From Agarophyton chilense (Eukaryota > Rhodophyta > Florideophyceae > Gracilariales > Gracilariaceae): 64,000 bases of DNA. The DNA lies in NCBI GenBank assembly GCA_030374765.1, contig JARGXX010000001.1:806001-870000 (forward strand). The letters run 5' to 3'. Shown one piece after another: positions 1-64,000 of this stretch (position 1 is the first letter of the stretch; each line of letters begins with the position of its first letter). The notes under the pieces are model-generated. The model saw nothing but the letters and a program-made list of their open reading frames with translations. It was not told where the DNA came from and did not search any database. A program made the translations under genes and the position numbers.

Positions 1-824
1 TGACTAAGAGTTTTAAAGTGTACTTGAATAAATGTAAACAGCGCCACTGAAGACTTGTGAACTCCGTTGCTGAATAGACACCAATTGGGTTCCGTCATAT
101 GTTATTCGTAAGGAGGTGCGGAATCCATCACGAAAGTGGCACGTACCTATCATGTGTTATCGTGGTACTGGTACAAGATGTGGGGGGGGAATGCACGTGT
201 ACAAACGGCTAAGACGGAGAACGTTACATTCCCAGATTTTCGAGGACATTCTTCAGGTACGAAGGGAAGAGGGAAGCATTCAGGCCCGAACAGTGTAACC
301 GGGAGTGGCAAAAGGAGAGTTTTTGAAAAAACAAACTGTTTTAACAACAGAAGGCAGGCCGTGCAACACGGCTGGAGAATACCATTAATACCAGGAACAC
401 ATGAGGAGATGGAAGAAAGTATGGAAGGAAACAATGCAGGATCGAAGGTGAGAAGAGAGGAGGGAGAGCGGGTGGGGAATCTGGAAACATCGAGGGGGTG
501 AGGGGAGCAAGGGGGAGGGGGGGGGGGGGGGTGCACTTGCAAAGCGTGGAGGCCGACAGCGCCTCCGGCACCAAAGGGCGCGTGATGCGTACAGGTGTCA
601 GTGTGACACAACCACAAGTAACGCAACGCACGAGTATGGCACCACTTCTGAGTGTAACTCTCAGCTCAAGTCTGGAAAAAAAATCGAAAAAAAAAAAAAA
701 AAACCAGCTATCGCCACCATGTCACGCACCGCAGGCCCATCACACGTCTGCATCTCGCGATCTACACAGTATTTGATGATGATGCTCCCCAACGTCATCG
801 TCATTAGCACCACCGCGTCCTCCG
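1..824. other. No convincing gene; low-complexity tracts
   Basis: I see no supportable gene here. Open frames on both strands are short, overlap each other and have no recognisable domain. There is a run of G near 519-531 and an A-rich tract at about 676-703. The stretch lies downstream of the minus-strand gene that ends at 825. Confidence 0.5.
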
Positions 825-2402
825 CTAATCATTCTTTTCCGAATGATCGCCATTTCGCATCCCATGAGGTCGTCTTTGAGAGATGACCTCTCGATGGTGC
901 TGGCGTTCCTCACTGTGACTCGCCACTTTCCGCAGTGGTTCGTCACGCCCAACGTCGCGGAACCCTCTTTCCTGACGTTCATTTTGCCTTTGCTCTCGTC
1001 TACGCTCACAATGCTGCTCCCATTCTAGACGCCGCTCGTCATGTTCCATTTTCTTCTGCATACTAAGCAGTATCTGTTGCAGCAATTGCTCCACTTTGCT
1101 AAAGTGCGAACAGATGTGTGCGCTGCTGTTGGAGCTGTTGGAACCGAAAGCTGCTTGCAGTTCAGCCCTGCCGTGCTCGCACGCAGGCGCTTCGAGTTGG
1201 ATGTTCTGGGTGTTGCATGGGGCCCTTTTCGTTGTATTTGACAGCGTGTTTGGGACCGAGACGTGCGCGTCCACTTCACGAGAGGGACTCTGCGCCCACA
1301 GTGACGACAACGCAGAGCTGGTACGACCAAACAGCGCGTTTGAGTTATGCTTGGCGTCCTGTGCGCAAGGCCTTGCTGCAGTAGAGCCACAGTGAGGAGG
1401 GCTGAGGTGTGTGCCCAAGCGTTTGACACCGTTACTATTCGCGAGTGGCTGAGAGCGGCTGCTATGCTGCAAAGCGGCCGTTTCCGCGTTGGTGTGAATG
1501 TCGCGCTGCCGTTCAAGCGGTGGTAGAGAAGCATGTGGCGGGGCAGCGTTACTGTTTGGCGGCGAAACAGATCGCAAATTGGGTCGCACGGACGGGGCGC
1601 CAACAACACATGGCGTTATCGGCGCAGAAAAGGGATTGGCCAGAGAAATGGGTCTCGAAGGGGTTGCATCGGGGGGGTGCGTCAAAGAAGACACATTGTT
1701 CTGAACGTTGTCTGCAGTGGAGGTGTTGGGATGGCAGTCAGGAGAGTGCGACGTGCGTTGCGCATCTGTGGCGAGAACGGAGTGGGGGTGTGTGAGGATG
1801 GTAGGAGAGGATTCGGTAGGCTTCCAATCTGACAGGTTGTCACGCGGCTTTGCAGCGTGTTCCATGTTGGAAACTATGTCAAGCAGACGCTCCTTTTCAG
1901 CCTGATCATGCTGATTTCCTGAGCCGCTGCGACGCAACAAGGAGAAATCCTGCTTTCTCCACTGGTCGATGAGCAAGGCAGTACGATCTCGGGCGCGTCG
2001 AAAGTCGACGTTGATAGCGGAAATACGGAGGGTGTCGGCAATGGCTTGCCACTTTTGAAGACGACCGCCGTGAGGGGCGCCGTAGGGATTTCGGTCGGCC
2101 ACTAGGCGGAGCAGTGCAATGTCTGCGCCCACAGAGAAGCGGTACTGCCTCTTGCGGATGTTGGAGGCGGCCGGGTGTGAGAGCATGGTCGGGGTGAGGG
2201 TGTTGGTGGTGGGAACGGCGGGTAGTTGCATGGGTGGGATCTGGGAGGGAGGTCGGAGATTGTAGTGGGTGGAAGTGGGGATGGAAAGCGGTTGCTGGGG
2301 AGGAAGAGTGAGCAGGTGGGAGGCGGGCGGGACGGCATGGTTGCGACGAGGGAGGTTGGAGCGGTGGTGCCAGCTGGAAGGGTCAAGTGGTTCGGAGACC
2401 AT
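825..2402 (-). CDS. Myb/SANT-like DNA-binding domain protein
   Basis: Probable nuclear DNA-binding protein of about 525 residues. Residues about 84-160 look like a Myb/SANT-like domain: an aromatic start (QYRFSVGADIALLRLVADRN), a central W in KWQAIADTL and a basic third helix (RRARDRTALLIDQWRKQ). A long Ser/Pro/Asn-rich linker follows, then a C-terminal charged helix or coiled coil (VEQLLQQILLSMQKKMEHDE). This layout occurs in Myb/SANT-like families of fungi, oomycetes and algae and in some transposon-linked proteins. The frame stays open upstream to an ATG at 2927, but that part is translated from a G/A-rich minisatellite and looks non-coding, so I chose the ATG at 2402. The target is unknown. 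The domain call rests on pattern only. Confidence 0.55.
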   Translation of the reverse strand: MVSEPLDPSSWHHRSNLPRRNHAVPPASHLLTLPPQQPLSIPTSTHYNLRPPSQIPPMQLPAVPTTNTLTPTMLSHPAASNIRKRQYRFSVGADIALLRLVADRNPYGAPHGGRLQKWQAIADTLRISAINVDFRRARDRTALLIDQWRKQDFSLLRRSGSGNQHDQAEKERLLDIVSNMEHAAKPRDNLSDWKPTESSPTILTHPHSVLATDAQRTSHSPDCHPNTSTADNVQNNVSSLTHPPDATPSRPISLANPFSAPITPCVVGAPSVRPNLRSVSPPNSNAAPPHASLPPLERQRDIHTNAETAALQHSSRSQPLANSNGVKRLGTHLSPPHCGSTAARPCAQDAKHNSNALFGRTSSALSSLWAQSPSREVDAHVSVPNTLSNTTKRAPCNTQNIQLEAPACEHGRAELQAAFGSNSSNSSAHICSHFSKVEQLLQQILLSMQKKMEHDERRLEWEQHCERRREQRQNERQERGFRDVGRDEPLRKVASHSEERQHHREVISQRRPHGMRNGDHSEKND

Positions 2403-2445
2403 TTGGTACTTGATACTGCACTCGGGGGAAGTGGGAGGAGAGGGG

Positions 2446-2535
2446 TGAGGGGAAAGGGGGCGAGGGGAAAGGGGGCGAGGGGAAAGGGGGCGAGGGGAAA
2501 GGGGGCGAGAGGAAAGGGGACGAGAGGAAAGGGGA
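2446..2535. repeat. 15-bp minisatellite, six units
   Basis: Six tandem units of a 15-bp motif (CGAGGGGAAAGGGGG and close variants) lie just upstream of the chosen start of the Myb/SANT-like gene. On the minus strand they read as a Pro/Leu/Ser repeat, which explains the long upstream open frame there. Confidence 0.9.
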
Positions 2536-3957
2536 CAAAGAAAGAAGAAAAGAAGAAGAGAAGGCGCTGTACTGCACTTGGGGGGGAGGGGATGTTGAGG
2601 TGATCGGTGCAAAGATGAGAGATGAGAGAGTGTGGAGAGTGCGCCACGGGGCGGTTGCGGTTTGGTTTGTCGCGGAGACGCAACGCGCAAAAACTGTAGA
2701 TTTGATGGATGGGCGCGGTTCCTTTTGTCGCAGCGTGGCCGACAAGTACACGCGGGTGCGGAGCGAGGGCGCATGCGAAAGTTACGTGTGGAAGAGGGCC
2801 GCAGACACTTACAAACGCTCAGCGAGCGCATGTTTGAAATGTCCAAAACAAAACGAAACGGGCTGCGTTTGTAAGCATGCTTGCTTGCGTGAAGCGTCAG
2901 TGACTGACGTGTCATTGCTGGGCGCATGTATGAGCTGCTTTCCGTGCGTTGTTTTGGCTGATTTTGTGGCGGATTTTGGCGCGCGACAAGCGCCCCTCCT
3001 CGCTACACGTGAGTGATTGGTTGTTATTGTGTTGTTGTGCGGCGCCAAAGAGTATGCTGTTACAAGCACTCAATAGGCTCGGCGGCGTTGGAAAGCTGTG
3101 TGGACCTGACGTGTCACAAAAGCGTCTGACAGAGAGTGTGTGGCACTGCGCGCCGTGTGCGGTTGGCAGCACGCGTTCGGTGCGAGCGTGGCCACGTTTG
3201 CGTGCGCACAACAGTACAAACGAAACACGTTAGTGTACTGTGCCACTGCGGGCGCGTGCCACTGCGGGCGCGTGCCACTCGTTTGTCTCAACGCCATACT
3301 TGTAAAAGTGCCCATGTTCACCAGGAACGTACTTGTGCGTCCCCCCAAGTCTCCATCCAAACAGCACTTGCTACCTGTCGTCAAACGCCTCTGTTCGCCA
3401 GCTCTGCTCAACCAATCTGCTTAATCACATTGCTGGTGACGGCCGCCGCCTCGGACGAGTAACTGTTGGAGATAGATAGCATCGGGTAACAGCTGTTGCT
3501 GTTCAAATCGAGCGCCCGTACCCTCCTCCCTCGTGCACTTCCTGTCTTCCCGGTCCGTGTCCCCACCGCCGCCAACTGCGCAACTTATTTTGTGTCTGTG
3601 TCAGCCACACCACACGACGCAGTGCACACGTGGTGATGCGTGTGTCGTGCTGTGCCTTCGCGTTGCATGAGTATAATTCAACAAACATTTCTTTGGAGAT
3701 CGCTCAGGATCAAGCCAACAACAATCAACATAACAACTTTCACAACGTTTTCCTTTAAAACTAGCCTTTTTTCTTTACAGTATTTTTCCAAACGGAAAGT
3801 AGTGGTAATCACTAATTTGTATAAAAACAATGAAACACGTCTCTCAACAAAGTTTTAATTGCCAGTAATATTTCATGCACATCAGTAAACTTCTAAACTG
3901 ACAACGCATACCACATTTATTCGGACACAAAACCGGACACAAAACACGCAATCTCGT

Positions 3958-3990
<33 letters not shown>

Positions 3991-5495
3991 ACTATACTTC
4001 AACCGGCGAACTTAATCTATAAATACTTCGTCAACAAAATATATAAATTACAACATACATCGAGGTATTGGTGCAACGAGACAACTCTAATCAAGCATTC
4101 ACAACATAGTTATTAAAAGGGAATCCGTCAAGGCATCACACCCAACCAATGACAAAAGCATTTTCTAGGCGTGTGGTATTTCAAGAAAGATCGTTTTGTA
4201 CTATAAAACGAGTACAGTTTTACAGAAACGTCCGCCGAAAGCATACATCACCTTGCGATCGACTGTCCTTGAAAGAAAGTGTGTGATACTGGATGACCAG
4301 GAAAGCCTGAGAATAGAAACCATGCGTGAAAACTCTAAATAATATTACCAGTAAGGCAGTACGTTAAACACACGAATTTTGCTCGACGAACCTTGATTAC
4401 TCACAAAAAACAACGTTACAACACAAACAACACGAAAAAAAGTAAAGAATTGGTTAACAGCGCAAAGCAAAAATTAATATCGTAACACGCGTTGAAGCTC
4501 AATTCGGTTAACACGGAGACTAAATATGCTCTTTAGTCGATGGAAAACTTAAGAGTTCTAGCGAACACCAAGATTGGTGGTAAGTTGGTTGTTCGTGGGC
4601 TTTTCCTTTTTTCACTCGAATATAAGCACCCTTTATTGTACCAGTAAAATAATAAGATTCTAAACTGTCGTGTCAAATTGGTGGTGTACCACCATTTCAT
4701 TATTCTAAGAATAAAGATTTAAATATTTTGTGCTCACACCGTACAAATGTACGATAGTATAGTTTAAATATATTTTTCTTAATATGCAATCTGTCTCTAA
4801 AGTATTCGTCTCAGAGTATCTCAAAACCAAGTGCAGTACCACGAATAGATTATAAATGGCGTAAATCGACTTTGATGGTTTTCGATCATTCGATTCAACG
4901 TGCACTCCAAATGCTACACGATGAGTATATGATAGTAAAAGACGGCGCTAGAGGATGTAGTCGGTGGGAATCTTAGGCTTCGAAAGTCTGCAAAAGACAA
5001 CCTTTTGAGAACCCGACAATCCTGGCAGATGGAGAGATATGATCGACCTGCTTAAGAGGGAAGAAAATATACCAAATCAACCTTCTTGACCGGAAAAAAG
5101 CCCACAAAATCATAATGTTTGATCGGGAAAAAGCTCGCAAGATCAACCTTCTTGAGCGTAAATAGAGGCTTTAATTGATCTAATAGAAGTGCGTTCTTCT
5201 TCTTCTTCTTCTTCGACTTCAATCTCGTTCGTTCGCTACCGGTAAAGAGAGTGATTAAAATTCACGTGATCTAATTCCAACTCAGAGACTAAGGCGACCG
5301 ATGCATTATAGGTTCCAGCAATTACGCAGCTAACTCCGCACTTTGAAAAACCGATATTCCGAGAATCTTCCAACTACCGTGAACGTCGTGTACTACACTC
5401 TAAAATGTAAGGGTACAATTTTACTTATAGTACTCGATACTTGGCAACCTTGACCAACTCTCTCTTTAGTTTTTTTCCCATATCTCTAATTGCTT
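2536..5495. other. Gene-poor, AT-rich intergenic region
   Basis: I support no gene here. It holds a short tandem duplication near 3241-3280 (unit TGCCACTGCGGGCGCG), a run of 28 A at 3958-3985 and an imperfect direct repeat around 5077-5155 sharing the phrase ATCAACCTTCTTGA. Base composition falls to strongly AT-rich after 3700. Confidence 0.5.
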
Positions 5496-6458
5496 TGTAG
5501 TATTATACACATTCGGATAGCCGATGCATCCTTTTTTCGTCAAAGCACGATGATACTCATAGGAGACTGTGACGGCATGAATTGAGTTATGAGCGGCATT
5601 TCGAGGAGGTCATATGCTACAAGTGTGTGGTTGCTTTCCACGGCGCATCCGAACCGTCCCGTCGTAGGAGAATGTAGGATTGGCAACGGCACATGTAGTG
5701 AATAGCAACCTGGAAGGCAAGTATATTCTTCGTGAATGGAAGCCCATTAGAACCAATTAACCTGTACTGTTGTAAGGCAGTAAGACACTCAGAGGTGAAT
5801 TAAACTACCACGGACGCAACTGGAGTGCAAAACCTGATGTCGCACGCAGCGATACGACATCAGCAGTACAGGAAATGCAATGCTTCGATTCAGCACGCGC
5901 GCCACGACTGAAAGAGCAGAATGCAACTGCGGTAATAGCTGGAATGAGCGCGTTTTAAATGCAAAGGTCACGAGCATAATGAAACCCAAACGCGTCCGAA
6001 GCAAACGGACTCGGAGAAGCATGTATAAGCGAACGGAGCAAACACATCCTGAAGCAATAAAGTAATCGCGGGAGGAGAGACGAACGCGGAGGCAACTTGA
6101 GTCCTGAACTTGTTTCTTTCCTCCGTATTCGAACCCCACTTCTCGCCCTGTGTAATCATGAGCGATAGCTTCGGTAGTCTCACAACTGTAGAGAGTGCAA
6201 TTGGCTAACCAAGGGTTATATCTAGATATAAACTTGTGGCCTTCACCTCTATGCACAGTACATATAGTGCAGTGCAGAGGTGAGCGCCAACTCCAAAGTA
6301 AAAGAGACAGCAATAAGTTCACAACTGACTTGATCCTTGTTCAGGATTCCTTGACCAGAGATCTGGACAAGCTACAACAAGTACTTATCCGTTGAACGGC
6401 GAGCGTTCTTTATCAACCACCCTCATTAGCCAGTGGGGCTTTACAACCCCCAACTTCA
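5496..6458 (+). mobile_element. Truncated LTR, family B, carrying a nested solo LTR
   Basis: It begins TGTAGTATT and matches the family B LTRs at 15801-16516 and 61365-61982 over most of its length. Its 3' end is missing where the family A LTR starts at 6459. A solo LTR of another family (5771-6184) sits inside it. It is a fossil fragment with no coding part. Confidence 0.8.
5771..6184 (+). mobile_element. Solo LTR, family C, inserted in an LTR
   Basis: A 414-bp block starts TGTAAGG and ends CTCACA, flanked by a perfect 5-bp duplication ACTGT (5766-5770 and 6185-6189). The family B LTR resumes directly on the far side, so this is a clean insertion. It has a TATA-like GTATAAG and an AATAAAG signal, as expected of an LTR. 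No internal region remains. The family cannot be assigned to copia or gypsy from this alone. Confidence 0.8.
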
Positions 6459-7342
6459 TGTAGGACAACGCTTGGAGCGGAGACACCACCAAGATGTTCG
6501 GGATCTTCCTCTCTTGAGAGACACGCCTCAGGCGGAGGAGACGCGTCCCAGCGGAGCACAGAAACAGAGCCACTCTGGAAAGGCACGACGGAGTCGGGTG
6601 TAAGACCGAGGCCCATCCGGCGGGATATACCTAGAGTGTTTAGGTGAGCAGGGCACAGTCTGGGGTGTGACCAATCCTAGGCGGAGCGGTATCATGGCGA
6701 TTGTCGGAAAAGGAGCGAGGAAACACTCGTATGAGGTGGACGAGCGGGGTGGGTGAGGCGGCCACTCACGAGAGCCAAAACGGAGAACAAGAGGAAAACG
6801 GGGGCGAAACCCTATACAAGGGCGAGACTACGACAAGTGTCGGCGATTAAATACGAACCCACGGTGGTGGTAGCACTCTGGTCGACAGAGGGGTGGATGA
6901 ACTAACGTGCAACGGGCGCTCACGCAGTCTGCGGTGAAGACGCGCCGAAGGCGAAAATTCAGAGCCGAGACTCCCTCCTTGGTCTCCCAAGAGGGTGTTT
7001 ACTGGGGAGCAGTGCTCAACCTCCTAAGTAGCGTGGCGCGCGGCCCCTGGCAGTGGGCGCGCGCCCGAAAATAGACACTACATAGCGATAGCGTAGCTAA
7101 ATAAATACTAAAAATTACTAAATAATACCAACCATTAGGTAGAATCCGGGCCACGTGTGGCACGCCTCGCACTCGAGCGTCGGCATCCGTGCAGTCCACG
7201 TGTTCCACCAGTGTGCACTTCCGGTCCTAACTGGCCGTCAGCACGCAATAGCGGTATAGCTTGTCATAGCCCAAGCTAGCCCTCAACCGAGCGAACTCTC
7301 TAAATCCGGCGAAGAAACCCCCTTGAAGGGCATTGCCCTTCA
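6459..7342 (-). repeat. 3' LTR of chromovirus 1 (family A)
   Basis: 884 bp. On the minus strand it begins TGAAGGGC and ends GTCCTACA. The element's polypurine tract abuts it. Bases 6459-6805 match 17416-17753 almost exactly. The U3 side aligns in outline with the family A LTRs at 17754 and 62976, including two CACGTG sites at 7152-7157 and 7197-7202. Confidence 0.8.
7098..7202 (+). promoter_or_regulatory. AT-rich core and two G-boxes in LTR U3
   Basis: A run rich in TAAATAAATACT lies at about 7098-7133, and two CACGTG palindromes at 7152 and 7197. They lie 180-280 bp upstream of the plus-strand extra ORF starting at 7378, and also within U3 for the element's own minus-strand transcript. The LTR could therefore fire in both directions. 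This is inference; the motifs themselves are seen. Confidence 0.4.
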
Positions 7343-7355
7343 TATCCCCCTCCTT
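7343..7355 (-). other. Polypurine tract of chromovirus 1
   Basis: On the minus strand it reads AAGGAGGGGGATA and abuts the LTR's TG. The second chromovirus has a tract with the same layout (AGGGAGGGAGATA at 56976-56988), which supports the LTR boundary. Confidence 0.75.
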
Positions 7356-7377
7356 AGGTGACGAACACGCCGTCGAC

Positions 7378-8871
7378 ATGGCGGGGAGGCAACGGTCCAA
7401 CCGGCATAAGAGCGAGCCGCGTAACGCGTCCAGCGACCACTCGACTGTCGAAGGCAGAGCTGCACAACCGAACGAAAAACGCACCAACGTGGTAACCACT
7501 CCTCGAACTTCGAGCGCTCTTTCACATCGTACGCCCACTTCCCGCGACCACATCAAGATACCTCGGCGACCAGTACTCCCGATGAACGGTGGTAACAATC
7601 CCTGCTGGGGTTACTTCTCCGGTTTCCATTCGGCTCCCCTTCCGCGGGGGAGTGCCTCGTCAACCGCGCCGAGCCGATCCCGGGGTCCCGTTGAAGCTTC
7701 AAGCCACATCACTCCTGCGGAGGACACCTGGCCCAGTTACGACGAACTCGTCGGGTTAAACCCGCGTCAACATGCGGCGATTCTCCGGAGAGCTCCGTGG
7801 TTCCATCCGACAGCGGTCTTCGACGAAGAACTCGTGGCCGCGTATGCTGATGGCAATGCGCGTCTCCCGGGCGAGCTGCCGGCTTTGATCACCACTTCGT
7901 GGGACTGGCGAAGCCGTGAGGCGGTTCCCAATCACGCGATTCTGCGGCGAAGGCGCGAGTCGGCGGAAGAGGCGCATTGTATATTCGTCCGCATCGGATA
8001 CTCACGGATCAGCCGGGCGAACTTCCAACACCCCATCCTTGACGAATTCGGCTTCGACCTACGGATGTACCGGACTCAGGGTGAGATCAGCTATTGTGAA
8101 CACCTCGCGGCGTTGGAAACTTACGCATGGCGCGGTCAACCGCGAGCGCGTCAAGAAGCGATCTGGTGGGTCCGTCCGATCATTCGTGCCGAGTTCCGTC
8201 ACCTTCGTCGTGAGTCCCGATATCGGTGGTTACAGAACTTCATCCGCGAGGAGCGTCGGGGCAGATCCCGCTTTGGGTTCCTTGTCCCTTATCAGAACAC
8301 GGAGATAAACCGGATTAGTCCCTTCTATCAGTTCGGGCGATACGTTCCCCTGCCTGGGTGGTGGTCCTCCGTCGAGGTGTGCCGGGGATGTTACGTGGAG
8401 TTGCCTCCAGTCGTCTCCTATCTGGGCTCGTACCTCATCGAGGATCCGCACTCCGGCTTATGGTCCGTGGTCCTAACCGAATGGGCAGTCCGCGCCGCGG
8501 CGTACATCTTGTGGGAAGCCTACGACCAGTATCGACTGTGGTATCTTTCTCCGCGTTTTCGTGGTTACATCCGGCAGCTGGACCTTCAAATCCATCTTGG
8601 AGGTGTCAATAACGCTGATGAAGCTCAGGAGCTCATCGACATCATTGGGCGTGTCGACTGGGCTGTCGTGCCTGTCCGGCAGAGCGGCCGTGGTCAAGAA
8701 GCCGGTGGGGCTGATCGGTCTCCGGGGCGTCGCACGCCGTTGGCGGGAGATTTCATCTTCTTTAACCCTTTGGAGCGGCAAGAGATCTCCGAGGCGGAGG
8801 CGTCGGCACTCTGGATGGCTCCGCGAGGCATACCATACGGGCACCCCGTGGGGTTTTGTCAACTCGGATGA
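7378..8871 (+). CDS. Antisense extra ORF of chromovirus 1
   Basis: An open frame of 497 codons inside the element, on the strand opposite gag-pol, starting 22 bp past the polypurine tract and pointing toward the 3' end of pol. The first 100 residues are basic and Ser/Thr/Pro-rich. The middle is dense in Trp, Tyr and Arg (for example PGWWSSVEVCRG and WEAYDQYRLWYL), suggesting a folded domain. I see no catalytic motif, no transmembrane segment and no match to gag, pol or envelope that I recognise. Codon use and GC resemble the rest of the element. Antisense extra ORFs 3' of pol are known in some plant chromovirus-like families; whether this one is related is unknown. It looks whole. Confidence 0.65.
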   Translation: MAGRQRSNRHKSEPRNASSDHSTVEGRAAQPNEKRTNVVTTPRTSSALSHRTPTSRDHIKIPRRPVLPMNGGNNPCWGYFSGFHSAPLPRGSASSTAPSRSRGPVEASSHITPAEDTWPSYDELVGLNPRQHAAILRRAPWFHPTAVFDEELVAAYADGNARLPGELPALITTSWDWRSREAVPNHAILRRRRESAEEAHCIFVRIGYSRISRANFQHPILDEFGFDLRMYRTQGEISYCEHLAALETYAWRGQPRARQEAIWWVRPIIRAEFRHLRRESRYRWLQNFIREERRGRSRFGFLVPYQNTEINRISPFYQFGRYVPLPGWWSSVEVCRGCYVELPPVVSYLGSYLIEDPHSGLWSVVLTEWAVRAAAYILWEAYDQYRLWYLSPRFRGYIRQLDLQIHLGGVNNADEAQELIDIIGRVDWAVVPVRQSGRGQEAGGADRSPGRRTPLAGDFIFFNPLERQEISEAEASALWMAPRGIPYGHPVGFCQLG

Positions 8872-9588
8872 CTTCTACTACGCCTATGGCGGTGATGTTC
8901 TCCCGGAGGAGGAGGGCGAATACCGTGGCGACGAGGTCATGGAAGACGTTGGAGATCCCGATGGTGCCGATACTACGGCGCAGCCAGCGCAGGGAGCGAC
9001 TCACGCAGGTGCGGTCATCGATCCAGTGGCGGCGGCGTTGGCGAACGAACCGGAAATTATCGAGGTTCCCGTACGCCCAGAGGCGGTCGTGATCTCCCAG
9101 TTCCTTCGGGGTGTTGGACTGAACGCGCAAGGGGCGAGCGGCGACATCGGTGCGATGAGAGACGCCCTCGTGGCACGCCTGACCGGCGGGAGTAACTGCG
9201 CCAGCGATTCGGTTGGCGCGCACGGCAACCCGGGTTCTTCCAACTAATCCCTTGTGATCTTGGTTAGTATATCCCGCTGTGCGGTAGTGTGTGCAGCAAC
9301 TTCGAAAATAGTAAACTGCTTCCGTCTATGACGTATTTGTTTTCTTTCTTCTCTTCCACTTTTTCTGAGTGTCCGTTTCCAGGTCTTCTGTGCATCTTCT
9401 CCTTCTTCCAAGGGTCTTTATCTAGATCTTCTGTTTCTTTATCCCCATCGGGTGTGTTTTTATCCCACTTGGGCTCGGTCTATGGTAGCCGGCAAAGCCG
9501 TGATAGTACGACGATGATACTGTACCACCTTTGACCGAGGTAGGTGCTCTATCGGTTCATCTGAATCCCATTCGGGGCCGTACCCGTA
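8872..9588. other. Spacer between the antisense ORF and pol
   Basis: Part of chromovirus 1. The first 370 bases are a GC-rich plus-strand acidic open frame close to the antisense ORF. The rest, 9240-9588, is non-coding and pyrimidine-rich on the plus strand (9328-9440). The two converging transcription units of the element would end here. Confidence 0.5.
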
Positions 9589-12500
9589 CTAACGGACCAA
9601 GTATTGGATATACCCCTCTGGGTGGTAGGAGTGCTCCAAGATGCGTCCGACCACGAACTCTTGTCGGTACACTTCCCGTCCATCCCGTATGACGGTGTCG
9701 CTATTTACGGGTGGTACCCGTCCTGAGCCAGGGGGTACCAAAGTGATCACGCGTTGGGCGGCTTCGCTCCGGTCGGACCGTGTGGCGCGCAAGGCAGTCC
9801 TCGGCTGAGTAGAATGTCGACCCGAGTTCGGCGGTTCTTTTTCCCCAAGTGCCGGGCTTGTTTCGGCGCTTCCCACTTCGGTTGGAAGGCCCACACCGGC
9901 GGGTAACCCGGGTGTTCGTTCCGCTAATCGGCGTGGTGAAGCTCGCTTCGGGGGTGAGAATCGCTGGGGCGGTGGGGCATTGTCGCACCACTCTGTCCCA
10001 CGGCGAGGTTCCGTGTAGTCACGTGAGGGTTCCAATGGCTGGCTGTCCGGCGTCGGCGCCGTGGATGTATCCGCCTCCCTGTGCGGTGTACTTGGCGGTG
10101 CGTCGTCCACTCGTACTGTATCAGGCTGCGGTGCGACGAGCGCATTTGCATTCCGTGTTGCACGTGTGGTGACACCTCGGCGAGTGTTGGTGGCGTTATC
10201 CGCAGCTGCGGTCTGAGGCTTGGATAGCGACTGCGTCGAGTCGTGCAGGACGTCGGTATCAGGCACCCCTGATGGGCGAAGAATGACACGCGACGGTGCG
10301 GCGTTTCCAGCGACGGCATCGACCGGATTACAACGGCTGTCGGGCGCCTCCCCCTCCTTAGACGATGCACCGCGGTTGATGTCCGTCGGGTGGACTAGGG
10401 AGGAGCGACAAATGCGCGACACGATTCCTTGCGGGCTGGGCGCCGCGGGTAGCGGAAGGTCAGGCAAACCCCGAGATGGGTGTGGTAACGCGTAGGGAAG
10501 CGGGTGGCCCTGGGGTAAGGAGGTCGATGTATCCGTTTCAACGGGAGCAGTCACACCGGTAGGTTGGGATGTTAACGGCGGAAGAGCCCATACCACGCGA
10601 TCGCAGGAGATGCGTTGGTGATTACCAGCGAGGTCAACAACGACAGTGTCGGGAGCCACCGAAATAACCCGAAAGGGACCGTCGGCAACGGGTGACAGCT
10701 TGTGGCGTTTCTCCTTCTCTGGGTTCCAATACTCCTTGCGGATGAATACAAAACCGTCGGGGGCGAGACGTGGCGGCGAGCGAGGGGCTTCGGTATCAAA
10801 GTCACGCTTGTAAGCGGCCTGGGCTCGGCCCATTGAACGCCGTGTGGCGGGAACGAGCTTCGTGAGCCAAGTTTTCCACGCTTCGCGGTAAGCAGTCGGT
10901 GATGGAAAGGTATCCAGCGTGGGCTGTGTTTCCAGCGCCACGGGCGGTGGGGTACGGGACAGTACCAGCTCGAAGGGCGTTATTCCAGTTGTCCTGTGCA
11001 CCTGCGTATTGTACGCAAAGGTGAGCGCATCAGTGAACAAGTCCCAATCTTTGGTGTGGTCTGCAACGTATGAACGGAGTGTCGCAAGTAATGTCCGATT
11101 GAACCGTTCGGCCTGCCCATTAGTTTGGGGGTGGTAAGTGGTCATGAACAGGTTCTTAATGTCCAAGATGAGACACACATCCTCGAAGAAACGAGAGGCG
11201 AAATGTCTCCCGTTATCGGAGAGGAGGTTGACCGGTGGACCGTAGACGAAGACCCAGTGTAGGAAGAAGGCTTGAGCCACGCTCATAGCGAAGATCTTCC
11301 GTGACGGTACGGTCCGGACCAGCTTGGAGAAGCGAACCGTAATTACGAATAAGAACTTGTAATTCCGCTTAGTGGTAAGGAAGGGACCGAGTATATCGAT
11401 GGCCACAAACTCCAATGGAGCGCGAACTGGAAACAGCTTCAAGTTCGTCGCATGACGGCGGAGTTTGACACGGTTCCGAGCGCAATCGGTACAAAACCGC
11501 ACCGTTGCGTAGCAGTCCACTGCCATGGCAGGCCAGTAGAAGTTACGGCGTAGGGTAAGGTAAAGTTTCCGTCCCCCGACGTGGCCACTCAGTTTGGAGT
11601 ATTGCGACAACCGCAAGACTCTCGACTGGAGGTTATGTGGTACCACGATTTGTGGGTGCGATCCAACGGTCCGTACAAGGTATCCGGCGTCCTTCACCTG
11701 AAAGGGGAGAGTACCTCCTCCATTGAGTTGAGCGCGGACCTTCGCGCAGAACGGGTCAGCGAATTGCTCCCGTATCATCTCCTCTGGAGTAATAGGAACG
11801 AAGTTCCCTGGTAAGGGTTTCTCGGAATCTTTCGAGAGAAGAAAGTCGTCCAATTCGGAACCGGAATCTGAAGAGTCCGTGTCTCGTTCCTCGTCCTCGA
11901 TGGTAGCGTCGTTGCCATTCACTTCAAAGCAGGGTATTTCATCGTCTTTGACGGGTAGTGCTTCGCCAGTAGTGACCAGGCGGGGGAGAGCATCGGCTTG
12001 GGTGTTGCACGATCCTTTTCGGTACTGCACGTCAAAGTCAAATTCCGCTAGACGGAGACGCCAACGAATCCAGCGGCCCGAAGGCTCCGAGATGGAGAGT
12101 AGCCATCGAAGCGATACGTGGTCCGTGAAAACGGTGATGTGATTACTCATGAGATAGGGGCGCAAGGTTTGTAATGCCCACACTACTGCAAGGCATTCCT
12201 TCTCCGAGACGGAGTAATTCTTCTCGTGGACGTTTAGCGATCGGGACCAGTACCCTACGGGGCGTCTTTCCCCATTGGGTGCAGTTTGAAACAGTGCACA
12301 ACCTACTTGGTAGTCGCTGGCGTCCGTATCTACGGTGAAGGGCCTTCCAGGCTTGGGCAACGAGAGGATCGGGGCGGAGACGACAGAATCCTTAAGAGAG
12401 TTGAAAGATTCCGTTTGAACGGGGGTTAAGGGGTCCAGTTTTGGTGGTTGGCCTTTCCGCAAAAGCGCGTTTAACGGTGCAGCGTTGTCCGCAAATTGCG

Positions 12501-13059
12501 GGATGAATCGTCGGTAGACGTTTGCGAGTCCCAGAAAGGAACGAGGCTCGGTTTGCGTCCGCGGTTCTTTAGCCTCTTTGAGTGACTTAACACGAGCCTC
12601 CTCGATTGTAACACGTCCGGGACGGATAACATGGCCGAGATAATTCACGGTGTCCGTGAAGAAGTCACATTTATTCATCTTAAAGGTGACACCCGCATCT
12701 CGAAACGTGGTCATGATATCCCTCACATGAGTGAGATGTTTGTCCAGATTATCTGAGAAGACGATTATGTCATCCAGGTAGGCCAGGCAGGTACGCCATT
12801 TGAAGCGGGCCAATAGGATGTCAATGGCTCGCTGGAAAGTAGCGGGGGCGTTGGTAAGACCAAAAGGCATCCGTTTGAAACGGTAGAGACCGGAGTGACA
12901 TGCGAAAGCGGTTTTATCCTTGTCTTGCTTCCTTACCGGAACTTGCCAGAATCCCCAATTGGCGTCCAGGGTTGTAAAGACGGTGGCGGTGCCCAGCGAG
13001 TCAATGTTCTCGTCCATTCTTGGGATTGGATACACGTCCTTGACGGTGGCGGCATTCAA
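9589..13059 (-). CDS. Pol region of chromovirus 1 (RT, RNase H, integrase)
   Basis: Domains in order: reverse transcriptase with the palm signature FTTLDAN and the YLDD box, RNase H starting at TVDTDASDYQVGCAL, the integrase zinc-binding H2C2 segment (HVGGRK to CTDCARN), the integrase core with its D-D-E style landmarks (DILGPF, SDNGRHF, HPQTNGQAERF), a GPF/GPY-type module (DGPFRVI), a long Pro/Ser/Thr-rich tail and, at the very end, the first strand of a chromodomain (VVGRILEHSYH). This domain order defines Ty3/gypsy chromoviruses. It converges with the antisense extra ORF. Confidence 0.92.
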   Translation of the reverse strand: MNAATVKDVYPIPRMDENIDSLGTATVFTTLDANWGFWQVPVRKQDKDKTAFACHSGLYRFKRMPFGLTNAPATFQRAIDILLARFKWRTCLAYLDDIIVFSDNLDKHLTHVRDIMTTFRDAGVTFKMNKCDFFTDTVNYLGHVIRPGRVTIEEARVKSLKEAKEPRTQTEPRSFLGLANVYRRFIPQFADNAAPLNALLRKGQPPKLDPLTPVQTESFNSLKDSVVSAPILSLPKPGRPFTVDTDASDYQVGCALFQTAPNGERRPVGYWSRSLNVHEKNYSVSEKECLAVVWALQTLRPYLMSNHITVFTDHVSLRWLLSISEPSGRWIRWRLRLAEFDFDVQYRKGSCNTQADALPRLVTTGEALPVKDDEIPCFEVNGNDATIEDEERDTDSSDSGSELDDFLLSKDSEKPLPGNFVPITPEEMIREQFADPFCAKVRAQLNGGGTLPFQVKDAGYLVRTVGSHPQIVVPHNLQSRVLRLSQYSKLSGHVGGRKLYLTLRRNFYWPAMAVDCYATVRFCTDCARNRVKLRRHATNLKLFPVRAPLEFVAIDILGPFLTTKRNYKFLFVITVRFSKLVRTVPSRKIFAMSVAQAFFLHWVFVYGPPVNLLSDNGRHFASRFFEDVCLILDIKNLFMTTYHPQTNGQAERFNRTLLATLRSYVADHTKDWDLFTDALTFAYNTQVHRTTGITPFELVLSRTPPPVALETQPTLDTFPSPTAYREAWKTWLTKLVPATRRSMGRAQAAYKRDFDTEAPRSPPRLAPDGFVFIRKEYWNPEKEKRHKLSPVADGPFRVISVAPDTVVVDLAGNHQRISCDRVVWALPPLTSQPTGVTAPVETDTSTSLPQGHPLPYALPHPSRGLPDLPLPAAPSPQGIVSRICRSSLVHPTDINRGASSKEGEAPDSRCNPVDAVAGNAAPSRVILRPSGVPDTDVLHDSTQSLSKPQTAAADNATNTRRGVTTRATRNANALVAPQPDTVRVDDAPPSTPHREADTSTAPTPDSQPLEPSRDYTEPRRGTEWCDNAPPPQRFSPPKRASPRRLAERTPGLPAGVGLPTEVGSAETSPALGEKEPPNSGRHSTQPRTALRATRSDRSEAAQRVITLVPPGSGRVPPVNSDTVIRDGREVYRQEFVVGRILEHSYHPEGYIQYLVR

Positions 13060-13158
13060 CCGACGGTAGTCGACGCAAAACCTCCAGGAACCATCCTGCT
13101 TTGGAGCCAGTACTACTGGAGAAGCCCACGGCGACTGAGCCGGTTCAATGACTTCTGC

Positions 13159-14466
13159 TCAAAGCATTTTATCCACTTGTGCCTTTTCCTCCGCGCGTGC
13201 GGCGGGTCCGGCACGGTATGGGTGCTGAGAGATGAGTCGGGTGTCCGGTAGCGAATAAATCCGGTGTTCCGTAGTGGCAATCTCACCAAGGGAGCCGTCC
13301 CACATAGTGGTGAAGTCCCTTAAAAGTTCTCGCAATCGATGGCGGTATGACTCCGGGACGTGGCTGAGATCCAGGTCCTCGAGCTCTTGGACTGGATCGG
13401 GGCAGTCACCACTCGTTGAAACGGGCTGCGTCCCTGATGTGACAGGTTGAACCCCGGGTACCGGTGATGAAACGGGTTCCGGGCTGTCCCCCTCCTTAAA
13501 GTGAACTAGTCCGAGAACGTCAGCTGCGGTCAGCTTTGTCGGCACCATAGCGATGGGGTGCGGCATGACGGACCCTATCACTTGGTTCTTCACCAGATAC
13601 TGGGGTACAGTCCCTAGATTGGCGATCAGCACGTGAAACGGTTGGTTTGGCTCCACATAGACGATTCCATTCGCAATTGCGAAGCTGTGCCTGTCATACA
13701 GTGACGACAATGGTTGCAAGACCCCGAGTCCGTGTTGACGGGAGGTTACTTTCACCATCATTTCGGACTTAGGCGGGACGCACAACGACGCTGCGACGCG
13801 GAGCTTATTAGAATCACGGTTATCCGGTCCAGGTTCCTGTGCTGCCGGTAGCGGGACATGCTTCTTCGTGGCACGCCTAAGAGGACGACGAAAGACCGGA
13901 GTGGACGATCCATCCTCCATCTCGACACGCCGTTGGCGGGGGAAGATCGCTTCGACGAAGCGGTCGCAAAAGTCGAAACCCAAGATGACCGGGGCGGCAA
14001 ATTTCCGACATACGACGAAGTCGAGTTTCACCACGCGAGCGCCAACGCGGACTACCAGTTCTATGAACCCCACCGTATCCAACGGTTTGTTGTTCGCGTC
14101 AGCGACCTCCGGGACGTGGTCGCGGCTGATCCTAGACTGCAACGCAGGCGGTAACACTTCCTCTACGAGAAAGTTCGGACCGGCACCGGTGTCTAAGACG
14201 GTGAGGTGTCGCACCGTAAACTGGGGTGAAAGGCCAAGGTCGGCATAGACCTTGTAGTTTCTCTTGGCCATCACCAGAACTCTATCCGGGAACTGGTTAT
14301 GGGAAACAAATTTCCAAGGACGACGCAGAACACTAAAATGTTCCGAGTTGACGTCATTGACGGCCTCTTTCCTTGAAAGGATTTTAACGGAAGAGCGAGG
14401 CTTGGACGTCTCGGGCACGGTCGACCTCGACTCTGAGGGCGCCCCTCCTTGAGAGGAGACCCCCAC
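13159..14466 (-). CDS. Protease and start of RT, chromovirus 1
   Basis: Part of the same element. The segment carries a retropepsin-like active site LDTGAGPNFL and ends in sequence typical of the N-terminal edge of a Ty3/gypsy reverse transcriptase (ISQHPYRAGPAARAEEKAQV). The region cuts the polyprotein in retroelements and has no host role. Confidence 0.8.
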   Translation of the reverse strand: MGVSSQGGAPSESRSTVPETSKPRSSVKILSRKEAVNDVNSEHFSVLRRPWKFVSHNQFPDRVLVMAKRNYKVYADLGLSPQFTVRHLTVLDTGAGPNFLVEEVLPPALQSRISRDHVPEVADANNKPLDTVGFIELVVRVGARVVKLDFVVCRKFAAPVILGFDFCDRFVEAIFPRQRRVEMEDGSSTPVFRRPLRRATKKHVPLPAAQEPGPDNRDSNKLRVAASLCVPPKSEMMVKVTSRQHGLGVLQPLSSLYDRHSFAIANGIVYVEPNQPFHVLIANLGTVPQYLVKNQVIGSVMPHPIAMVPTKLTAADVLGLVHFKEGDSPEPVSSPVPGVQPVTSGTQPVSTSGDCPDPVQELEDLDLSHVPESYRHRLRELLRDFTTMWDGSLGEIATTEHRIYSLPDTRLISQHPYRAGPAARAEEKAQVDKML

Positions 14467-14468
14467 AT

Positions 14469-17250
14469 TTAGTTCTTCTGGGCCTGCTCCGCCGGAGGCG
14501 GCTGCTCAGGACGTTGAGCAGGCAACGCCGGGGCATCAGGTCCAGAAGGTACCGCAGAAGCGGTGGGGTGAACGACCACGTCGGTGACACGGGATTCCGG
14601 TGCAGGTACCACCCGAGTTCTGGGAAGCGACACGTGACGTGGAGCATCCGTTCGAGCACGGATATACGATGCAATCGGAACAGCTGCTTTGTCCTCCGGG
14701 GATAGGGCCTCGTAATTGATTATGACTTGTGCCCATTCTCGGAAAGACACCACACATTGTGGAGAAGTATGGCCTGGTTTGTAGCAGAGATGACAACTCA
14801 GACCAGAAGCCGGGGTTGGGTGGCGAGGCTCGTCGAACTTCACCGCGGGGCGCGTATCTCTCCAACCAGGACGCGAAAAGCGGACATTACCACTCTCGTG
14901 TGGGACGTGTGGCGCACGTACGCGCCCATTATCCGCATAGAGTAGCGTGTCATCCGCAATCACGTATTGTGACTCGTCCAAGGTTGAGGGTAACTCCGTT
15001 GTCGGGATGGAATGAACGTCGCTATGGGCTAGCTGCACGTTATCATAATCCCTTCGAAAGGCCTTTTCGTCGATCATCAAAGCTGACGGGGTACCCAATT
15101 GTAACATCAATGCTTTTGCGGACCTACCCCTGGAGCCAGGAGTTCGTGTGCGCAGGGCTTCACCTTCTGCACGAGCGAACTGCACTAGTTCCAAATACGT
15201 GGCTTTAGGTCTATCTTCTCGACGTCAAGCAACAAGAGTCCGGATCGCCGGGTCCAAACCATCGACAAACATGCTACAACGCTCTTCAGCGGGGTAAAAA
15301 TTGCCACAGCGGTGGAAGGCCTTGTTAAGGCGCGACGAATAATCGGTTTCCGACTCGCCTGGACGTTGGCGAGTGTCCCGCAGGGCGCGTATAGCCTGCT
15401 GAATGGCGGATTTAGTAGCATACGATCTCAGGAGGTACTGAACTGCTTCGGGCCAGCATGTAACCCCTCCTTCAGAGGCGCTTGATGAACCTCTGACAGA
15501 GTGATACTGGTCTTCTGCAAGCCCACGTAAGAAGTACGGTAAGGCAATGTAGGCCTGTCCCTCGTTCATTCCAAGGATGTCAGCTTCGGCGACAAAGCGT
15601 GCCAAGAAATCCAACACCAATATTGAGTCTTGTCCAGAAAACAACTGGTTTCGTAGTGAGAGCTGCATTCGCTTAATGCAGTCCTTCACTCTTCCCGTAC
15701 CACGGGGTGTACGATCCAAAGAGGAGTCCTCCAAACGGTAGTACCGGTATGATAAGAGCTTCTTAAAGAGCGAATTGGTCGGTTTCAGTTCCTTCAAACC
15801 TGTAGTATCCACTCTAACGGAGAGAGCGGACACCTGCGACAGCGTTTGGACTGCCGAGGGGTCGCTTGCGGCGATGGAAAAGGGGTGGTAGAGCTACAAC
15901 ACCAGCGAGCCGGAAGTGGGGTGTAAGGCCACTACTCGCCAGCGAGGGTGAACAGTGCCACTGTAAAACGTTGATGGGACGTAGGTACGAGACGGCTCGT
16001 GAAGTGGTAGGGGGCTGACTATCTATTATAGCTTGTCCGGATCTCCGGTTAAGGAATCCTAAGCGAGGAACGGAATAGTCATGATGCCCATGCAGTCTCC
16101 TTTACTTGGAGTCGGCGCTCACCTCTGGTACACTATATACTGTGTACCAGGGTGAGTGCCCAAATAAATATATAAATAATACCCAGTGGTCAGCCACTTA
16201 GCCAAACCACTGTATGGGTATGGTCCCTAATGGACGTCTAGCTACAAAGAGTAGTAAAGCCCTCCACGTGGATGGCCACTACATGCGCCGTTTCCAATAT
16301 GGCATTCCCCTAGGAAGGGTCGCAACTATGCGCGCGCCGTGGTAAGCCACTCGACCCATGACGCCAGGTGTTCCACTAAGACATTCTGCCTCTAGGCATC
16401 CTATGCGTGGTGCCGTTTCATGTCACAATGCTGATGATATCACTCACTTATGAGTTCCAACCGCGACTTCGCGAAAAACCAGCCTATCGGATTCCCCGAC
16501 ATAGTAGAATACTACAAAACCTGTGTGCTTCCTTCCCTTCGTGCGGGCGCGGATCACACCATGGGTGGCTGTTGACCGCTTAGAGCGTGAGGAACGCTCA
16601 CGGAGATCTACTTCCACCGATGAATCAGAAAAGTCGGACTCCGAGGATGAGGAGTCTGACGGTTCGGGATCCGTGTTTCTTCGCTTCCTTCGAGCCTGGC
16701 GGTTCTCTTCCTTTCTTCTCTTTTTAGATACTGCAACAGGCTCGGCCGGATCATCCCCCGACATTAGGGTTTGTTCCAACGTCTCGAGACGGCTTCGGAC
16801 GCGCGAGAACTTGTCCGCGACGTCCTTGACAAAGGGCGAGGGTCCACCAAGGGACTCTAGAATCGAGTTCACATCCGCACGGAGGACACGGAGGTCCTCA
16901 GAAAAATCCTGCTTAGCAGTGTCATCCACCTTCCTTCAAAGAGATTCAAACTCCTCTGCAAGGATGACTTGAGCTTCCCGCAAAGAGCGGAGTTGCTCTT
17001 CCACAGCTGCAAAGCTGGGATGGAGCGTGACATCCCTAGCAGGGGAGAGCATCTGGGCGGCGACAGACGCCGGTCCTTCTCCACTTGCTGGGGGTGTCGA
17101 ATCAGAAACAGGAGGTCTCGAGGTCCTTCCACCTGGTACACCAGTCGATCCACCGGTATGAGACCGTGAACGGACCAGGATACCGGATGGTTGCGAAGGT
17201 TCCGGTGCACCGGTTTGACTCCGCGTCCTCGGACGGTCTTTGGACGACAT
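14469..17250 (-). pseudogene. Gag region of chromovirus 1, interrupted by a solo LTR
   Basis: A gag-type region read right to left. It starts near 17250 with a basic, low-complexity N terminus, continues through an acidic/basic Ser-rich part (16517-16929), then a helical capsid-like part (15225-15800) and a CCHC zinc knuckle (CHLCYKPGHTSPQC) near 14760-14800. A solo LTR of family B is inserted at 15801-16516. It is a fossil with a few breaks. Confidence 0.8.
15801..16516 (-). mobile_element. Solo LTR, family B, inside gag of chromovirus 1
   Basis: 716 bp with short inverted ends (TGTAGTAT and ATACTACA) and a perfect 5-bp target duplication AAACC at 15796-15800 and 16517-16521. It matches 61365-61982 and 5496-6458. 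It carries a CACGTG site at 16266-16271. It inserted after chromovirus 1 had landed. Confidence 0.9.
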
Positions 17251-17394
17251 GAGATCAGAATCCGTTACACGTGAGTATCCAAACCCGATCGGCTAGTGGG
17301 GCCAAGAAACTTCCTCAAAGAGGGCAACTGATATCAACCTCAATTTGTGAGTCCTTTTTCCGATTAATCGTAACTGAGTGTGCCCGACTCACAC

Positions 17395-17412
17395 TTCTAA
17401 GTCGGGAGACCA
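17395..17412 (-). other. Primer-binding site of chromovirus 1
   Basis: Three bases inside the LTR end the minus strand reads TGGTCTCCCGACTTAG. It starts with the TGG complementary to a tRNA CCA end. The second chromovirus has TGGTCTCAAGACTT in the same place, so both seem to use the same primer tRNA; which one I cannot tell. Confidence 0.65.
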
Positions 17413-17415
17413 GTT

Positions 17416-17753
17416 TGTAGGACAACGCTTGGAGCGGAGACACCACGAAGATGTTCGGGATCTTCCTCTCTTGAGAGACACGCCTCAGGCGGAGGAGACG
17501 CGTCCCAGCGGAGCACAGAAACAGAGCCACTCTGGAAAGGCACGACGGAGTCGGGTGTAAGACCGAGGCCAATCCGGCGGGATATACCTAGAGTGTTTAG
17601 GTGAGCACGGCACAGTCCGGGGTGTGACCAATTCTAGGCGGAGCGGTATCAAGGCGATTGTCGGAAAAGGAGCGAGGAAAAACTCGTATGAGGTAGACGA
17701 GTGGAGTGGGTGAGGCGGCCACTCACGAGCCAAAAAGAGAACAAGAGGAAAAT
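17416..17753 (-). repeat. Partial 5' LTR of chromovirus 1 (inner part only)
   Basis: 338 bp nearly identical to 6459-6805. The U3 side expected further right is absent; instead an oppositely oriented family A LTR begins at 17754. Confidence 0.8.
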
Positions 17754-18617
17754 TGAAGAACAACGTCCTCCAGGGAGGTTTTTGGGGACTTACGTTTTTT
17801 CCGGAGCCTCCGGCGTGCAATCTCGTTATGAGTAGGAGTGATCCGTTTTCACGGCGATGGCCGGAATGCCGGTGATGTACCGGCGGGACCGGGTGCCATA
17901 CACGTGGCCGCAGCGCCCGCGAGACACGTGGCCGCCAGATTGGCACCTTTGTTAGACGGACATTTAGCTATTTAGGATAGACTTTATTTATTCTATTCTA
18001 CGGTGACTACAGTACTTAGGCCGCCGGCCTCGCGGCCGCCGGTCCAGTAAAGTCTCCCCAAAAAGGGTGATATTGGTCTTTCAGATCTTGGCTCTGGGTC
18101 GAACTGCCTGCGCGGATATACAACTCCTTATGGAGGGATTTCCCGTGGTGTACGGCTTCCCAACCCCCTTGGACGTTCAAGCAGCCTTCGTGTGTTGGGT
18201 ATCTATTCCAACTTTCGTGATTCCGCCCGTGTATACGGTTTGCTACACCCGGCAGTGCCGGCTATTCCCGAGTCTTTTCTTGCGACTCGTGGTCAACCTC
18301 GCCCTCTTGCCTCCGTTCCCATTTTCCTTCCCTTTTCGTCCACTTCATTGGGCAATTCCCGCTCTTGCGGCTCGCACTGACACCTGTCTTGCTCGCCACT
18401 CTCGTGGGTTTTGTCTCCTCAAAGGATACGCAAGCACCGCTTCGGCGGATATTCTCGGCTTCTTTCAGCCTCCCTGCACCCGTCGCGACGGTTTGGCTTC
18501 GGCTTACACCCGGCATTGCGCGCAGATCCCTGGGAGGGCTCTACCGCGCCGGTTACCTCGTGAGAGGAAGAGCCGGACGTCTTTGTAGGTTTTCCCCCTT
18601 GGGGGCATTTTTCTACA
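17754..18617 (+). mobile_element. Family A LTR, plus orientation
   Basis: 864 bp, beginning TGAAGAACAACG and ending TTCTACA. It aligns in outline with the reverse complement of 6459-7342 and with 62976-63840: similar start, paired CACGTG sites (17901 and 17925), an AT-rich core near 17960-17990 and a similar U5. It is clearly diverged from the chromovirus 1 LTR, so it belongs to another subfamily. No matching target duplication is visible (AAAAT before, CTTAT after). Confidence 0.7.
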
Positions 18618-20429
18618 CTTATAAATTGTTTGCAGCGGCCGTTAAGTATTTTAGGCTGTGCAAAAACGATATCAAAGCAATTAATGGCCTTACAAAAGAA
18701 ATACGAACAAATTTTCTTCATAAGGTTTTTCAATTGCTAAATAAGGAGCGTTTTGGGCGTCAAAAGCGACAAAAGTCTTAAAAAGTAGGGGTTCGAAGAC
18801 TGCGGAGAAGCTTTTAAATTTTCATTTGACGCGGTGGCAACATGAATATTATCAATTGGTTAGTGATTGGTATAGACGAAAAAGCATCATTTCGGAGCGT
18901 TGCTGAGCTGTTCAGTGCGTGAACAGGAGAGATGGCGGTCGAAGCGCTTTCAGAACTTATCGTTGAGCGGGTGTGGTGGTCGGAGGTGGTGCTTCGAAGG
19001 TTTGACGGTGGGCTGAGGTCGATAGGTGCTGGTGGGAAACCTGGTGTTTTTTGGCGCAAGGGGTACCTATCTTTGCGATTTTACTTGCAGCTTCCGAGAG
19101 TGAATTACGGGATGGCTCCTAAACCAAAATGCGTTTTTCGCATTACCCGTTTCGTACGTTTCTAGAAGAACTAGTCACATTCGAAATATACAGATCGTGC
19201 GTAATCCCTCTAATAGAAAAAAAAAGAAATTATTTGCCACTCATCTCGGGAGATGTCTGGAGCTCGTGACGCAGATTTCAACTTGGCGCGTGCAACCCAC
19301 GGACACTACCAGTACCACAATAACATGCATACACAATACGCTTTCCCACGTCCGTGGACGTTACAGCCAAGCATGCTGCGCAAAACTTTTTCACCCTCCC
19401 CATGTCCTGCACACGCAATTTCTCTCACACGCATGCAGCTGTTTGTCTTCCATCTCGCGTGCGCATCCATTTGTTGCCCGCTTCCCATTGGTGCACTTGG
19501 CCGCTCGTCGTCGCGCTGCGCGCAGTGCTTTGTCCCCTGCCACGTGTTCGCGCCCACGCTGTCAGCTCTGTCTTTACACTGCGAACGCACTTGGTGCTTG
19601 TGCTAATCTGATCTTCCTCCGTAGATACTCACCCTGGCCTCATTTGCGAAGGTTTAGGAAAGTGGCGTCCATGTGCGAGATGTGTGGAAACAAGCGACAA
19701 GCAGTGATTGATTGTCATTCACGCACGCTGCCGCCGCCTGTCCTTTATTGCAAACGCAATCTCCACTGTGATTGCTCATTTTGATTGCACTCCTTCCACC
19801 TTCGTACCTGCCGTTCTCTGTTTTTGCTTTGCGCTTCATTACCCTTTGTAGAGCGGCTTGATAATTATTCAACGTCAAAACGCGCAACTGCTCATGTGCT
19901 GCAGGTGGTATCGTAATCCTCAACCCCGCTATCTCATGTCTCATTACAATCCTATCACATTGTTCACATCCCTTGAAACAACGTGATTGTCGTAGACAGC
20001 TCGCGTGCCATTCCAAAGTCAGTGTGCTGCTCAACCACGGCACCGACTGTCACCTCGATGTGTCACTTGGACGTTGAACGCGCCTTAAAAAAAATGCAAG
20101 TCTTAGTTCAGCCTCCCACTCGCTATCACTGAAACAAAAGTCCTGTGAAGCAAATCGGTCAACTTAAAACGTGCGCGCCCCTCTGCCCCGTATTATTTGC
20201 CGCATTCATCGCGTCCCCATTTGTGAGCGTAGCATGCCCATTCAACGTCCATACCGCTTCACCAACCCTGGCTCATCCTGACACTCCCTTGCATCCGAGA
20301 TTGAAATTCTGTCAACGCACCTGTTGCCTTGTTTATAGCAGCAACCTTGCTACCACTGTACCTTTGCCATCGTATCAACCAACTAATCCGCCTGCTGTTG
20401 CACGAGCCGTCTCATACTCGTCAACAAAC
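18618..20429. other. Intergenic region upstream of the amidase gene
   Basis: I find no gene I can support. Several open frames of 80-195 codons exist on the plus strand at 19200-19800, but they overlap in different frames and have no domain features. The amidase reading frame stays open upstream to 20145; I treat that part as probable 5' leader. Confidence 0.5.
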
Positions 20430-21836
20430 ATGGATTCCCGAGTAACTCTCGATGCCTTTCGCCCCAACACCGCGTCGTACCCCGATCTCCAAGCCTTTTA
20501 CACTTCTCTGCACCAACGTGCAAAGCAAACCGAGTCTGTTTTTATATCCTTATCACCTCTGGACGAGCTAATCGCTCGTATTCACGAGCTCCATACAACC
20601 GACCCCCACCGCCAACTGCCCTTGCATGCCGTGCCATTCGCAGTCAAAGATAACATCGATTCGCCCCCGCTCAAGACAACTGCCGCATGTCCGGGCTACG
20701 CCTACGACCCAGACAAGGCTGCTTTCGTGGTGGAGCAGCTGGAGAAAGCTGGCGCTGTGCTCATTGGAAAGACAAACATGGACCAGTTTGCCTGCGGACT
20801 CACGGGTATGAGATCGCCGTACGGAGCGCCTCTCAATGCTTGCAACCCCAATTATATCCCGGGCGGTAGCTCATCAGGATCTGCAGTGGCTGTGGCGATG
20901 GGTCTTTGCGTCTTCGCTCTCGGAACCGATACCGCAGGCTCCGGCAGAGTACCGGCTGCCATGAATAATATTGTGGGTCTCAAACCGACAAAGGGTCTCT
21001 TGTCAACTTCTGGTGTCGTTCCAGCCGCCGCATCACAAGATTGTGTATCCATTTTCGCCAACAGTGTTGAAGATGCAGCGTTTGTTTTGAATATCGCGGC
21101 CAAGTACGACGAAATGAACCCGTTTTCACGCGTGCCGCCTGCTGAAAACGTGCCTCGACCACCATCAGCTATTGCACAAATGGAGCACGTGAATTTCACG
21201 TTTGGTGTCCCGCAAAAACACTTTCTCGACTTTCGCGGGGACCAAGTCGCCCAAACAAGCTTTGATGCCGCTTTGGACAAGCTAGAGCTGCTGGGAGGTA
21301 AACGCGTCGACATTGACTTTATTCCGTTCCAAAAGGTGGCTGATATGCTGTACGGGCCTCTCCTGCCAGAAAGATATGGCGCCGTTGGTGACTTTCTAAG
21401 CGAGAACGCTGGCGTGGAAGCCGCCGGCGTCAATCCGAACGTCTTTCTTATAATCATGGGCGGAAAGGACGGGAAGGCACACGAAATTTTCCTCGCACAG
21501 GAGCAAGTACGTAGGTATATGAAGTATGCGAAGCGTGACACTTGGTCGAGGGTACAGTTCTTGGTGGTGCCGAGTGTCCCGTGTGCGATGACCACGCTGC
21601 AGATTGCAAATGACCCTATTGGTCTCAACAAAGTGCTCGGAACGTATACGAACTTTGTGAACCTTATGGACTTGAGTGCTATTGCTGTACCTGCCACCAA
21701 GGTGGGCAGGGGGAAGAACCTAGAACCACGGGGCATCACGTTTATTTCGCAAGCATTCGAGGAAAATAACTTGGTGCAGCTTGCTCGCCTTTTCCAAAAT
21801 GCGGTCATTGATGAGGATGGCTTCACACAGGAATGA
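20430..21836 (+). CDS. Allophanate hydrolase-like amidase
   Basis: Amidase-signature enzyme of 468 residues, closest in pattern to the amidase domain of allophanate hydrolase (AtzF/DUR1), which cleaves allophanate to CO2 and ammonia in ATP-dependent urea use. Seen: catalytic Lys in AVPFAVKDNID, the Gly/Ser-rich signature IPGGSSSGSAVAVA with the cis-Ser, and the nucleophile segment GTDTAGSGRVPA, plus family phrases GLTGMRSPYGAP and NIVGLKPTKGLL. Most family members have an extra C-terminal domain of about 120 residues, and fungal or algal forms are often fused to urea carboxylase; neither is present here. The start at 20430 fits the domain. An in-frame upstream region back to 20145 could add about 95 residues, possibly a targeting peptide, but looks like leader. 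GatA was considered and is less likely. Confidence 0.8.
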   Translation: MDSRVTLDAFRPNTASYPDLQAFYTSLHQRAKQTESVFISLSPLDELIARIHELHTTDPHRQLPLHAVPFAVKDNIDSPPLKTTAACPGYAYDPDKAAFVVEQLEKAGAVLIGKTNMDQFACGLTGMRSPYGAPLNACNPNYIPGGSSSGSAVAVAMGLCVFALGTDTAGSGRVPAAMNNIVGLKPTKGLLSTSGVVPAAASQDCVSIFANSVEDAAFVLNIAAKYDEMNPFSRVPPAENVPRPPSAIAQMEHVNFTFGVPQKHFLDFRGDQVAQTSFDAALDKLELLGGKRVDIDFIPFQKVADMLYGPLLPERYGAVGDFLSENAGVEAAGVNPNVFLIIMGGKDGKAHEIFLAQEQVRRYMKYAKRDTWSRVQFLVVPSVPCAMTTLQIANDPIGLNKVLGTYTNFVNLMDLSAIAVPATKVGRGKNLEPRGITFISQAFEENNLVQLARLFQNAVIDEDGFTQE

Positions 21837-22948
21837 ACATGGAAACGAGACAGGTAAACTCAAAATTTTGGGGGTCTTTTTCACACACTCCAAAAGCAAC
21901 CGAACGATGAGATACCGGATACTTGGTTTGTGGTGTTGCACTGTACTGTAGTTGTCAAGCAGTCGGATTGTTTTAGTACAACTAACATTGATAAAAAAGT
22001 AGGTGGAGTACAACACGCAATGCGCGGCAAGTTCGAGTAAAACGGCGTAGTTTCAGTATATTCTTGCGCTCTCCTGCTCAGGGACAGCGTCCTAAAAGTT
22101 CCTTTGATGCAGCCTTTACCGTGTCCATCGTATTTCGAAGCGAGAATCTGTAGGAAGAGCACTCAGAAAGTTCTCGACAGCAGCGGGTGACGCCATGAGA
22201 CCGCACGCAACGAGACTTTTGTTTACCACGTATCGTACAATGCTCAACCCGATGCAGTGCGTTTCAAGGGTGGCACGGATGTGTTTCCTGAGAGCACTGC
22301 GTCACGACGGCAGACACGTTATCACATGATACGCAATCAAGAAGAAATATCAGTTTTCGCCCCCACGAAAGCAACTATATGGGGTAATGTCGTGTGCCTC
22401 GACTGTGAAATGTCGGAAGACGAACGAACCCAAGTATATAGTACAAGCGGTCACAGATGGCCGTTGGATTTTTGTTTTGTTTTTGAACCTCTGCTTTGTT
22501 CAGCACACTGGTGCCCTCGAGCAGTTTATCAACATGGTGGGGGCTACATGGTGGTAATTTCCTCGCGTCCTGCTCTGTGCCGATTCATGAGAACCAGGAA
22601 GAACCATGACCCACTGCCACAAAGGCTAATGGACAGCGGATATAGTACGAGCCGTTTCTAGCCAGTACGTCAGGAATCCTGACTCGAGATCGATTTGCAT
22701 CTCTACCTCTAGAGAAAGAGACGCGGCGGATCAACGCTTGATGATGCGAATCCGAAGACGAAGGAGGAAAGGAAACGAACGAGGCAGCGGCGTCACTCGC
22801 TGTCATAAACACTTTCTATTGTGCGTATTTTAACATTTTCGTCACTCCGCGCTTCACTTTGTATTTGATAGTCGCGTTCGACAGTGTGAATTTGATTGTG
22901 ATTTTCCCGTTGTTGTTGTTGTTGTTGTTATTATTATTATTATTATTA
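21837..22948. other. Intergenic region between the amidase and SEL1L-like genes
   Basis: Both genes end here (convergent). I see no coding signal. A TTG/TTA microsatellite at about 22911-22953 reaches into the last codons of the SEL1L-like gene. Confidence 0.5.
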
Positions 22949-24760
22949 TTATTGAACATCTCCTTCGATACCTTCATCCCGATGTAATCTCAGTAGCCGT
23001 CTTTGCCGAGCATTTACGACAAGAACCAGCACTCCCAACAACACAGTGACTGTCAGGATATCGGAAATGTATCGACTGTACTCGTCATAAATGCTAGAGA
23101 GCAAGGCGAGGCCACCAAACACAATCTCATAGTGTTTCAGTCCAAAAATGGCAATCGTAGAGGGGAGCCACGCATCCGTATCGATGGCCTTCGCATTGTC
23201 AAAGTAGCGCTTGGCGATGTGTTTGTCGGCATTCATACCGTACCCTCTGGCATGCATCCAGCCAAGGTTGAAGTGCGCTTCGGCACTCTCTCGCCGAGCA
23301 GCCTTGTCATATGCAGCGGCGGCTCGCGGATAGTCGCGCATCTCGGCAAACGCCAAGTCGCCGATGCGAATCATGCTAGGGACGTCGCCTTGGGCGGCCG
23401 ACATGGAATACATCTCAATGGCATTGCGAACAAGCTCTGGCCTGGACAAGGAGGTAGCCGAAAAGCCGCGATCCAGAACGGTTCCCTTTTCATACATGAA
23501 GCCGGCGTTGTACTGCGCAACTTCGAGACCTGCATGTGCCGCTTTGAGGTAGCGATAGAGCGCCTGCGCATACAGGCCCTTCTCGTGCAGTCGACCAGCG
23601 GTGTCTATGTAATCGTGCCACACGCCTGACTCGGCGACTTTTTTCAGGAGGGAAACGGCCTCCATGCAGTTGTACTCGACAGGCGGTTCGCCCGCCAGGT
23701 ACCGCAAAGCGAGCTGGTGCGAGGCCTGAATGTGGTCCAAGGTGGCGGCGGCGGTAAGACAAGAAACAGCTTTCAAGGGCGACTTTGGCACTCCAATGCC
23801 TTCGTCGTACATGTAGGCAAGATTGTAAAAGGCGTCCGGGTGCTTTTGCTCGACGGCCAGTTTGAAAAAGGAGGCGGCAGCGGTGGCGTTCTTCGGCCCA
23901 CCAATGCCATGAAGAGAAGCAAATCCCAGCGCATGCAGGGAGTTGGGCTCCCCGCGATTGGCAGCGGCGGTAAAATGTTGGATGGCGGTGGCATTATGAC
24001 CAGCGTTGAGGTGGATGAAACCCAGCAGGGCGTGGGCGTCCAGTCTACCAGCCCGAGCGGCATTTTTGAAGAGGGTGGTAGCGCGGACCACATCTCGCTC
24101 GGAAGCGTCGTGTCTAAAGTAGATTAGTTTGGCAAGCTCAACCTGTGCGATGGGGTCGCCCCTGCTGGCGGCGCGTTCAAAGTATTGTACAAATTCGTCA
24201 GAAGGCGGGGAAGAGTTTTGATCGCGCAGTCTTCTCCGGGGCGAAGGCATTAAAAGCGAGGGCAGCAAGATGCGCAGAGTGGTGGAAGAGGGTGAGGCAG
24301 TTAGATTGGCCACCATTTTATACAGTTGTGCTGCGCGCGGACAGTCTTCAGAAACAGAGAGTGCGAAATGGTGGCGGTGTGCAAGCGCCATGGAGGCGTA
24401 CAGCGAACCGGCCTCGGCGGCGATGGTCCAGTGCAGCAGGGCTGGGGGCTGGTGTTTGGGAATTAGATAGTGTCGGATGCCGGTGGCGTACATGAAGGCG
24501 AGCTCAGCATGGGCGTGCGGATCGCCGTTGTGGGCTGCGAGTCTGAGCAGGCGGACGGCTTCGTGGGAGACGAGGGGGCTGTTTGGGACGTGAGAGAGGG
24601 TTGCGACGGCGACTGCATGAATGCCGGAGGAGGTGTTGACGGCGTTGACTTGGTTGAGCAGGGCTGTGTAGGCGGAGGCGAGTTGGTTGGCGGGGGTGAA
24701 GGGGTTGCGCAGGGCTTTGAAGTGGGGGAGCAGGTGGGGAGGCGTCTGTTGTGCGTGGAG

Positions 24761-24803
<43 letters not shown>

Positions 24804-25255
24804 GGTTGCTGTTGTGGTGTTAGTTGGTTGTGGTCGGTCTGGTCGGTCTGCTCGGCGAGAACGCGGGCGAGGTACGAGTCATAATCGTGAACCTCGACAA
24901 GGGCGCGGCGCAAGGCAGTGAGCGGGAGCTTGAGATTGCGGTGACCGACGGTGATGTGGACGAAGGAAGCGTCGAAGAGAACGGGGTCGTGGACGACGTG
25001 GGTGGGGACAACGAAGGAAATGACGGTATGGTTGTGGAAGAGAACGTGCGGGGCGGCGATGCCGTTGACAAGCACGTGGAGCGGGGGCGGGTGGAAGTTG
25101 TGGCCTCGAAAGACGGCGACGTACTGGTTGCGGGCGGGGACGGGCGGTCGGTGTGCGCGTACACGCGGGGCGAGTAGCGCAGCGACGAGCAGCAGCACGA
25201 AGAGCACGCGACGACGCAGGTGGAGGTGCGGCGCGGGGCGTGCGGCAAGCGCCAT
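22949..25255 (-). CDS. SEL1L/HRD3-like ERAD protein with Sel1 repeats
   Basis: 768-residue predicted ER membrane protein. It starts with a basic, very hydrophobic signal peptide (RRRVLFVLLLVAALLA, residues about 14-29). A luminal part has a poly-Gln run (about residues 147-164, CAA/CAG microsatellite). More than ten Sel1-like repeats follow, with the usual A-x-x-LG-x-x-Y-x-x-G-x-G pattern (for example LHALGFASLHGIGGPKNA and YNLAYMYDEGIGVPKS). A single transmembrane helix near residues 729-749 (DILTVTVLLGVLVLVV) and a short basic tail end the protein. This order and size match SEL1L/Hrd3, the partner of the HRD1 ubiquitin ligase that presents misfolded proteins for retrotranslocation. I chose the ATG at 25255 because the signal peptide follows it; the frame is open to 25555. 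Confidence 0.85.
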
Positions 25256-25678
25256 GGTGGTACGGGCGGCAGGGAGGGGAGGCGGAGGAAGAAAGCAGCT
25301 GGGGAGAGGGAGGGAGGGAGGAGAGCTGTTGGGCGCGTTGAGGACGCGGGTGCATCCAGTTTCAGGGGTGAGTGGGAGGCGCAAGGCAGACAAGCGCAAC
25401 AGCGCGGCGGCTGCGCGAGCGCAGCAGTCAGTCCACACGCGCCCAATGGCGGCGTGCGGGGCGGCGTCAGTCAAAATAGGGGCGCGACGGTTGGTACAGG
25501 CCTCACACGTGTTCCACGTCGCCAGCACGTTGTGCACCCCCGCCGCGGAGATCATCGATCAGAGGCGCGGCACGACGGCATGTGAGCGTTTCTACAAGCG
25601 TAGATATGTGTGTATCGAAGCGTCGCCCATCTTGGTAGCTTCTTTCCCCCCTCGCCCCGTTCCCTTGTCGCCCACAGC
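25256..25678. promoter_or_regulatory. Shared upstream region of a divergent gene pair
   Basis: 423 bp between the divergent starts of the SEL1L-like gene and the lumen-targeted gene. It is GC-rich, without an obvious TATA box. Both promoters must lie here or within the neighbouring genes. Confidence 0.4.
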
Positions 25679-26278
25679 ATGCGCCCACGCGCCGCCGCCT
25701 TCGCGTACGGCGCACTGCCGCCGCGACGGCGCGCTGCACGCGCGCGCCGCGTCGCGCCCAAGTCGCAGCACCACGCGCCGCTGTCGTCGCGCACGCCAAC
25801 AATACAGCGACGCGCGCTGTTGCACCTCGCAGCAGCGCTACTGCCGCTCTGCGGCGCACGCGACGCGCACGCCGATCGCACGGGGCGCTACTCCACCAAG
25901 CTGACGGCCAAGCGGCGGTACGTAGCGCGCATCACGCGCGGCATGCAGCACATTCTGACGGCCGACAAGGACGACGACAAGAGCGACGACGAGCCACGCG
26001 CGCCGGACGCGGCGCTCATAGACGACACGCTGGTTGCCATGCAGCTGTTCGGCACCACGTACTTTTCCGAGGGAAACCGAATTGGCGAGCGTGAGCGCGA
26101 GCTCAAGCGCGCAGTGTCGGACGCGCGCGCCGCGTTGGACGCTATTTTGCGGGCGCGTCGACGCGCAGACGACGCGGCGGAAGGCGTCGCTGTGCGCGCG
26201 CTGCGCGCTGCTGTGCGCGAGTGGCTGCGAGTGGCTGATTTTGAGCGCATTGCTGGCGTGCCCATTTCTGGCGCTTAA
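25679..26278 (+). CDS. Probable thylakoid lumen protein, family unknown
   Basis: 199 residues. The first 45 are rich in Ala, Arg, Pro and Ser with few acids, like a plastid transit peptide. A second signal follows: a twin arginine, a hydrophobic core and an AxA-type site (RRALLHLAAALLPLCGARDAHA). That bipartite form is typical of thylakoid lumen proteins sent through the Tat route. The mature part starts DRTGRYSTKLTAKRRYVARI, has an acidic low-complexity insert (DKDDDKSDDE, residues 96-105), then long Ala/Arg/Glu-rich helices. This helical small lumen protein could be a PsbQ-type or other photosystem-associated subunit, but I see no diagnostic motif. I chose the ATG at 25679; upstream codons are leader. 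Confidence 0.55.
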   Translation: MRPRAAAFAYGALPPRRRAARARRVAPKSQHHAPLSSRTPTIQRRALLHLAAALLPLCGARDAHADRTGRYSTKLTAKRRYVARITRGMQHILTADKDDDKSDDEPRAPDAALIDDTLVAMQLFGTTYFSEGNRIGERERELKRAVSDARAALDAILRARRRADDAAEGVAVRALRAAVREWLRVADFERIAGVPISGA

Positions 26279-26829
26279 AAAGGCGCGCGCCACGCGCGCT
26301 CATCGTCGGCGCTTTCTCTCCCCCCGCGTGCTCAACAAAGCGTGTCTCGCCGCCGATCGCGCGCCTGCTAGACATGGATCTTCGGTAGAAGCGTCTTGAG
26401 CGAGATTGCAAGGTACGTTGTTGATGTGCAGCCAAAAAAAGACGGCGGCATGTGGGCAATGTACCAAATAAGTTAAAAGCTATGTGAGGTGGCCACGCCG
26501 AAAGGCGGCGGCGACGACGACGACGACGACGATGCGGCTTACTGTGATGATTGCGTCCGTACATGCTCATAGCCATGGCCAAGATGACACTGAACGCTTT
26601 TCATGCATCACCAATCTGAGTTTTGCCGCGCATCGCGCAGCTGCTGCCATGAAGTACATGGCCGACTCTCCTGCAAATATATAAATCATCACTTTGTTCG
26701 GCGAGAGCGTCCGTCCCCTTTTTCGTTTGTTTGTGTTGTGTTAATGCTCATGGGCGCGACGCGCGCATGGCGTGTGCAATGACACACACTCGCCCGCTGC
26801 GCTTTTCGTGCTCGTTGTGTAAACGAAAA
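26279..26829. other. Intergenic region with TATA-like box
   Basis: No gene supported. A GAC microsatellite lies at about 26511-26532 and a TATA-like ATATATAAAT at about 26676-26685, some 145 bp upstream of the Hint protein start, which may be its core promoter. Confidence 0.4.
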
Positions 26830-28215
26830 ATGATGGTACTAACAAAGCTGTTGCTGACGGGTGCGACAACGCTGGTGCTGCTCGCGACGCTGGTGCTGCG
26901 CGCACGCGGCGTGCCGCTGGTCGACGGCAAACTGTCCATCTCGCTGAGCGACCTCACAGACGGGCTGTTCACATCGGTGTCTCAGTACGTACCGCACAGC
27001 AGCTGCGCTTTGTTATCGGCCGAATACACACGCATACTACACACGACGCAGGGCATGCGCATGCCGCACTCCACCATGATGGTGGACGGCATGCGGTGCG
27101 GACAACTTCCGCCAAACGCTACGGACGAGCAATTGTACACCGACTCGTACATGCAACTGGTACCGATCGATGCGCTGCGCGACGAGGACAGCGCGCGCGC
27201 TCAAAATGCATACAATGTGTTCTACGAGTTGATGGTGCAGAGTCGACCGATTCCACGCTCGTTTCTACAATTCATGCAGCGTGAGCGCGCGGAACGGGCG
27301 TTGCAGACGTATGTGGGATTGGAACGGTTCGCGGCGCGTGAGTGCGGTAACGGACGTGAGATGGTGCAACTGGCTCGTGGCACAGTGGTGTTCTTCGGGT
27401 CGGTGGGCGGCAAGAACGTCAGCATCAGCGCGTTGATCGATGGTGTGGCGGGCGGACGCGACGTGTATCTGCCGCCGCAGAGCCCGTATCACGTGTCGTT
27501 CTCGGCGAGGGCGGCGGCGGCGGAGGGCGTGTGCGCGCTCAAGCTGGATTGGCGCAACCGAGCCAGCAGCACGGCGAACAAGGACGACGACGACGACGAC
27601 GACAAGGACGATGACAAGGGAGGCAACGCGCGCATGTGCTTCCCAGCAGCGGCGACGGTGGTAATGGCGAAAAGCGGTGCACGCAGACGCATGGAGGCGT
27701 TGCGCGTGGGCGACGTAGTACGCGCGCGCTCGCACGGTGGCGGCGACCTCAACAGCGCAGTGTTTGCGTTAAGCCACGCGGACGGTGCAACACACACAAC
27801 AATGGTACGTGTGAAGACGCACAATAACGAAACGGTGACGCTGTCCAGCGGGCATCTGGTGGCGACGGGGTGCGAAACGTGTTTGCTACGCGCAGCGGGT
27901 GAACTGCGTATTGGCGACGACGTGCTGACGGCGCGCGGAATAAGCACGGTGAGAGGCGTGTGGACGGTGCGTGGGGTGCGAGGACTGTATAACCCACACA
28001 CGATGAGCGGGTTTGTTGAGGTGGATGGGGTGGTGGCGTCGTGTTACACGACGGCGGTGGAGGCGGTGGGGGCGCACGCGGCGTTGGCGGCGTTGCGCGC
28101 GGCGTTTGTGGTGGGCGGTGCGTGGGACGGGGTGCGACGCGCGCTGACGTACGCGCTTCCAACGGCGGCGGCGCGCCTGGGCGGAGTGCTCTCGGGGGTG
28201 GCGTCGTCGTCGTGA
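26830..28215 (+). CDS. Secreted protein with hedgehog-type Hint (Hog) domain
   Basis: 461 residues. An N-terminal hydrophobic segment (TKLLLTGATTLVLLATLVL) looks like a signal peptide or anchor. Residues 30-245 form an extracellular-type domain I do not recognise. An Asp-rich linker follows (residues about 250-263), then a Hint/Hog autoprocessing domain. The expected first residue of the domain is Cys270 in MCFPAAATVVM, which matches the GCFPG..TV start of Hog domains. LSSGHLVATG (His342) matches the T-x-x-H block with Ser in place of Thr. GVVASCYTTAVE (Cys405) matches the Hog VLASCYA motif, followed by the conserved AHAALAALR-like helix. Such domains cleave themselves through a thioester and, in hedgehogs, attach a sterol to the N-terminal product. 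Whether a lipid is attached here is unknown. The ATG at 26830 places the signal peptide at the start. Confidence 0.8.
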   Translation: MMVLTKLLLTGATTLVLLATLVLRARGVPLVDGKLSISLSDLTDGLFTSVSQYVPHSSCALLSAEYTRILHTTQGMRMPHSTMMVDGMRCGQLPPNATDEQLYTDSYMQLVPIDALRDEDSARAQNAYNVFYELMVQSRPIPRSFLQFMQRERAERALQTYVGLERFAARECGNGREMVQLARGTVVFFGSVGGKNVSISALIDGVAGGRDVYLPPQSPYHVSFSARAAAAEGVCALKLDWRNRASSTANKDDDDDDDKDDDKGGNARMCFPAAATVVMAKSGARRRMEALRVGDVVRARSHGGGDLNSAVFALSHADGATHTTMVRVKTHNNETVTLSSGHLVATGCETCLLRAAGELRIGDDVLTARGISTVRGVWTVRGVRGLYNPHTMSGFVEVDGVVASCYTTAVEAVGAHAALAALRAAFVVGGAWDGVRRALTYALPTAAARLGGVLSGVASSS

Positions 28216-28420
28216 CGGCGTGGTTGCGATGCTGCAATCTCAGGTGGAGAAGGTGGTGTGCTTTGAATGAAAAGTGAATTTGGGTGAATTGCGTGGCGAG
28301 TGCTCGCCCTCCTTGGTTAAAAAGTGCTCGACGGCGGGGGCGGCAAGCGTGCGCGCGCCCTCGCACTCTCTCACTCTCTCACTGCACCATCGCTCTCTCT
28401 CTCTCGCTCTCTCTTGCACA
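28216..28420. other. Short spacer with pyrimidine tract
   Basis: 205 bp between the Hint gene and the choice-of-anchor-A gene. A CT-rich tract at about 28363-28412 lies directly before the next ATG, as in an initiator or leader. Confidence 0.5.
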
Positions 28421-29479
28421 ATGCGCATGCCGCGCGCAACACCACGACGACGAGCGCGACGGCAGCGCGCGCCGGCGACGGCATTCTCAGCGCTGCTGCT
28501 GCTGCCGCTGCTGCTGCTGCTGCTGCTGCTGCAGCTGTCGATGCAGAGCGGCAGCGCGCGCGCACAAGCGCTGGGCGACGACAACGAGTCGCTGCACGCG
28601 TACATCGCGGCCACACACCAGACGCTGTTCGCGCAGTTCAGCGCGCTGGTGTTCGGCGACGCCACGGTGGCCAAGGCTGCGTTCCGCGGCGCGCTCGCCG
28701 TGCAGGGGCGCGCCGAACTCTCGCACTTTGACATTGGCGCCGACCAAACGTGCGACGTCACCCGTCCCACGCTGCTTGTGCGCGGCGCGCTGGTCGCGCG
28801 CGCCGGCGCCCTACACGGCGGACACGCCGTCGTCGGTGCGCGCTCTCGTTTGCATCACAGCGTGCAACGCACGTGTTCCCAACGCGTCGAAGCTTACGAT
28901 GCCGTGCATACCGCCGCACATTTGGACTTTGACGCCGCGCGTCGCGCCGTGCTGCGCGAGACGGCCGAACTGTGCGTGGCTCACAGTAGCGGCCACGTCA
29001 CGTTGCGCAACGATACCTTGTTGCTCACGCCGCGCTCGCGCGCCCGCTCCGTGTCGTGTTATGCGCTCTTTCATGTGCGCGCCGCCGATCTGCGTCTGGC
29101 GCGCCGGTGGCGGCTGCTGTCGCCGCGCGACGACGACGACGACCAAGACGACGACGACCAAGACGACGACGACCAAGACGACGACGACCAACAACGGTGG
29201 GGCGGAAGGAGCGCGTTTCGTAACGTGGTGCTGGTGGTGTCTGGAATGCGCGCGGAGCTACGCGACGTTCGCATGCGCGCTTTCAACGCGCGTCGCACCC
29301 TGTTGGTGTTCTGCGCCGTGTACGGCACGCTGGACATGTACAACGTCAAGCTGCGCGCGTCGGTGCTGGCGCCCACGGCGTCGCTCACCGCCATGGACTC
29401 GGTGGTGAACGGCTCGCTCGTTGTGGGCGGCCTGCGCGGCTCGCTGGCCGCTCTGCACGCTGCGTACGCCACGTGCTAG
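28421..29479 (+). CDS. Secreted choice-of-anchor-A domain protein
   Basis: 352 residues. A long basic N terminus is followed by a poly-Leu core (encoded by a CTG run) as signal peptide. The rest fits the choice-of-anchor-A (CAA) adhesive domain found in many secreted or surface proteins of bacteria, oomycetes and algae: LVFGDATVAKAAFRGALAVQGRAE near the start, LLVRGALVARAGALHGGHAVVG in the middle, and VVNGSLVVGGLRGS near the end, the beta-helix-like landmarks of this family. An Asp/Gln repeat (DDDDQ units, residues about 237-257) interrupts the domain in a loop. A role in the cell wall or matrix is inferred. It lies 205 bp downstream of the Hint gene in the same direction. The start choice rests on the signal peptide. 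Confidence 0.7.
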   Translation: MRMPRATPRRRARRQRAPATAFSALLLLPLLLLLLLLQLSMQSGSARAQALGDDNESLHAYIAATHQTLFAQFSALVFGDATVAKAAFRGALAVQGRAELSHFDIGADQTCDVTRPTLLVRGALVARAGALHGGHAVVGARSRLHHSVQRTCSQRVEAYDAVHTAAHLDFDAARRAVLRETAELCVAHSSGHVTLRNDTLLLTPRSRARSVSCYALFHVRAADLRLARRWRLLSPRDDDDDQDDDDQDDDDQDDDDQQRWGGRSAFRNVVLVVSGMRAELRDVRMRAFNARRTLLVFCAVYGTLDMYNVKLRASVLAPTASLTAMDSVVNGSLVVGGLRGSLAALHAAYATC

Positions 29480-29573
29480 CTAGAGACAGCAGAGAGAGAG
29501 ATAGACAAAGATAGAGAGACAGTAAAAATCGCGCCCTTCGCCGCCGTACGCGTCGCCTGTGCCCCGTGTTGCC

Positions 29574-30363
29574 ATGGCGCGAGCCCCCGTCGCGCCGCCG
29601 CGCTCTTCGTCGCCTTCTGCCGCACCGTCGTCGCTGCCGTTGCCGTTGCCGTTGTTGTCTGCCGCCGCCGCACCCGAGACCACGCCGCCCCCACCCCCAC
29701 CACCCCCACCACCCCCACCACCACCAACACTGCCGCCGCCACCGCCGCTGCCGCCGCCGCCGCCATCGCAGCCGCGCTGCGAGGGCTGCGGCGCGCAGCA
29801 CGCGGGGTCGTACGGCTCGGGGCGCTTCTGCTCGGCGACGTGCGCGAAAAAGGTGGGCGCGCGTCACAAGTGGGCGGCGCGCGCCGCCGCTGCTGCTGCC
29901 GCCGCCGCCGCCTCTGCGTCCTCCTCCTCCTCGTCGCCCGGCGCCGCCGCGTCGTCGACGCCGTCATCCACGTCCGACGCGCGTCGCGCGCGCGCCGCCG
30001 CCGCCGCCGCCGCTACGCGGCGCTGCGACGCGCGCTGCGAGGCGTGTACCGCGCCGCACGATAGCACCTACGGGTCGGGTCGCTTCTGCTCGGTGCATTG
30101 CGCGCGGCGCGTGGCCGCCGCGCGCAAGTGGCAGAAAAGCCGCGTTGACAAGAGTCGTCGTCTTGATGCCATTCGTCCCGCTATGCTGCGCGTGCCGCCG
30201 CCGCCGCGCGTGCCCGTCGCCCCGCCCGCGTCGCCCGCGGCGCCTTCGGCGTCGCTCCCGCCGCCCCCGCCGCCGTGGTGCGCCAAGCGCCGTCGCGTTG
30301 CGCGTCCCGCCCCGCTGGAGCGCTTGCATATCGCCGACGCCCTACCACCACCACCATCACTTC

Positions 30364-30397
<34 letters not shown>

Positions 30398-30546
30398 ACT
30401 GCCGATGTCGCATCCGCATCCGCACGCGCCCTTCCTCGTGGCCGCGTCTTACGCGCTGCCGCAGCCGCTGGATCTGCCCACCAACACGCCGCCGCCACCT
30501 CGCGCAGCCGCCGTCGCCGCGTCGTCGTCGTCATCGTCGTCGTCGT

Positions 30547-30588
<42 letters not shown>

Positions 30589-30879
30589 GCGCAAGCTACC
30601 TGCCAGCGGGCGCGGCGGCGCACGCCGCAACGCCCACCGCGCACGCCGTGCGCTATTTGCCGCCGCCGCTGTCGTTTGCGCCGCCGCGTCCCTTCGTGTA
30701 CGCCGCCACGGCCGCTGCCGCTACTGCTGCTGCCGTCGCGCTGCGCCCCGCCCCCGCCCCGCCGCATCACGCCGTCTTCTACGGCTTTTCCACCCTGCCG
30801 CCCTACTCGCTGCACGCGTGCGCCGCTGCCGCTGCCGCTGCCGCCGCCGCTGCTGCCGCACCGCCGCCCGCCTTGCCCG

Positions 30880-30944
<65 letters not shown>

Positions 30945-31151
30945 CCTGCTGCCTTCTCGCCGGTTTCGTCGCTGTCGTGCTCGCCGCCCGTCGCCGCGCC
31001 GCGTGCCCCGCCGCTCTCGCCGCCCACCGCGCCCCGCGCCGCCGCCGCCGCCGACGACGACGCTGATGCTGACGCTGACGCTGACGCTGCTGCTGCCGTC
31101 GATACGTCGGAGAAGGCGGCGCGCGCGCTGCTGTGCCTTCGGAAGACTTGA
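29574..31151 (+). CDS. Low-complexity protein with two YGSGRFCS zinc fingers
   Basis: 525 residues. Two copies of a short Cys/His module stand at residues about 69-100 and 155-186: C-x2-C-x3-H-x3-(S/T)YGSGRFCS-x2-C-A, followed by a basic K/R-W segment. This small zinc finger type occurs in assorted eukaryotic and phage proteins, sometimes with DNA-binding roles; I cannot assign this one. The rest is extreme low complexity: poly-Pro, poly-Ala, Ser runs and an (Ala-Ser) repeat from a TCTGCG microsatellite at about 30886-30944. A basic patch CAKRRRVARP could be a nuclear signal. GC is very high. A transcription regulator is the best guess. The ATG at 29574 is the first in frame. Confidence 0.6.
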
Positions 31152-31394
31152 CTCACCACATTTGTTTCTCCTAACACTCCACTGGCGCAGCGCGTCTTTG
31201 TCCGTCCGCTCTCCGCGCTCGCCCGGTAAAGCTTATCTATTCCCACGTGCATATAACGTACGCTTGCGCTCGCTCGTGGATACAGCGTGTGCCGCTCCCG
31301 AAATGCACTGTACAAAACCCAATGCGCGCTTTTTCTCACGTCCTCCGCCCTCCTCACCCCCCCCCCCCAAACTTCTCACCCCCCTTCCGCCGAC
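31152..31394. other. Spacer before the helicase gene
   Basis: 243 bp without coding signal. It has a run of C at about 31357-31367 shortly before the helicase ATG. Confidence 0.4.
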
Positions 31395-32798
31395 ATGCCC
31401 ACGTTCGTCGCGCTCGGGCTCAAGCCCTGGCTGCAGCGCGCCTGCTCCACCGTCGGCATCCACGCCCCCACCGCCGTGCAGGCCGCGTGCATCCCGCCCA
31501 TCCTGCGCGGCCGCAACGTCATCGCCGCCGCCCACACCGGCACCGGCAAGACCGCCGCCTTCGTGCTGCCCATCCTGCACCGCCTCGCCCACGACCCGCG
31601 CGCCTTCTTCGCCCTCGTCCTCACCCCCACCCGCGAGCTCGCCTTCCAGATCGCCCAACAGATCGCCGCCCTCGGCGCCCGCATCGCCGTCAAGCACCTC
31701 GTGCTCGTCGGCGGCGTCCACCACCTCCAGCAGACCGCCGCCCTGGCCGCCCTCCCGCACATCGTCGTCGCCACCCCCGGCCGCCTCGCCTTCATGCTCG
31801 CCAGGAACCATATTGCCCTCAACAAGCTGCGCTTCCTCGTGCTGGACGAGGCCGATCGCCTATTGCACCCCACCTATCACCACGATCTTGCGCTTGTTCT
31901 CAACGCCTGCTCTGCCCCCGACCGCCAGACCCTCATGTTTTCCGCCACTATCACCTCCTCACTGCAGCAGCTGCAACGCGTCGCCGCCCAGAACGCCCAC
32001 CACACCTTTCGCTACGACGCGCGTCCCAACCGCTTCGCCACCGTCGACGCCCTCACCCAGCGCTACATCTTTCTCCCACACCACCTCAAGGAGTGTCACC
32101 TCGTCACCCTGCTCAAGGACCAGTTCCCGTCCTCCAGCGTAATCATCTTTGTGGCGCGCTGCGAAACCGCCCACCTCCTGCTCACCATGCTCAATCTGCT
32201 GGGCATGACCAAAGTCGCCGCGCTGCACTCGCACATGAGCCAGCACCGTCGCATCGAGTCGTTGCAGCGTTTCAAGGGCAACCTCGTGCGCGCCCTCGTC
32301 GCCACCGATGTCGCCAGCAGAGGGCTCGACGTCCCTGCCTGCGAGCTCGTCGTCAACTACGACCTGCCCTCAAGCGTCGCCACCTACGTCCATCGCGTGG
32401 GCCGCACCGCCCGCGCAGGCAGATCGGGCTTGGCGCTCAGCTTTGTCGCCCAAAGCGACCTTCATCTCGTCAAGGCTATCGAACATCGCATTCAGCGTAA
32501 GCTGCACTTGCACACGGGCTGCTCGGAAAAACTTGTCATGGACAACCTCGCAAGCACCCTCAAGGCCCGCCAAATGGCCAACTTGCGCTTGCACGACACC
32601 GGCTTCTTTGAAAACGCCGAGGCGCGCCGCGCTCCAGCCAGAAAGGCAGCGGCAAAGCGTCGAAAGCGCCGCAGTGAAACACAACCCGCTCTCAAGAAGC
32701 AGCGCGTTCGACAACAACAACAACAACAGCCGCCCGACGCACCGGCCGAGCCTCATCCACTACAACAACCGCAGCCACAGCAACAGCAACAGCAATAG
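31395..32798 (+). CDS. DBP8: DEAD-box RNA helicase, DDX49/Dbp8 type
   Basis: 467-residue ATP-dependent RNA helicase. All core motifs are present in order: Q-motif region (FVALGLKPWLQRACSTVGI, APTAVQ), motif I AHTGTGKT, Ia PTRELA, Ib TPGR, II DEAD, III SAT, IV IIFV, V ATDVASRGLD and VI HRVGRTARAG. The close spacing, short N terminus and C-terminal EKLVMDNLASTLKAR region fit the DDX49/Dbp8 subfamily, which acts in the nucleolus in small-subunit rRNA processing. The tail is basic then Gln-rich from a CAA/CAG run. The ATG at 31395 leaves the normal short N terminus. The symbol is an inference from family pattern. Confidence 0.85.
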   Translation: MPTFVALGLKPWLQRACSTVGIHAPTAVQAACIPPILRGRNVIAAAHTGTGKTAAFVLPILHRLAHDPRAFFALVLTPTRELAFQIAQQIAALGARIAVKHLVLVGGVHHLQQTAALAALPHIVVATPGRLAFMLARNHIALNKLRFLVLDEADRLLHPTYHHDLALVLNACSAPDRQTLMFSATITSSLQQLQRVAAQNAHHTFRYDARPNRFATVDALTQRYIFLPHHLKECHLVTLLKDQFPSSSVIIFVARCETAHLLLTMLNLLGMTKVAALHSHMSQHRRIESLQRFKGNLVRALVATDVASRGLDVPACELVVNYDLPSSVATYVHRVGRTARAGRSGLALSFVAQSDLHLVKAIEHRIQRKLHLHTGCSEKLVMDNLASTLKARQMANLRLHDTGFFENAEARRAPARKAAAKRRKRRSETQPALKKQRVRQQQQQQPPDAPAEPHPLQQPQPQQQQQQ

Positions 32799-33788
32799 CA
32801 ACCCCAATCGCAGGCCACCAGCCTTGCGGTTCGAGCCATGTCACTCAACATTCTGCACAAGAAAGGGAACAACAGCAGCACATCGATTGCTCGCAGCAAC
32901 GCACGCGCTCAATTCGTGTGAGTGACTTGCGCAATCTAGCTGCATTTCTAAGCTAGCAATCCACAACCCACAGCCGCAGCGCACCACACTCTCGCTTCGG
33001 CCTCAATTCACTGTTCATGAGCATTACGTCACCCACGAAGCCTTCGGTGTCTCTTGTATGCTCCGCTTTCTTGGAAACCGCTCCGCACGCCTCTTGTTTT
33101 GTGGTGCGAGCGGGTTCCAGAACAGGTGGCGAATATATACATAACACATCTGCAAACACAGGAATGACACGAAATACGTTTGCTTTGCCTTTTGCCTTCT
33201 CGCCTTCGCCCTTTGCTCGGTGACGCCAACCTCACAACCTCCCCGCGCGTTTCCGTTGCCGCGTCTGTTGTCAGTTTGCGGTCACGAAACTTTACAGTCT
33301 GCGCCCGCCGTATACGCGCCAACCGTGCGAGCAGGGAGCTTCCACCAACTGATTTCCCCAAGAGGTCGTCACGGGACCGTTACACACACACACACACACA
33401 AGCCACAATGCGTTCTCAGCACCAGCACGGAAGCAATGCCAACCAACGCCTGGGGTGCCCAGCATGCTCAACGCGCTCATTATCTCCGGCCGTCACACCG
33501 CACACACACAAATTTCACTGGCCAGCCGGCCCCCGTCACTGCGTGTACCGCACTACTTGCAAAACCCCCGACCCCACTCCGCGCGGTTACTTGTCTACCG
33601 GTGACTCGGTTGGACGCTCTCTCTCTTCCTCAATTTTCGCGTACCCACGGCGAGAGGGGGCATACACTTTCTTTCACTCGCACCGGAGTTGAACCCCCTC
33701 CACCAACTTCTCTCCATTTGTTGCAAGCAAGCCACCCCCCTCTTTGCTCGCTGCGGAACGCTTGCTCGTATCACCCGCACGCTCACCC
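32799..33788. other. Intergenic region with CA repeat
   Basis: About 1 kb with no supported gene; open frames are short and overlapping. A CA microsatellite lies at about 33380-33399. The promoter of the NT-C2 gene must lie in its right part. Confidence 0.4.
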
Positions 33789-34787
33789 ATGAGGCGTTCG
33801 TCGTCAAAGCTAATAACTCGCGCAAGAAGTTTGCGCAATGTGAGCAAAGTTCCTTTCAAGTTCAAGTTCGACTTGCTCATCGAAACTGTGGATAAACTCG
33901 CCGCCCAAGGGGACATCGTTGTCATCTGGGAAAGATCCAACAACAAGGTCCACTGCACAAAGGCCGTCAGAATTGACAAGAACACGAGAAAGGCCACTTT
34001 CAACAATGAAACGATTGCCACTGACATCACCTTGTTCAAGAGTCAGCCGTCGGAACGTCGCTTCCAAGAAAAGGTTGTCAAACTAGCAGTGAAGCAGAAC
34101 AACTCTGATGGTAAGACGCTTGGAAAAATTCATCTAAATCTTGCCGACTATGCCGAAGTGCCCTCAGGGTCGAAGAGAATCAGCGCCGAGCTGACGAATG
34201 GAGCCATCCTCATCGCCACCGTGCAGTGCCAGTTTCTATCAATGGGAAAGACAATTCAGGTGAAGGCAGGAAAATCAGAAACCAACGAGAATTCGCATGA
34301 CGAAGAAGACCTCGACGATGACATGGAAAGCGAGTGCAACTCCGTAGCGGCCGACGAAACTCCCACTGGTTTCTTGAAGAACAAACTCAAGATGTCCCGT
34401 GCCAGCTCCAAAAAACTAGTTGGGCGCTCCACAGGCAAGAATAAGGCAGAAGAAGAGAATAGTATGCAAGCAGCAAACACTGTTGACCCACAAAGTTTTG
34501 AGCAACTGCGAAAGGAAAACCAACGGCTTAGGAAACAACTAGAAGAGGCGGGATGTAACGCCGCAATGACGGGCGACCCCAAACGGACTGATGTCACCAA
34601 GTCGCTTAGGAACGAGGTCCGGGAGCTTCGAAGCGCGCTTGCAAGAGAGCCAATCTATGCTGACGTCGTCAAGGAACTAAAAGAGGCAAAGATGGCGCTA
34701 GCGCTGCTTCACCTCGAGAAGGAAGAAGTTCTGTTCGAGCTAATGAAATACCAAAGAGGAGAAAACACTCCTAGGAACTCAGTATGA
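33789..34787 (+). CDS. NT-C2 domain protein with coiled coil
   Basis: 332 residues. Residues about 17-150 look like the N-terminal C2 (NT-C2, EEIG/PMI1-type) domain: VPFKFKFDLLIETVDKL, a WERSNNKVHCTKAV strand, TLFKSQPSERRFQEKVVKLAV, and KTLGKIHLNLADYAEV leading to LIATVQCQFLSMG. This arrangement marks the family, whose members bind membranes or act in organelle and vesicle movement. An acidic linker and a Ser/Lys-rich part follow, then a coiled coil (SFEQLRKENQRLRKQLEEAG and a second heptad stretch to the end). The function in algae is unknown. The upstream in-frame codons lack an ATG, so the start is the ATG at 33789. Confidence 0.7.
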   Translation: MRRSSSKLITRARSLRNVSKVPFKFKFDLLIETVDKLAAQGDIVVIWERSNNKVHCTKAVRIDKNTRKATFNNETIATDITLFKSQPSERRFQEKVVKLAVKQNNSDGKTLGKIHLNLADYAEVPSGSKRISAELTNGAILIATVQCQFLSMGKTIQVKAGKSETNENSHDEEDLDDDMESECNSVAADETPTGFLKNKLKMSRASSKKLVGRSTGKNKAEEENSMQAANTVDPQSFEQLRKENQRLRKQLEEAGCNAAMTGDPKRTDVTKSLRNEVRELRSALAREPIYADVVKELKEAKMALALLHLEKEEVLFELMKYQRGENTPRNSV

Positions 34788-35370
34788 GACGTGCGCAGAG
34801 TGCACGTCTGGCAGCAATATTGCACAGGAAATAATTCCTTGTCTCAACGAAACCCCCTCCAGGTGCAGAAAGCAGAGGAGCATCGCGGCGCATACAGGGA
34901 AAACTGTGAGGAATCTCCACGCGAACTGGAGTGAACTTGGGAGTTGAAGGAAGGCGTGTCGAGCGCAGCGTCTACATGATTTGCGCTCACTCGAAAAAAG
35001 TTTGTGCTATACTACCCTTCAATTCTAGAAATACAACTGGGAGTTGGAAATAGAATGAATCCTAATCGGTGGGCGCTTTACATCCCAAGAAGCGTCTCTC
35101 TCTCTCTCTCTGTAGTATGTATGGCCTTAGTTCTCGCTTATCTCATATTCATTTCATAAATACTAATCATTCCAATTGTTTCTTTTGCACCACTCTGACC
35201 GACCATGGACAAAACTATGCCCCACTGACAGGCATCAAGAAAACTAGCACACACGAGTCGCATATCTGCGTTGAGATGAGATCATCATGCGGTTACTACT
35301 TCGAGAAAGGAACAGCAGAAAGAGCGGTAAATTGAATAAGACAATGATCCGCTCTTTGCAGATACCGACG
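34788..35370. other. Intergenic region, convergent genes
   Basis: No gene seen. A TC microsatellite stands at about 35096-35112. It separates the 3' ends of the NT-C2 gene and gatC. Confidence 0.4.
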
Positions 35371-35857
35371 CTAATCTGATGGATTCGACGAAAGCTTTGG
35401 GACCCGAATAAAATCCTTCTCCAAACATGGAGCTTCGGCCAACATACCATCCCTGCAAGAGAACGTAAACTGTTAGAAGCGCGTCTATGAAAAAGAAAGC
35501 GTCGAAGGATACGTACACGTTGGAAAAACGATGAGGGACATCTTCTCTCATGACATTTTGCAGATTCTGGGCCGAGGTCATCGGTTCCACTCCTTCCACG
35601 TCGGTTTCTCTGATAATGTCGAAGAAATCTATAATCTTCTTGATCTCGGGAACAACCTTTAGCAGTTCGTCGTCCGAGAATCGTAGTTGGGCCAACTTTG
35701 CGATGTTTTCTACCTCCGCTTTGGAAATGTCACTGCAATTCCGCACGGGTACAACACGCGACCGGGGCCCTCGGCGCGCGGACTGCAGCGTTTTCGATGG
35801 AACAGCTCTGGACCAACTTACGAAAGATGAGATAAACGCCGAGCCATCAGTCTTCAT
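35371..35857 (-). CDS. gatC: GatC, organellar Glu-tRNA(Gln) amidotransferase subunit C (one intron)
   Basis: Small subunit of the GatCAB complex that converts Glu-tRNA(Gln) to Gln-tRNA(Gln) in mitochondria and plastids. Exon 1 (35517-35857) encodes a basic N-terminal targeting part and the helical core ISKAEVENIAKLAQLRFSDD, with DFFDIIRETDVEGVEPM and MREDVPHRFSN. Exon 2 (35371-35452) encodes the typical GatC tail, including LAEAP and DFIRVPKL. The 64-nt intron (35453-35516) starts GTACGT, has a CTAAC branch-like site and ends TTGCAG; removing it gives 140 residues in frame. Reading through the intron stays open but gives a tail unlike GatC. It is divergent from UTP23. Confidence 0.85.
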
Positions 35858-36227
35858 TGCGGCAAGAAACGTGCAGCGCCTCCTTCAAAGTTTGCGTTAA
35901 AAACTTGTGCGTATAGGGGCCCAACACTCCAGGGGAATCATAAACCAAAAACCCAAACACCGTGTCTTAATCGATCAACATGACCTCAGTTGCTCTGGCA
36001 GTTTCGTTCAAATTTACCAAGGGACAGACAGTTGTACGAAAGACTGCCAGAGATTATTTTTTGCATTCAAAATCCTCGGGATCCCCGACATTCTCAGGTT
36101 CTGTGACGTGCGACGCTTGGATTCTGCTTTAGCGCGCCATCGACGGCGCATGCATGACTGGACCGGATTAATGCTCATTAAAGAGACTTTGAGAACTGCT
36201 GAAACGAAGCTGTGAAAACTTTCTGGA
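35858..36227. promoter_or_regulatory. Shared upstream region of gatC and UTP23
   Basis: 370 bp between two divergent starts. I see no clear TATA box or other motif. Confidence 0.35.
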
Positions 36228-37493
36228 ATGCCTCGCAACAGAGGAACAACCACCCAGGGTCGAAAGATTTTGTCGTTCTATCGAGTCAATTTTGAATACG
36301 TGCCACCGTATCGCGTCCTGTGTGATGGTGAAATGATGTACCAGTGTTTGAAGAATGACTTGTACCTCAAACAAACTCTGCCCGCCATCCTAAACGCTTC
36401 TGCACAACCTGTAATCACAAATTGCGTTCTCGAGGATTTACGAAGTAGAGGTTCAGAATATTCCAACGCTACTCTCTTTGCAAAACGAACCACTCGGTTG
36501 CCCTGTACCCACAAAGCGAAGCTCAACGCTAACGAATGTCTTTTACAAAAATTAAGCAATGCCATGGACACAAAGATCATGGTCGCTGTTGCGGACGTAG
36601 AGTTACTTACGCAACTCCGGCACATTCCCGGTGTTCCCCTAATATCGATATTGAACAGCACCAAACTTGTGCTGAAACCCCCGACCAAAGCTACCTTGGA
36701 CTTTGTACGAGAGAACGAGAAGGCCAAAACTCAGACCATCAGTGACAGAGATAAATCTCTTCTTGAGCAAATCAAAGCTATGGAAAGGGCAACGCGACCT
36801 GAACGGAAGACTATCAAAAAGAAACGAAGAGCAAAAGGACCAAACCCCCTCAGCGTCAAAAAGTCCAACAAAGAATCGAAGAAGCGGACTGATAACCCGA
36901 CACCCAATGAAGGTCACGACAGTGGCGGAGAAAAACAGAGTCTTAACCCCTCACTCAGCTTGGCAATGACAAACAGTTCTGATTCTGTCGACGGAGCAAA
37001 ACATGGATCCGAGGCTGTAGCCATGCCAACGAGTGGGAAACGAAAGCGAGGGCGCCGGAGGTCAGCAAGTTATCAAAATAACTCACAAAAAGAGGCCGAT
37101 AGCTCCCCTCCTTTGAAAGAAAGTCGTGAACCGATGCCCACTTCAATCGACGGTCAAATCACGTCGACGATAGAAGGAAGTCATGTCCAGAACGGATGCA
37201 CACCGATGACAACTACCAGACCTGCCGTTCTCGAAATCAGTGCAATCAAAAGTACAGAACAAGAACCACAAAGTAAGGAAAATTTCAGGGATTCAGTCGA
37301 AGGGGACGAGAGTGTGTTTACCAAATCAGCAAAACAGAATCAAACCGTAAACGGCTGCCACATAGACGATGATGGTAGCCAGTCCAACACTAGTATTCCA
37401 AAAATTCAGGTCGGTGCAGCAGACAAAGCACAGCCACCAAAACGGAAAAAGCAGCGCAAGAACCGTAGAAGACGACCTTCGAAGAATCAATAA
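36228..37493 (+). CDS. UTP23: UTP23, SSU processome PIN-like protein
   Basis: 421 residues. The N-terminal 160 residues match UTP23/FCF1-type PIN domains: an early basic part, YVPPYRVLCDGEMM, PVITNCVLEDLRSRG, ATLFAKRTTRLPCTH with NECLL (the Cys/His zinc site of UTP23), and VAVADVELLTQLRHIPGVPLISI. UTP23 binds snR30/U17 in the nucleolus and is needed for early 18S rRNA processing. In the UTP23 branch the PIN site is often degenerate, unlike FCF1. The C-terminal 260 residues are low-complexity and basic, ending in a run of Lys/Arg (KRKKQRKNRRRR) typical of nucleolar proteins. The start is the first ATG and precedes the conserved part directly. Confidence 0.85.
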   Translation: MPRNRGTTTQGRKILSFYRVNFEYVPPYRVLCDGEMMYQCLKNDLYLKQTLPAILNASAQPVITNCVLEDLRSRGSEYSNATLFAKRTTRLPCTHKAKLNANECLLQKLSNAMDTKIMVAVADVELLTQLRHIPGVPLISILNSTKLVLKPPTKATLDFVRENEKAKTQTISDRDKSLLEQIKAMERATRPERKTIKKKRRAKGPNPLSVKKSNKESKKRTDNPTPNEGHDSGGEKQSLNPSLSLAMTNSSDSVDGAKHGSEAVAMPTSGKRKRGRRRSASYQNNSQKEADSSPPLKESREPMPTSIDGQITSTIEGSHVQNGCTPMTTTRPAVLEISAIKSTEQEPQSKENFRDSVEGDESVFTKSAKQNQTVNGCHIDDDGSQSNTSIPKIQVGAADKAQPPKRKKQRKNRRRRPSKNQ

Positions 37494-37925
37494 CTCGCAA
37501 AGGTGTTTCTGACGAGCTTCACTCTGAGGAGTGCTTTTCCACAGCTTTCTCGCAATGATGTGATCAGAGATAATCGATCCAACTTGTCTACAAAGTTTCC
37601 CCTTATCGTCAAATAGAAACGTCGCGTACCACCATCACTTTCAACTCCAGGCGCTGTTCGGCTGTTCGACAAGACAAATCGAATAACCTGTAGAATGGTG
37701 TAATTCGATAGAATTCGAACATTCTCTTATTTCCTCCAGTTCTGCGAGGTGCTCACAAGCAATCCCCAGCATGCAGAATCGATTCGAGAGATACACAAAC
37801 AACCAAACGTCAAAACCCAGTACCAAAACTGTTATAAAGCCACCTCGAAACCTTTCCAAACAAGTTCCCAGAACTGAGCGAGCACAAACCCCGATAGATG
37901 TCCACTTCACCGCAAAGGATCTCCA
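37494..37925. other. Convergent intergenic region
   Basis: 432 bp between the ends of UTP23 and RPC19. Nothing beyond short chance open frames. Confidence 0.4.
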
Positions 37926-38252
37926 TCATCCTTCGTTGTTCATTGCCTTGTAGGATTCTATTTCCTTGGAAAAAGTTGTTTGAATAAATTCTGCCATCTC
38001 TTTTAGGTCAAGCAATGCTTTCCTGAAGAGATCAGCCGCTGGCTTTTCAAAGGTTTCCACACGGATGTTCATTATGTTTTCACTCGGATGAGGAATGCTG
38101 TATCCGCAAAACTTTACGTCAGAGTTTTTTACGAGCACATACCGCAATGCATTACCCAGAGTATGATCTTCATCACGCAAGACAAAGGTTTGGTTTGTTT
38201 GATCCGTGCCTTTCACCTCTATCTTGGGTCCAGAATTCGCTTCACTGCTCAT
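37926..38252 (-). CDS. RPC19: RPC19 (AC19), shared subunit of RNA polymerases I and III
   Basis: 108 residues, the usual length. It carries the RPB11/RPC19 dimerisation fold. TFVLRDEDHTLGNALRYVL, VKFCGYSIPHPSENIMNIRV and the C-terminal helix LLDLKEMAEFIQTTF fit AC19/POLR1D rather than Pol II RPB11. It pairs with RPAC1 (AC40) to start assembly of Pol I and III. It is divergent from RUVBL1. Confidence 0.9.
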   Translation of the reverse strand: MSSEANSGPKIEVKGTDQTNQTFVLRDEDHTLGNALRYVLVKNSDVKFCGYSIPHPSENIMNIRVETFEKPAADLFRKALLDLKEMAEFIQTTFSKEIESYKAMNNEG

Positions 38253-40379
<2,127 letters not shown>

Positions 40380-41558
40380 AATCTTTGCCTTCCTTTTCGT
40401 TTTGGTCGTCGTTTGTTTCTGGAATTGTACTACCGCGAAGCAATGAGTCCTTTGAAGAAGAATTCTTCGAACAAAAAGTTTTGAAGCAAGAATAGAGAGT
40501 GGTCAAACTTTCACAATGGAAAGAGCGCACGACCGATAAACCAAAAATCAGATATGTCAGAACGATAGACAAACGCTGAGACAACCCTTGGATTGGGTAT
40601 CGATGTCATGTTTGTTCCAACGAGCTCTTGAGAAACAACGACTAACTCGTGGCAGGGAGGTGATGCTCTTCATGTAATTGTTTCGAATTGCATCAAGAGG
40701 GAAGGACGACATGATCCATCAGTGGCTGCGCCCTTGACTCTTTACGTGCTACTTGAATTTATACGTGATGCAATCTTTTGTTTCATTTGACTTGTGCAGC
40801 CTATTGTGTACCAAGAAATGTGACTGAGCCCAGAAGTGGAGGTTTTGAACGACCAGATCAGATGCGTTTGAGCTCACGCGCTTTGCTTTCTGTTCAATAA
40901 ACTCAAAGAACTTGTATGTTACTCTCCAAAAGCTTTTCCGTAACCTCCAATCTCGCGAATGGGATGAGCAAAATAGGCTGGGTCCAAAGCTTCGAAGCAT
41001 TTTGGGGTCACAAACCGTATGAAAGTGCATAAAAATCGTGTCTCGGACACGTCACTGCCATTGGCCATTTTCCCGGTGTCGAGCCCTTGGGGTTGCCGAT
41101 GGCTCATAGCCCAGCTTGGCACCGGTGCTTGCCTGAGAAAGCTTATAGCCAAACTGCGATATTCTAGCTAGAGCTAGCTAGAGTGGTTTTCATGTGTTTT
41201 CGACGCAGTTCCATTTCTGGAAGGCAAAGGCTTGATATCCGTCCTCTCTGTTGAGTCTCGAAGAACAGACTGCCCCCGTCCGTATATGCTCTAGCTCCCA
41301 ACTGAACCTGACGTGCTCTTGACTTGGACAGTCGGATTCTGCACCGAGCAGAAAAGGACCCACCCACTTTGGCGTCAACCGCCGCGATCAACCAAGCCTT
41401 TGATTAGAGACTGATGGTGATGCTCAACTCTGCCCACGAATGCCGCCAATTTTGAACGCCGACCTCACCCCTTTCACAACAACAGTTCTAACTTGGAATT
41501 GATTCACATCTTGCTCCTGTTCTTGTCTGTTCCTCTTAAGCAACACTGATGAATTCAC
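40380..41558. other. Intergenic region
   Basis: About 1.2 kb with no supported gene. A CTAGCTAG-type near-palindrome lies at about 41165-41182. Short minus-strand open frames lack domain features. Confidence 0.4.
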
Positions 41559-43520
41559 ATGATTGATTTGGATGTTCTGGATAAGCTCGCCAGGGACCAC
41601 CTGCAATTCGAGGTCAAGTGCTCCAAGGCGCATCAAAATGTCGCGGAATCTGATTATTCTTCTGATTCTGGGGTTGTTTGCGCTCTTCACAGAATGCGTA
41701 ACCTAGTAATGGAAGGTTACATCGAAGATGCGGTTCGAGTTTGTGAAGCATTGTGCTCGTGCTCTATAAGTGATGCACGCCTTCAACTAGACGTCCGCAT
41801 TCATAAGTTTTGCGAGCTCATCTGCACAACTGAATCTGTGCGTACAAAGGATGGAGCTGAATACGCAAAGGCTGTTCATGAAGCCCTGCATTATGCTCAA
41901 CAACTTGCGTCGTTTGCTCTAAACGCCTTTCCTGAGGCATATGAGATATTTACAGATGCCATGATGCTCTTCGCATTTCCAGAGCAAGCAGCATCTCCGG
42001 AAGCTATTCGGAAACGTCGAGAACGTGTCGCAAACCAACTGGTGTCTTTAGCACGATTCTCGGTCTGTGCTAGGGAGTCTTCCCTCTCTTTCCTCATACG
42101 TTACCTTCTATTGATATACGTACAATTTAACACTCCTTTAATTCCTAACGCTGACAACGAAGGAAGGCCCGTCGATTCTCTAGTTTCAGATCTGTTATGC
42201 TGTGAGTCGAACAAAGATTTGGGCGATTCTCTTATTACTTGGAAAACAGATGGAAGCCGTCCACATCGCTCAGGATCGCAAATGGAAAACAATGAAGCCG
42301 ATATTCAGGCTCTTCGCGAAAGAGCGAGTATAACCAGGCAAGAGTCATTAGAAAGTCTTTCTTTTGCAAACGGTAATCTTGTTCGTGCAATGAAGAACGA
42401 ACTCGGCCGCGTTGTGATAAACCAAGAGCGTATTCGAAGAATGGTGGTAGAGTACTGCGCAACTCGAGGCTTAAAAGAGTTCTATCTTGATGTCAATACG
42501 AGTGAAGACCCATATGCTCAACCCTTAATGCCTTTATCGCCAGACCAAACAGTCGTAGCAGTTTCAAAAAACTGCTTAGACCCCAACAACATAGACATAT
42601 ATCGGTGTATGAAGAATGTGCGAGAATTATCCCAGAAGGACCCTCATGAATGTGTCCTAGACCGCATTTCTTTAATTGAATCATTCCTTGGAACGGTCTG
42701 TACCGATTCAATGAAATTCCGAATGGCTCAGCGGAAGGTTCTGTTTTACCTTAGCCAGAAAAATTTTGAAGAGGCCATAGCAATTTCGCAGTCCGTGCTT
42801 GGGCCCCTTAGCGCTTCGCACTCGGAATTATTTTCTTCCCTAGAAGACACGATGACTTTACTCGTATTCGCTGAGGACAGTGACGATATTCTGCGCAACG
42901 GTAATCAAAGCCAGAAATGTTCGAGCGAATCATGCGAAGAAGTGTCTCCGAAACAATCACAAGCTCCCGTCAAATGCTCCATATCTGCGAACTCTGATGA
43001 AATGAGACCAGAATTATCTCCTGAGGATGTCGAAGAAACATGTTATCAAGACGTACTGCGTGCATGTAACAACAGAGTTACGACAGAATGCTCATTTGCG
43101 TCAATTATTGAAGGGGCGTATGCATCGTTTCAGACACTGCATGGTGGCTCGGATCTTGTTCTACTGCTAAAAGCTTTGCTACTCGCCCACCAGAATTGGG
43201 AAACACAAAACATGATGAATGATCAACTCGCCGAACCATTTGCCATACCGGCAATGTTGGGACACGGGAAAGATAAATTATCGAGTGATGAAGGTAGCCA
43301 CCCTTTAACAACGGACCAGAACAAACAAGCTCGAAGCTCTACCACTCGAGATGCTGGCGACCCTCGTACACCGGGGACAGAATCCAGAGAGCAAACGATT
43401 CTTGTTCTGATGGAATTCATGAACATGTCAAGGGCAGAGGCGATAGTGGTATTGCGAAATCATCCTCAGGCGGCTAGTACTCAGTCTATTTTGGACTCAC
43501 TCCTAGGATCTTTCATGTGA
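41559..43520 (+). CDS. CTLH/CRA protein with a LisH-like segment and C-terminal UBA-like end
   Basis: 653 residues. The first half has a CTLH/CRA-like module: MEGYIEDAVRVCEALCSC and EALHYAQQLASFALNAFPEA, then MMLFAFPEQ. A second, more canonical module starts with a LisH-like helix pair near residues 291-312 (IRRMVVEYCATRGLKEFYLD). It is followed by CTLH (ISLIESFLGTVCTD) and CRA (FEEAIAISQSVLGPLSASHS, SSLEDTMTLLVFAE, then VLLLKALLLAHQNWE). The C terminus resembles a UBA domain (LVLMEFMNMSRAEAIVVLRN). LisH-CTLH-CRA proteins such as GID8 and RanBPM scaffold the GID/CTLH ubiquitin ligase. The paired modules and the UBA end are unusual, so the precise orthologue is unclear. The ATG at 41559 is the first in frame. 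Confidence 0.65.
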   Translation: MIDLDVLDKLARDHLQFEVKCSKAHQNVAESDYSSDSGVVCALHRMRNLVMEGYIEDAVRVCEALCSCSISDARLQLDVRIHKFCELICTTESVRTKDGAEYAKAVHEALHYAQQLASFALNAFPEAYEIFTDAMMLFAFPEQAASPEAIRKRRERVANQLVSLARFSVCARESSLSFLIRYLLLIYVQFNTPLIPNADNEGRPVDSLVSDLLCCESNKDLGDSLITWKTDGSRPHRSGSQMENNEADIQALRERASITRQESLESLSFANGNLVRAMKNELGRVVINQERIRRMVVEYCATRGLKEFYLDVNTSEDPYAQPLMPLSPDQTVVAVSKNCLDPNNIDIYRCMKNVRELSQKDPHECVLDRISLIESFLGTVCTDSMKFRMAQRKVLFYLSQKNFEEAIAISQSVLGPLSASHSELFSSLEDTMTLLVFAEDSDDILRNGNQSQKCSSESCEEVSPKQSQAPVKCSISANSDEMRPELSPEDVEETCYQDVLRACNNRVTTECSFASIIEGAYASFQTLHGGSDLVLLLKALLLAHQNWETQNMMNDQLAEPFAIPAMLGHGKDKLSSDEGSHPLTTDQNKQARSSTTRDAGDPRTPGTESREQTILVLMEFMNMSRAEAIVVLRNHPQAASTQSILDSLLGSFM

Positions 43521-44644
43521 GCTTATTCTTGGACAGACTCCAGACCTGATTCCGTACAACACTTTGTGTAAGACCAATGTATGTGGTCTGTGATAAGAGG
43601 ACGATGGTATCGAAAATGTTCGCGTTATGCCGTCTCGAGGGAGCATTGTACTGTACGAGGTGAAAAAGATGCGAAACGATCTGAGATCACTCTTGTTCAG
43701 TTACTGGCCGGACACATTGCATCATTACATTTGGTTTCTTTCGTTCACGGCCTCAATTGTATGCAACCAGTTACATGTTTGCAAGTGTCCTGATATTCTG
43801 TGACTGTCGCCACTCCTCTCTAGACATTGTTTATTACGGCACAGGGTTTGATTTGGTAGTGGCCGAGTTCTAAGACTTCAAAATAGGAAGTCTACTTGTG
43901 ACAATATATCTTCGTGAAATTTTAATCTCCACAGCGCCTCCCCCACTCCTTCATTCTTTAAGAACAACCTGAATACAAAATCCGTTTAATGTCCAGTATT
44001 ATTTTAGCTCTATGACCGTTACACGTCTACAAATCTGTTCGTGCTAGTTCGTGACACCGTTGTGAAGGAAATTGGTTGCCTACGGAGTTGAAAACTGTTA
44101 TTTGCAGGGATAAATCACAATCTTTCGTTCTTTTACCATCATTGGGATTATAAACGGAAGAGTTGAAATCCATTATAGTCCTGTAGCGATATATTCTAAG
44201 AATGGATACACCTAAGGCACTCGTTCTCATTCTTTCTCTTCTTCATCAGCTCTATCTCAGTCCGACACTACCGATTTCGAAGCGACTGGAGATCTATGCT
44301 AGATAATTCTCTCTTTCAGATGTCCAAGAACTTCATGACCCAATGCATCATTTCTACAGTAGACCTGTCTTTTCTGTCTTTTGGCGACGATGATTGAGCC
44401 CGTCTTGAAACACTTCTCGGTGCGTATAGAAACAGGCCCTGGTTCATATCTGCACCGCATTTGTAGCGGACTTTTCAATACGAGCCAAAAGGAGAAGACA
44501 GGGTACCGTGCTGTTTCGCAAAGTGAGATAGAGTGACTTACATGTATATTGCTTCTATCTTTCCTGGAAACATTTCTGGGTTGGTTCCAAAAACGCCACT
44601 GGTTCTTTCTCTGTTCCTCACTCTAGTTTGACACCTGAAAGGTC
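43521..44644. other. Intergenic region
   Basis: About 1.1 kb, AT-rich in places, with no supported gene. It lies between the end of the CTLH gene and the end of the MFS gene (convergent). Confidence 0.4.
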
Positions 44645-44785
44645 AAAAAAAATCTTGAGCTGTTCTGCGAGCAGTATCCGTAGCTCAGACTTGTGCCGGC
44701 ACGCCCGTTCCCTAAGAGACCGCAGGGGCTAGGACCCAGGCAACACTAACCTTGCTGGGTTGGATCAGGAGTTTTAATCTCTCCC
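44645..44785 (-). ncRNA. Candidate structured small RNA
   Basis: A GC-rich patch in an AT-rich setting with three strong potential hairpins: 44657-44686 (outer GAGCT/AGCTC, inner CTGC-GA-GCAG), a perfect palindrome GTGCCGGCAC at 44693-44702, and 44735-44759 (CCCA..GCAA paired with TTGC..TGGG). On the minus strand the patch ends in GCTCAAGA followed by eight T (44652 to 44645), the form of a Pol III terminator. It matches no RNA family I know; U4, SRP, RNase P/MRP and tRNA were considered. The strand and the 5' end are guesses. Confidence 0.3.
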
Positions 44786-44898
44786 GCTCTCTCTCCATCT
44801 CTGCCATACATCCTCTCTACATTGACATGATCAGCACTTCAATGTAGTGCGCTCTCGACCTCTCGTTCGTAAAGTAATAACATTGAGAATTTAAAATG

Positions 44899-46191
44899 TC
44901 AGATATAATCCAGATTCGGTGAACATCGGCGGTTTGAGCGACAGTCTACAATATGGAAGGCGATTATTGCAATGGCTACCATTATTGACGCTCCTGCGTA
45001 CAACAGGTGTGACCCATAGGTTTCCATGACGTAACCCCCACACACAGTCCCAAGTATTCTTCCCAATGATGTGACCACGGAAATCATGGACTGCCCAGTA
45101 GCTTCTAGCTCGCGAGGAACGCGATCTGAGATAAACGCGGTCGATGCAGTACAAAACAGAGCGAAAGTTACTCCATGCAAAGGTTCTGCAAGGAGGACAA
45201 ACCACGCATTGGGGGCAACGGAGTACATGACTGCTCGGAGAACAAAACATGAAGCTCCAAGTTTGGCAAGACCCGAAGTCCCAAATGAGGATAATAACTC
45301 CGGTGATTTGGCGAAAAGGGGGAACTCAAACATGACCGTAATAATAACGCTGATCCCGCATTGCAAGTTGCTGGACTGCAGCTCGTCTTGCATGAAGAGG
45401 AACAAAAGATTTGTGACCAAAGTCATACCAGCAGCTTCCCAAAAGATAAGATTGAAAAAAAACGACGTAGCTAGACCATCAGAGGAAAAAAGCTGTTTCA
45501 CAAAGTGGACTGCAGTCACTCGCTGACTTGGACACTCTGCTAAGTTGAGGGAGTTACCGTCATCATTCTCTTCAACAGCAAGCAAAGAACACTCGTTTTC
45601 TTCTCGTGACTGCTTTGAATTTCTGACATATGCGTTGATACAAAGAACGTATGAAAACGTGCATACGACAGAGAAAACATAGACCACGATCATTGAAGAA
45701 GAGAAAATATCGAGTAACAGCCCTATTCCAAGCGACACTAACGCCCAGCTCACGGCTCCAAACAGCCTTTCATGCCCCATAAGTTCGTGTCCTTTGTGAC
45801 CATGTCGTAGTTTGAGAGCCAACAATATGGTACCGTTCATGAGAGCATAAGCTGGAGCCGCGACCAGCCCGTACAAGACGCGTACAGCTAAGAAAAAGAG
45901 AAACAGTTGATTACCTTTAATTAAATCGAGACCGGGAAGGGCAATTATTTGACAGCAGAAGAAGAACAAAGAAAAAATGGCCAGTAGCATAGCTGTCTCT
46001 TCCCTGTTGTTGTGGATATCTGAATAGTTACAGAAGAACGGTGTTGCTATCAAGTCGCAAATGGGTTGAATTGCGAGTAGAATTCCAACTTTGCTCAGAC
46101 TGAGCCCGTGGGCCTGAAGAAACACAGACGTAAAACGCCCTGGAGCCGCCAAAACAGCCATTACTCCGAAGTAGAGCCATCCAAGTCTCAT
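44899..46191 (-). CDS. MFS transporter, MFS_1-like/MFSD6 type
   Basis: 430 residues with about twelve hydrophobic segments. The start, RLGWLYFGVMAVLAAPGRFTSVFLQAHGLS followed by KVGILLAIQPICDLIATPFF, fits the MFS_1-like (LacY-related) group, in which a helix-1 region faces a loop with a conserved GLS. A long cytoplasmic loop (residues about 190-230, acidic and Ser-rich) separates the two six-helix halves. VMYSVAPNAWFVLLAEPLHGVTFALFCTAS is the typical helix 10 region. The substrate is unknown. The start is the ATG at 46191; the codons upstream have no ATG. Confidence 0.75.
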   Translation of the reverse strand: MRLGWLYFGVMAVLAAPGRFTSVFLQAHGLSLSKVGILLAIQPICDLIATPFFCNYSDIHNNREETAMLLAIFSLFFFCCQIIALPGLDLIKGNQLFLFFLAVRVLYGLVAAPAYALMNGTILLALKLRHGHKGHELMGHERLFGAVSWALVSLGIGLLLDIFSSSMIVVYVFSVVCTFSYVLCINAYVRNSKQSREENECSLLAVEENDDGNSLNLAECPSQRVTAVHFVKQLFSSDGLATSFFFNLIFWEAAGMTLVTNLLFLFMQDELQSSNLQCGISVIITVMFEFPLFAKSPELLSSFGTSGLAKLGASCFVLRAVMYSVAPNAWFVLLAEPLHGVTFALFCTASTAFISDRVPRELEATGQSMISVVTSLGRILGTVCGGYVMETYGSHLLYAGASIMVAIAIIAFHIVDCRSNRRCSPNLDYI

Positions 46192-47145
46192 ATTTTTCTC
46201 CACGGGGGCCGCTCGGAACGGGTATTAATCTTTTCTTGCTTGCCGCCCGTTTGTAAATTCACTGAACAGCTTCGTTTTTATCGAAGTGCATCCCCGGCGA
46301 AAGATGAGCATTTCGCCGAAACCTTCTTGTCGTCTTGGTAGCAATCACACCGGCTCAAATTGAGACGAATTGCACGTCTCCCGAGAGCCCCACATTTCGG
46401 AGTCTTCCATCGCTCACAGACTTAAGACAAGTGCCCAATCGACACGACGTCGCCGGCGTCGCAAGAGTGACCAACCAGAGGCCTAGGCTCAGATATTGGT
46501 CCCCACCACCATTGCACCAGGAGGACGATTCTCTCTCTGCCAATGGCTAAATAGTATTTAAAATTTTAGGCCAATAAAAACAGTAGGCTCAAACATAATT
46601 GCACCTCTGCCCAATGGTTCCAGCCCAAGTCATCCCAGTTGTCAGTCATTATCGTCCACGTATCGTCTTCAAAACGTGACCATCGACGTCATCAGAGCGT
46701 GACCATCATTGATATCCGGTCGCCGCCAAAGCGTTCTCCCGTCGCAAGTACCTCAGTATATCCATCGTTGATATCCGATCGTCAAAGCGTTCTCCTGTCA
46801 CACGGTCTCCCGTCGTATCCGTGCGTTTGCCGGAACGATTTCTCGCCGCAGGCGAATCACGATCACCCACCTTTGACAACCAGGGCCGTAATTCGCCATT
46901 TACCTCCGAAGATGCGTCTAAAAGCCTTTCACATGACGAGTATGCTACATTTTTCTCTCCCGGATACCTTAAGGTATTTGCAAGATAGATATGGATTTGT
47001 CTTAAACCCAAGATCTATCCAAAAGGTGTTGGGATGTGGACGCGGAATAAATTACCCCAAAGACCTTGAAGGCACAAATCTGTTCAAGAAGGTGGTCATG
47101 TTTCACGATGAAAACGTAGGAAATAGGTGTTGGATTACTCACAAC
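46192..47145. other. Region left of chromovirus 2
   Basis: It holds a direct duplication of about 40 bp (about 46703-46741 and 46761-46798) sharing GATATCCG and CAAAGCGTTCTC. Near 46915-47100 a plus-strand segment reads LPDTLRYLQDRYGFVLNPRS, a helix-turn-helix-like phrase seen in transposase N termini; this is weak. The target duplication copy of chromovirus 2 is at 47141-47145. Confidence 0.4.
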
Positions 47146-47589
47146 TGTAAAGGATCGATGAAAAAGGTTGAGAATTGTAAGCTGCCGGTCCCAGAGATGT
47201 CTTAAAGGCCACACGTGGACTGGTCTACATCAGGTGGACTCATGTAGATTATTTATTTATCTTAAATAGTGTAATAGATTGGCATGGAATTGCAAGGGAG
47301 ATCATAGCGCCTCGCCAGTACTATTTTCTTGGCTCTAGTGACGCTCTTCGCTCAAAGTAAGGTAGGAAGCTTTAGGATACTAAATAACCTCCTTTGGTAT
47401 ATTAGTTCCCCAATTGGTCTTAAAGCCATAGTTTGCGTAGCTTAAAGTGTAGTACTACCCAGTAAATGTCAGCAAATTGCACCAAGTACTCTGGGAGTGC
47501 CGCCGTCAAGGATTCTAACCTTAAGACCTGTTCTAACACGCTACCACTGGTCGAGACCGGTACGCTGACCCACTTGTCATTGCGTTACA
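47146..47589 (+). repeat. 5' LTR of chromovirus 2 (family D)
   Basis: 444 bp, TGTAAAGG to GTTACA. It aligns end to end with 56989-57434. It has a CACGTG site at 47212-47217 and a degenerate copy of the tRNA-like segment described for the 3' LTR. Confidence 0.9.
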
Positions 47590-48022
47590 TTTTGGTCTCA
47601 AGACTTGAAAACCTTTGGAATAATTGAACATATCACTGGAACGAAGAATTATCCAGATTCTAGCCTTTGTTTTTATTCCCCAACGGACCAGAAGTACAGA
47701 AACAACCGCCATTATGGATGCAAGATCCACATCCAACCGACCAGATTATAGGACTCCTACGGCAGAACGAAGTGCGACTACAACGCCGGCAATGTCGCCT
47801 GACCCTCAGGTTGATACCTCTAGCGACCGCAGGAGCACGAGGAGCCAGCCGCAAGAAGTACTGACCCCCTGGATAACCCTGAAAGGATTCGCCGAGAACC
47901 CACGGTGGCAGCGCATCTACGAGAACGCCTCACCAAGGCTACGAGAACGCCTCACCAGGGCCATCTCTTGGCCAGGGACATCTCAAGGAGAACCCCACCA
48001 GACCGAAGTAATTAGATAAAAC

Positions 48023-49393
48023 ATGCCCGCAGGGCTTGCCGACCTTCTCTGGCCCCGTCTCCGTGAGCTCTGCTCAGCCCATGAGGATTCCATTATGATC
48101 ATGCGACTCGCTACGGCGATCGCTGACCATACGGATTACCTCATCACGCGAGTCGTCCCTAAGGTAATGGAGTCTGAATTATTCATAGACTCCCTCCTAC
48201 AGGCCGTTCAAGGAGCAGTCACCCGCCAGGCAGGGAATGTGGTCTCTACGACCACTCCACCACAAATTAAACATCCGGTCTCCATATGGAAACCCCCTAC
48301 CGAACCCCCAGGAGCGGCGGTATTATCCGCTCTTCGCCGGGAATGCAATCAGGAAACCCCAATGGGGGGACAATCTAGGAGCAGAAGAGAACCTTCGCGT
48401 CTAAATGAGAGACAGATTTTCCATCAGGAAAATCCTAGGGAAAAACAAGCGAGAAGCAGAAGAAAAGCTCCGCGTCTAGAAGAGAGCCCGCCTGCCCCAC
48501 CCTACGGATTATATCAGGTACAGCGACCTCAAGGCTCCATTGGATCTGATAGAGAGATCGATTCTTTAGTTCCCTATTCCGCTGGAAAGAAAAGAAGCAA
48601 CCACAAGAGAAAGAAGAACAGAAGGAGTAAAAGAAGATACCATTCGGACACGAGTGATTCCGAATCGGCCTCGACCAAAACGACCGACTCGGAAGTGAAT
48701 GAGACTGCCTTACGAGGCCTCAGACCACTGACAACAACCAACGAACGTTTCCTCATGGTTCTAGACTACCGGGATTACCGGCTAGCCGACAGGTCTGCAA
48801 AATATTCTGGTTCGGTGGCTCGCAGAGTCGCAAAATGGGCCAAACGGATGCAACTAACCATTACGGACAACTTCTCGGGTTCGGATCCCATTGGTGTCCT
48901 TAGGTTTCTCAGTTTATTTCGTACAGATTGCGATCAGAACGGTGTCCACGAGGGCGCCGCTCTGTACCTTTTCCAATTCTTCATTACAGGACAGGCGCGT
49001 GACCGAGTGGTTTGGAAGATATCTGGCACAACTGACGTCGTGGAAGCTCAAGACCGTGAGCTCCTCAGGTCATACGCCCAGGTTGTTCATTACCTCTTGG
49101 AGACCTACGCCACGAATGACGTCATAACGGATGCCCGCCAGGAAATCTTTTCCTTTAGACAGAGCTCCAACACGACCGAACCGGCTTTCGCAGACGACCT
49201 TTGGAAGAAGGCTTGCCGATGTGGAAATGTATTCTCCGAAGGACGGTTCAAAAGTCACTTCATCACGGGATTGCTCCCTGCCATTCGGACACATGTCAGC
49301 AATTACCATAAACCCACAATACTCCTTCCGAAGGCTATTTACTTATGCCGGGGGTTATGGAAAAACCTACAGTACTTCCAGACGGCATGCTGA
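48023..49393 (+). pseudogene. Gag region of chromovirus 2
   Basis: 456 open codons with a Lys/Arg/Ser-rich central part and a helical capsid-like part (GVLRFLSLFRTDCDQNGVHE). The order and composition match the gag of chromovirus 1. It is a fossil. Confidence 0.7.
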
Positions 49394-51083
49394 CATATCC
49401 AGAGGACACGCAACTCTATTGCGCAAACCCAACCAAGCCCATTTAGTTAGCTCCACGGAATCGGACATGGAATCATCATTCCATTATGCCGATTCGGGAG
49501 ATGTCCTCGCGTTCAATTTTACGGTTCCTCCGTCTGGGCCCCCATCATATAGGTCCCAGGTAATAACAAAGACTACTAGACCTCCAACGCCCAAGTGTTC
49601 TCCCTTTCCGCCCTGCAAGGACGTTTTTGTTCGCGCCCCAAGGGCTTGATTCCTCTGCCTTTCCATGGCGCTACCTTGTGACTGCACGAGGTATCTACCT
49701 GAGGACGAACGAAAAGCCTCCTACCTATCAAAGATGAGAATTACCGGGTGCAGGGATCCGAAGGAATGTTTAACAGGGCACAGCAACGAACCACAGGGAC
49801 CCCTGAAAGCTTACTCTATCCCAAGGCTCCGGACACTCCGATCAAGGCCCCGCAGGTCCACGCCATTATAGATCCTACCGACGACCCCGAAGAAGAATCC
49901 TATCCTCAGGAAGAAACGGAAACCCCATCGGAAAACTCTTAGAGGGTCAACGCAAGGCAAATTTTCTCTCTTTAAGCCCCTGCCTGAACCAATTGGACGG
50001 TCATGAGATAAAAATCTTTTCACCTCCCAACACCAACCACCCGGAATGGACCACTCTGGTTGAACCACAACTAAAACACAGTAACGACCCGGTCTGTATC
50101 CTTAAAAAAGAGAACTACAAAGTTCGAGGAACCGTGTAACATCGTTCCAACAACTCTCGAGTGACCACAGCTGTATTGAACACAGGCGCTGGTCCCAACT
50201 TGGTCCATCCTAAGCTGCTCCCACTGGGTTGACAAGATTTCGTTCAGGCAAGGAAGACCCCAAGGATTACCGATGCGTCACGTAGACCAATAGACATTAA
50301 AGGGAAAGTACCACTTCAACTCCAGTTAGGACAATTCAAAGTCTGCACGTGGTTCCTTGTATGTCCTAACTTGGGCGCTGAGGCATTCGTAGGGACCTCC
50401 TTTATCGATCGATACATTAAGGCCATTTATCCAGGCCTTAGAAAAGTCGAATTCTACCGCGCACCTTCCATCTCCATAACTGGTTCCGCCCAGGGCCAGA
50501 AGCTAACCGCAAATGAACGGTTGTCTCCGAAAACACGAAGTCCAATAAGGTTCGCCTGTCAAAGGCCATAACGATACCCCCGATGACCCAAATCGCTGTA
50601 TCGGTCCATTACCAGTCCTCAAGTCTCGCAACCATTCAGAACCACCCGAAAACAGTCCTGAAGCACATTACCTTGATGGCCAATGAAGTAATGGACATCC
50701 ACCTCAGCAGGCACTTCTTGATCACGATCAGCAACTCCAGAGATATACCCGTACGGTTACCTAAAGGTACAGATATTGGCATCACTCTACCTACGCCCGT
50801 GGCCATTATCGAGGCCCAAATGGATAACCTTTCAACGCGAACTCCCGACGAGGACTTCAACTCTTGGAAAAGGACGGTCGTCATCGGCGCAGAATTTGAA
50901 TCCTATAGGCCCCAGGTACTCGATTTCCTCAGGGAATACCAGGCCATGTGGTCAGGTAGATTGGGCACGATCAGAGCCACTACACACCGCATTGACCCCG
51001 AGGATGATGCTAGACCACAGTTTCAGCACCGATACCGTACAGGCCTTTAGGGTAAGTAAATTGTCGCCGACCAGATAGACAAG

Positions 51084-54000
51084 ATGCGCAAAGCTCAAAT
51101 AATACAGCCGGCGCCTCCAAACCAATCCGAATGGGCAATTCCCCTTTTCCTCGTGGCGAAGAAAGATGGCTCCGTCAGGTTCTGTGTCGACTATAGAGAG
51201 CTGAACGCAGTAACTAAGAGGGACTCATGCCCGATAACCCGCATGGATGACTGTCTGGATTCCTCACGCGAAGCTGTCGTATTTACCACACTGGACGCTA
51301 ACTCCGGATATTGCAACATCCCCTTGGCCGAAAATGCGAGAGCGCTGACAACCTTTACCACCCACGAAGGTCTGTTCAGATTTACTCGTATGCCCTTTGG
51401 TTTAAAGAATGCCCCAGCAACTTTCCAACGGGTAATGGACATGGTACTGTCCAGAGTCAAATGGAAGTTCGCCCTGGTGTATTTGGATGACGTTATAATC
51501 TTCTCACGAACCGTAAAGAAACACCTTCGCCACGTGAGGAAGGTGCCAACAATCCTACAGGACGCTGGAGCAACACTGAAACTCCGCAAATGCGCTTTCT
51601 TCCAGGCCTCAGTGGACTATCTCGGTCACGTCGTCCTCCCAGGAAAGCTAAAGTTGGCCACACGGACCACAAATGAGATTCGCCAGGCTAAGCCTCCTAG
51701 GACCCACACGGAACTACGATACTTCGTGGGCTTGTGCAACGTTTCCCGACGGTTCGTCCAAGGGCTTGCCAAGATTTCGTCCCCTCTCAACGCGATGCTG
51801 AAGAAGGGATCACCTTCGGAGTTCGAAGCCCTTACCGACGACCAGTACGAGTCATTACAGACCCTAAAGGACAAATTGCTGAGCCCACCTATATTGGCTT
51901 TACCAAAACCCAATAGGCCCTTTTTTCTGGATACGGACGCTTCTGATGTCCAAGTGAGATGTGCACTGCTACAGGAACAGGATTTATCGAAGGACTATCG
52001 ACCTATTGGATACTGAGGTAGAACGCTCACCAGCGCGGAGCGAAACTACAGTTCTACAGAAAAGGAATGTCTAGCCATCCTATAGTCTGTATTGACACTC
52101 CGTCCGTACCTCTAGGGAACCAGATTTACCACTAGGACAGACCATGATTCACTCCGCTGGTTACTCAACATGACCGATGCATCGAGTCGCCTCGCTAGGT
52201 GGCGCCTCAGTCTGTCAGAATATGACTACGAGATAACCTATAGACCAGGCATCAAGCACCAGGCAGCATATGCCCTGTGGCGTATCATTACCGACGGAAC
52301 TGACGACACTCCATTGGACGACCTAATTCCTACCCCCTCTACAGACGATGGACCTCAGGAATATACGGAAAAAGATGACCTTATGGGGAAGGTGCATTCG
52401 GAGGATCCTGAGGTAAAGGAGAACGAATTACACCTATTGGACTCCAAGACAGCACCGCCCAACACGTCACCCCCCCAGGTTAACGCGGTAGCCCCGGAGG
52501 AAAAAGAGCTCCTCCATATAACTATTGAGGAACTCCTACAGGCACAGGTCCAAGACGAGTACTGCAAGGAAACAGACCAATTGGTAGGAACCCCAGAATC
52601 CCTATTCGACTACGACCGATTTGGACTACTATGTCGCCGCTCACCGCTGGATGGCGCACTCCAACGGATAACACCAACTTCGCAAAGGGCGCGATTCCTA
52701 TACCTCGCCCATCCCCCCCGTTTGGCTGGCCATCCTGGAGGCCGAAGAATGTACCAAACACTAAGGAAGTTTTTCTACTGGCCACTGATGGCGCAGGCTA
52801 TATGGCAAACCGGACGGAACTGTACATCGTGCGCACAAATCTGAGGGTCTCGAGCCAACCACCATGCCAAGTTGAAGCTCTTCCCCGCCGCAGGACCGAT
52901 GGAATTTGTCGAAATGGGTATACTTGGGCCTTTGCCGAAGTCGTCCCATGAGAAACGGTTTGTTTTGGTTATAACCGATAGGTTTACCAAACTTACCCGA
53001 GCCCTACCACTAGGGAAGGCAACAGCCACGGATGTGGCCACGGCCTTCTTTTCCTACTGGGTATATCCCGTTGGCATGCCATTATACCTCCTTACCGATA
53101 ACGGCAGCCATTTTTTATCCAATTTCTTCTCACATGTTTGGGCTACCTTAGGTATCAAAAATGTGACCACCACGGCGTATAATCCGCAAACTAATGGCCA
53201 AGCCGAACGCCTCAACTGCACCCTTCTGGACCAATTGGCGCACTACATTTCGGAGCACCAATTGGACTGGGAAGACTACGCTGAGCCACTGGTTTATGCC
53301 TACAACACGCAAGTGCCCGCTTCCACGGGGACAACATCTTTCGAGTAAACGCTAAGGAGATCGCCGCCGCCGATAGCTGTTGACCTTCAGGAATCAATCA
53401 TACCCCAGGACATGACCGAAGGAATGACACCGACCCAGGCAAAGCGCTAATCACGCCGACGCATTGACCGCATTCTCCAATTGGCCAGAACTGTACTTAC
53501 CAAAGCCCAACGGCGCTACAAGTTCAATTTCGACAAAGCCGTTTGGAACACACCGACCTTTGGGAAAATGGAACTCGTTTACCTGGACCGGCCAGTGAAG
53601 GACGGTGAGGACCTCGAGGACACTACGCTGAGGATCTTACCCCGCCCTACAGGACCACACAAAGTCCTGAAGGCCAATCAACACATCATTACGTTACTAA
53701 TTGACGGCCTACAGAACACCGTATCGATTGATCGGGTGACCCGAGCTCCCAGCTCCCCCGAATCACCAAATTCTCATTCTCCTTGTCCAACGGAATCCCT
53801 ACGACCTCATGTTAACGCTCAAGTCTCCACACCCCCTAAGGCAGTTCTCGTGGACCCCACTAGCCCCATGGACCCGATGGTCCATGCCAATGACGACGAC
53901 CCATCTCTTCCAACCGATTCCGATTGATTCGCCCCTCTGGACCATACTCTCCTCCGGGGGAATGAACACCAACAGGAGTATGTGATTTAGGGCATCATCT

Positions 54001-54300
54001 CCGCCGGTCGGGGAGAAGACAGAACTATGTGCTACTGCGTCCATTGGTTCGGCTACACACCTGAGGAAGACACTTGGCAAGAGCCTCAAATCCTTCCGGC
54101 TAATTTTATCGCCCGTTATTGGCGCAGAATCGGCCGCACGGAGCGCAGCCTTCAGGAGGCAGCAACCATTGGTCCGAATATTCTCAAAATGCCTCCCAAA
54201 AAGCCTCTCAAACCGCCTCCAGACACGACGGTTCGCCGAAGCACGACGGTTCGTCGTAGCTCCCGCATCAGGGAACAAGATCAGTACTTCGGCGAGACCT
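51084..54300 (+). pseudogene. Pol region of chromovirus 2 (RT to chromodomain)
   Basis: Reverse transcriptase (TTLDANSGY, FGLKNAPATF, YLDDVIIFS), RNase H (FFLDTDASDVQVRCALLQ), integrase (GHPGGRRMYQTL zinc-binding part, DNGSHF, NPQTNGQAERL), a GPHKV-type module and a C-terminal chromodomain (YCVHWFGYTPEEDTWQEP). The chromodomain, which steers integration to chromatin marks in this group, confirms the chromovirus assignment. Several breaks; fossil. Confidence 0.85.
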
Positions 54301-54479
54301 GAGGAAGACCTGAGAAGCTCTCAAGGTTGGACAACGTCCCAGGGCACGCACTTTTGAGATACCAGAACGAACGTGGGAAAGCACAAGCATTAATTTATTT
54401 GACTAGCCAGCAGAGATATAACAGCCCTCATCATGACTTCAAGGTTCGTGGAACCACTCGGAACACCAACAGGACTCAC

Positions 54480-56780
54480 TGGGGCGGCACAGGAGTAACT
54501 CCGCCGTCCTTATTGGAACCTGCAGAAGCGAAACCGGCACTACGGTCACCGGAGGAGCCAACTGGACCACAAGGACCGGCCCCAGCGAGCCGAGCATGCT
54601 TCTTCGGCGGAGATTCCCCTGAGGAACTATTGTCACCATCGGAAGCCTCCCGGTCACTCAAATTTAGACCACACCGGGCATCCAAGTCAACAGTAACCCT
54701 CTGGGACATCACTTGGGCATTCTGCTGCAAGATACTGACCATGGCGATCTTCAGGTTCTGACCCTGGTGGACAACCGCGGCGTAGCGCGCCGAGCGACGC
54801 GCCCAGGAGCAAGCTTTCCTCAGTCACAATGTCCATCGAGGCCGTAATACCAACGGTACGGCAGACATGACGGAAATCGGAAGCCGCCGCCGTGACTGAA
54901 ACGGGAAAGTGTGGCAACAGAGAGGACGGAGCGATGTCGACGCCCCCAGTGGACGTTTGAGCAAGTGCATCACCTACAGGACTTCCGTCATCGACCGTAA
55001 CCTTGCCAGGAGGGATGTCCACCTGCGCGATCGGTGGCTCATAAGAAAACTCATCCTGTGGAGCAGCGCCCGGAGGAGCTGGAGGAGGAGAAGCAGTCGG
55101 CAACACCACAGCGGACTCGACCGGAGGATTAACGCCCTCTACGGGTAGGACGAAGGGATCTTCACCGAAGGGATCTCAATCGGATATACCAATAGGAACT
55201 AACGGCGTGGCTTCCACATCAAGCTCGAAGCACAGGGGATCGAAACTAATGGCCTTCGGATAATATTCGGTCACATGACGCCCCAGGATGTCCGATGGTT
55301 GATTCTTCAAAGGCTTAGTGGGATAGGCACGAGCGTCGGCTTGACTCTGCGGATGTAGCGGAATCGGCGTGAATGAGTCGGTATCGTGGTCATACAAAAA
55401 GAACCCGGCAGTCTTGCCCCACTTCACCTTTAGGACATGATCCAAAAGGACCTCGGTCTCCTTGATAGTGAACTGGGTCCCATGGAAGATATTATGGATG
55501 CCCAGGTTTCTTAGGAAGCGGATCATGATTTTCGACAGCGGGATTGGGCGACCTCGAGGACCGGGTATGTTCTCGTCGTACCATTCCCTCCAATCCTCCA
55601 AACGGACATTACCTCGGACTTCATATTTCGCGGTATCCAGGAAGGCCATAAGGGACATTACGCCGAACTGAACCAAGAGTACCTGCCAGGACAGCCACGA
55701 CCTTCGGTCATTGTCATCGCCCATGAGTTGGAACGATTGTTACGCAACCACAAACGGCGTGGGAACCAAAAGGAGCGGCGAGACACCCCAATACATGGCC
55801 CATTGGTTTTCATCCTTGTGGGCAAGCGAAAGATATAACTCAAGACATTTGTCTGTGCTCATGTCGTGGAACACCACCTGGTGCCAACAAAAGAAGAACC
55901 CCAGGGAGTTGAGGCAAACGACCATCGGGCTCTTGCATCTCGTTCCAATAGACCCGGTTGGACATCCAAAACAGGCGGACATACGGCGGCCGGAAGCACA
56001 TACGAGCCAAAAGGTTGTGACCCGTGGGAGGAAATCGCACATGAGGCGAGTTGAATTCCGTGTATAGGTCCGAAAGAAGTTTGTTCACCCTGAACTGGTT
56101 TTCGGCTGGCTCCTCGCAGCGGACGTATGGCATCTTTGTTTGGATGAGAGTGCTACATCGCGTCGCTGAACGGGGATCCACAAGACAAGACAACCATCGG
56201 TTATACCACGAGACGATGCGCGCCTTTTTGCTTCCCCTCCCGAAATCGGTTATCTGGACAAACCTTCGGGCTTCCAGATACATATGACAAAACCGCTGGT
56301 ATTCTTCCACAGAGGACGGAAGAAGGGCATGACGCACTGCCAGCGGATTCCGTTCCATGGTATGATCCTAGCGGTCCCCGGGACGTTCGTAAGCCACTTG
56401 GTATCTCGAGGAGCTCCCCGCTTGGTTGTTCGAAGCCATAGTACCGCTTCCCACAGGCGAGTCCACCGGGAAGTGAAGAGGACGACCGACGGAAGCGACA
56501 AAGTCCGAATGGAGAACTGCATATCCGACAGGCTTTAAAGGCGAGTTTGGCATCGCGCGCGACGAATGGAAATGTACAACGATGGGAAGGTGTCTGACGG
56601 AATTGACCCGAGTGGACTGACAAGTGTGAACCACTGTGGACGAAGCGCGGAGGGTCGCTAAAGGAAGAACGGAGACTGAGGAAGGCCCCAATGACCGTCA
56701 AAGAAGAAGAAGCCAATGGACCGTCTCGGCAACGCGACGCGAGGAATGCGGCGGCGAGGCACCTATGGCCAGCGCTCATG
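54480..56780 (-). pseudogene. Antisense extra coding region of chromovirus 2
   Basis: Between the chromodomain and the polypurine tract the coding signal lies on the opposite strand, as in chromovirus 1. Long open parts are 55176-55724 and 55840-56358. The translated parts are rich in Trp, Tyr, Arg and Pro (WREWYDENIPGPRGRPIPLS, VSWYNRWLSCLVDP). I cannot align them with the ORF at 7378-8871 by eye beyond composition. No known domain is seen. Broken, with several interruptions. Confidence 0.5.
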
Positions 56781-56975
56781 GCGCGTGGGAGTTTTAGTCC
56801 TTAGGCCAATTAAATGCCCTTCGGCGCCAATGGTCAGCTCACGCCTCCCTGCATCCCCGTAGGCGATGACGACGCGACGTCCCGTCGCGCCAAATGGTAC
56901 TGGGAGCAAAGAGGAGCTCGCGGCCCCTGGGTCAATCATGAGGCCATCTGGAATTCGCCGTGACAGCCGAATTTT

Positions 56976-56988
56976 AGGGAGGGAGATA
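56976..56988 (+). other. Polypurine tract of chromovirus 2
   Basis: AGGGAGGGAGATA directly before the TG of the 3' LTR. It has the same form as the tract of chromovirus 1. Confidence 0.85.
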
Positions 56989-57434
56989 TGTGAGGGAGCG
57001 ATGACTGCAGTTGAGCTTTGTAAGGCGCCAGGCTCAGAGGTATCTTACAGGCCACACGTGGACAGGTCGACCTCAGGTGGACTCAGGTATATTATTAAAA
57101 TTTTTTAATTAGTGTAACAGATTAGCATTACAGTGCCAGGAAGATCCCAGCGCCTCGCGACTACTATTTACTTTGCTGGAGTGACTCTTCTCCCTTAAAG
57201 TAAGGTTGGCCCGGTTAGAATAGTAAAGAACCCCCTTTGGTATATTACTTCCACCCTTTGGTCTTCAAGCCATCATTTCCGTAGCTCCAACCTGTAGGAC
57301 TACGCAGTAAACGCCAGCCCATTTCACCGAGTACTGAGGGAGTGCCGCCGTCAGGGATTCGAACCTTCAGACCCGCTCTACCACGCTAGCAACGGTCGAG
57401 ACCGGTACGCTGACCCACCCGTCATTGCGATACA
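56989..57434 (+). repeat. 3' LTR of chromovirus 2 (family D)
   Basis: 446 bp, TGTGAGGG to GATACA, followed by the target duplication ACAAC. It has a CACGTG site at 57055-57060 and the antisense tRNA-like segment at 57351-57400. Confidence 0.92.
57351..57400 (-). repeat. tRNA-like segment with a Pol III B box in the LTR
   Basis: On the minus strand the LTR reads GGTTCGAATCC (57365 to 57355), a perfect B box and T-arm loop. Upstream of it lies TAGCGTGGTAGAGC, close to a tRNA D-arm/A box. The spacing is shorter than in a tRNA, since no anticodon arm fits, so this is a remnant and not a working tRNA gene. The 5' LTR has a degraded copy at about 47508-47552. Confidence 0.6.
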
Positions 57435-57569
57435 ACAACGTTAAAAGACGAATGGTATCGGCATGTTGGGCTTTTGTTGAGTAGATTGATGACTAAAAAT
57501 CGCTTAGAGTTGTCCCCGGATTTTTTACTGATTGTAAGGCAGTAGAAACTTAATATAGATTTCTGCTTA

Positions 57570-59056
57570 TAATAATTAATGGAATGTTTAATGACGGATT
57601 ATTCCTTACTTTATTTATGTGGCTTATCCGTTTTGAAGCAGAATTTGACTTTGTACATGTCCCAAAGCAGTTTAAGTCTATGATTCTGATATCACCGGCC
57701 ATTATTACAATGAACCAAAGCGCAGCTTGCAAAGCATATACAGAGAAAGTATTTGAGAAGTTGATTATTTTTCTTGACGATTAGCATGTGAATCAAACCC
57801 AAAAAAAATATTTTACTACATGGTTTGGCCATATCGGACGAAGTAGTTCGTATTAGAAAATGTCGAGAGATATCTTTGAATGTTTGGAGGTCTAACACAC
57901 TGGTCATATTCATGCAGCTGCGCCATGACTTCCAGGAAAGTACCTTGAAGCCCTTTACCAACAAACTACCTATGTTGTTTACATAGAATTATTTACACAA
58001 ACCAAAATTGGTTGTTGAAGGTTTTCTAATCATCTCAATTCCAAGACGATACCTCTTCCAAGAAACCGGATATACCGAAGCTTCCAATTCGGGATAACGC
58101 GCCTATGTGCTATCTAAGAAAGTCTTTTTCTCTGAAATTCCAAGAAAACTGCAAGTGTTGATTTGCAGGCGTGATGAAGAGCGCAAATAATCGCTAATAC
58201 GCTCCACGCCCCCTCTCAGTTCCAGATATCGTGTGGTTCGGAATTATATGTTGCCTGTTCCCCCCCCCCTCCCAGATCCTCATTGAACTTATTGCATAAA
58301 TCACCAGCTATTCATTGGAAATTGTTAAAGAAATAAGTGTAGAACATTCGAGGAACTTTTCTGTTAGACCTGCGCTTCCCACGAACATGGAAAACGTGTA
58401 CTAGCCTGAGCTTCTTTTGCGAGAAAGAAAAAGAACTGGCATCGTTGTGTGTTTTGAGCTAATTTAGAGCTATTATTTCATCCGAAATCATGATGCTTTC
58501 GACTCCGATGCACTTCTTCGGTCAACTGAACCACCACGAGTTTTATTTGTACGTCGGGAGGTGGACAGAGAGGATGGAGGAGATAACGAGCTAATCGTAC
58601 GATACGATTGTAAGAACATGGAATTACTCCGATTTCCCTGTCGGCACTTTGTGAAGTGTGCGTTTTCATATATTGACTACGTCCTCACTGAGCCTAGATT
58701 GAAAGAGTTGTTGGACAAAGAAATTGAAACTGAATCGTTCTTCGACCTATATTGGAGGCCCAACAGTGAGTTCTGTTTGTTTAATGACGTCTGCATTGTG
58801 AGGAACGTGTGCTGTCATTCATATGTATTCCTTGAAAAAGAAAAAGGAATCGTTAACGAGTAATTCGCTTCATACAGACATAAACGTTGATCTATTTCTC
58901 TATAAATGTACAGAGCAAGAAAGTAGAAAGAATGTGAAATGGTCCGATAACAACTCCTTGTTTAATCAAGTACATCAGATTGTAGAAGCGATGGGCCCTC
59001 TCGCTGTGGAAGAGTTCGGCGAACTGCTGAAGGAAGAGAAAAAGAAGACTAAATAA
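57570..59056 (+). pseudogene. MULE-type transposase remnant
   Basis: A plain DNA transposon relic. The segment 57584-57784 ends in a block resembling the MULE/FAR1 catalytic region: SPAIITMNQSAACKAYTEKVFEK (compare the usual P-x-x-ITDQ-x-x-A-x-x-x-AI-x-x-VFP, with Asp replaced by Asn). Then comes LDD, an in-frame stop and HVNQ, where the family has C-x-W-H-x-x-x-N, so the Trp codon seems to have become the stop. At 58561-58863 another frame has a SWIM-like zinc site (DCKNMELLRFPCRH), and 58823-59056 reads on as a Lys/Glu-rich tail. Several frames and stops make it inactive. Confidence 0.5.
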
Positions 59057-59902
59057 AGGAGCTATGGTGACAAGAAAAATGCTTGATGACTTTTCCAGTT
59101 ATCGGCGCTGGAGATAAGAATAACAAGAGATTTCACTAAACAAATAAAGAAACTATACACACGACACTAATTCTACTGCCTCCGAATAAGTCCAGAATGA
59201 AGATCACCAAAAGAAAATGAGCCTTTACCGAACGATTAAAGGAAAAGAAGAGCAAGTTCAGCAACAAGAAGGAACAAAGCGCGGAGATGGACGCAAATGG
59301 AGATGGGCTGAAATCCTCAAAAGGTTCCGCTGATGATTCTCAATCACTACTAACAAGGAATGAAATCAAAGCAGCGCAGAATATGGGCTTTGGTATTATA
59401 GAAAAGGGTAATCGACGGTGTATCTTGATTTTGATTAGTATATGCACGGATCTCCGTTCTAAGAACAAAAAATAATGGTATGAAAAACGTTACATCACTT
59501 CAGCTGTAGATATAAAGCCCGCAATACGCAAGCCTATTACGGAAGATGCATAACCTGATCCGGATGCTCCACATATACTGCTGGGTACCCCGAGCCTTAA
59601 CAGTGTGGTATGTCATGTTTCGAAACACCTTTTCCCAGCACCAACGTTGACGCGCATGATATGCGAATATGATTAAGATCGTAGGAGAATCAAACACTAA
59701 TACTGGCACAGGATTCTTGTGTTAGGTAAAAAAACGGCCTTCGCGCCCCCCGCAGCTTCTCATTCAACTTCACAGACGGTAGACTACTTGTGCTCCCGCG
59801 TGTGGCGCATGGAATACACAGTCTCCTCATATATGCATTGTCAAGTTGAGACCCCCGTATGGAGTGCATCTTCTCTTCGACGCGAATGTATTCCTATCTC
59901 CA
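59057..59902. other. Repeat-rich region without a gene
   Basis: AT-rich, with short open frames only. Nothing recognised. Confidence 0.4.
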
Positions 59903-60376
59903 CTAGTAAATCTCGGTGGAATATATTATCTCCGGTTCGGTGTCACCTTCCTTTCTTCTCACCGCGCACAAAGTGCAAAAACAGTCCGCTTTGTGAACTA
60001 TCACATCAGCCGGTGCAGCAACAACGGGGTAGTCCCGGAAGAGTGCTACGGGATCTATAAAAATTCTAACGCGACGACCGTACGGGTCCTTTCCTTGTAC
60101 TCCATTTACAGCGCCGTTCACCATATCATCGAATGCGAGATCCAAGTCGTTGTTATAAGTTTGTCCCTGCGGTCTAAACCTTTGAACTCGGGCGGCCGCA
60201 AAAGATCTTCTCGACTCCGACGAAGGACCCAGCGGCACAATGTAGCATCCCCCCACGCAACTTGAGTCGAACAAAGATTTGTGTTGCTTGAAATCGTCGA
60301 CATACAGAGCTATCCGAAACAGCAAATATATATCTCCATCTTTAAGATATCCTAATTTCGTCTGTGTTTCGGGCAC
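59903..60376 (-). pseudogene. Tnp2-like (CMC/EnSpm-type) transposase fragment
   Basis: 157 codons. The order IALYVDDFKQHKS, a GGCYIVPLG-like strand, DLDLAFDDMVNGAVNG, then VRIFIDPVALFRDYPVVAA, HKADCFCTLCAVR resembles the Transposase_21/Tnp2 core (LY-x-D-G/D-F, L-P-P-E, D-x-PA, G-x-x-G, C-x-x-C). It has no clear start or end and is a fragment of a DNA transposon. Medium-low certainty. Confidence 0.4.
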
Positions 60377-61364
60377 GGCCCTCCGGGAAAAGATTCATTC
60401 CCCAACTGTTGGTGCAAGTGCCTATGCTGTCACTGAAAACCAAATGTGCAGGAAAGCATGGGCTGTTTTGGAGGGTGCCTCTGGAAAAGCGCATATGCGT
60501 ATCAGCCGGACCTCAACGTGAACTCGTGCTGTGATTGGCTACTGCAAATATGGACTTGCAATGTGGTGTGTACAAGTGGTATGGCACTATTGGGATTTTC
60601 TGGAGAACACGTGTGTACGTTGTCTACTTGTACTATTGTGCACGCTGTTCAGGATGTCCAGCTGGTGTACTATGTACACGTCTCCCAAGGTGTAACGAAT
60701 GTACTTGAAGAAGAGCGTGTCATGTGTATTACAGAAGACTTGGTGTACTGTGCTGGAAGGTGAACGTGTATGGAGGCGGATTGCAAGAAGCGTGTGCTGG
60801 CATATTGAATTTGTGCACGCGTCAGTGTAATGATGTGCTGTGCACTGTTGTATTGCCTTGTTGTGTTCTGCAATGAACTTTGGCTAGGGTTAATGTGGTG
60901 CTTGAATATGATTGGTAGTATTGGGTCTCCCTGCTTTGTAGTCTAGGGTTTACTCTGGTTTGGTGTCTAGTTGGCTGACATTTTGGAGTAGTATATAGGT
61001 GAAAGTTTGAGCGCGTCCAAGTAAACCCGAGCTAGAGCTGGCGAACTTTCCTTTCATACCTCAACCTTTCCTTTGGCTTTTCCCTTTCCATCACCAACCT
61101 CCACCTCAGATTCCTTATCACGTCTGCAGCTGCAATCAAAGTAAATTTTACTCCGCCTCCTAGGGCGCCACACCAAGACTGCAACCACACACGCTGTTTG
61201 GGTGGTTGCCCTGAATCGAGGCGAACTAGAGATGCGTCGAGAATACAGAAGTTTCTCTAAGTTTTACTGCTGCCCTCCGGCCGAAAAATTTTACACACAT
61301 CGCCGGGCAGTACCTTCATGCTAGCCAGATCTTCTGATATGGTAATGATGCACTGTGTGCTTAC
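60377..61364. other. Intergenic or transposon-derived region
   Basis: GT-rich in the left half (60500-60900), a TATATAGG motif near 60991, then pyrimidine-rich DNA at 61045-61110. No gene supported. Confidence 0.4.
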
Positions 61365-61982
61365 TGTAGTATTCTGCACTCTCGGAATGCCGATGGAAGG
61401 TTTTTTTGGCCAAGTATAATGATACTCATAAGTGAGTGCAACGGCTAGGATGAAGTTATGAAGCGGCACCCCGCAGATTGTCCCTGAGGTGGTATCTTAC
61501 ATGTGGGACCTCGGTCTGCCACGGTGCATCCGATTCGCCCCTTTGTAGGGAAATACCGGATTGGCAACGGCGCATATACTGTAGTGAGTAGCCACGTGCC
61601 AAGCACTATCCCGTACTGTAGAGGGGTTCATCGGCTAACCAATTTTATATCTAGATATTATTATGTGCGGCGCTCACCCCTGTGCACTGTACTTAAGGCA
61701 CAGAAGGGAGAGCCAACTCCAAAGTAAAGGAGACAACAAACGGGTTCACAACTATATTGTTCCTTGTTCAAGATTCGTTAACCGGAGATCCGGACAAGCT
61801 ACAACAAGTAGTTGTCCGTTCAATAGTACCAACTACCCTCATTGGCGATTGGGGCATTCCAACCCCCATTTTAGCTCGCTAGTTTTGTGCTCTACCACAA
61901 CTTCCCCCTAGCCGCAAGTACCCATTTGGAAGTCCAGAACACTGTCGCAAGTGTCTGCTCTTTTTGCAGAGCGGATACTACA
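61365..61982 (+). mobile_element. Solo LTR, family B
   Basis: 618 bp with ends TGTAGTATTC and GGATACTACA. The flanking 5-mers CTTAC and CTTCC differ at one base and are the likely target duplication. It matches 15801-16516 (reverse) and 5496-6458. It carries a CACGTG site at 61593-61598. Confidence 0.85.
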
Positions 61983-62975
61983 CTTCCTTCGACCCTCCTA
62001 CCCCGTGAAGAGGAGAGCCGCCCACACCTTAACGATTCCCTATTATTTCCGTTCCTGGCTTGGCGGCTAAGGTCGAATGAGTTGCTCTTTGCAAAGATTT
62101 GTACACAACCTTATTCTCAGAGAACCATTCACCCGTGCTAGCCGGTGTTTCAACCTTGGAGGCAGACGACGATGCGACACACGAAATCATTCCGACAGTA
62201 CAACAAACGTGGACCTTACGAGATCCAGCCGTTTTTCCGGGTTTTCTTGAACGGTTAACCCATTCTCGATACATGCCCGCCCACAGAATCGAGAAATCGC
62301 GGGTGCAAGTGCGTGAGACATTCACGCGGTCCACGAAGGCAGCTGCAAAAACTACATCGTCGTATGTAACCCAAAGCGCGAGATCTATCCCAATGGCGGT
62401 CGCCCGATGGTGAACGATTAAGGATTTCAACACTGATGAAGTCTGTACTTCCTCTCCTCGGATTCTCGTAAACATCTGCATAAAACAGGTACTTGACAAT
62501 GCCCAGCTTCGCTAATTTTCATGACAAAATGATCCTGATGCAGTTGCCGAGGTGGGTGTTCGGAATATTTGCCGTGTGGACGTCTCTTCGAACCCTTGCA
62601 CCAAAAGGTCCTCGTGGTATGCTGCGAGCAAACCAAATGCTGCTCCGAGAAAAGCGTTTTTTTATCACGTGCGCAGCTATACTTGTTCGGATCATCTTGT
62701 ACTTGCATAACTGAACGGACTCGTTTGCCCGTTTGAGAGCAGCCGCTAATATATCTTATTGCGACGAAGTGAACCTGGTGCTCTCAGCAACAGCCAGATA
62801 CCCGAAGAATCGCTTCCATTACGGCACAGATTGAATTTTCTTGTACAAAATTGCGAACGTCGTCTATTCTTCACTTTACTTTTCGCTGCTCGATTCTTGC
62901 TGATAGTTTTCATTATTGCGGGCTTCTGTAAAGCAACGCCCAGTCAGGGGATATTTGAAGATGCGACTCATAGAA
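61983..62975. other. Region between two LTRs
   Basis: A minus-strand open frame at 62029-62499 (156 codons) has no recognised domain and could belong to the same DNA transposon as the Tnp2-like fragment. I do not call a gene. Confidence 0.35.
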
Positions 62976-63840
62976 TGAGGATTGAACCCTCCGAGGGTTA
63001 TGATTATGATCCCCTCTAAGGTGTGCTGAGGTGGCACTGTTTTCTGGTTATATTTCGCCTATAAGGGAAAATTCGGATGGCCCATGGTTGGATTGGCCCC
63101 GTGATACACGTGGCTTAATTTTGGCACCGATTTTCGGATAATTGTAGAACGTTGGACTTTTGGGCCCTGACAGCGGGATCTCCACGTGTATGGCCCTGAG
63201 CAGGTGGGCACTACTGTAGAGTTTAGTTAGTGGGCCCTACTTAGGGAGATGAGATCTGACAGTCCGAAGCTCAGAGTAAATGGTAACCAAGGTTGGTCTT
63301 CGATACCTTTAGAGGTTCTTCGTCGCCATCGTTTCGGCCTTACAACCCGGAACGGGCTCTGGTTAGCAACGCCTGCGTAGGGACACGACTCCACTTGGAG
63401 AGTGCCCACGTTTGGGTTCCGTGCAACCACCTCCTTGGGACCGCTCAGACGACCTGCGTGCACGATACCCCGTGGGGGTTCTGCTTACTTGTTGCGTGCT
63501 TTTTGTGTTTCCTTTCGAGGACAGGTTTTCGCCCCTGTATTGGGTTTCTTTTGTTGTTTCGCCCCTTTCCTGGTTCTCGGGTCCGGTGCCTGTTAGTGCC
63601 CGACCCTCGCCCCGTTTTTCCTCTTCGCCGGATTTTCCCCCATTCTTTGGGATACCCATACCCATTCCCGATCCAACGGTTTCTACCCCTCACCTCCGTC
63701 GGTACTGCCGGAATCCCCCGTGGGAGTTACACCCCACACTACGGGTGGAACGGAGGGCTCTGTCTCTGAGTCTGCCTCCCCCAGGGAGCAAGGCTTCGAA
63801 CACCTTGAGAGCACTTCCCGTCGCCGGGTTTTGCTCCACA
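62976..63840 (+). mobile_element. Family A LTR near the window end
   Basis: 865 bp, TGAGGATTGAACC to GCTCCACA. It follows the same plan as 17754-18617, with paired CACGTG at 63107 and 63183. The flanking 5-mers (TAGAA, GCTTC) do not match and no primer-binding TGG follows at once, so it is either a degraded solo LTR or the 5' LTR of an element that runs out of the window. Confidence 0.65.
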
Positions 63841-64000
63841 GCTTCGACCAGCAGCATCTCCATGTCTTAACCAATATAGAACCGTTTCGCTCGTAGGGTG
63901 GATCCAGTACTTTTCCTTGTGCATTACATCCCTCTCTACTTGAATCATCTATTGTCTGCATTGGTTTGCCCATAACGAAGGGAAGTGCCTGAAAAGTGGC
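63841..64000. other. Window edge, possibly internal sequence of an LTR element
   Basis: 160 bp downstream of the family A LTR. A TGGTTTGCCC phrase at 63963 could be primer-binding-like but is too far from the LTR end. Nothing else is seen. Confidence 0.25.

Follow-up and report, generated by a model that had tools for sequence, protein, structure and literature searches.

Two elements and their antisense genes

The window, that is, the whole stretch of 64,000 nucleotides of Agarophyton chilense DNA analysed here, contains two Ty3-type retrotransposons, referred to as elements 1 and 2. Between pol and the 3' LTR, element 1 carries an additional ORF, and element 2 the remnant of one, that is read against gag-pol. 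The gag-pol region of element 1 is on the minus strand and its additional ORF, of family A, is on the plus strand.

6459..7342, minus: 3' LTR, element 1; shares 340 bp with 17416-17752
7343..7355, minus: polypurine tract, element 1; sense AAGGAGGGGGATA, from sequence
7378..8871, plus: antisense accessory ORF, family A; 497 codons, ATG to TGA
8872..9247, plus: C-terminal part of the same gene, in a shifted frame in the window copy; protein-to-DNA matches
9589..13059, minus: pol, element 1 (RT, RNase H, integrase; the frame stops within the chromodomain); domain search
13159..15857, minus: gag and presumed protease region, element 1, several frames
17398..17412, minus: primer-binding site, element 1; TGGTCTCCCGACTTA, from sequence
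17416..17752, minus: truncated 5' LTR, element 1; matches the 3' LTR (95.9%)

The antisense ORF starts with an ATG at 7378 and ends with a TGA at 8869-8871. The polypurine tract falls within the 36 nt that separate this ATG from the edge of the 3' LTR (7342). A sequence-only reading had described a 497-codon ORF that runs against pol from beside the polypurine tract, and its coordinates and strand were confirmed. Relatives of the protein extend about 120-130 residues past the end of the window ORF; residues 491-608 of P0001 match 8891-9190, and residues 442-559 of P0002 match 8840-9205. The window copy is slightly damaged, since this C-terminal part sits in another frame up to 9247, and the part is uninterrupted in other copies (e.g. 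L026, L029 and L034).

The remainder of element 1 is of the Ty3/gypsy type, with the domain order RT-RNase H-integrase. Its pol frame breaks off in the chromodomain at 9592-9660, where copy L034 reads on. The protease is presumed, from position, to lie in the 13159-15857 region, in which 15192-15857 is 35% identical to the gag of element 2 and a zinc-knuckle match is weak (E 0.05). When the best 40 of 669 genome candidates for the 3' LTR were scored (window included), 36 of the 40 matched over positions 1-884. The right side of the element is incomplete: the LTR match ends at 17752, where another repeat begins, and because the 5' LTR passes into this repeat no target duplication can be found. 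The other repeat, at 17753-18342 and beyond, is abundant (at least 41 places among 472 candidates) and continues past 18342 in L035; some same-strand pairs lie about 9.2-10.6 kb apart, an arrangement that suggests the LTR of yet another family of elements. Three copies of a dispersed repeat, about 75% alike, are found at 6185-6452, 61615-61868 and, inverted, 16018-16178; the last of these lies inside element 1, where it separates gag from the 5' LTR.

Element 2 spans 47146-57434 and its gag-pol region is on the plus strand.

47141..47145: target-site duplication ACAAC, left
47146..47589, plus: 5' LTR, element 2
47593..47607, plus: primer-binding site, element 2; TGGTCTCAAGACTTG, from sequence
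48023..49393, plus: gag, element 2; weak Retrotrans_gag match (E 0.004, under the curated cut-off)
51084..52844, plus: RT, RNase H and integrase H2C2, element 2, broken frames; domain search
53952..54299, plus: remnant of the chromodomain-bearing pol end, element 2; 71% identical to the L043 end, E 6e-43
54479..56439, minus: antisense accessory gene remnant, family C, three frame pieces
56976..56988, plus: polypurine tract, element 2; AGGGAGGGAGATA, from sequence
56989..57434, plus: 3' LTR, element 2
57435..57439: target-site duplication ACAAC, right

The two LTRs are 79% alike and the 5-bp target duplication is perfect, with ACAAC at 47141-47145 and 57435-57439, in agreement with the earlier claim that it sets the limits of element 2. 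An antisense coding signal had been placed at 54480-56780, in the same slot as in element 1, and the remnant found at 54479-56439 agrees with this. The remnant consists of three pieces (56439-55909, 55910-54822 and 54823-54479) with one, two and no stop codons respectively, and corresponds to residues 1-655 of the open relative in L039, with 69-74% identity. The primer-binding sites TGGTCTCCCGACTTA and TGGTCTCAAGACTTG are similar and each is three bases from its LTR; the polypurine tracts are similar too. Between the two elements, at 28000-33000, long GC-rich ORFs are crowded together and overlap in several frames, accompanied by triplet repeats, as is typical of low-complexity sequence.

Chromovirus identity of the carriers

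A Pfam Chromo match was found at the integrase C-terminus in L034 and L043 (E 0.0034 and 0.00029, under the curated cut-off). When the same integrase ends were compared with the PDB, the best matches were chromodomain proteins (E 4.5e-6 and 8e-5), and the matches were mostly chromodomain, chromobox or heterochromatin proteins, with Clr4 and CDY-type proteins first. No Chromo match was obtained with Pfam in L041 or in two family-B pieces of L035. The C-terminal chromodomain, together with the domain order, supports placing the carriers of families A and C among the chromoviruses. Both elements had been called chromoviruses on first inspection, and that assignment is supported by the chromodomain in L034 and L043, by the frame of element 1 stopping inside it and by the remnant at 53952-54299 in element 2.

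These elements resemble chromoviruses in their RT, RNase H, H2C2 and rve integrase, C-terminal chromodomain and tRNA-type primer-binding site, and the 5-bp target duplication of element 2 also fits; the extra antisense gene sets the red-algal elements apart. Excerpts of Neumann and colleagues (2019; PMC6317226) attribute extra ORFs to OTA non-chromoviruses and to SIRE copia elements, and in these excerpts none was met for chromoviruses.

Slot, strand and spacing across copies

Twenty 10-kb stretches (L025-L044), picked for long open frames, were inspected. The antisense ORF was followed by pol on the opposite strand in 17 of them; the exceptions were L038, with gag only on the opposite strand, L040, without pol, and L030, in which the pol is that of another element on the same strand. 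The distance from the ATG to the LTR edge, derived by hand, was 36 nt in all 11 family-A copies inspected (10 loci and the window). Of the LTR beside the antisense ORF in L029 the last 51 bp alone remain. In family C, roughly 400-520 nt lie between the LTR and the ATG. L039 and L040 are near-identical family-C copies, in both of which an additional LTR-like copy, inverted, separates the 3' LTR from the antisense ORF; because this is common to both, they are probably one duplicated segment.

Pairs of antisense ORF and RT within 12 kb were also drawn from coordinate lists, with at least 86 antisense and at least 111 RT places for family A, and at least 150 and at least 128 respectively for family C. 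Among the listed pairs, 45 of 46 in family A and 37 of 45 in family C were on opposite strands; 40 of the 46 lay at 4518-4636 bp and 35 of the 45 at 4289-4437 bp. The remaining pairs were scattered, as nested or neighbouring elements would be, and cross-pairing of A with C gave one stray pair each. The fixed spacing and strand therefore argue strongly against a separately inserted element.

Relatives and copy number

Relatives of the ORF, which the first reading had proposed to look for, were found in Gracilariopsis chorda, Gracilaria domingensis and A. chilense, along with many copies in the genome. A protein search with family A, in which 7994 candidates from 5.8 billion sequences were scored, returned three proteins, two of which are from G. 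chorda, with identities of 49% and 48%. A profile search gave 14 proteins, including all three of these, and also P0014 of G. domingensis (40% identical). The named red-algal relatives in G. chorda and G. domingensis show 40-57% identity; fragments from A. chilense are closer, P0016 being 92% identical over 46% of the query and P0018 86% over 32%. Searching with the element-2 type yielded three A. chilense proteins as well as a relative of 674 residues. Homologues thus occur in three Gracilariales genera (the order was checked for two of them). P0001, P0002, P0014, P0004-P0006, P0016 and P0018 carry the label of hypothetical or unnamed product in G. chorda, G. domingensis and A. chilense; by their sequences they are likely to be products of this transposon gene.

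The genome searched was the window's own (79.8 Mb, 135 contigs), and the scored places are lower bounds, candidates not being counts. Family A has at least 86 places (best of 1893 first-look candidates) and family C at least 150 (best of 611), the window copy being included in each; a sister subfamily, B, found with P0002, has at least 77 places (best of 1823 candidates). No stop is present in the matched part in 12 of the 86 family-A places and in 54 of the 77 family-B places. Frame lengths in A and B, with stops read through, are mostly near 640 codons, compared with 497 in the window.

Homology of the antisense proteins

Within the window, tblastn found no link between the two antisense ORFs. 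Comparison of the A/B and C profiles with hhalign, P0007 included, aligned 163 columns with a probability of 95.7 and E 9.4e-9; E was 2.6e-8 for a wider A/B set, and when P0007 was left out the match was weaker (probability 69, E 4.4e-5). The score of 72.0 compares with at most 33.5 among 200 block-shuffled C profiles, and reversed-profile and gag-profile controls gave no match. Both the hallmark motif and the end of the core, DW...VP, fall within the aligned part. On this sequence comparison, families A/B and C are one protein family of remote homologues.

RT identity is 71% between A and B and 52% between A and C; for the antisense proteins the values are 35-38% (41% in another comparison) and, over the aligned core, 22-26% respectively. 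Judged by these identities, the antisense proteins have the same order of relatedness as RT and change faster. The simplest account of the sequences is that the antisense gene descended with the element from a common ancestor.

The protein has about 620-690 residues with a conserved core of about 370; the N-terminus and tail are probably disordered. Where well predicted, the core is mostly helical and bears the motif TEWAVR...YRLWY...LDL..LG...DW. The original description as a protein without a recognisable domain holds for the profile, PDB and fold searches, which gave no credible match. No credible Pfam, NCBIfam or PHROGs family was obtained, no PDB sequence match was below E 0.7, and the model, of moderate confidence, had no fold match, predicted viral folds included. 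Ten proteins and five window pieces gave no match to TRP28 (PF04195) at E up to 1, nor did the window ORF at E up to 0.1. None of nine proteins has a membrane span, the highest 19-residue hydropathy being 0.93-1.46. Family C and P0007 have basic motifs near the C-terminus (KRTR and KRPR respectively), which we take as hints of nuclear signals; B has no basic motif by the same pattern, and A has arginine runs inside the core only.

Selection on the antisense frame

Median pairwise dN/dS in the antisense frame was 0.73 in A (91 pairs, 14 copies), 0.53 in B (28 pairs, 8 copies) and 0.52 in C (55 pairs, 11 copies), in copies drawn from the best matches or longest frames, a choice that favours open, intact frames. 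The remaining frames of the same strand had values of 0.93-1.29. Among opposite-strand frames, the one mirroring the wobble position had low values in B and C (0.44 and 0.60 respectively) and the others 0.93-1.24; in A the opposite-strand range was 0.82-0.92.

For variants shared by at least two copies, the relative N/S of the antisense frame was 0.49 in A, 0.42 in B and 0.36 in C, compared with 0.82, 0.57 and 0.69 respectively for single-copy variants, and shared variants in the two other same-strand frames gave 0.84-2.55. With P values that treat related copies as independent, the difference between shared and single-copy variants was significant in C (P 3e-5), marginal in A (P 0.046) and not significant in B (P 0.55). 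In A, the antisense frame compared with the next frame gave P 0.067 when shared variants were used and 0.30 with all variants; in B, antisense against the wrong frame overall gave P 0.002. The RT of A had N/S of 0.34 for shared and 0.90 for single-copy variants, and that of C gives no yardstick because only three sequences with no shared variants were at hand. Between A and B, dN was 0.72-0.76 and dS 2.2-2.3, which is near saturation; RT dN was 0.21.

The substitution patterns point to purifying selection on the antisense frame; the signal is clear in C and weak in A. Taken together, N/S and divergence therefore suggest that the gene was maintained as a protein during spread, less strictly than RT. 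The proposal that the antisense ORF is a stable feature of the lineage is upheld by slot and strand, by the A/B-C homology, by the Gracilariales relatives and by selection at the codon level.

Proposed role and alternative explanations

The gene itself, its slot, its homology, its spread and a codon-level constraint of varying strength were demonstrated. It is probably an accessory protein gene of ancient standing in red-algal chromoviruses, with a promoter in or next to the 3' LTR and a product that acts in trans in the element's cycle. Where transcription starts, that the protein is translated, where it acts and what its role is are what we infer from these observations. Placed between pol and the 3' LTR and read against gag-pol, the gene would in family A be transcribed inward from a start within U3 of the 3' LTR, the most likely place by geometry because the ATG is so near the LTR edge. 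In family C a promoter beside the LTR would also be possible because of the longer interval between LTR and ATG. The geometry would fit a 3' LTR that serves as a promoter in both directions. The protein might then act in trans, for example by regulating transcription or silencing, or by escorting nuclear steps.

If an antisense RNA were the useful product, for example as double-stranded RNA tuning the element, the protein would be incidental. Convergent genes would indeed yield overlapping RNAs, and non-coding antisense LTR transcripts are known in other elements, according to excerpts of PMC7264820. However, the constraint depends on frame, the protein homology runs across families and genera, and 54 of 77 family-B places are stop-free in the matched part, so that this explanation is unlikely. 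It is equally improbable that the element carries a captured host gene as a passenger from which it gains nothing: although the relatives are annotated as hypothetical host proteins, the matches are paired in element copies at fixed spacing, the A/B-C homology argues for long residence, and shared variants are under selection.

The interval between pol and the 3' LTR is also the env slot, and a structural env-like or movement-like third gene could have been inverted there by happenstance. The antisense orientation, the nine proteins without a transmembrane-like segment and the predicted viral folds without a match all speak against such a gene, which we consider quite improbable. Inverted orientation alone would favour an ORF from a separate element inserted into the chromoviruses, but this is contradicted by slot, strand and distance that are alike in dozens of copies, in families with different LTRs, and can be given very little credence. 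A chance ORF is hardly credible at all; GC-rich sequence does yield long chance ORFs, many of which overlap at 28-33 kb in the window, but homologues, genome copies and selection contradict this origin.

Likeness to known systems and significance

The accessory protein gene is similar in position only to the aORF-3R genes of plants (maize Grande gene23, Silene Retand ORF4 and rice RIRE2), which are antisense in the slot between pol and the 3' LTR. According to excerpts of PMC7264820 and PMC11963269, these plant ORFs are kept in most copies and related between species. TRP28 (PF04195), which typifies the antisense proteins of Retand, is carried by 97% of Retand clusters. Excerpts of PMC7264820 also report that a promoter upstream of maize Grande gene23 drives its transcription and that the protein is nuclear, and those of PMC11963269 suggest a regulatory role for the Retand proteins. 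However, all of these come from land plants and Retand is expressly non-chromovirus, whereas the red-algal carriers bear a chromodomain and TRP28 was not found in their antisense proteins; the plant analogy is therefore adopted for mechanism and not for membership. In plants, extra-ORF proteins from the same lineage often lack mutual similarity (excerpts of PMC6317226). The HBZ-type genes of deltaretroviruses are likewise regulatory antisense genes with a 3' LTR promoter, as excerpts of PMC11963269 and PMC7264820 describe; the likeness drawn here is one of arrangement, and the corresponding promoter of the algal gene is a proposed one.

A more specific possibility, which we put forward tentatively, is a class of trans-acting, probably nuclear antisense proteins of their own ancient red-algal origin that counter or time host silencing, convergent with the plant and retroviral ones. 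If true, this would add a third major retroelement group with a convergent antisense regulator read from the 3' LTR.

The best descriptions of such antisense genes come from Tat-type elements of flowering plants and from deltaretroviruses. The sequence-only reading knew of none described in red algae; among the open-access matches listed (titles and abstract openings) no report of a red-algal antisense transposon gene was found, which agrees with that statement as far as these matches go and is not proof of it. A selected gene in chromovirus families with about half-identical RTs, on a separate photosynthetic branch, suggests that the 3'-LTR antisense slot has been reused repeatedly. Because the protein persists across families and genera, its function is testable. 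The results also suggest that several hypothetical proteins in public Gracilariales genomes are transposon genes.

Other Ty3-type elements in the genome

On contig C28, one family has a 1626-codon frame whose two same-strand copies lie at a distance of 5759 bp. Not every Ty3-type element in this genome can carry the antisense gene, because this spacing leaves no room for it. On contigs C5, C49 and C105, RNase H copies with the same or nearly the same scores recur at regular spacings of 9734, 6523 and 6343 bp respectively, which suggests head-to-tail arrays of Ty3-type elements.
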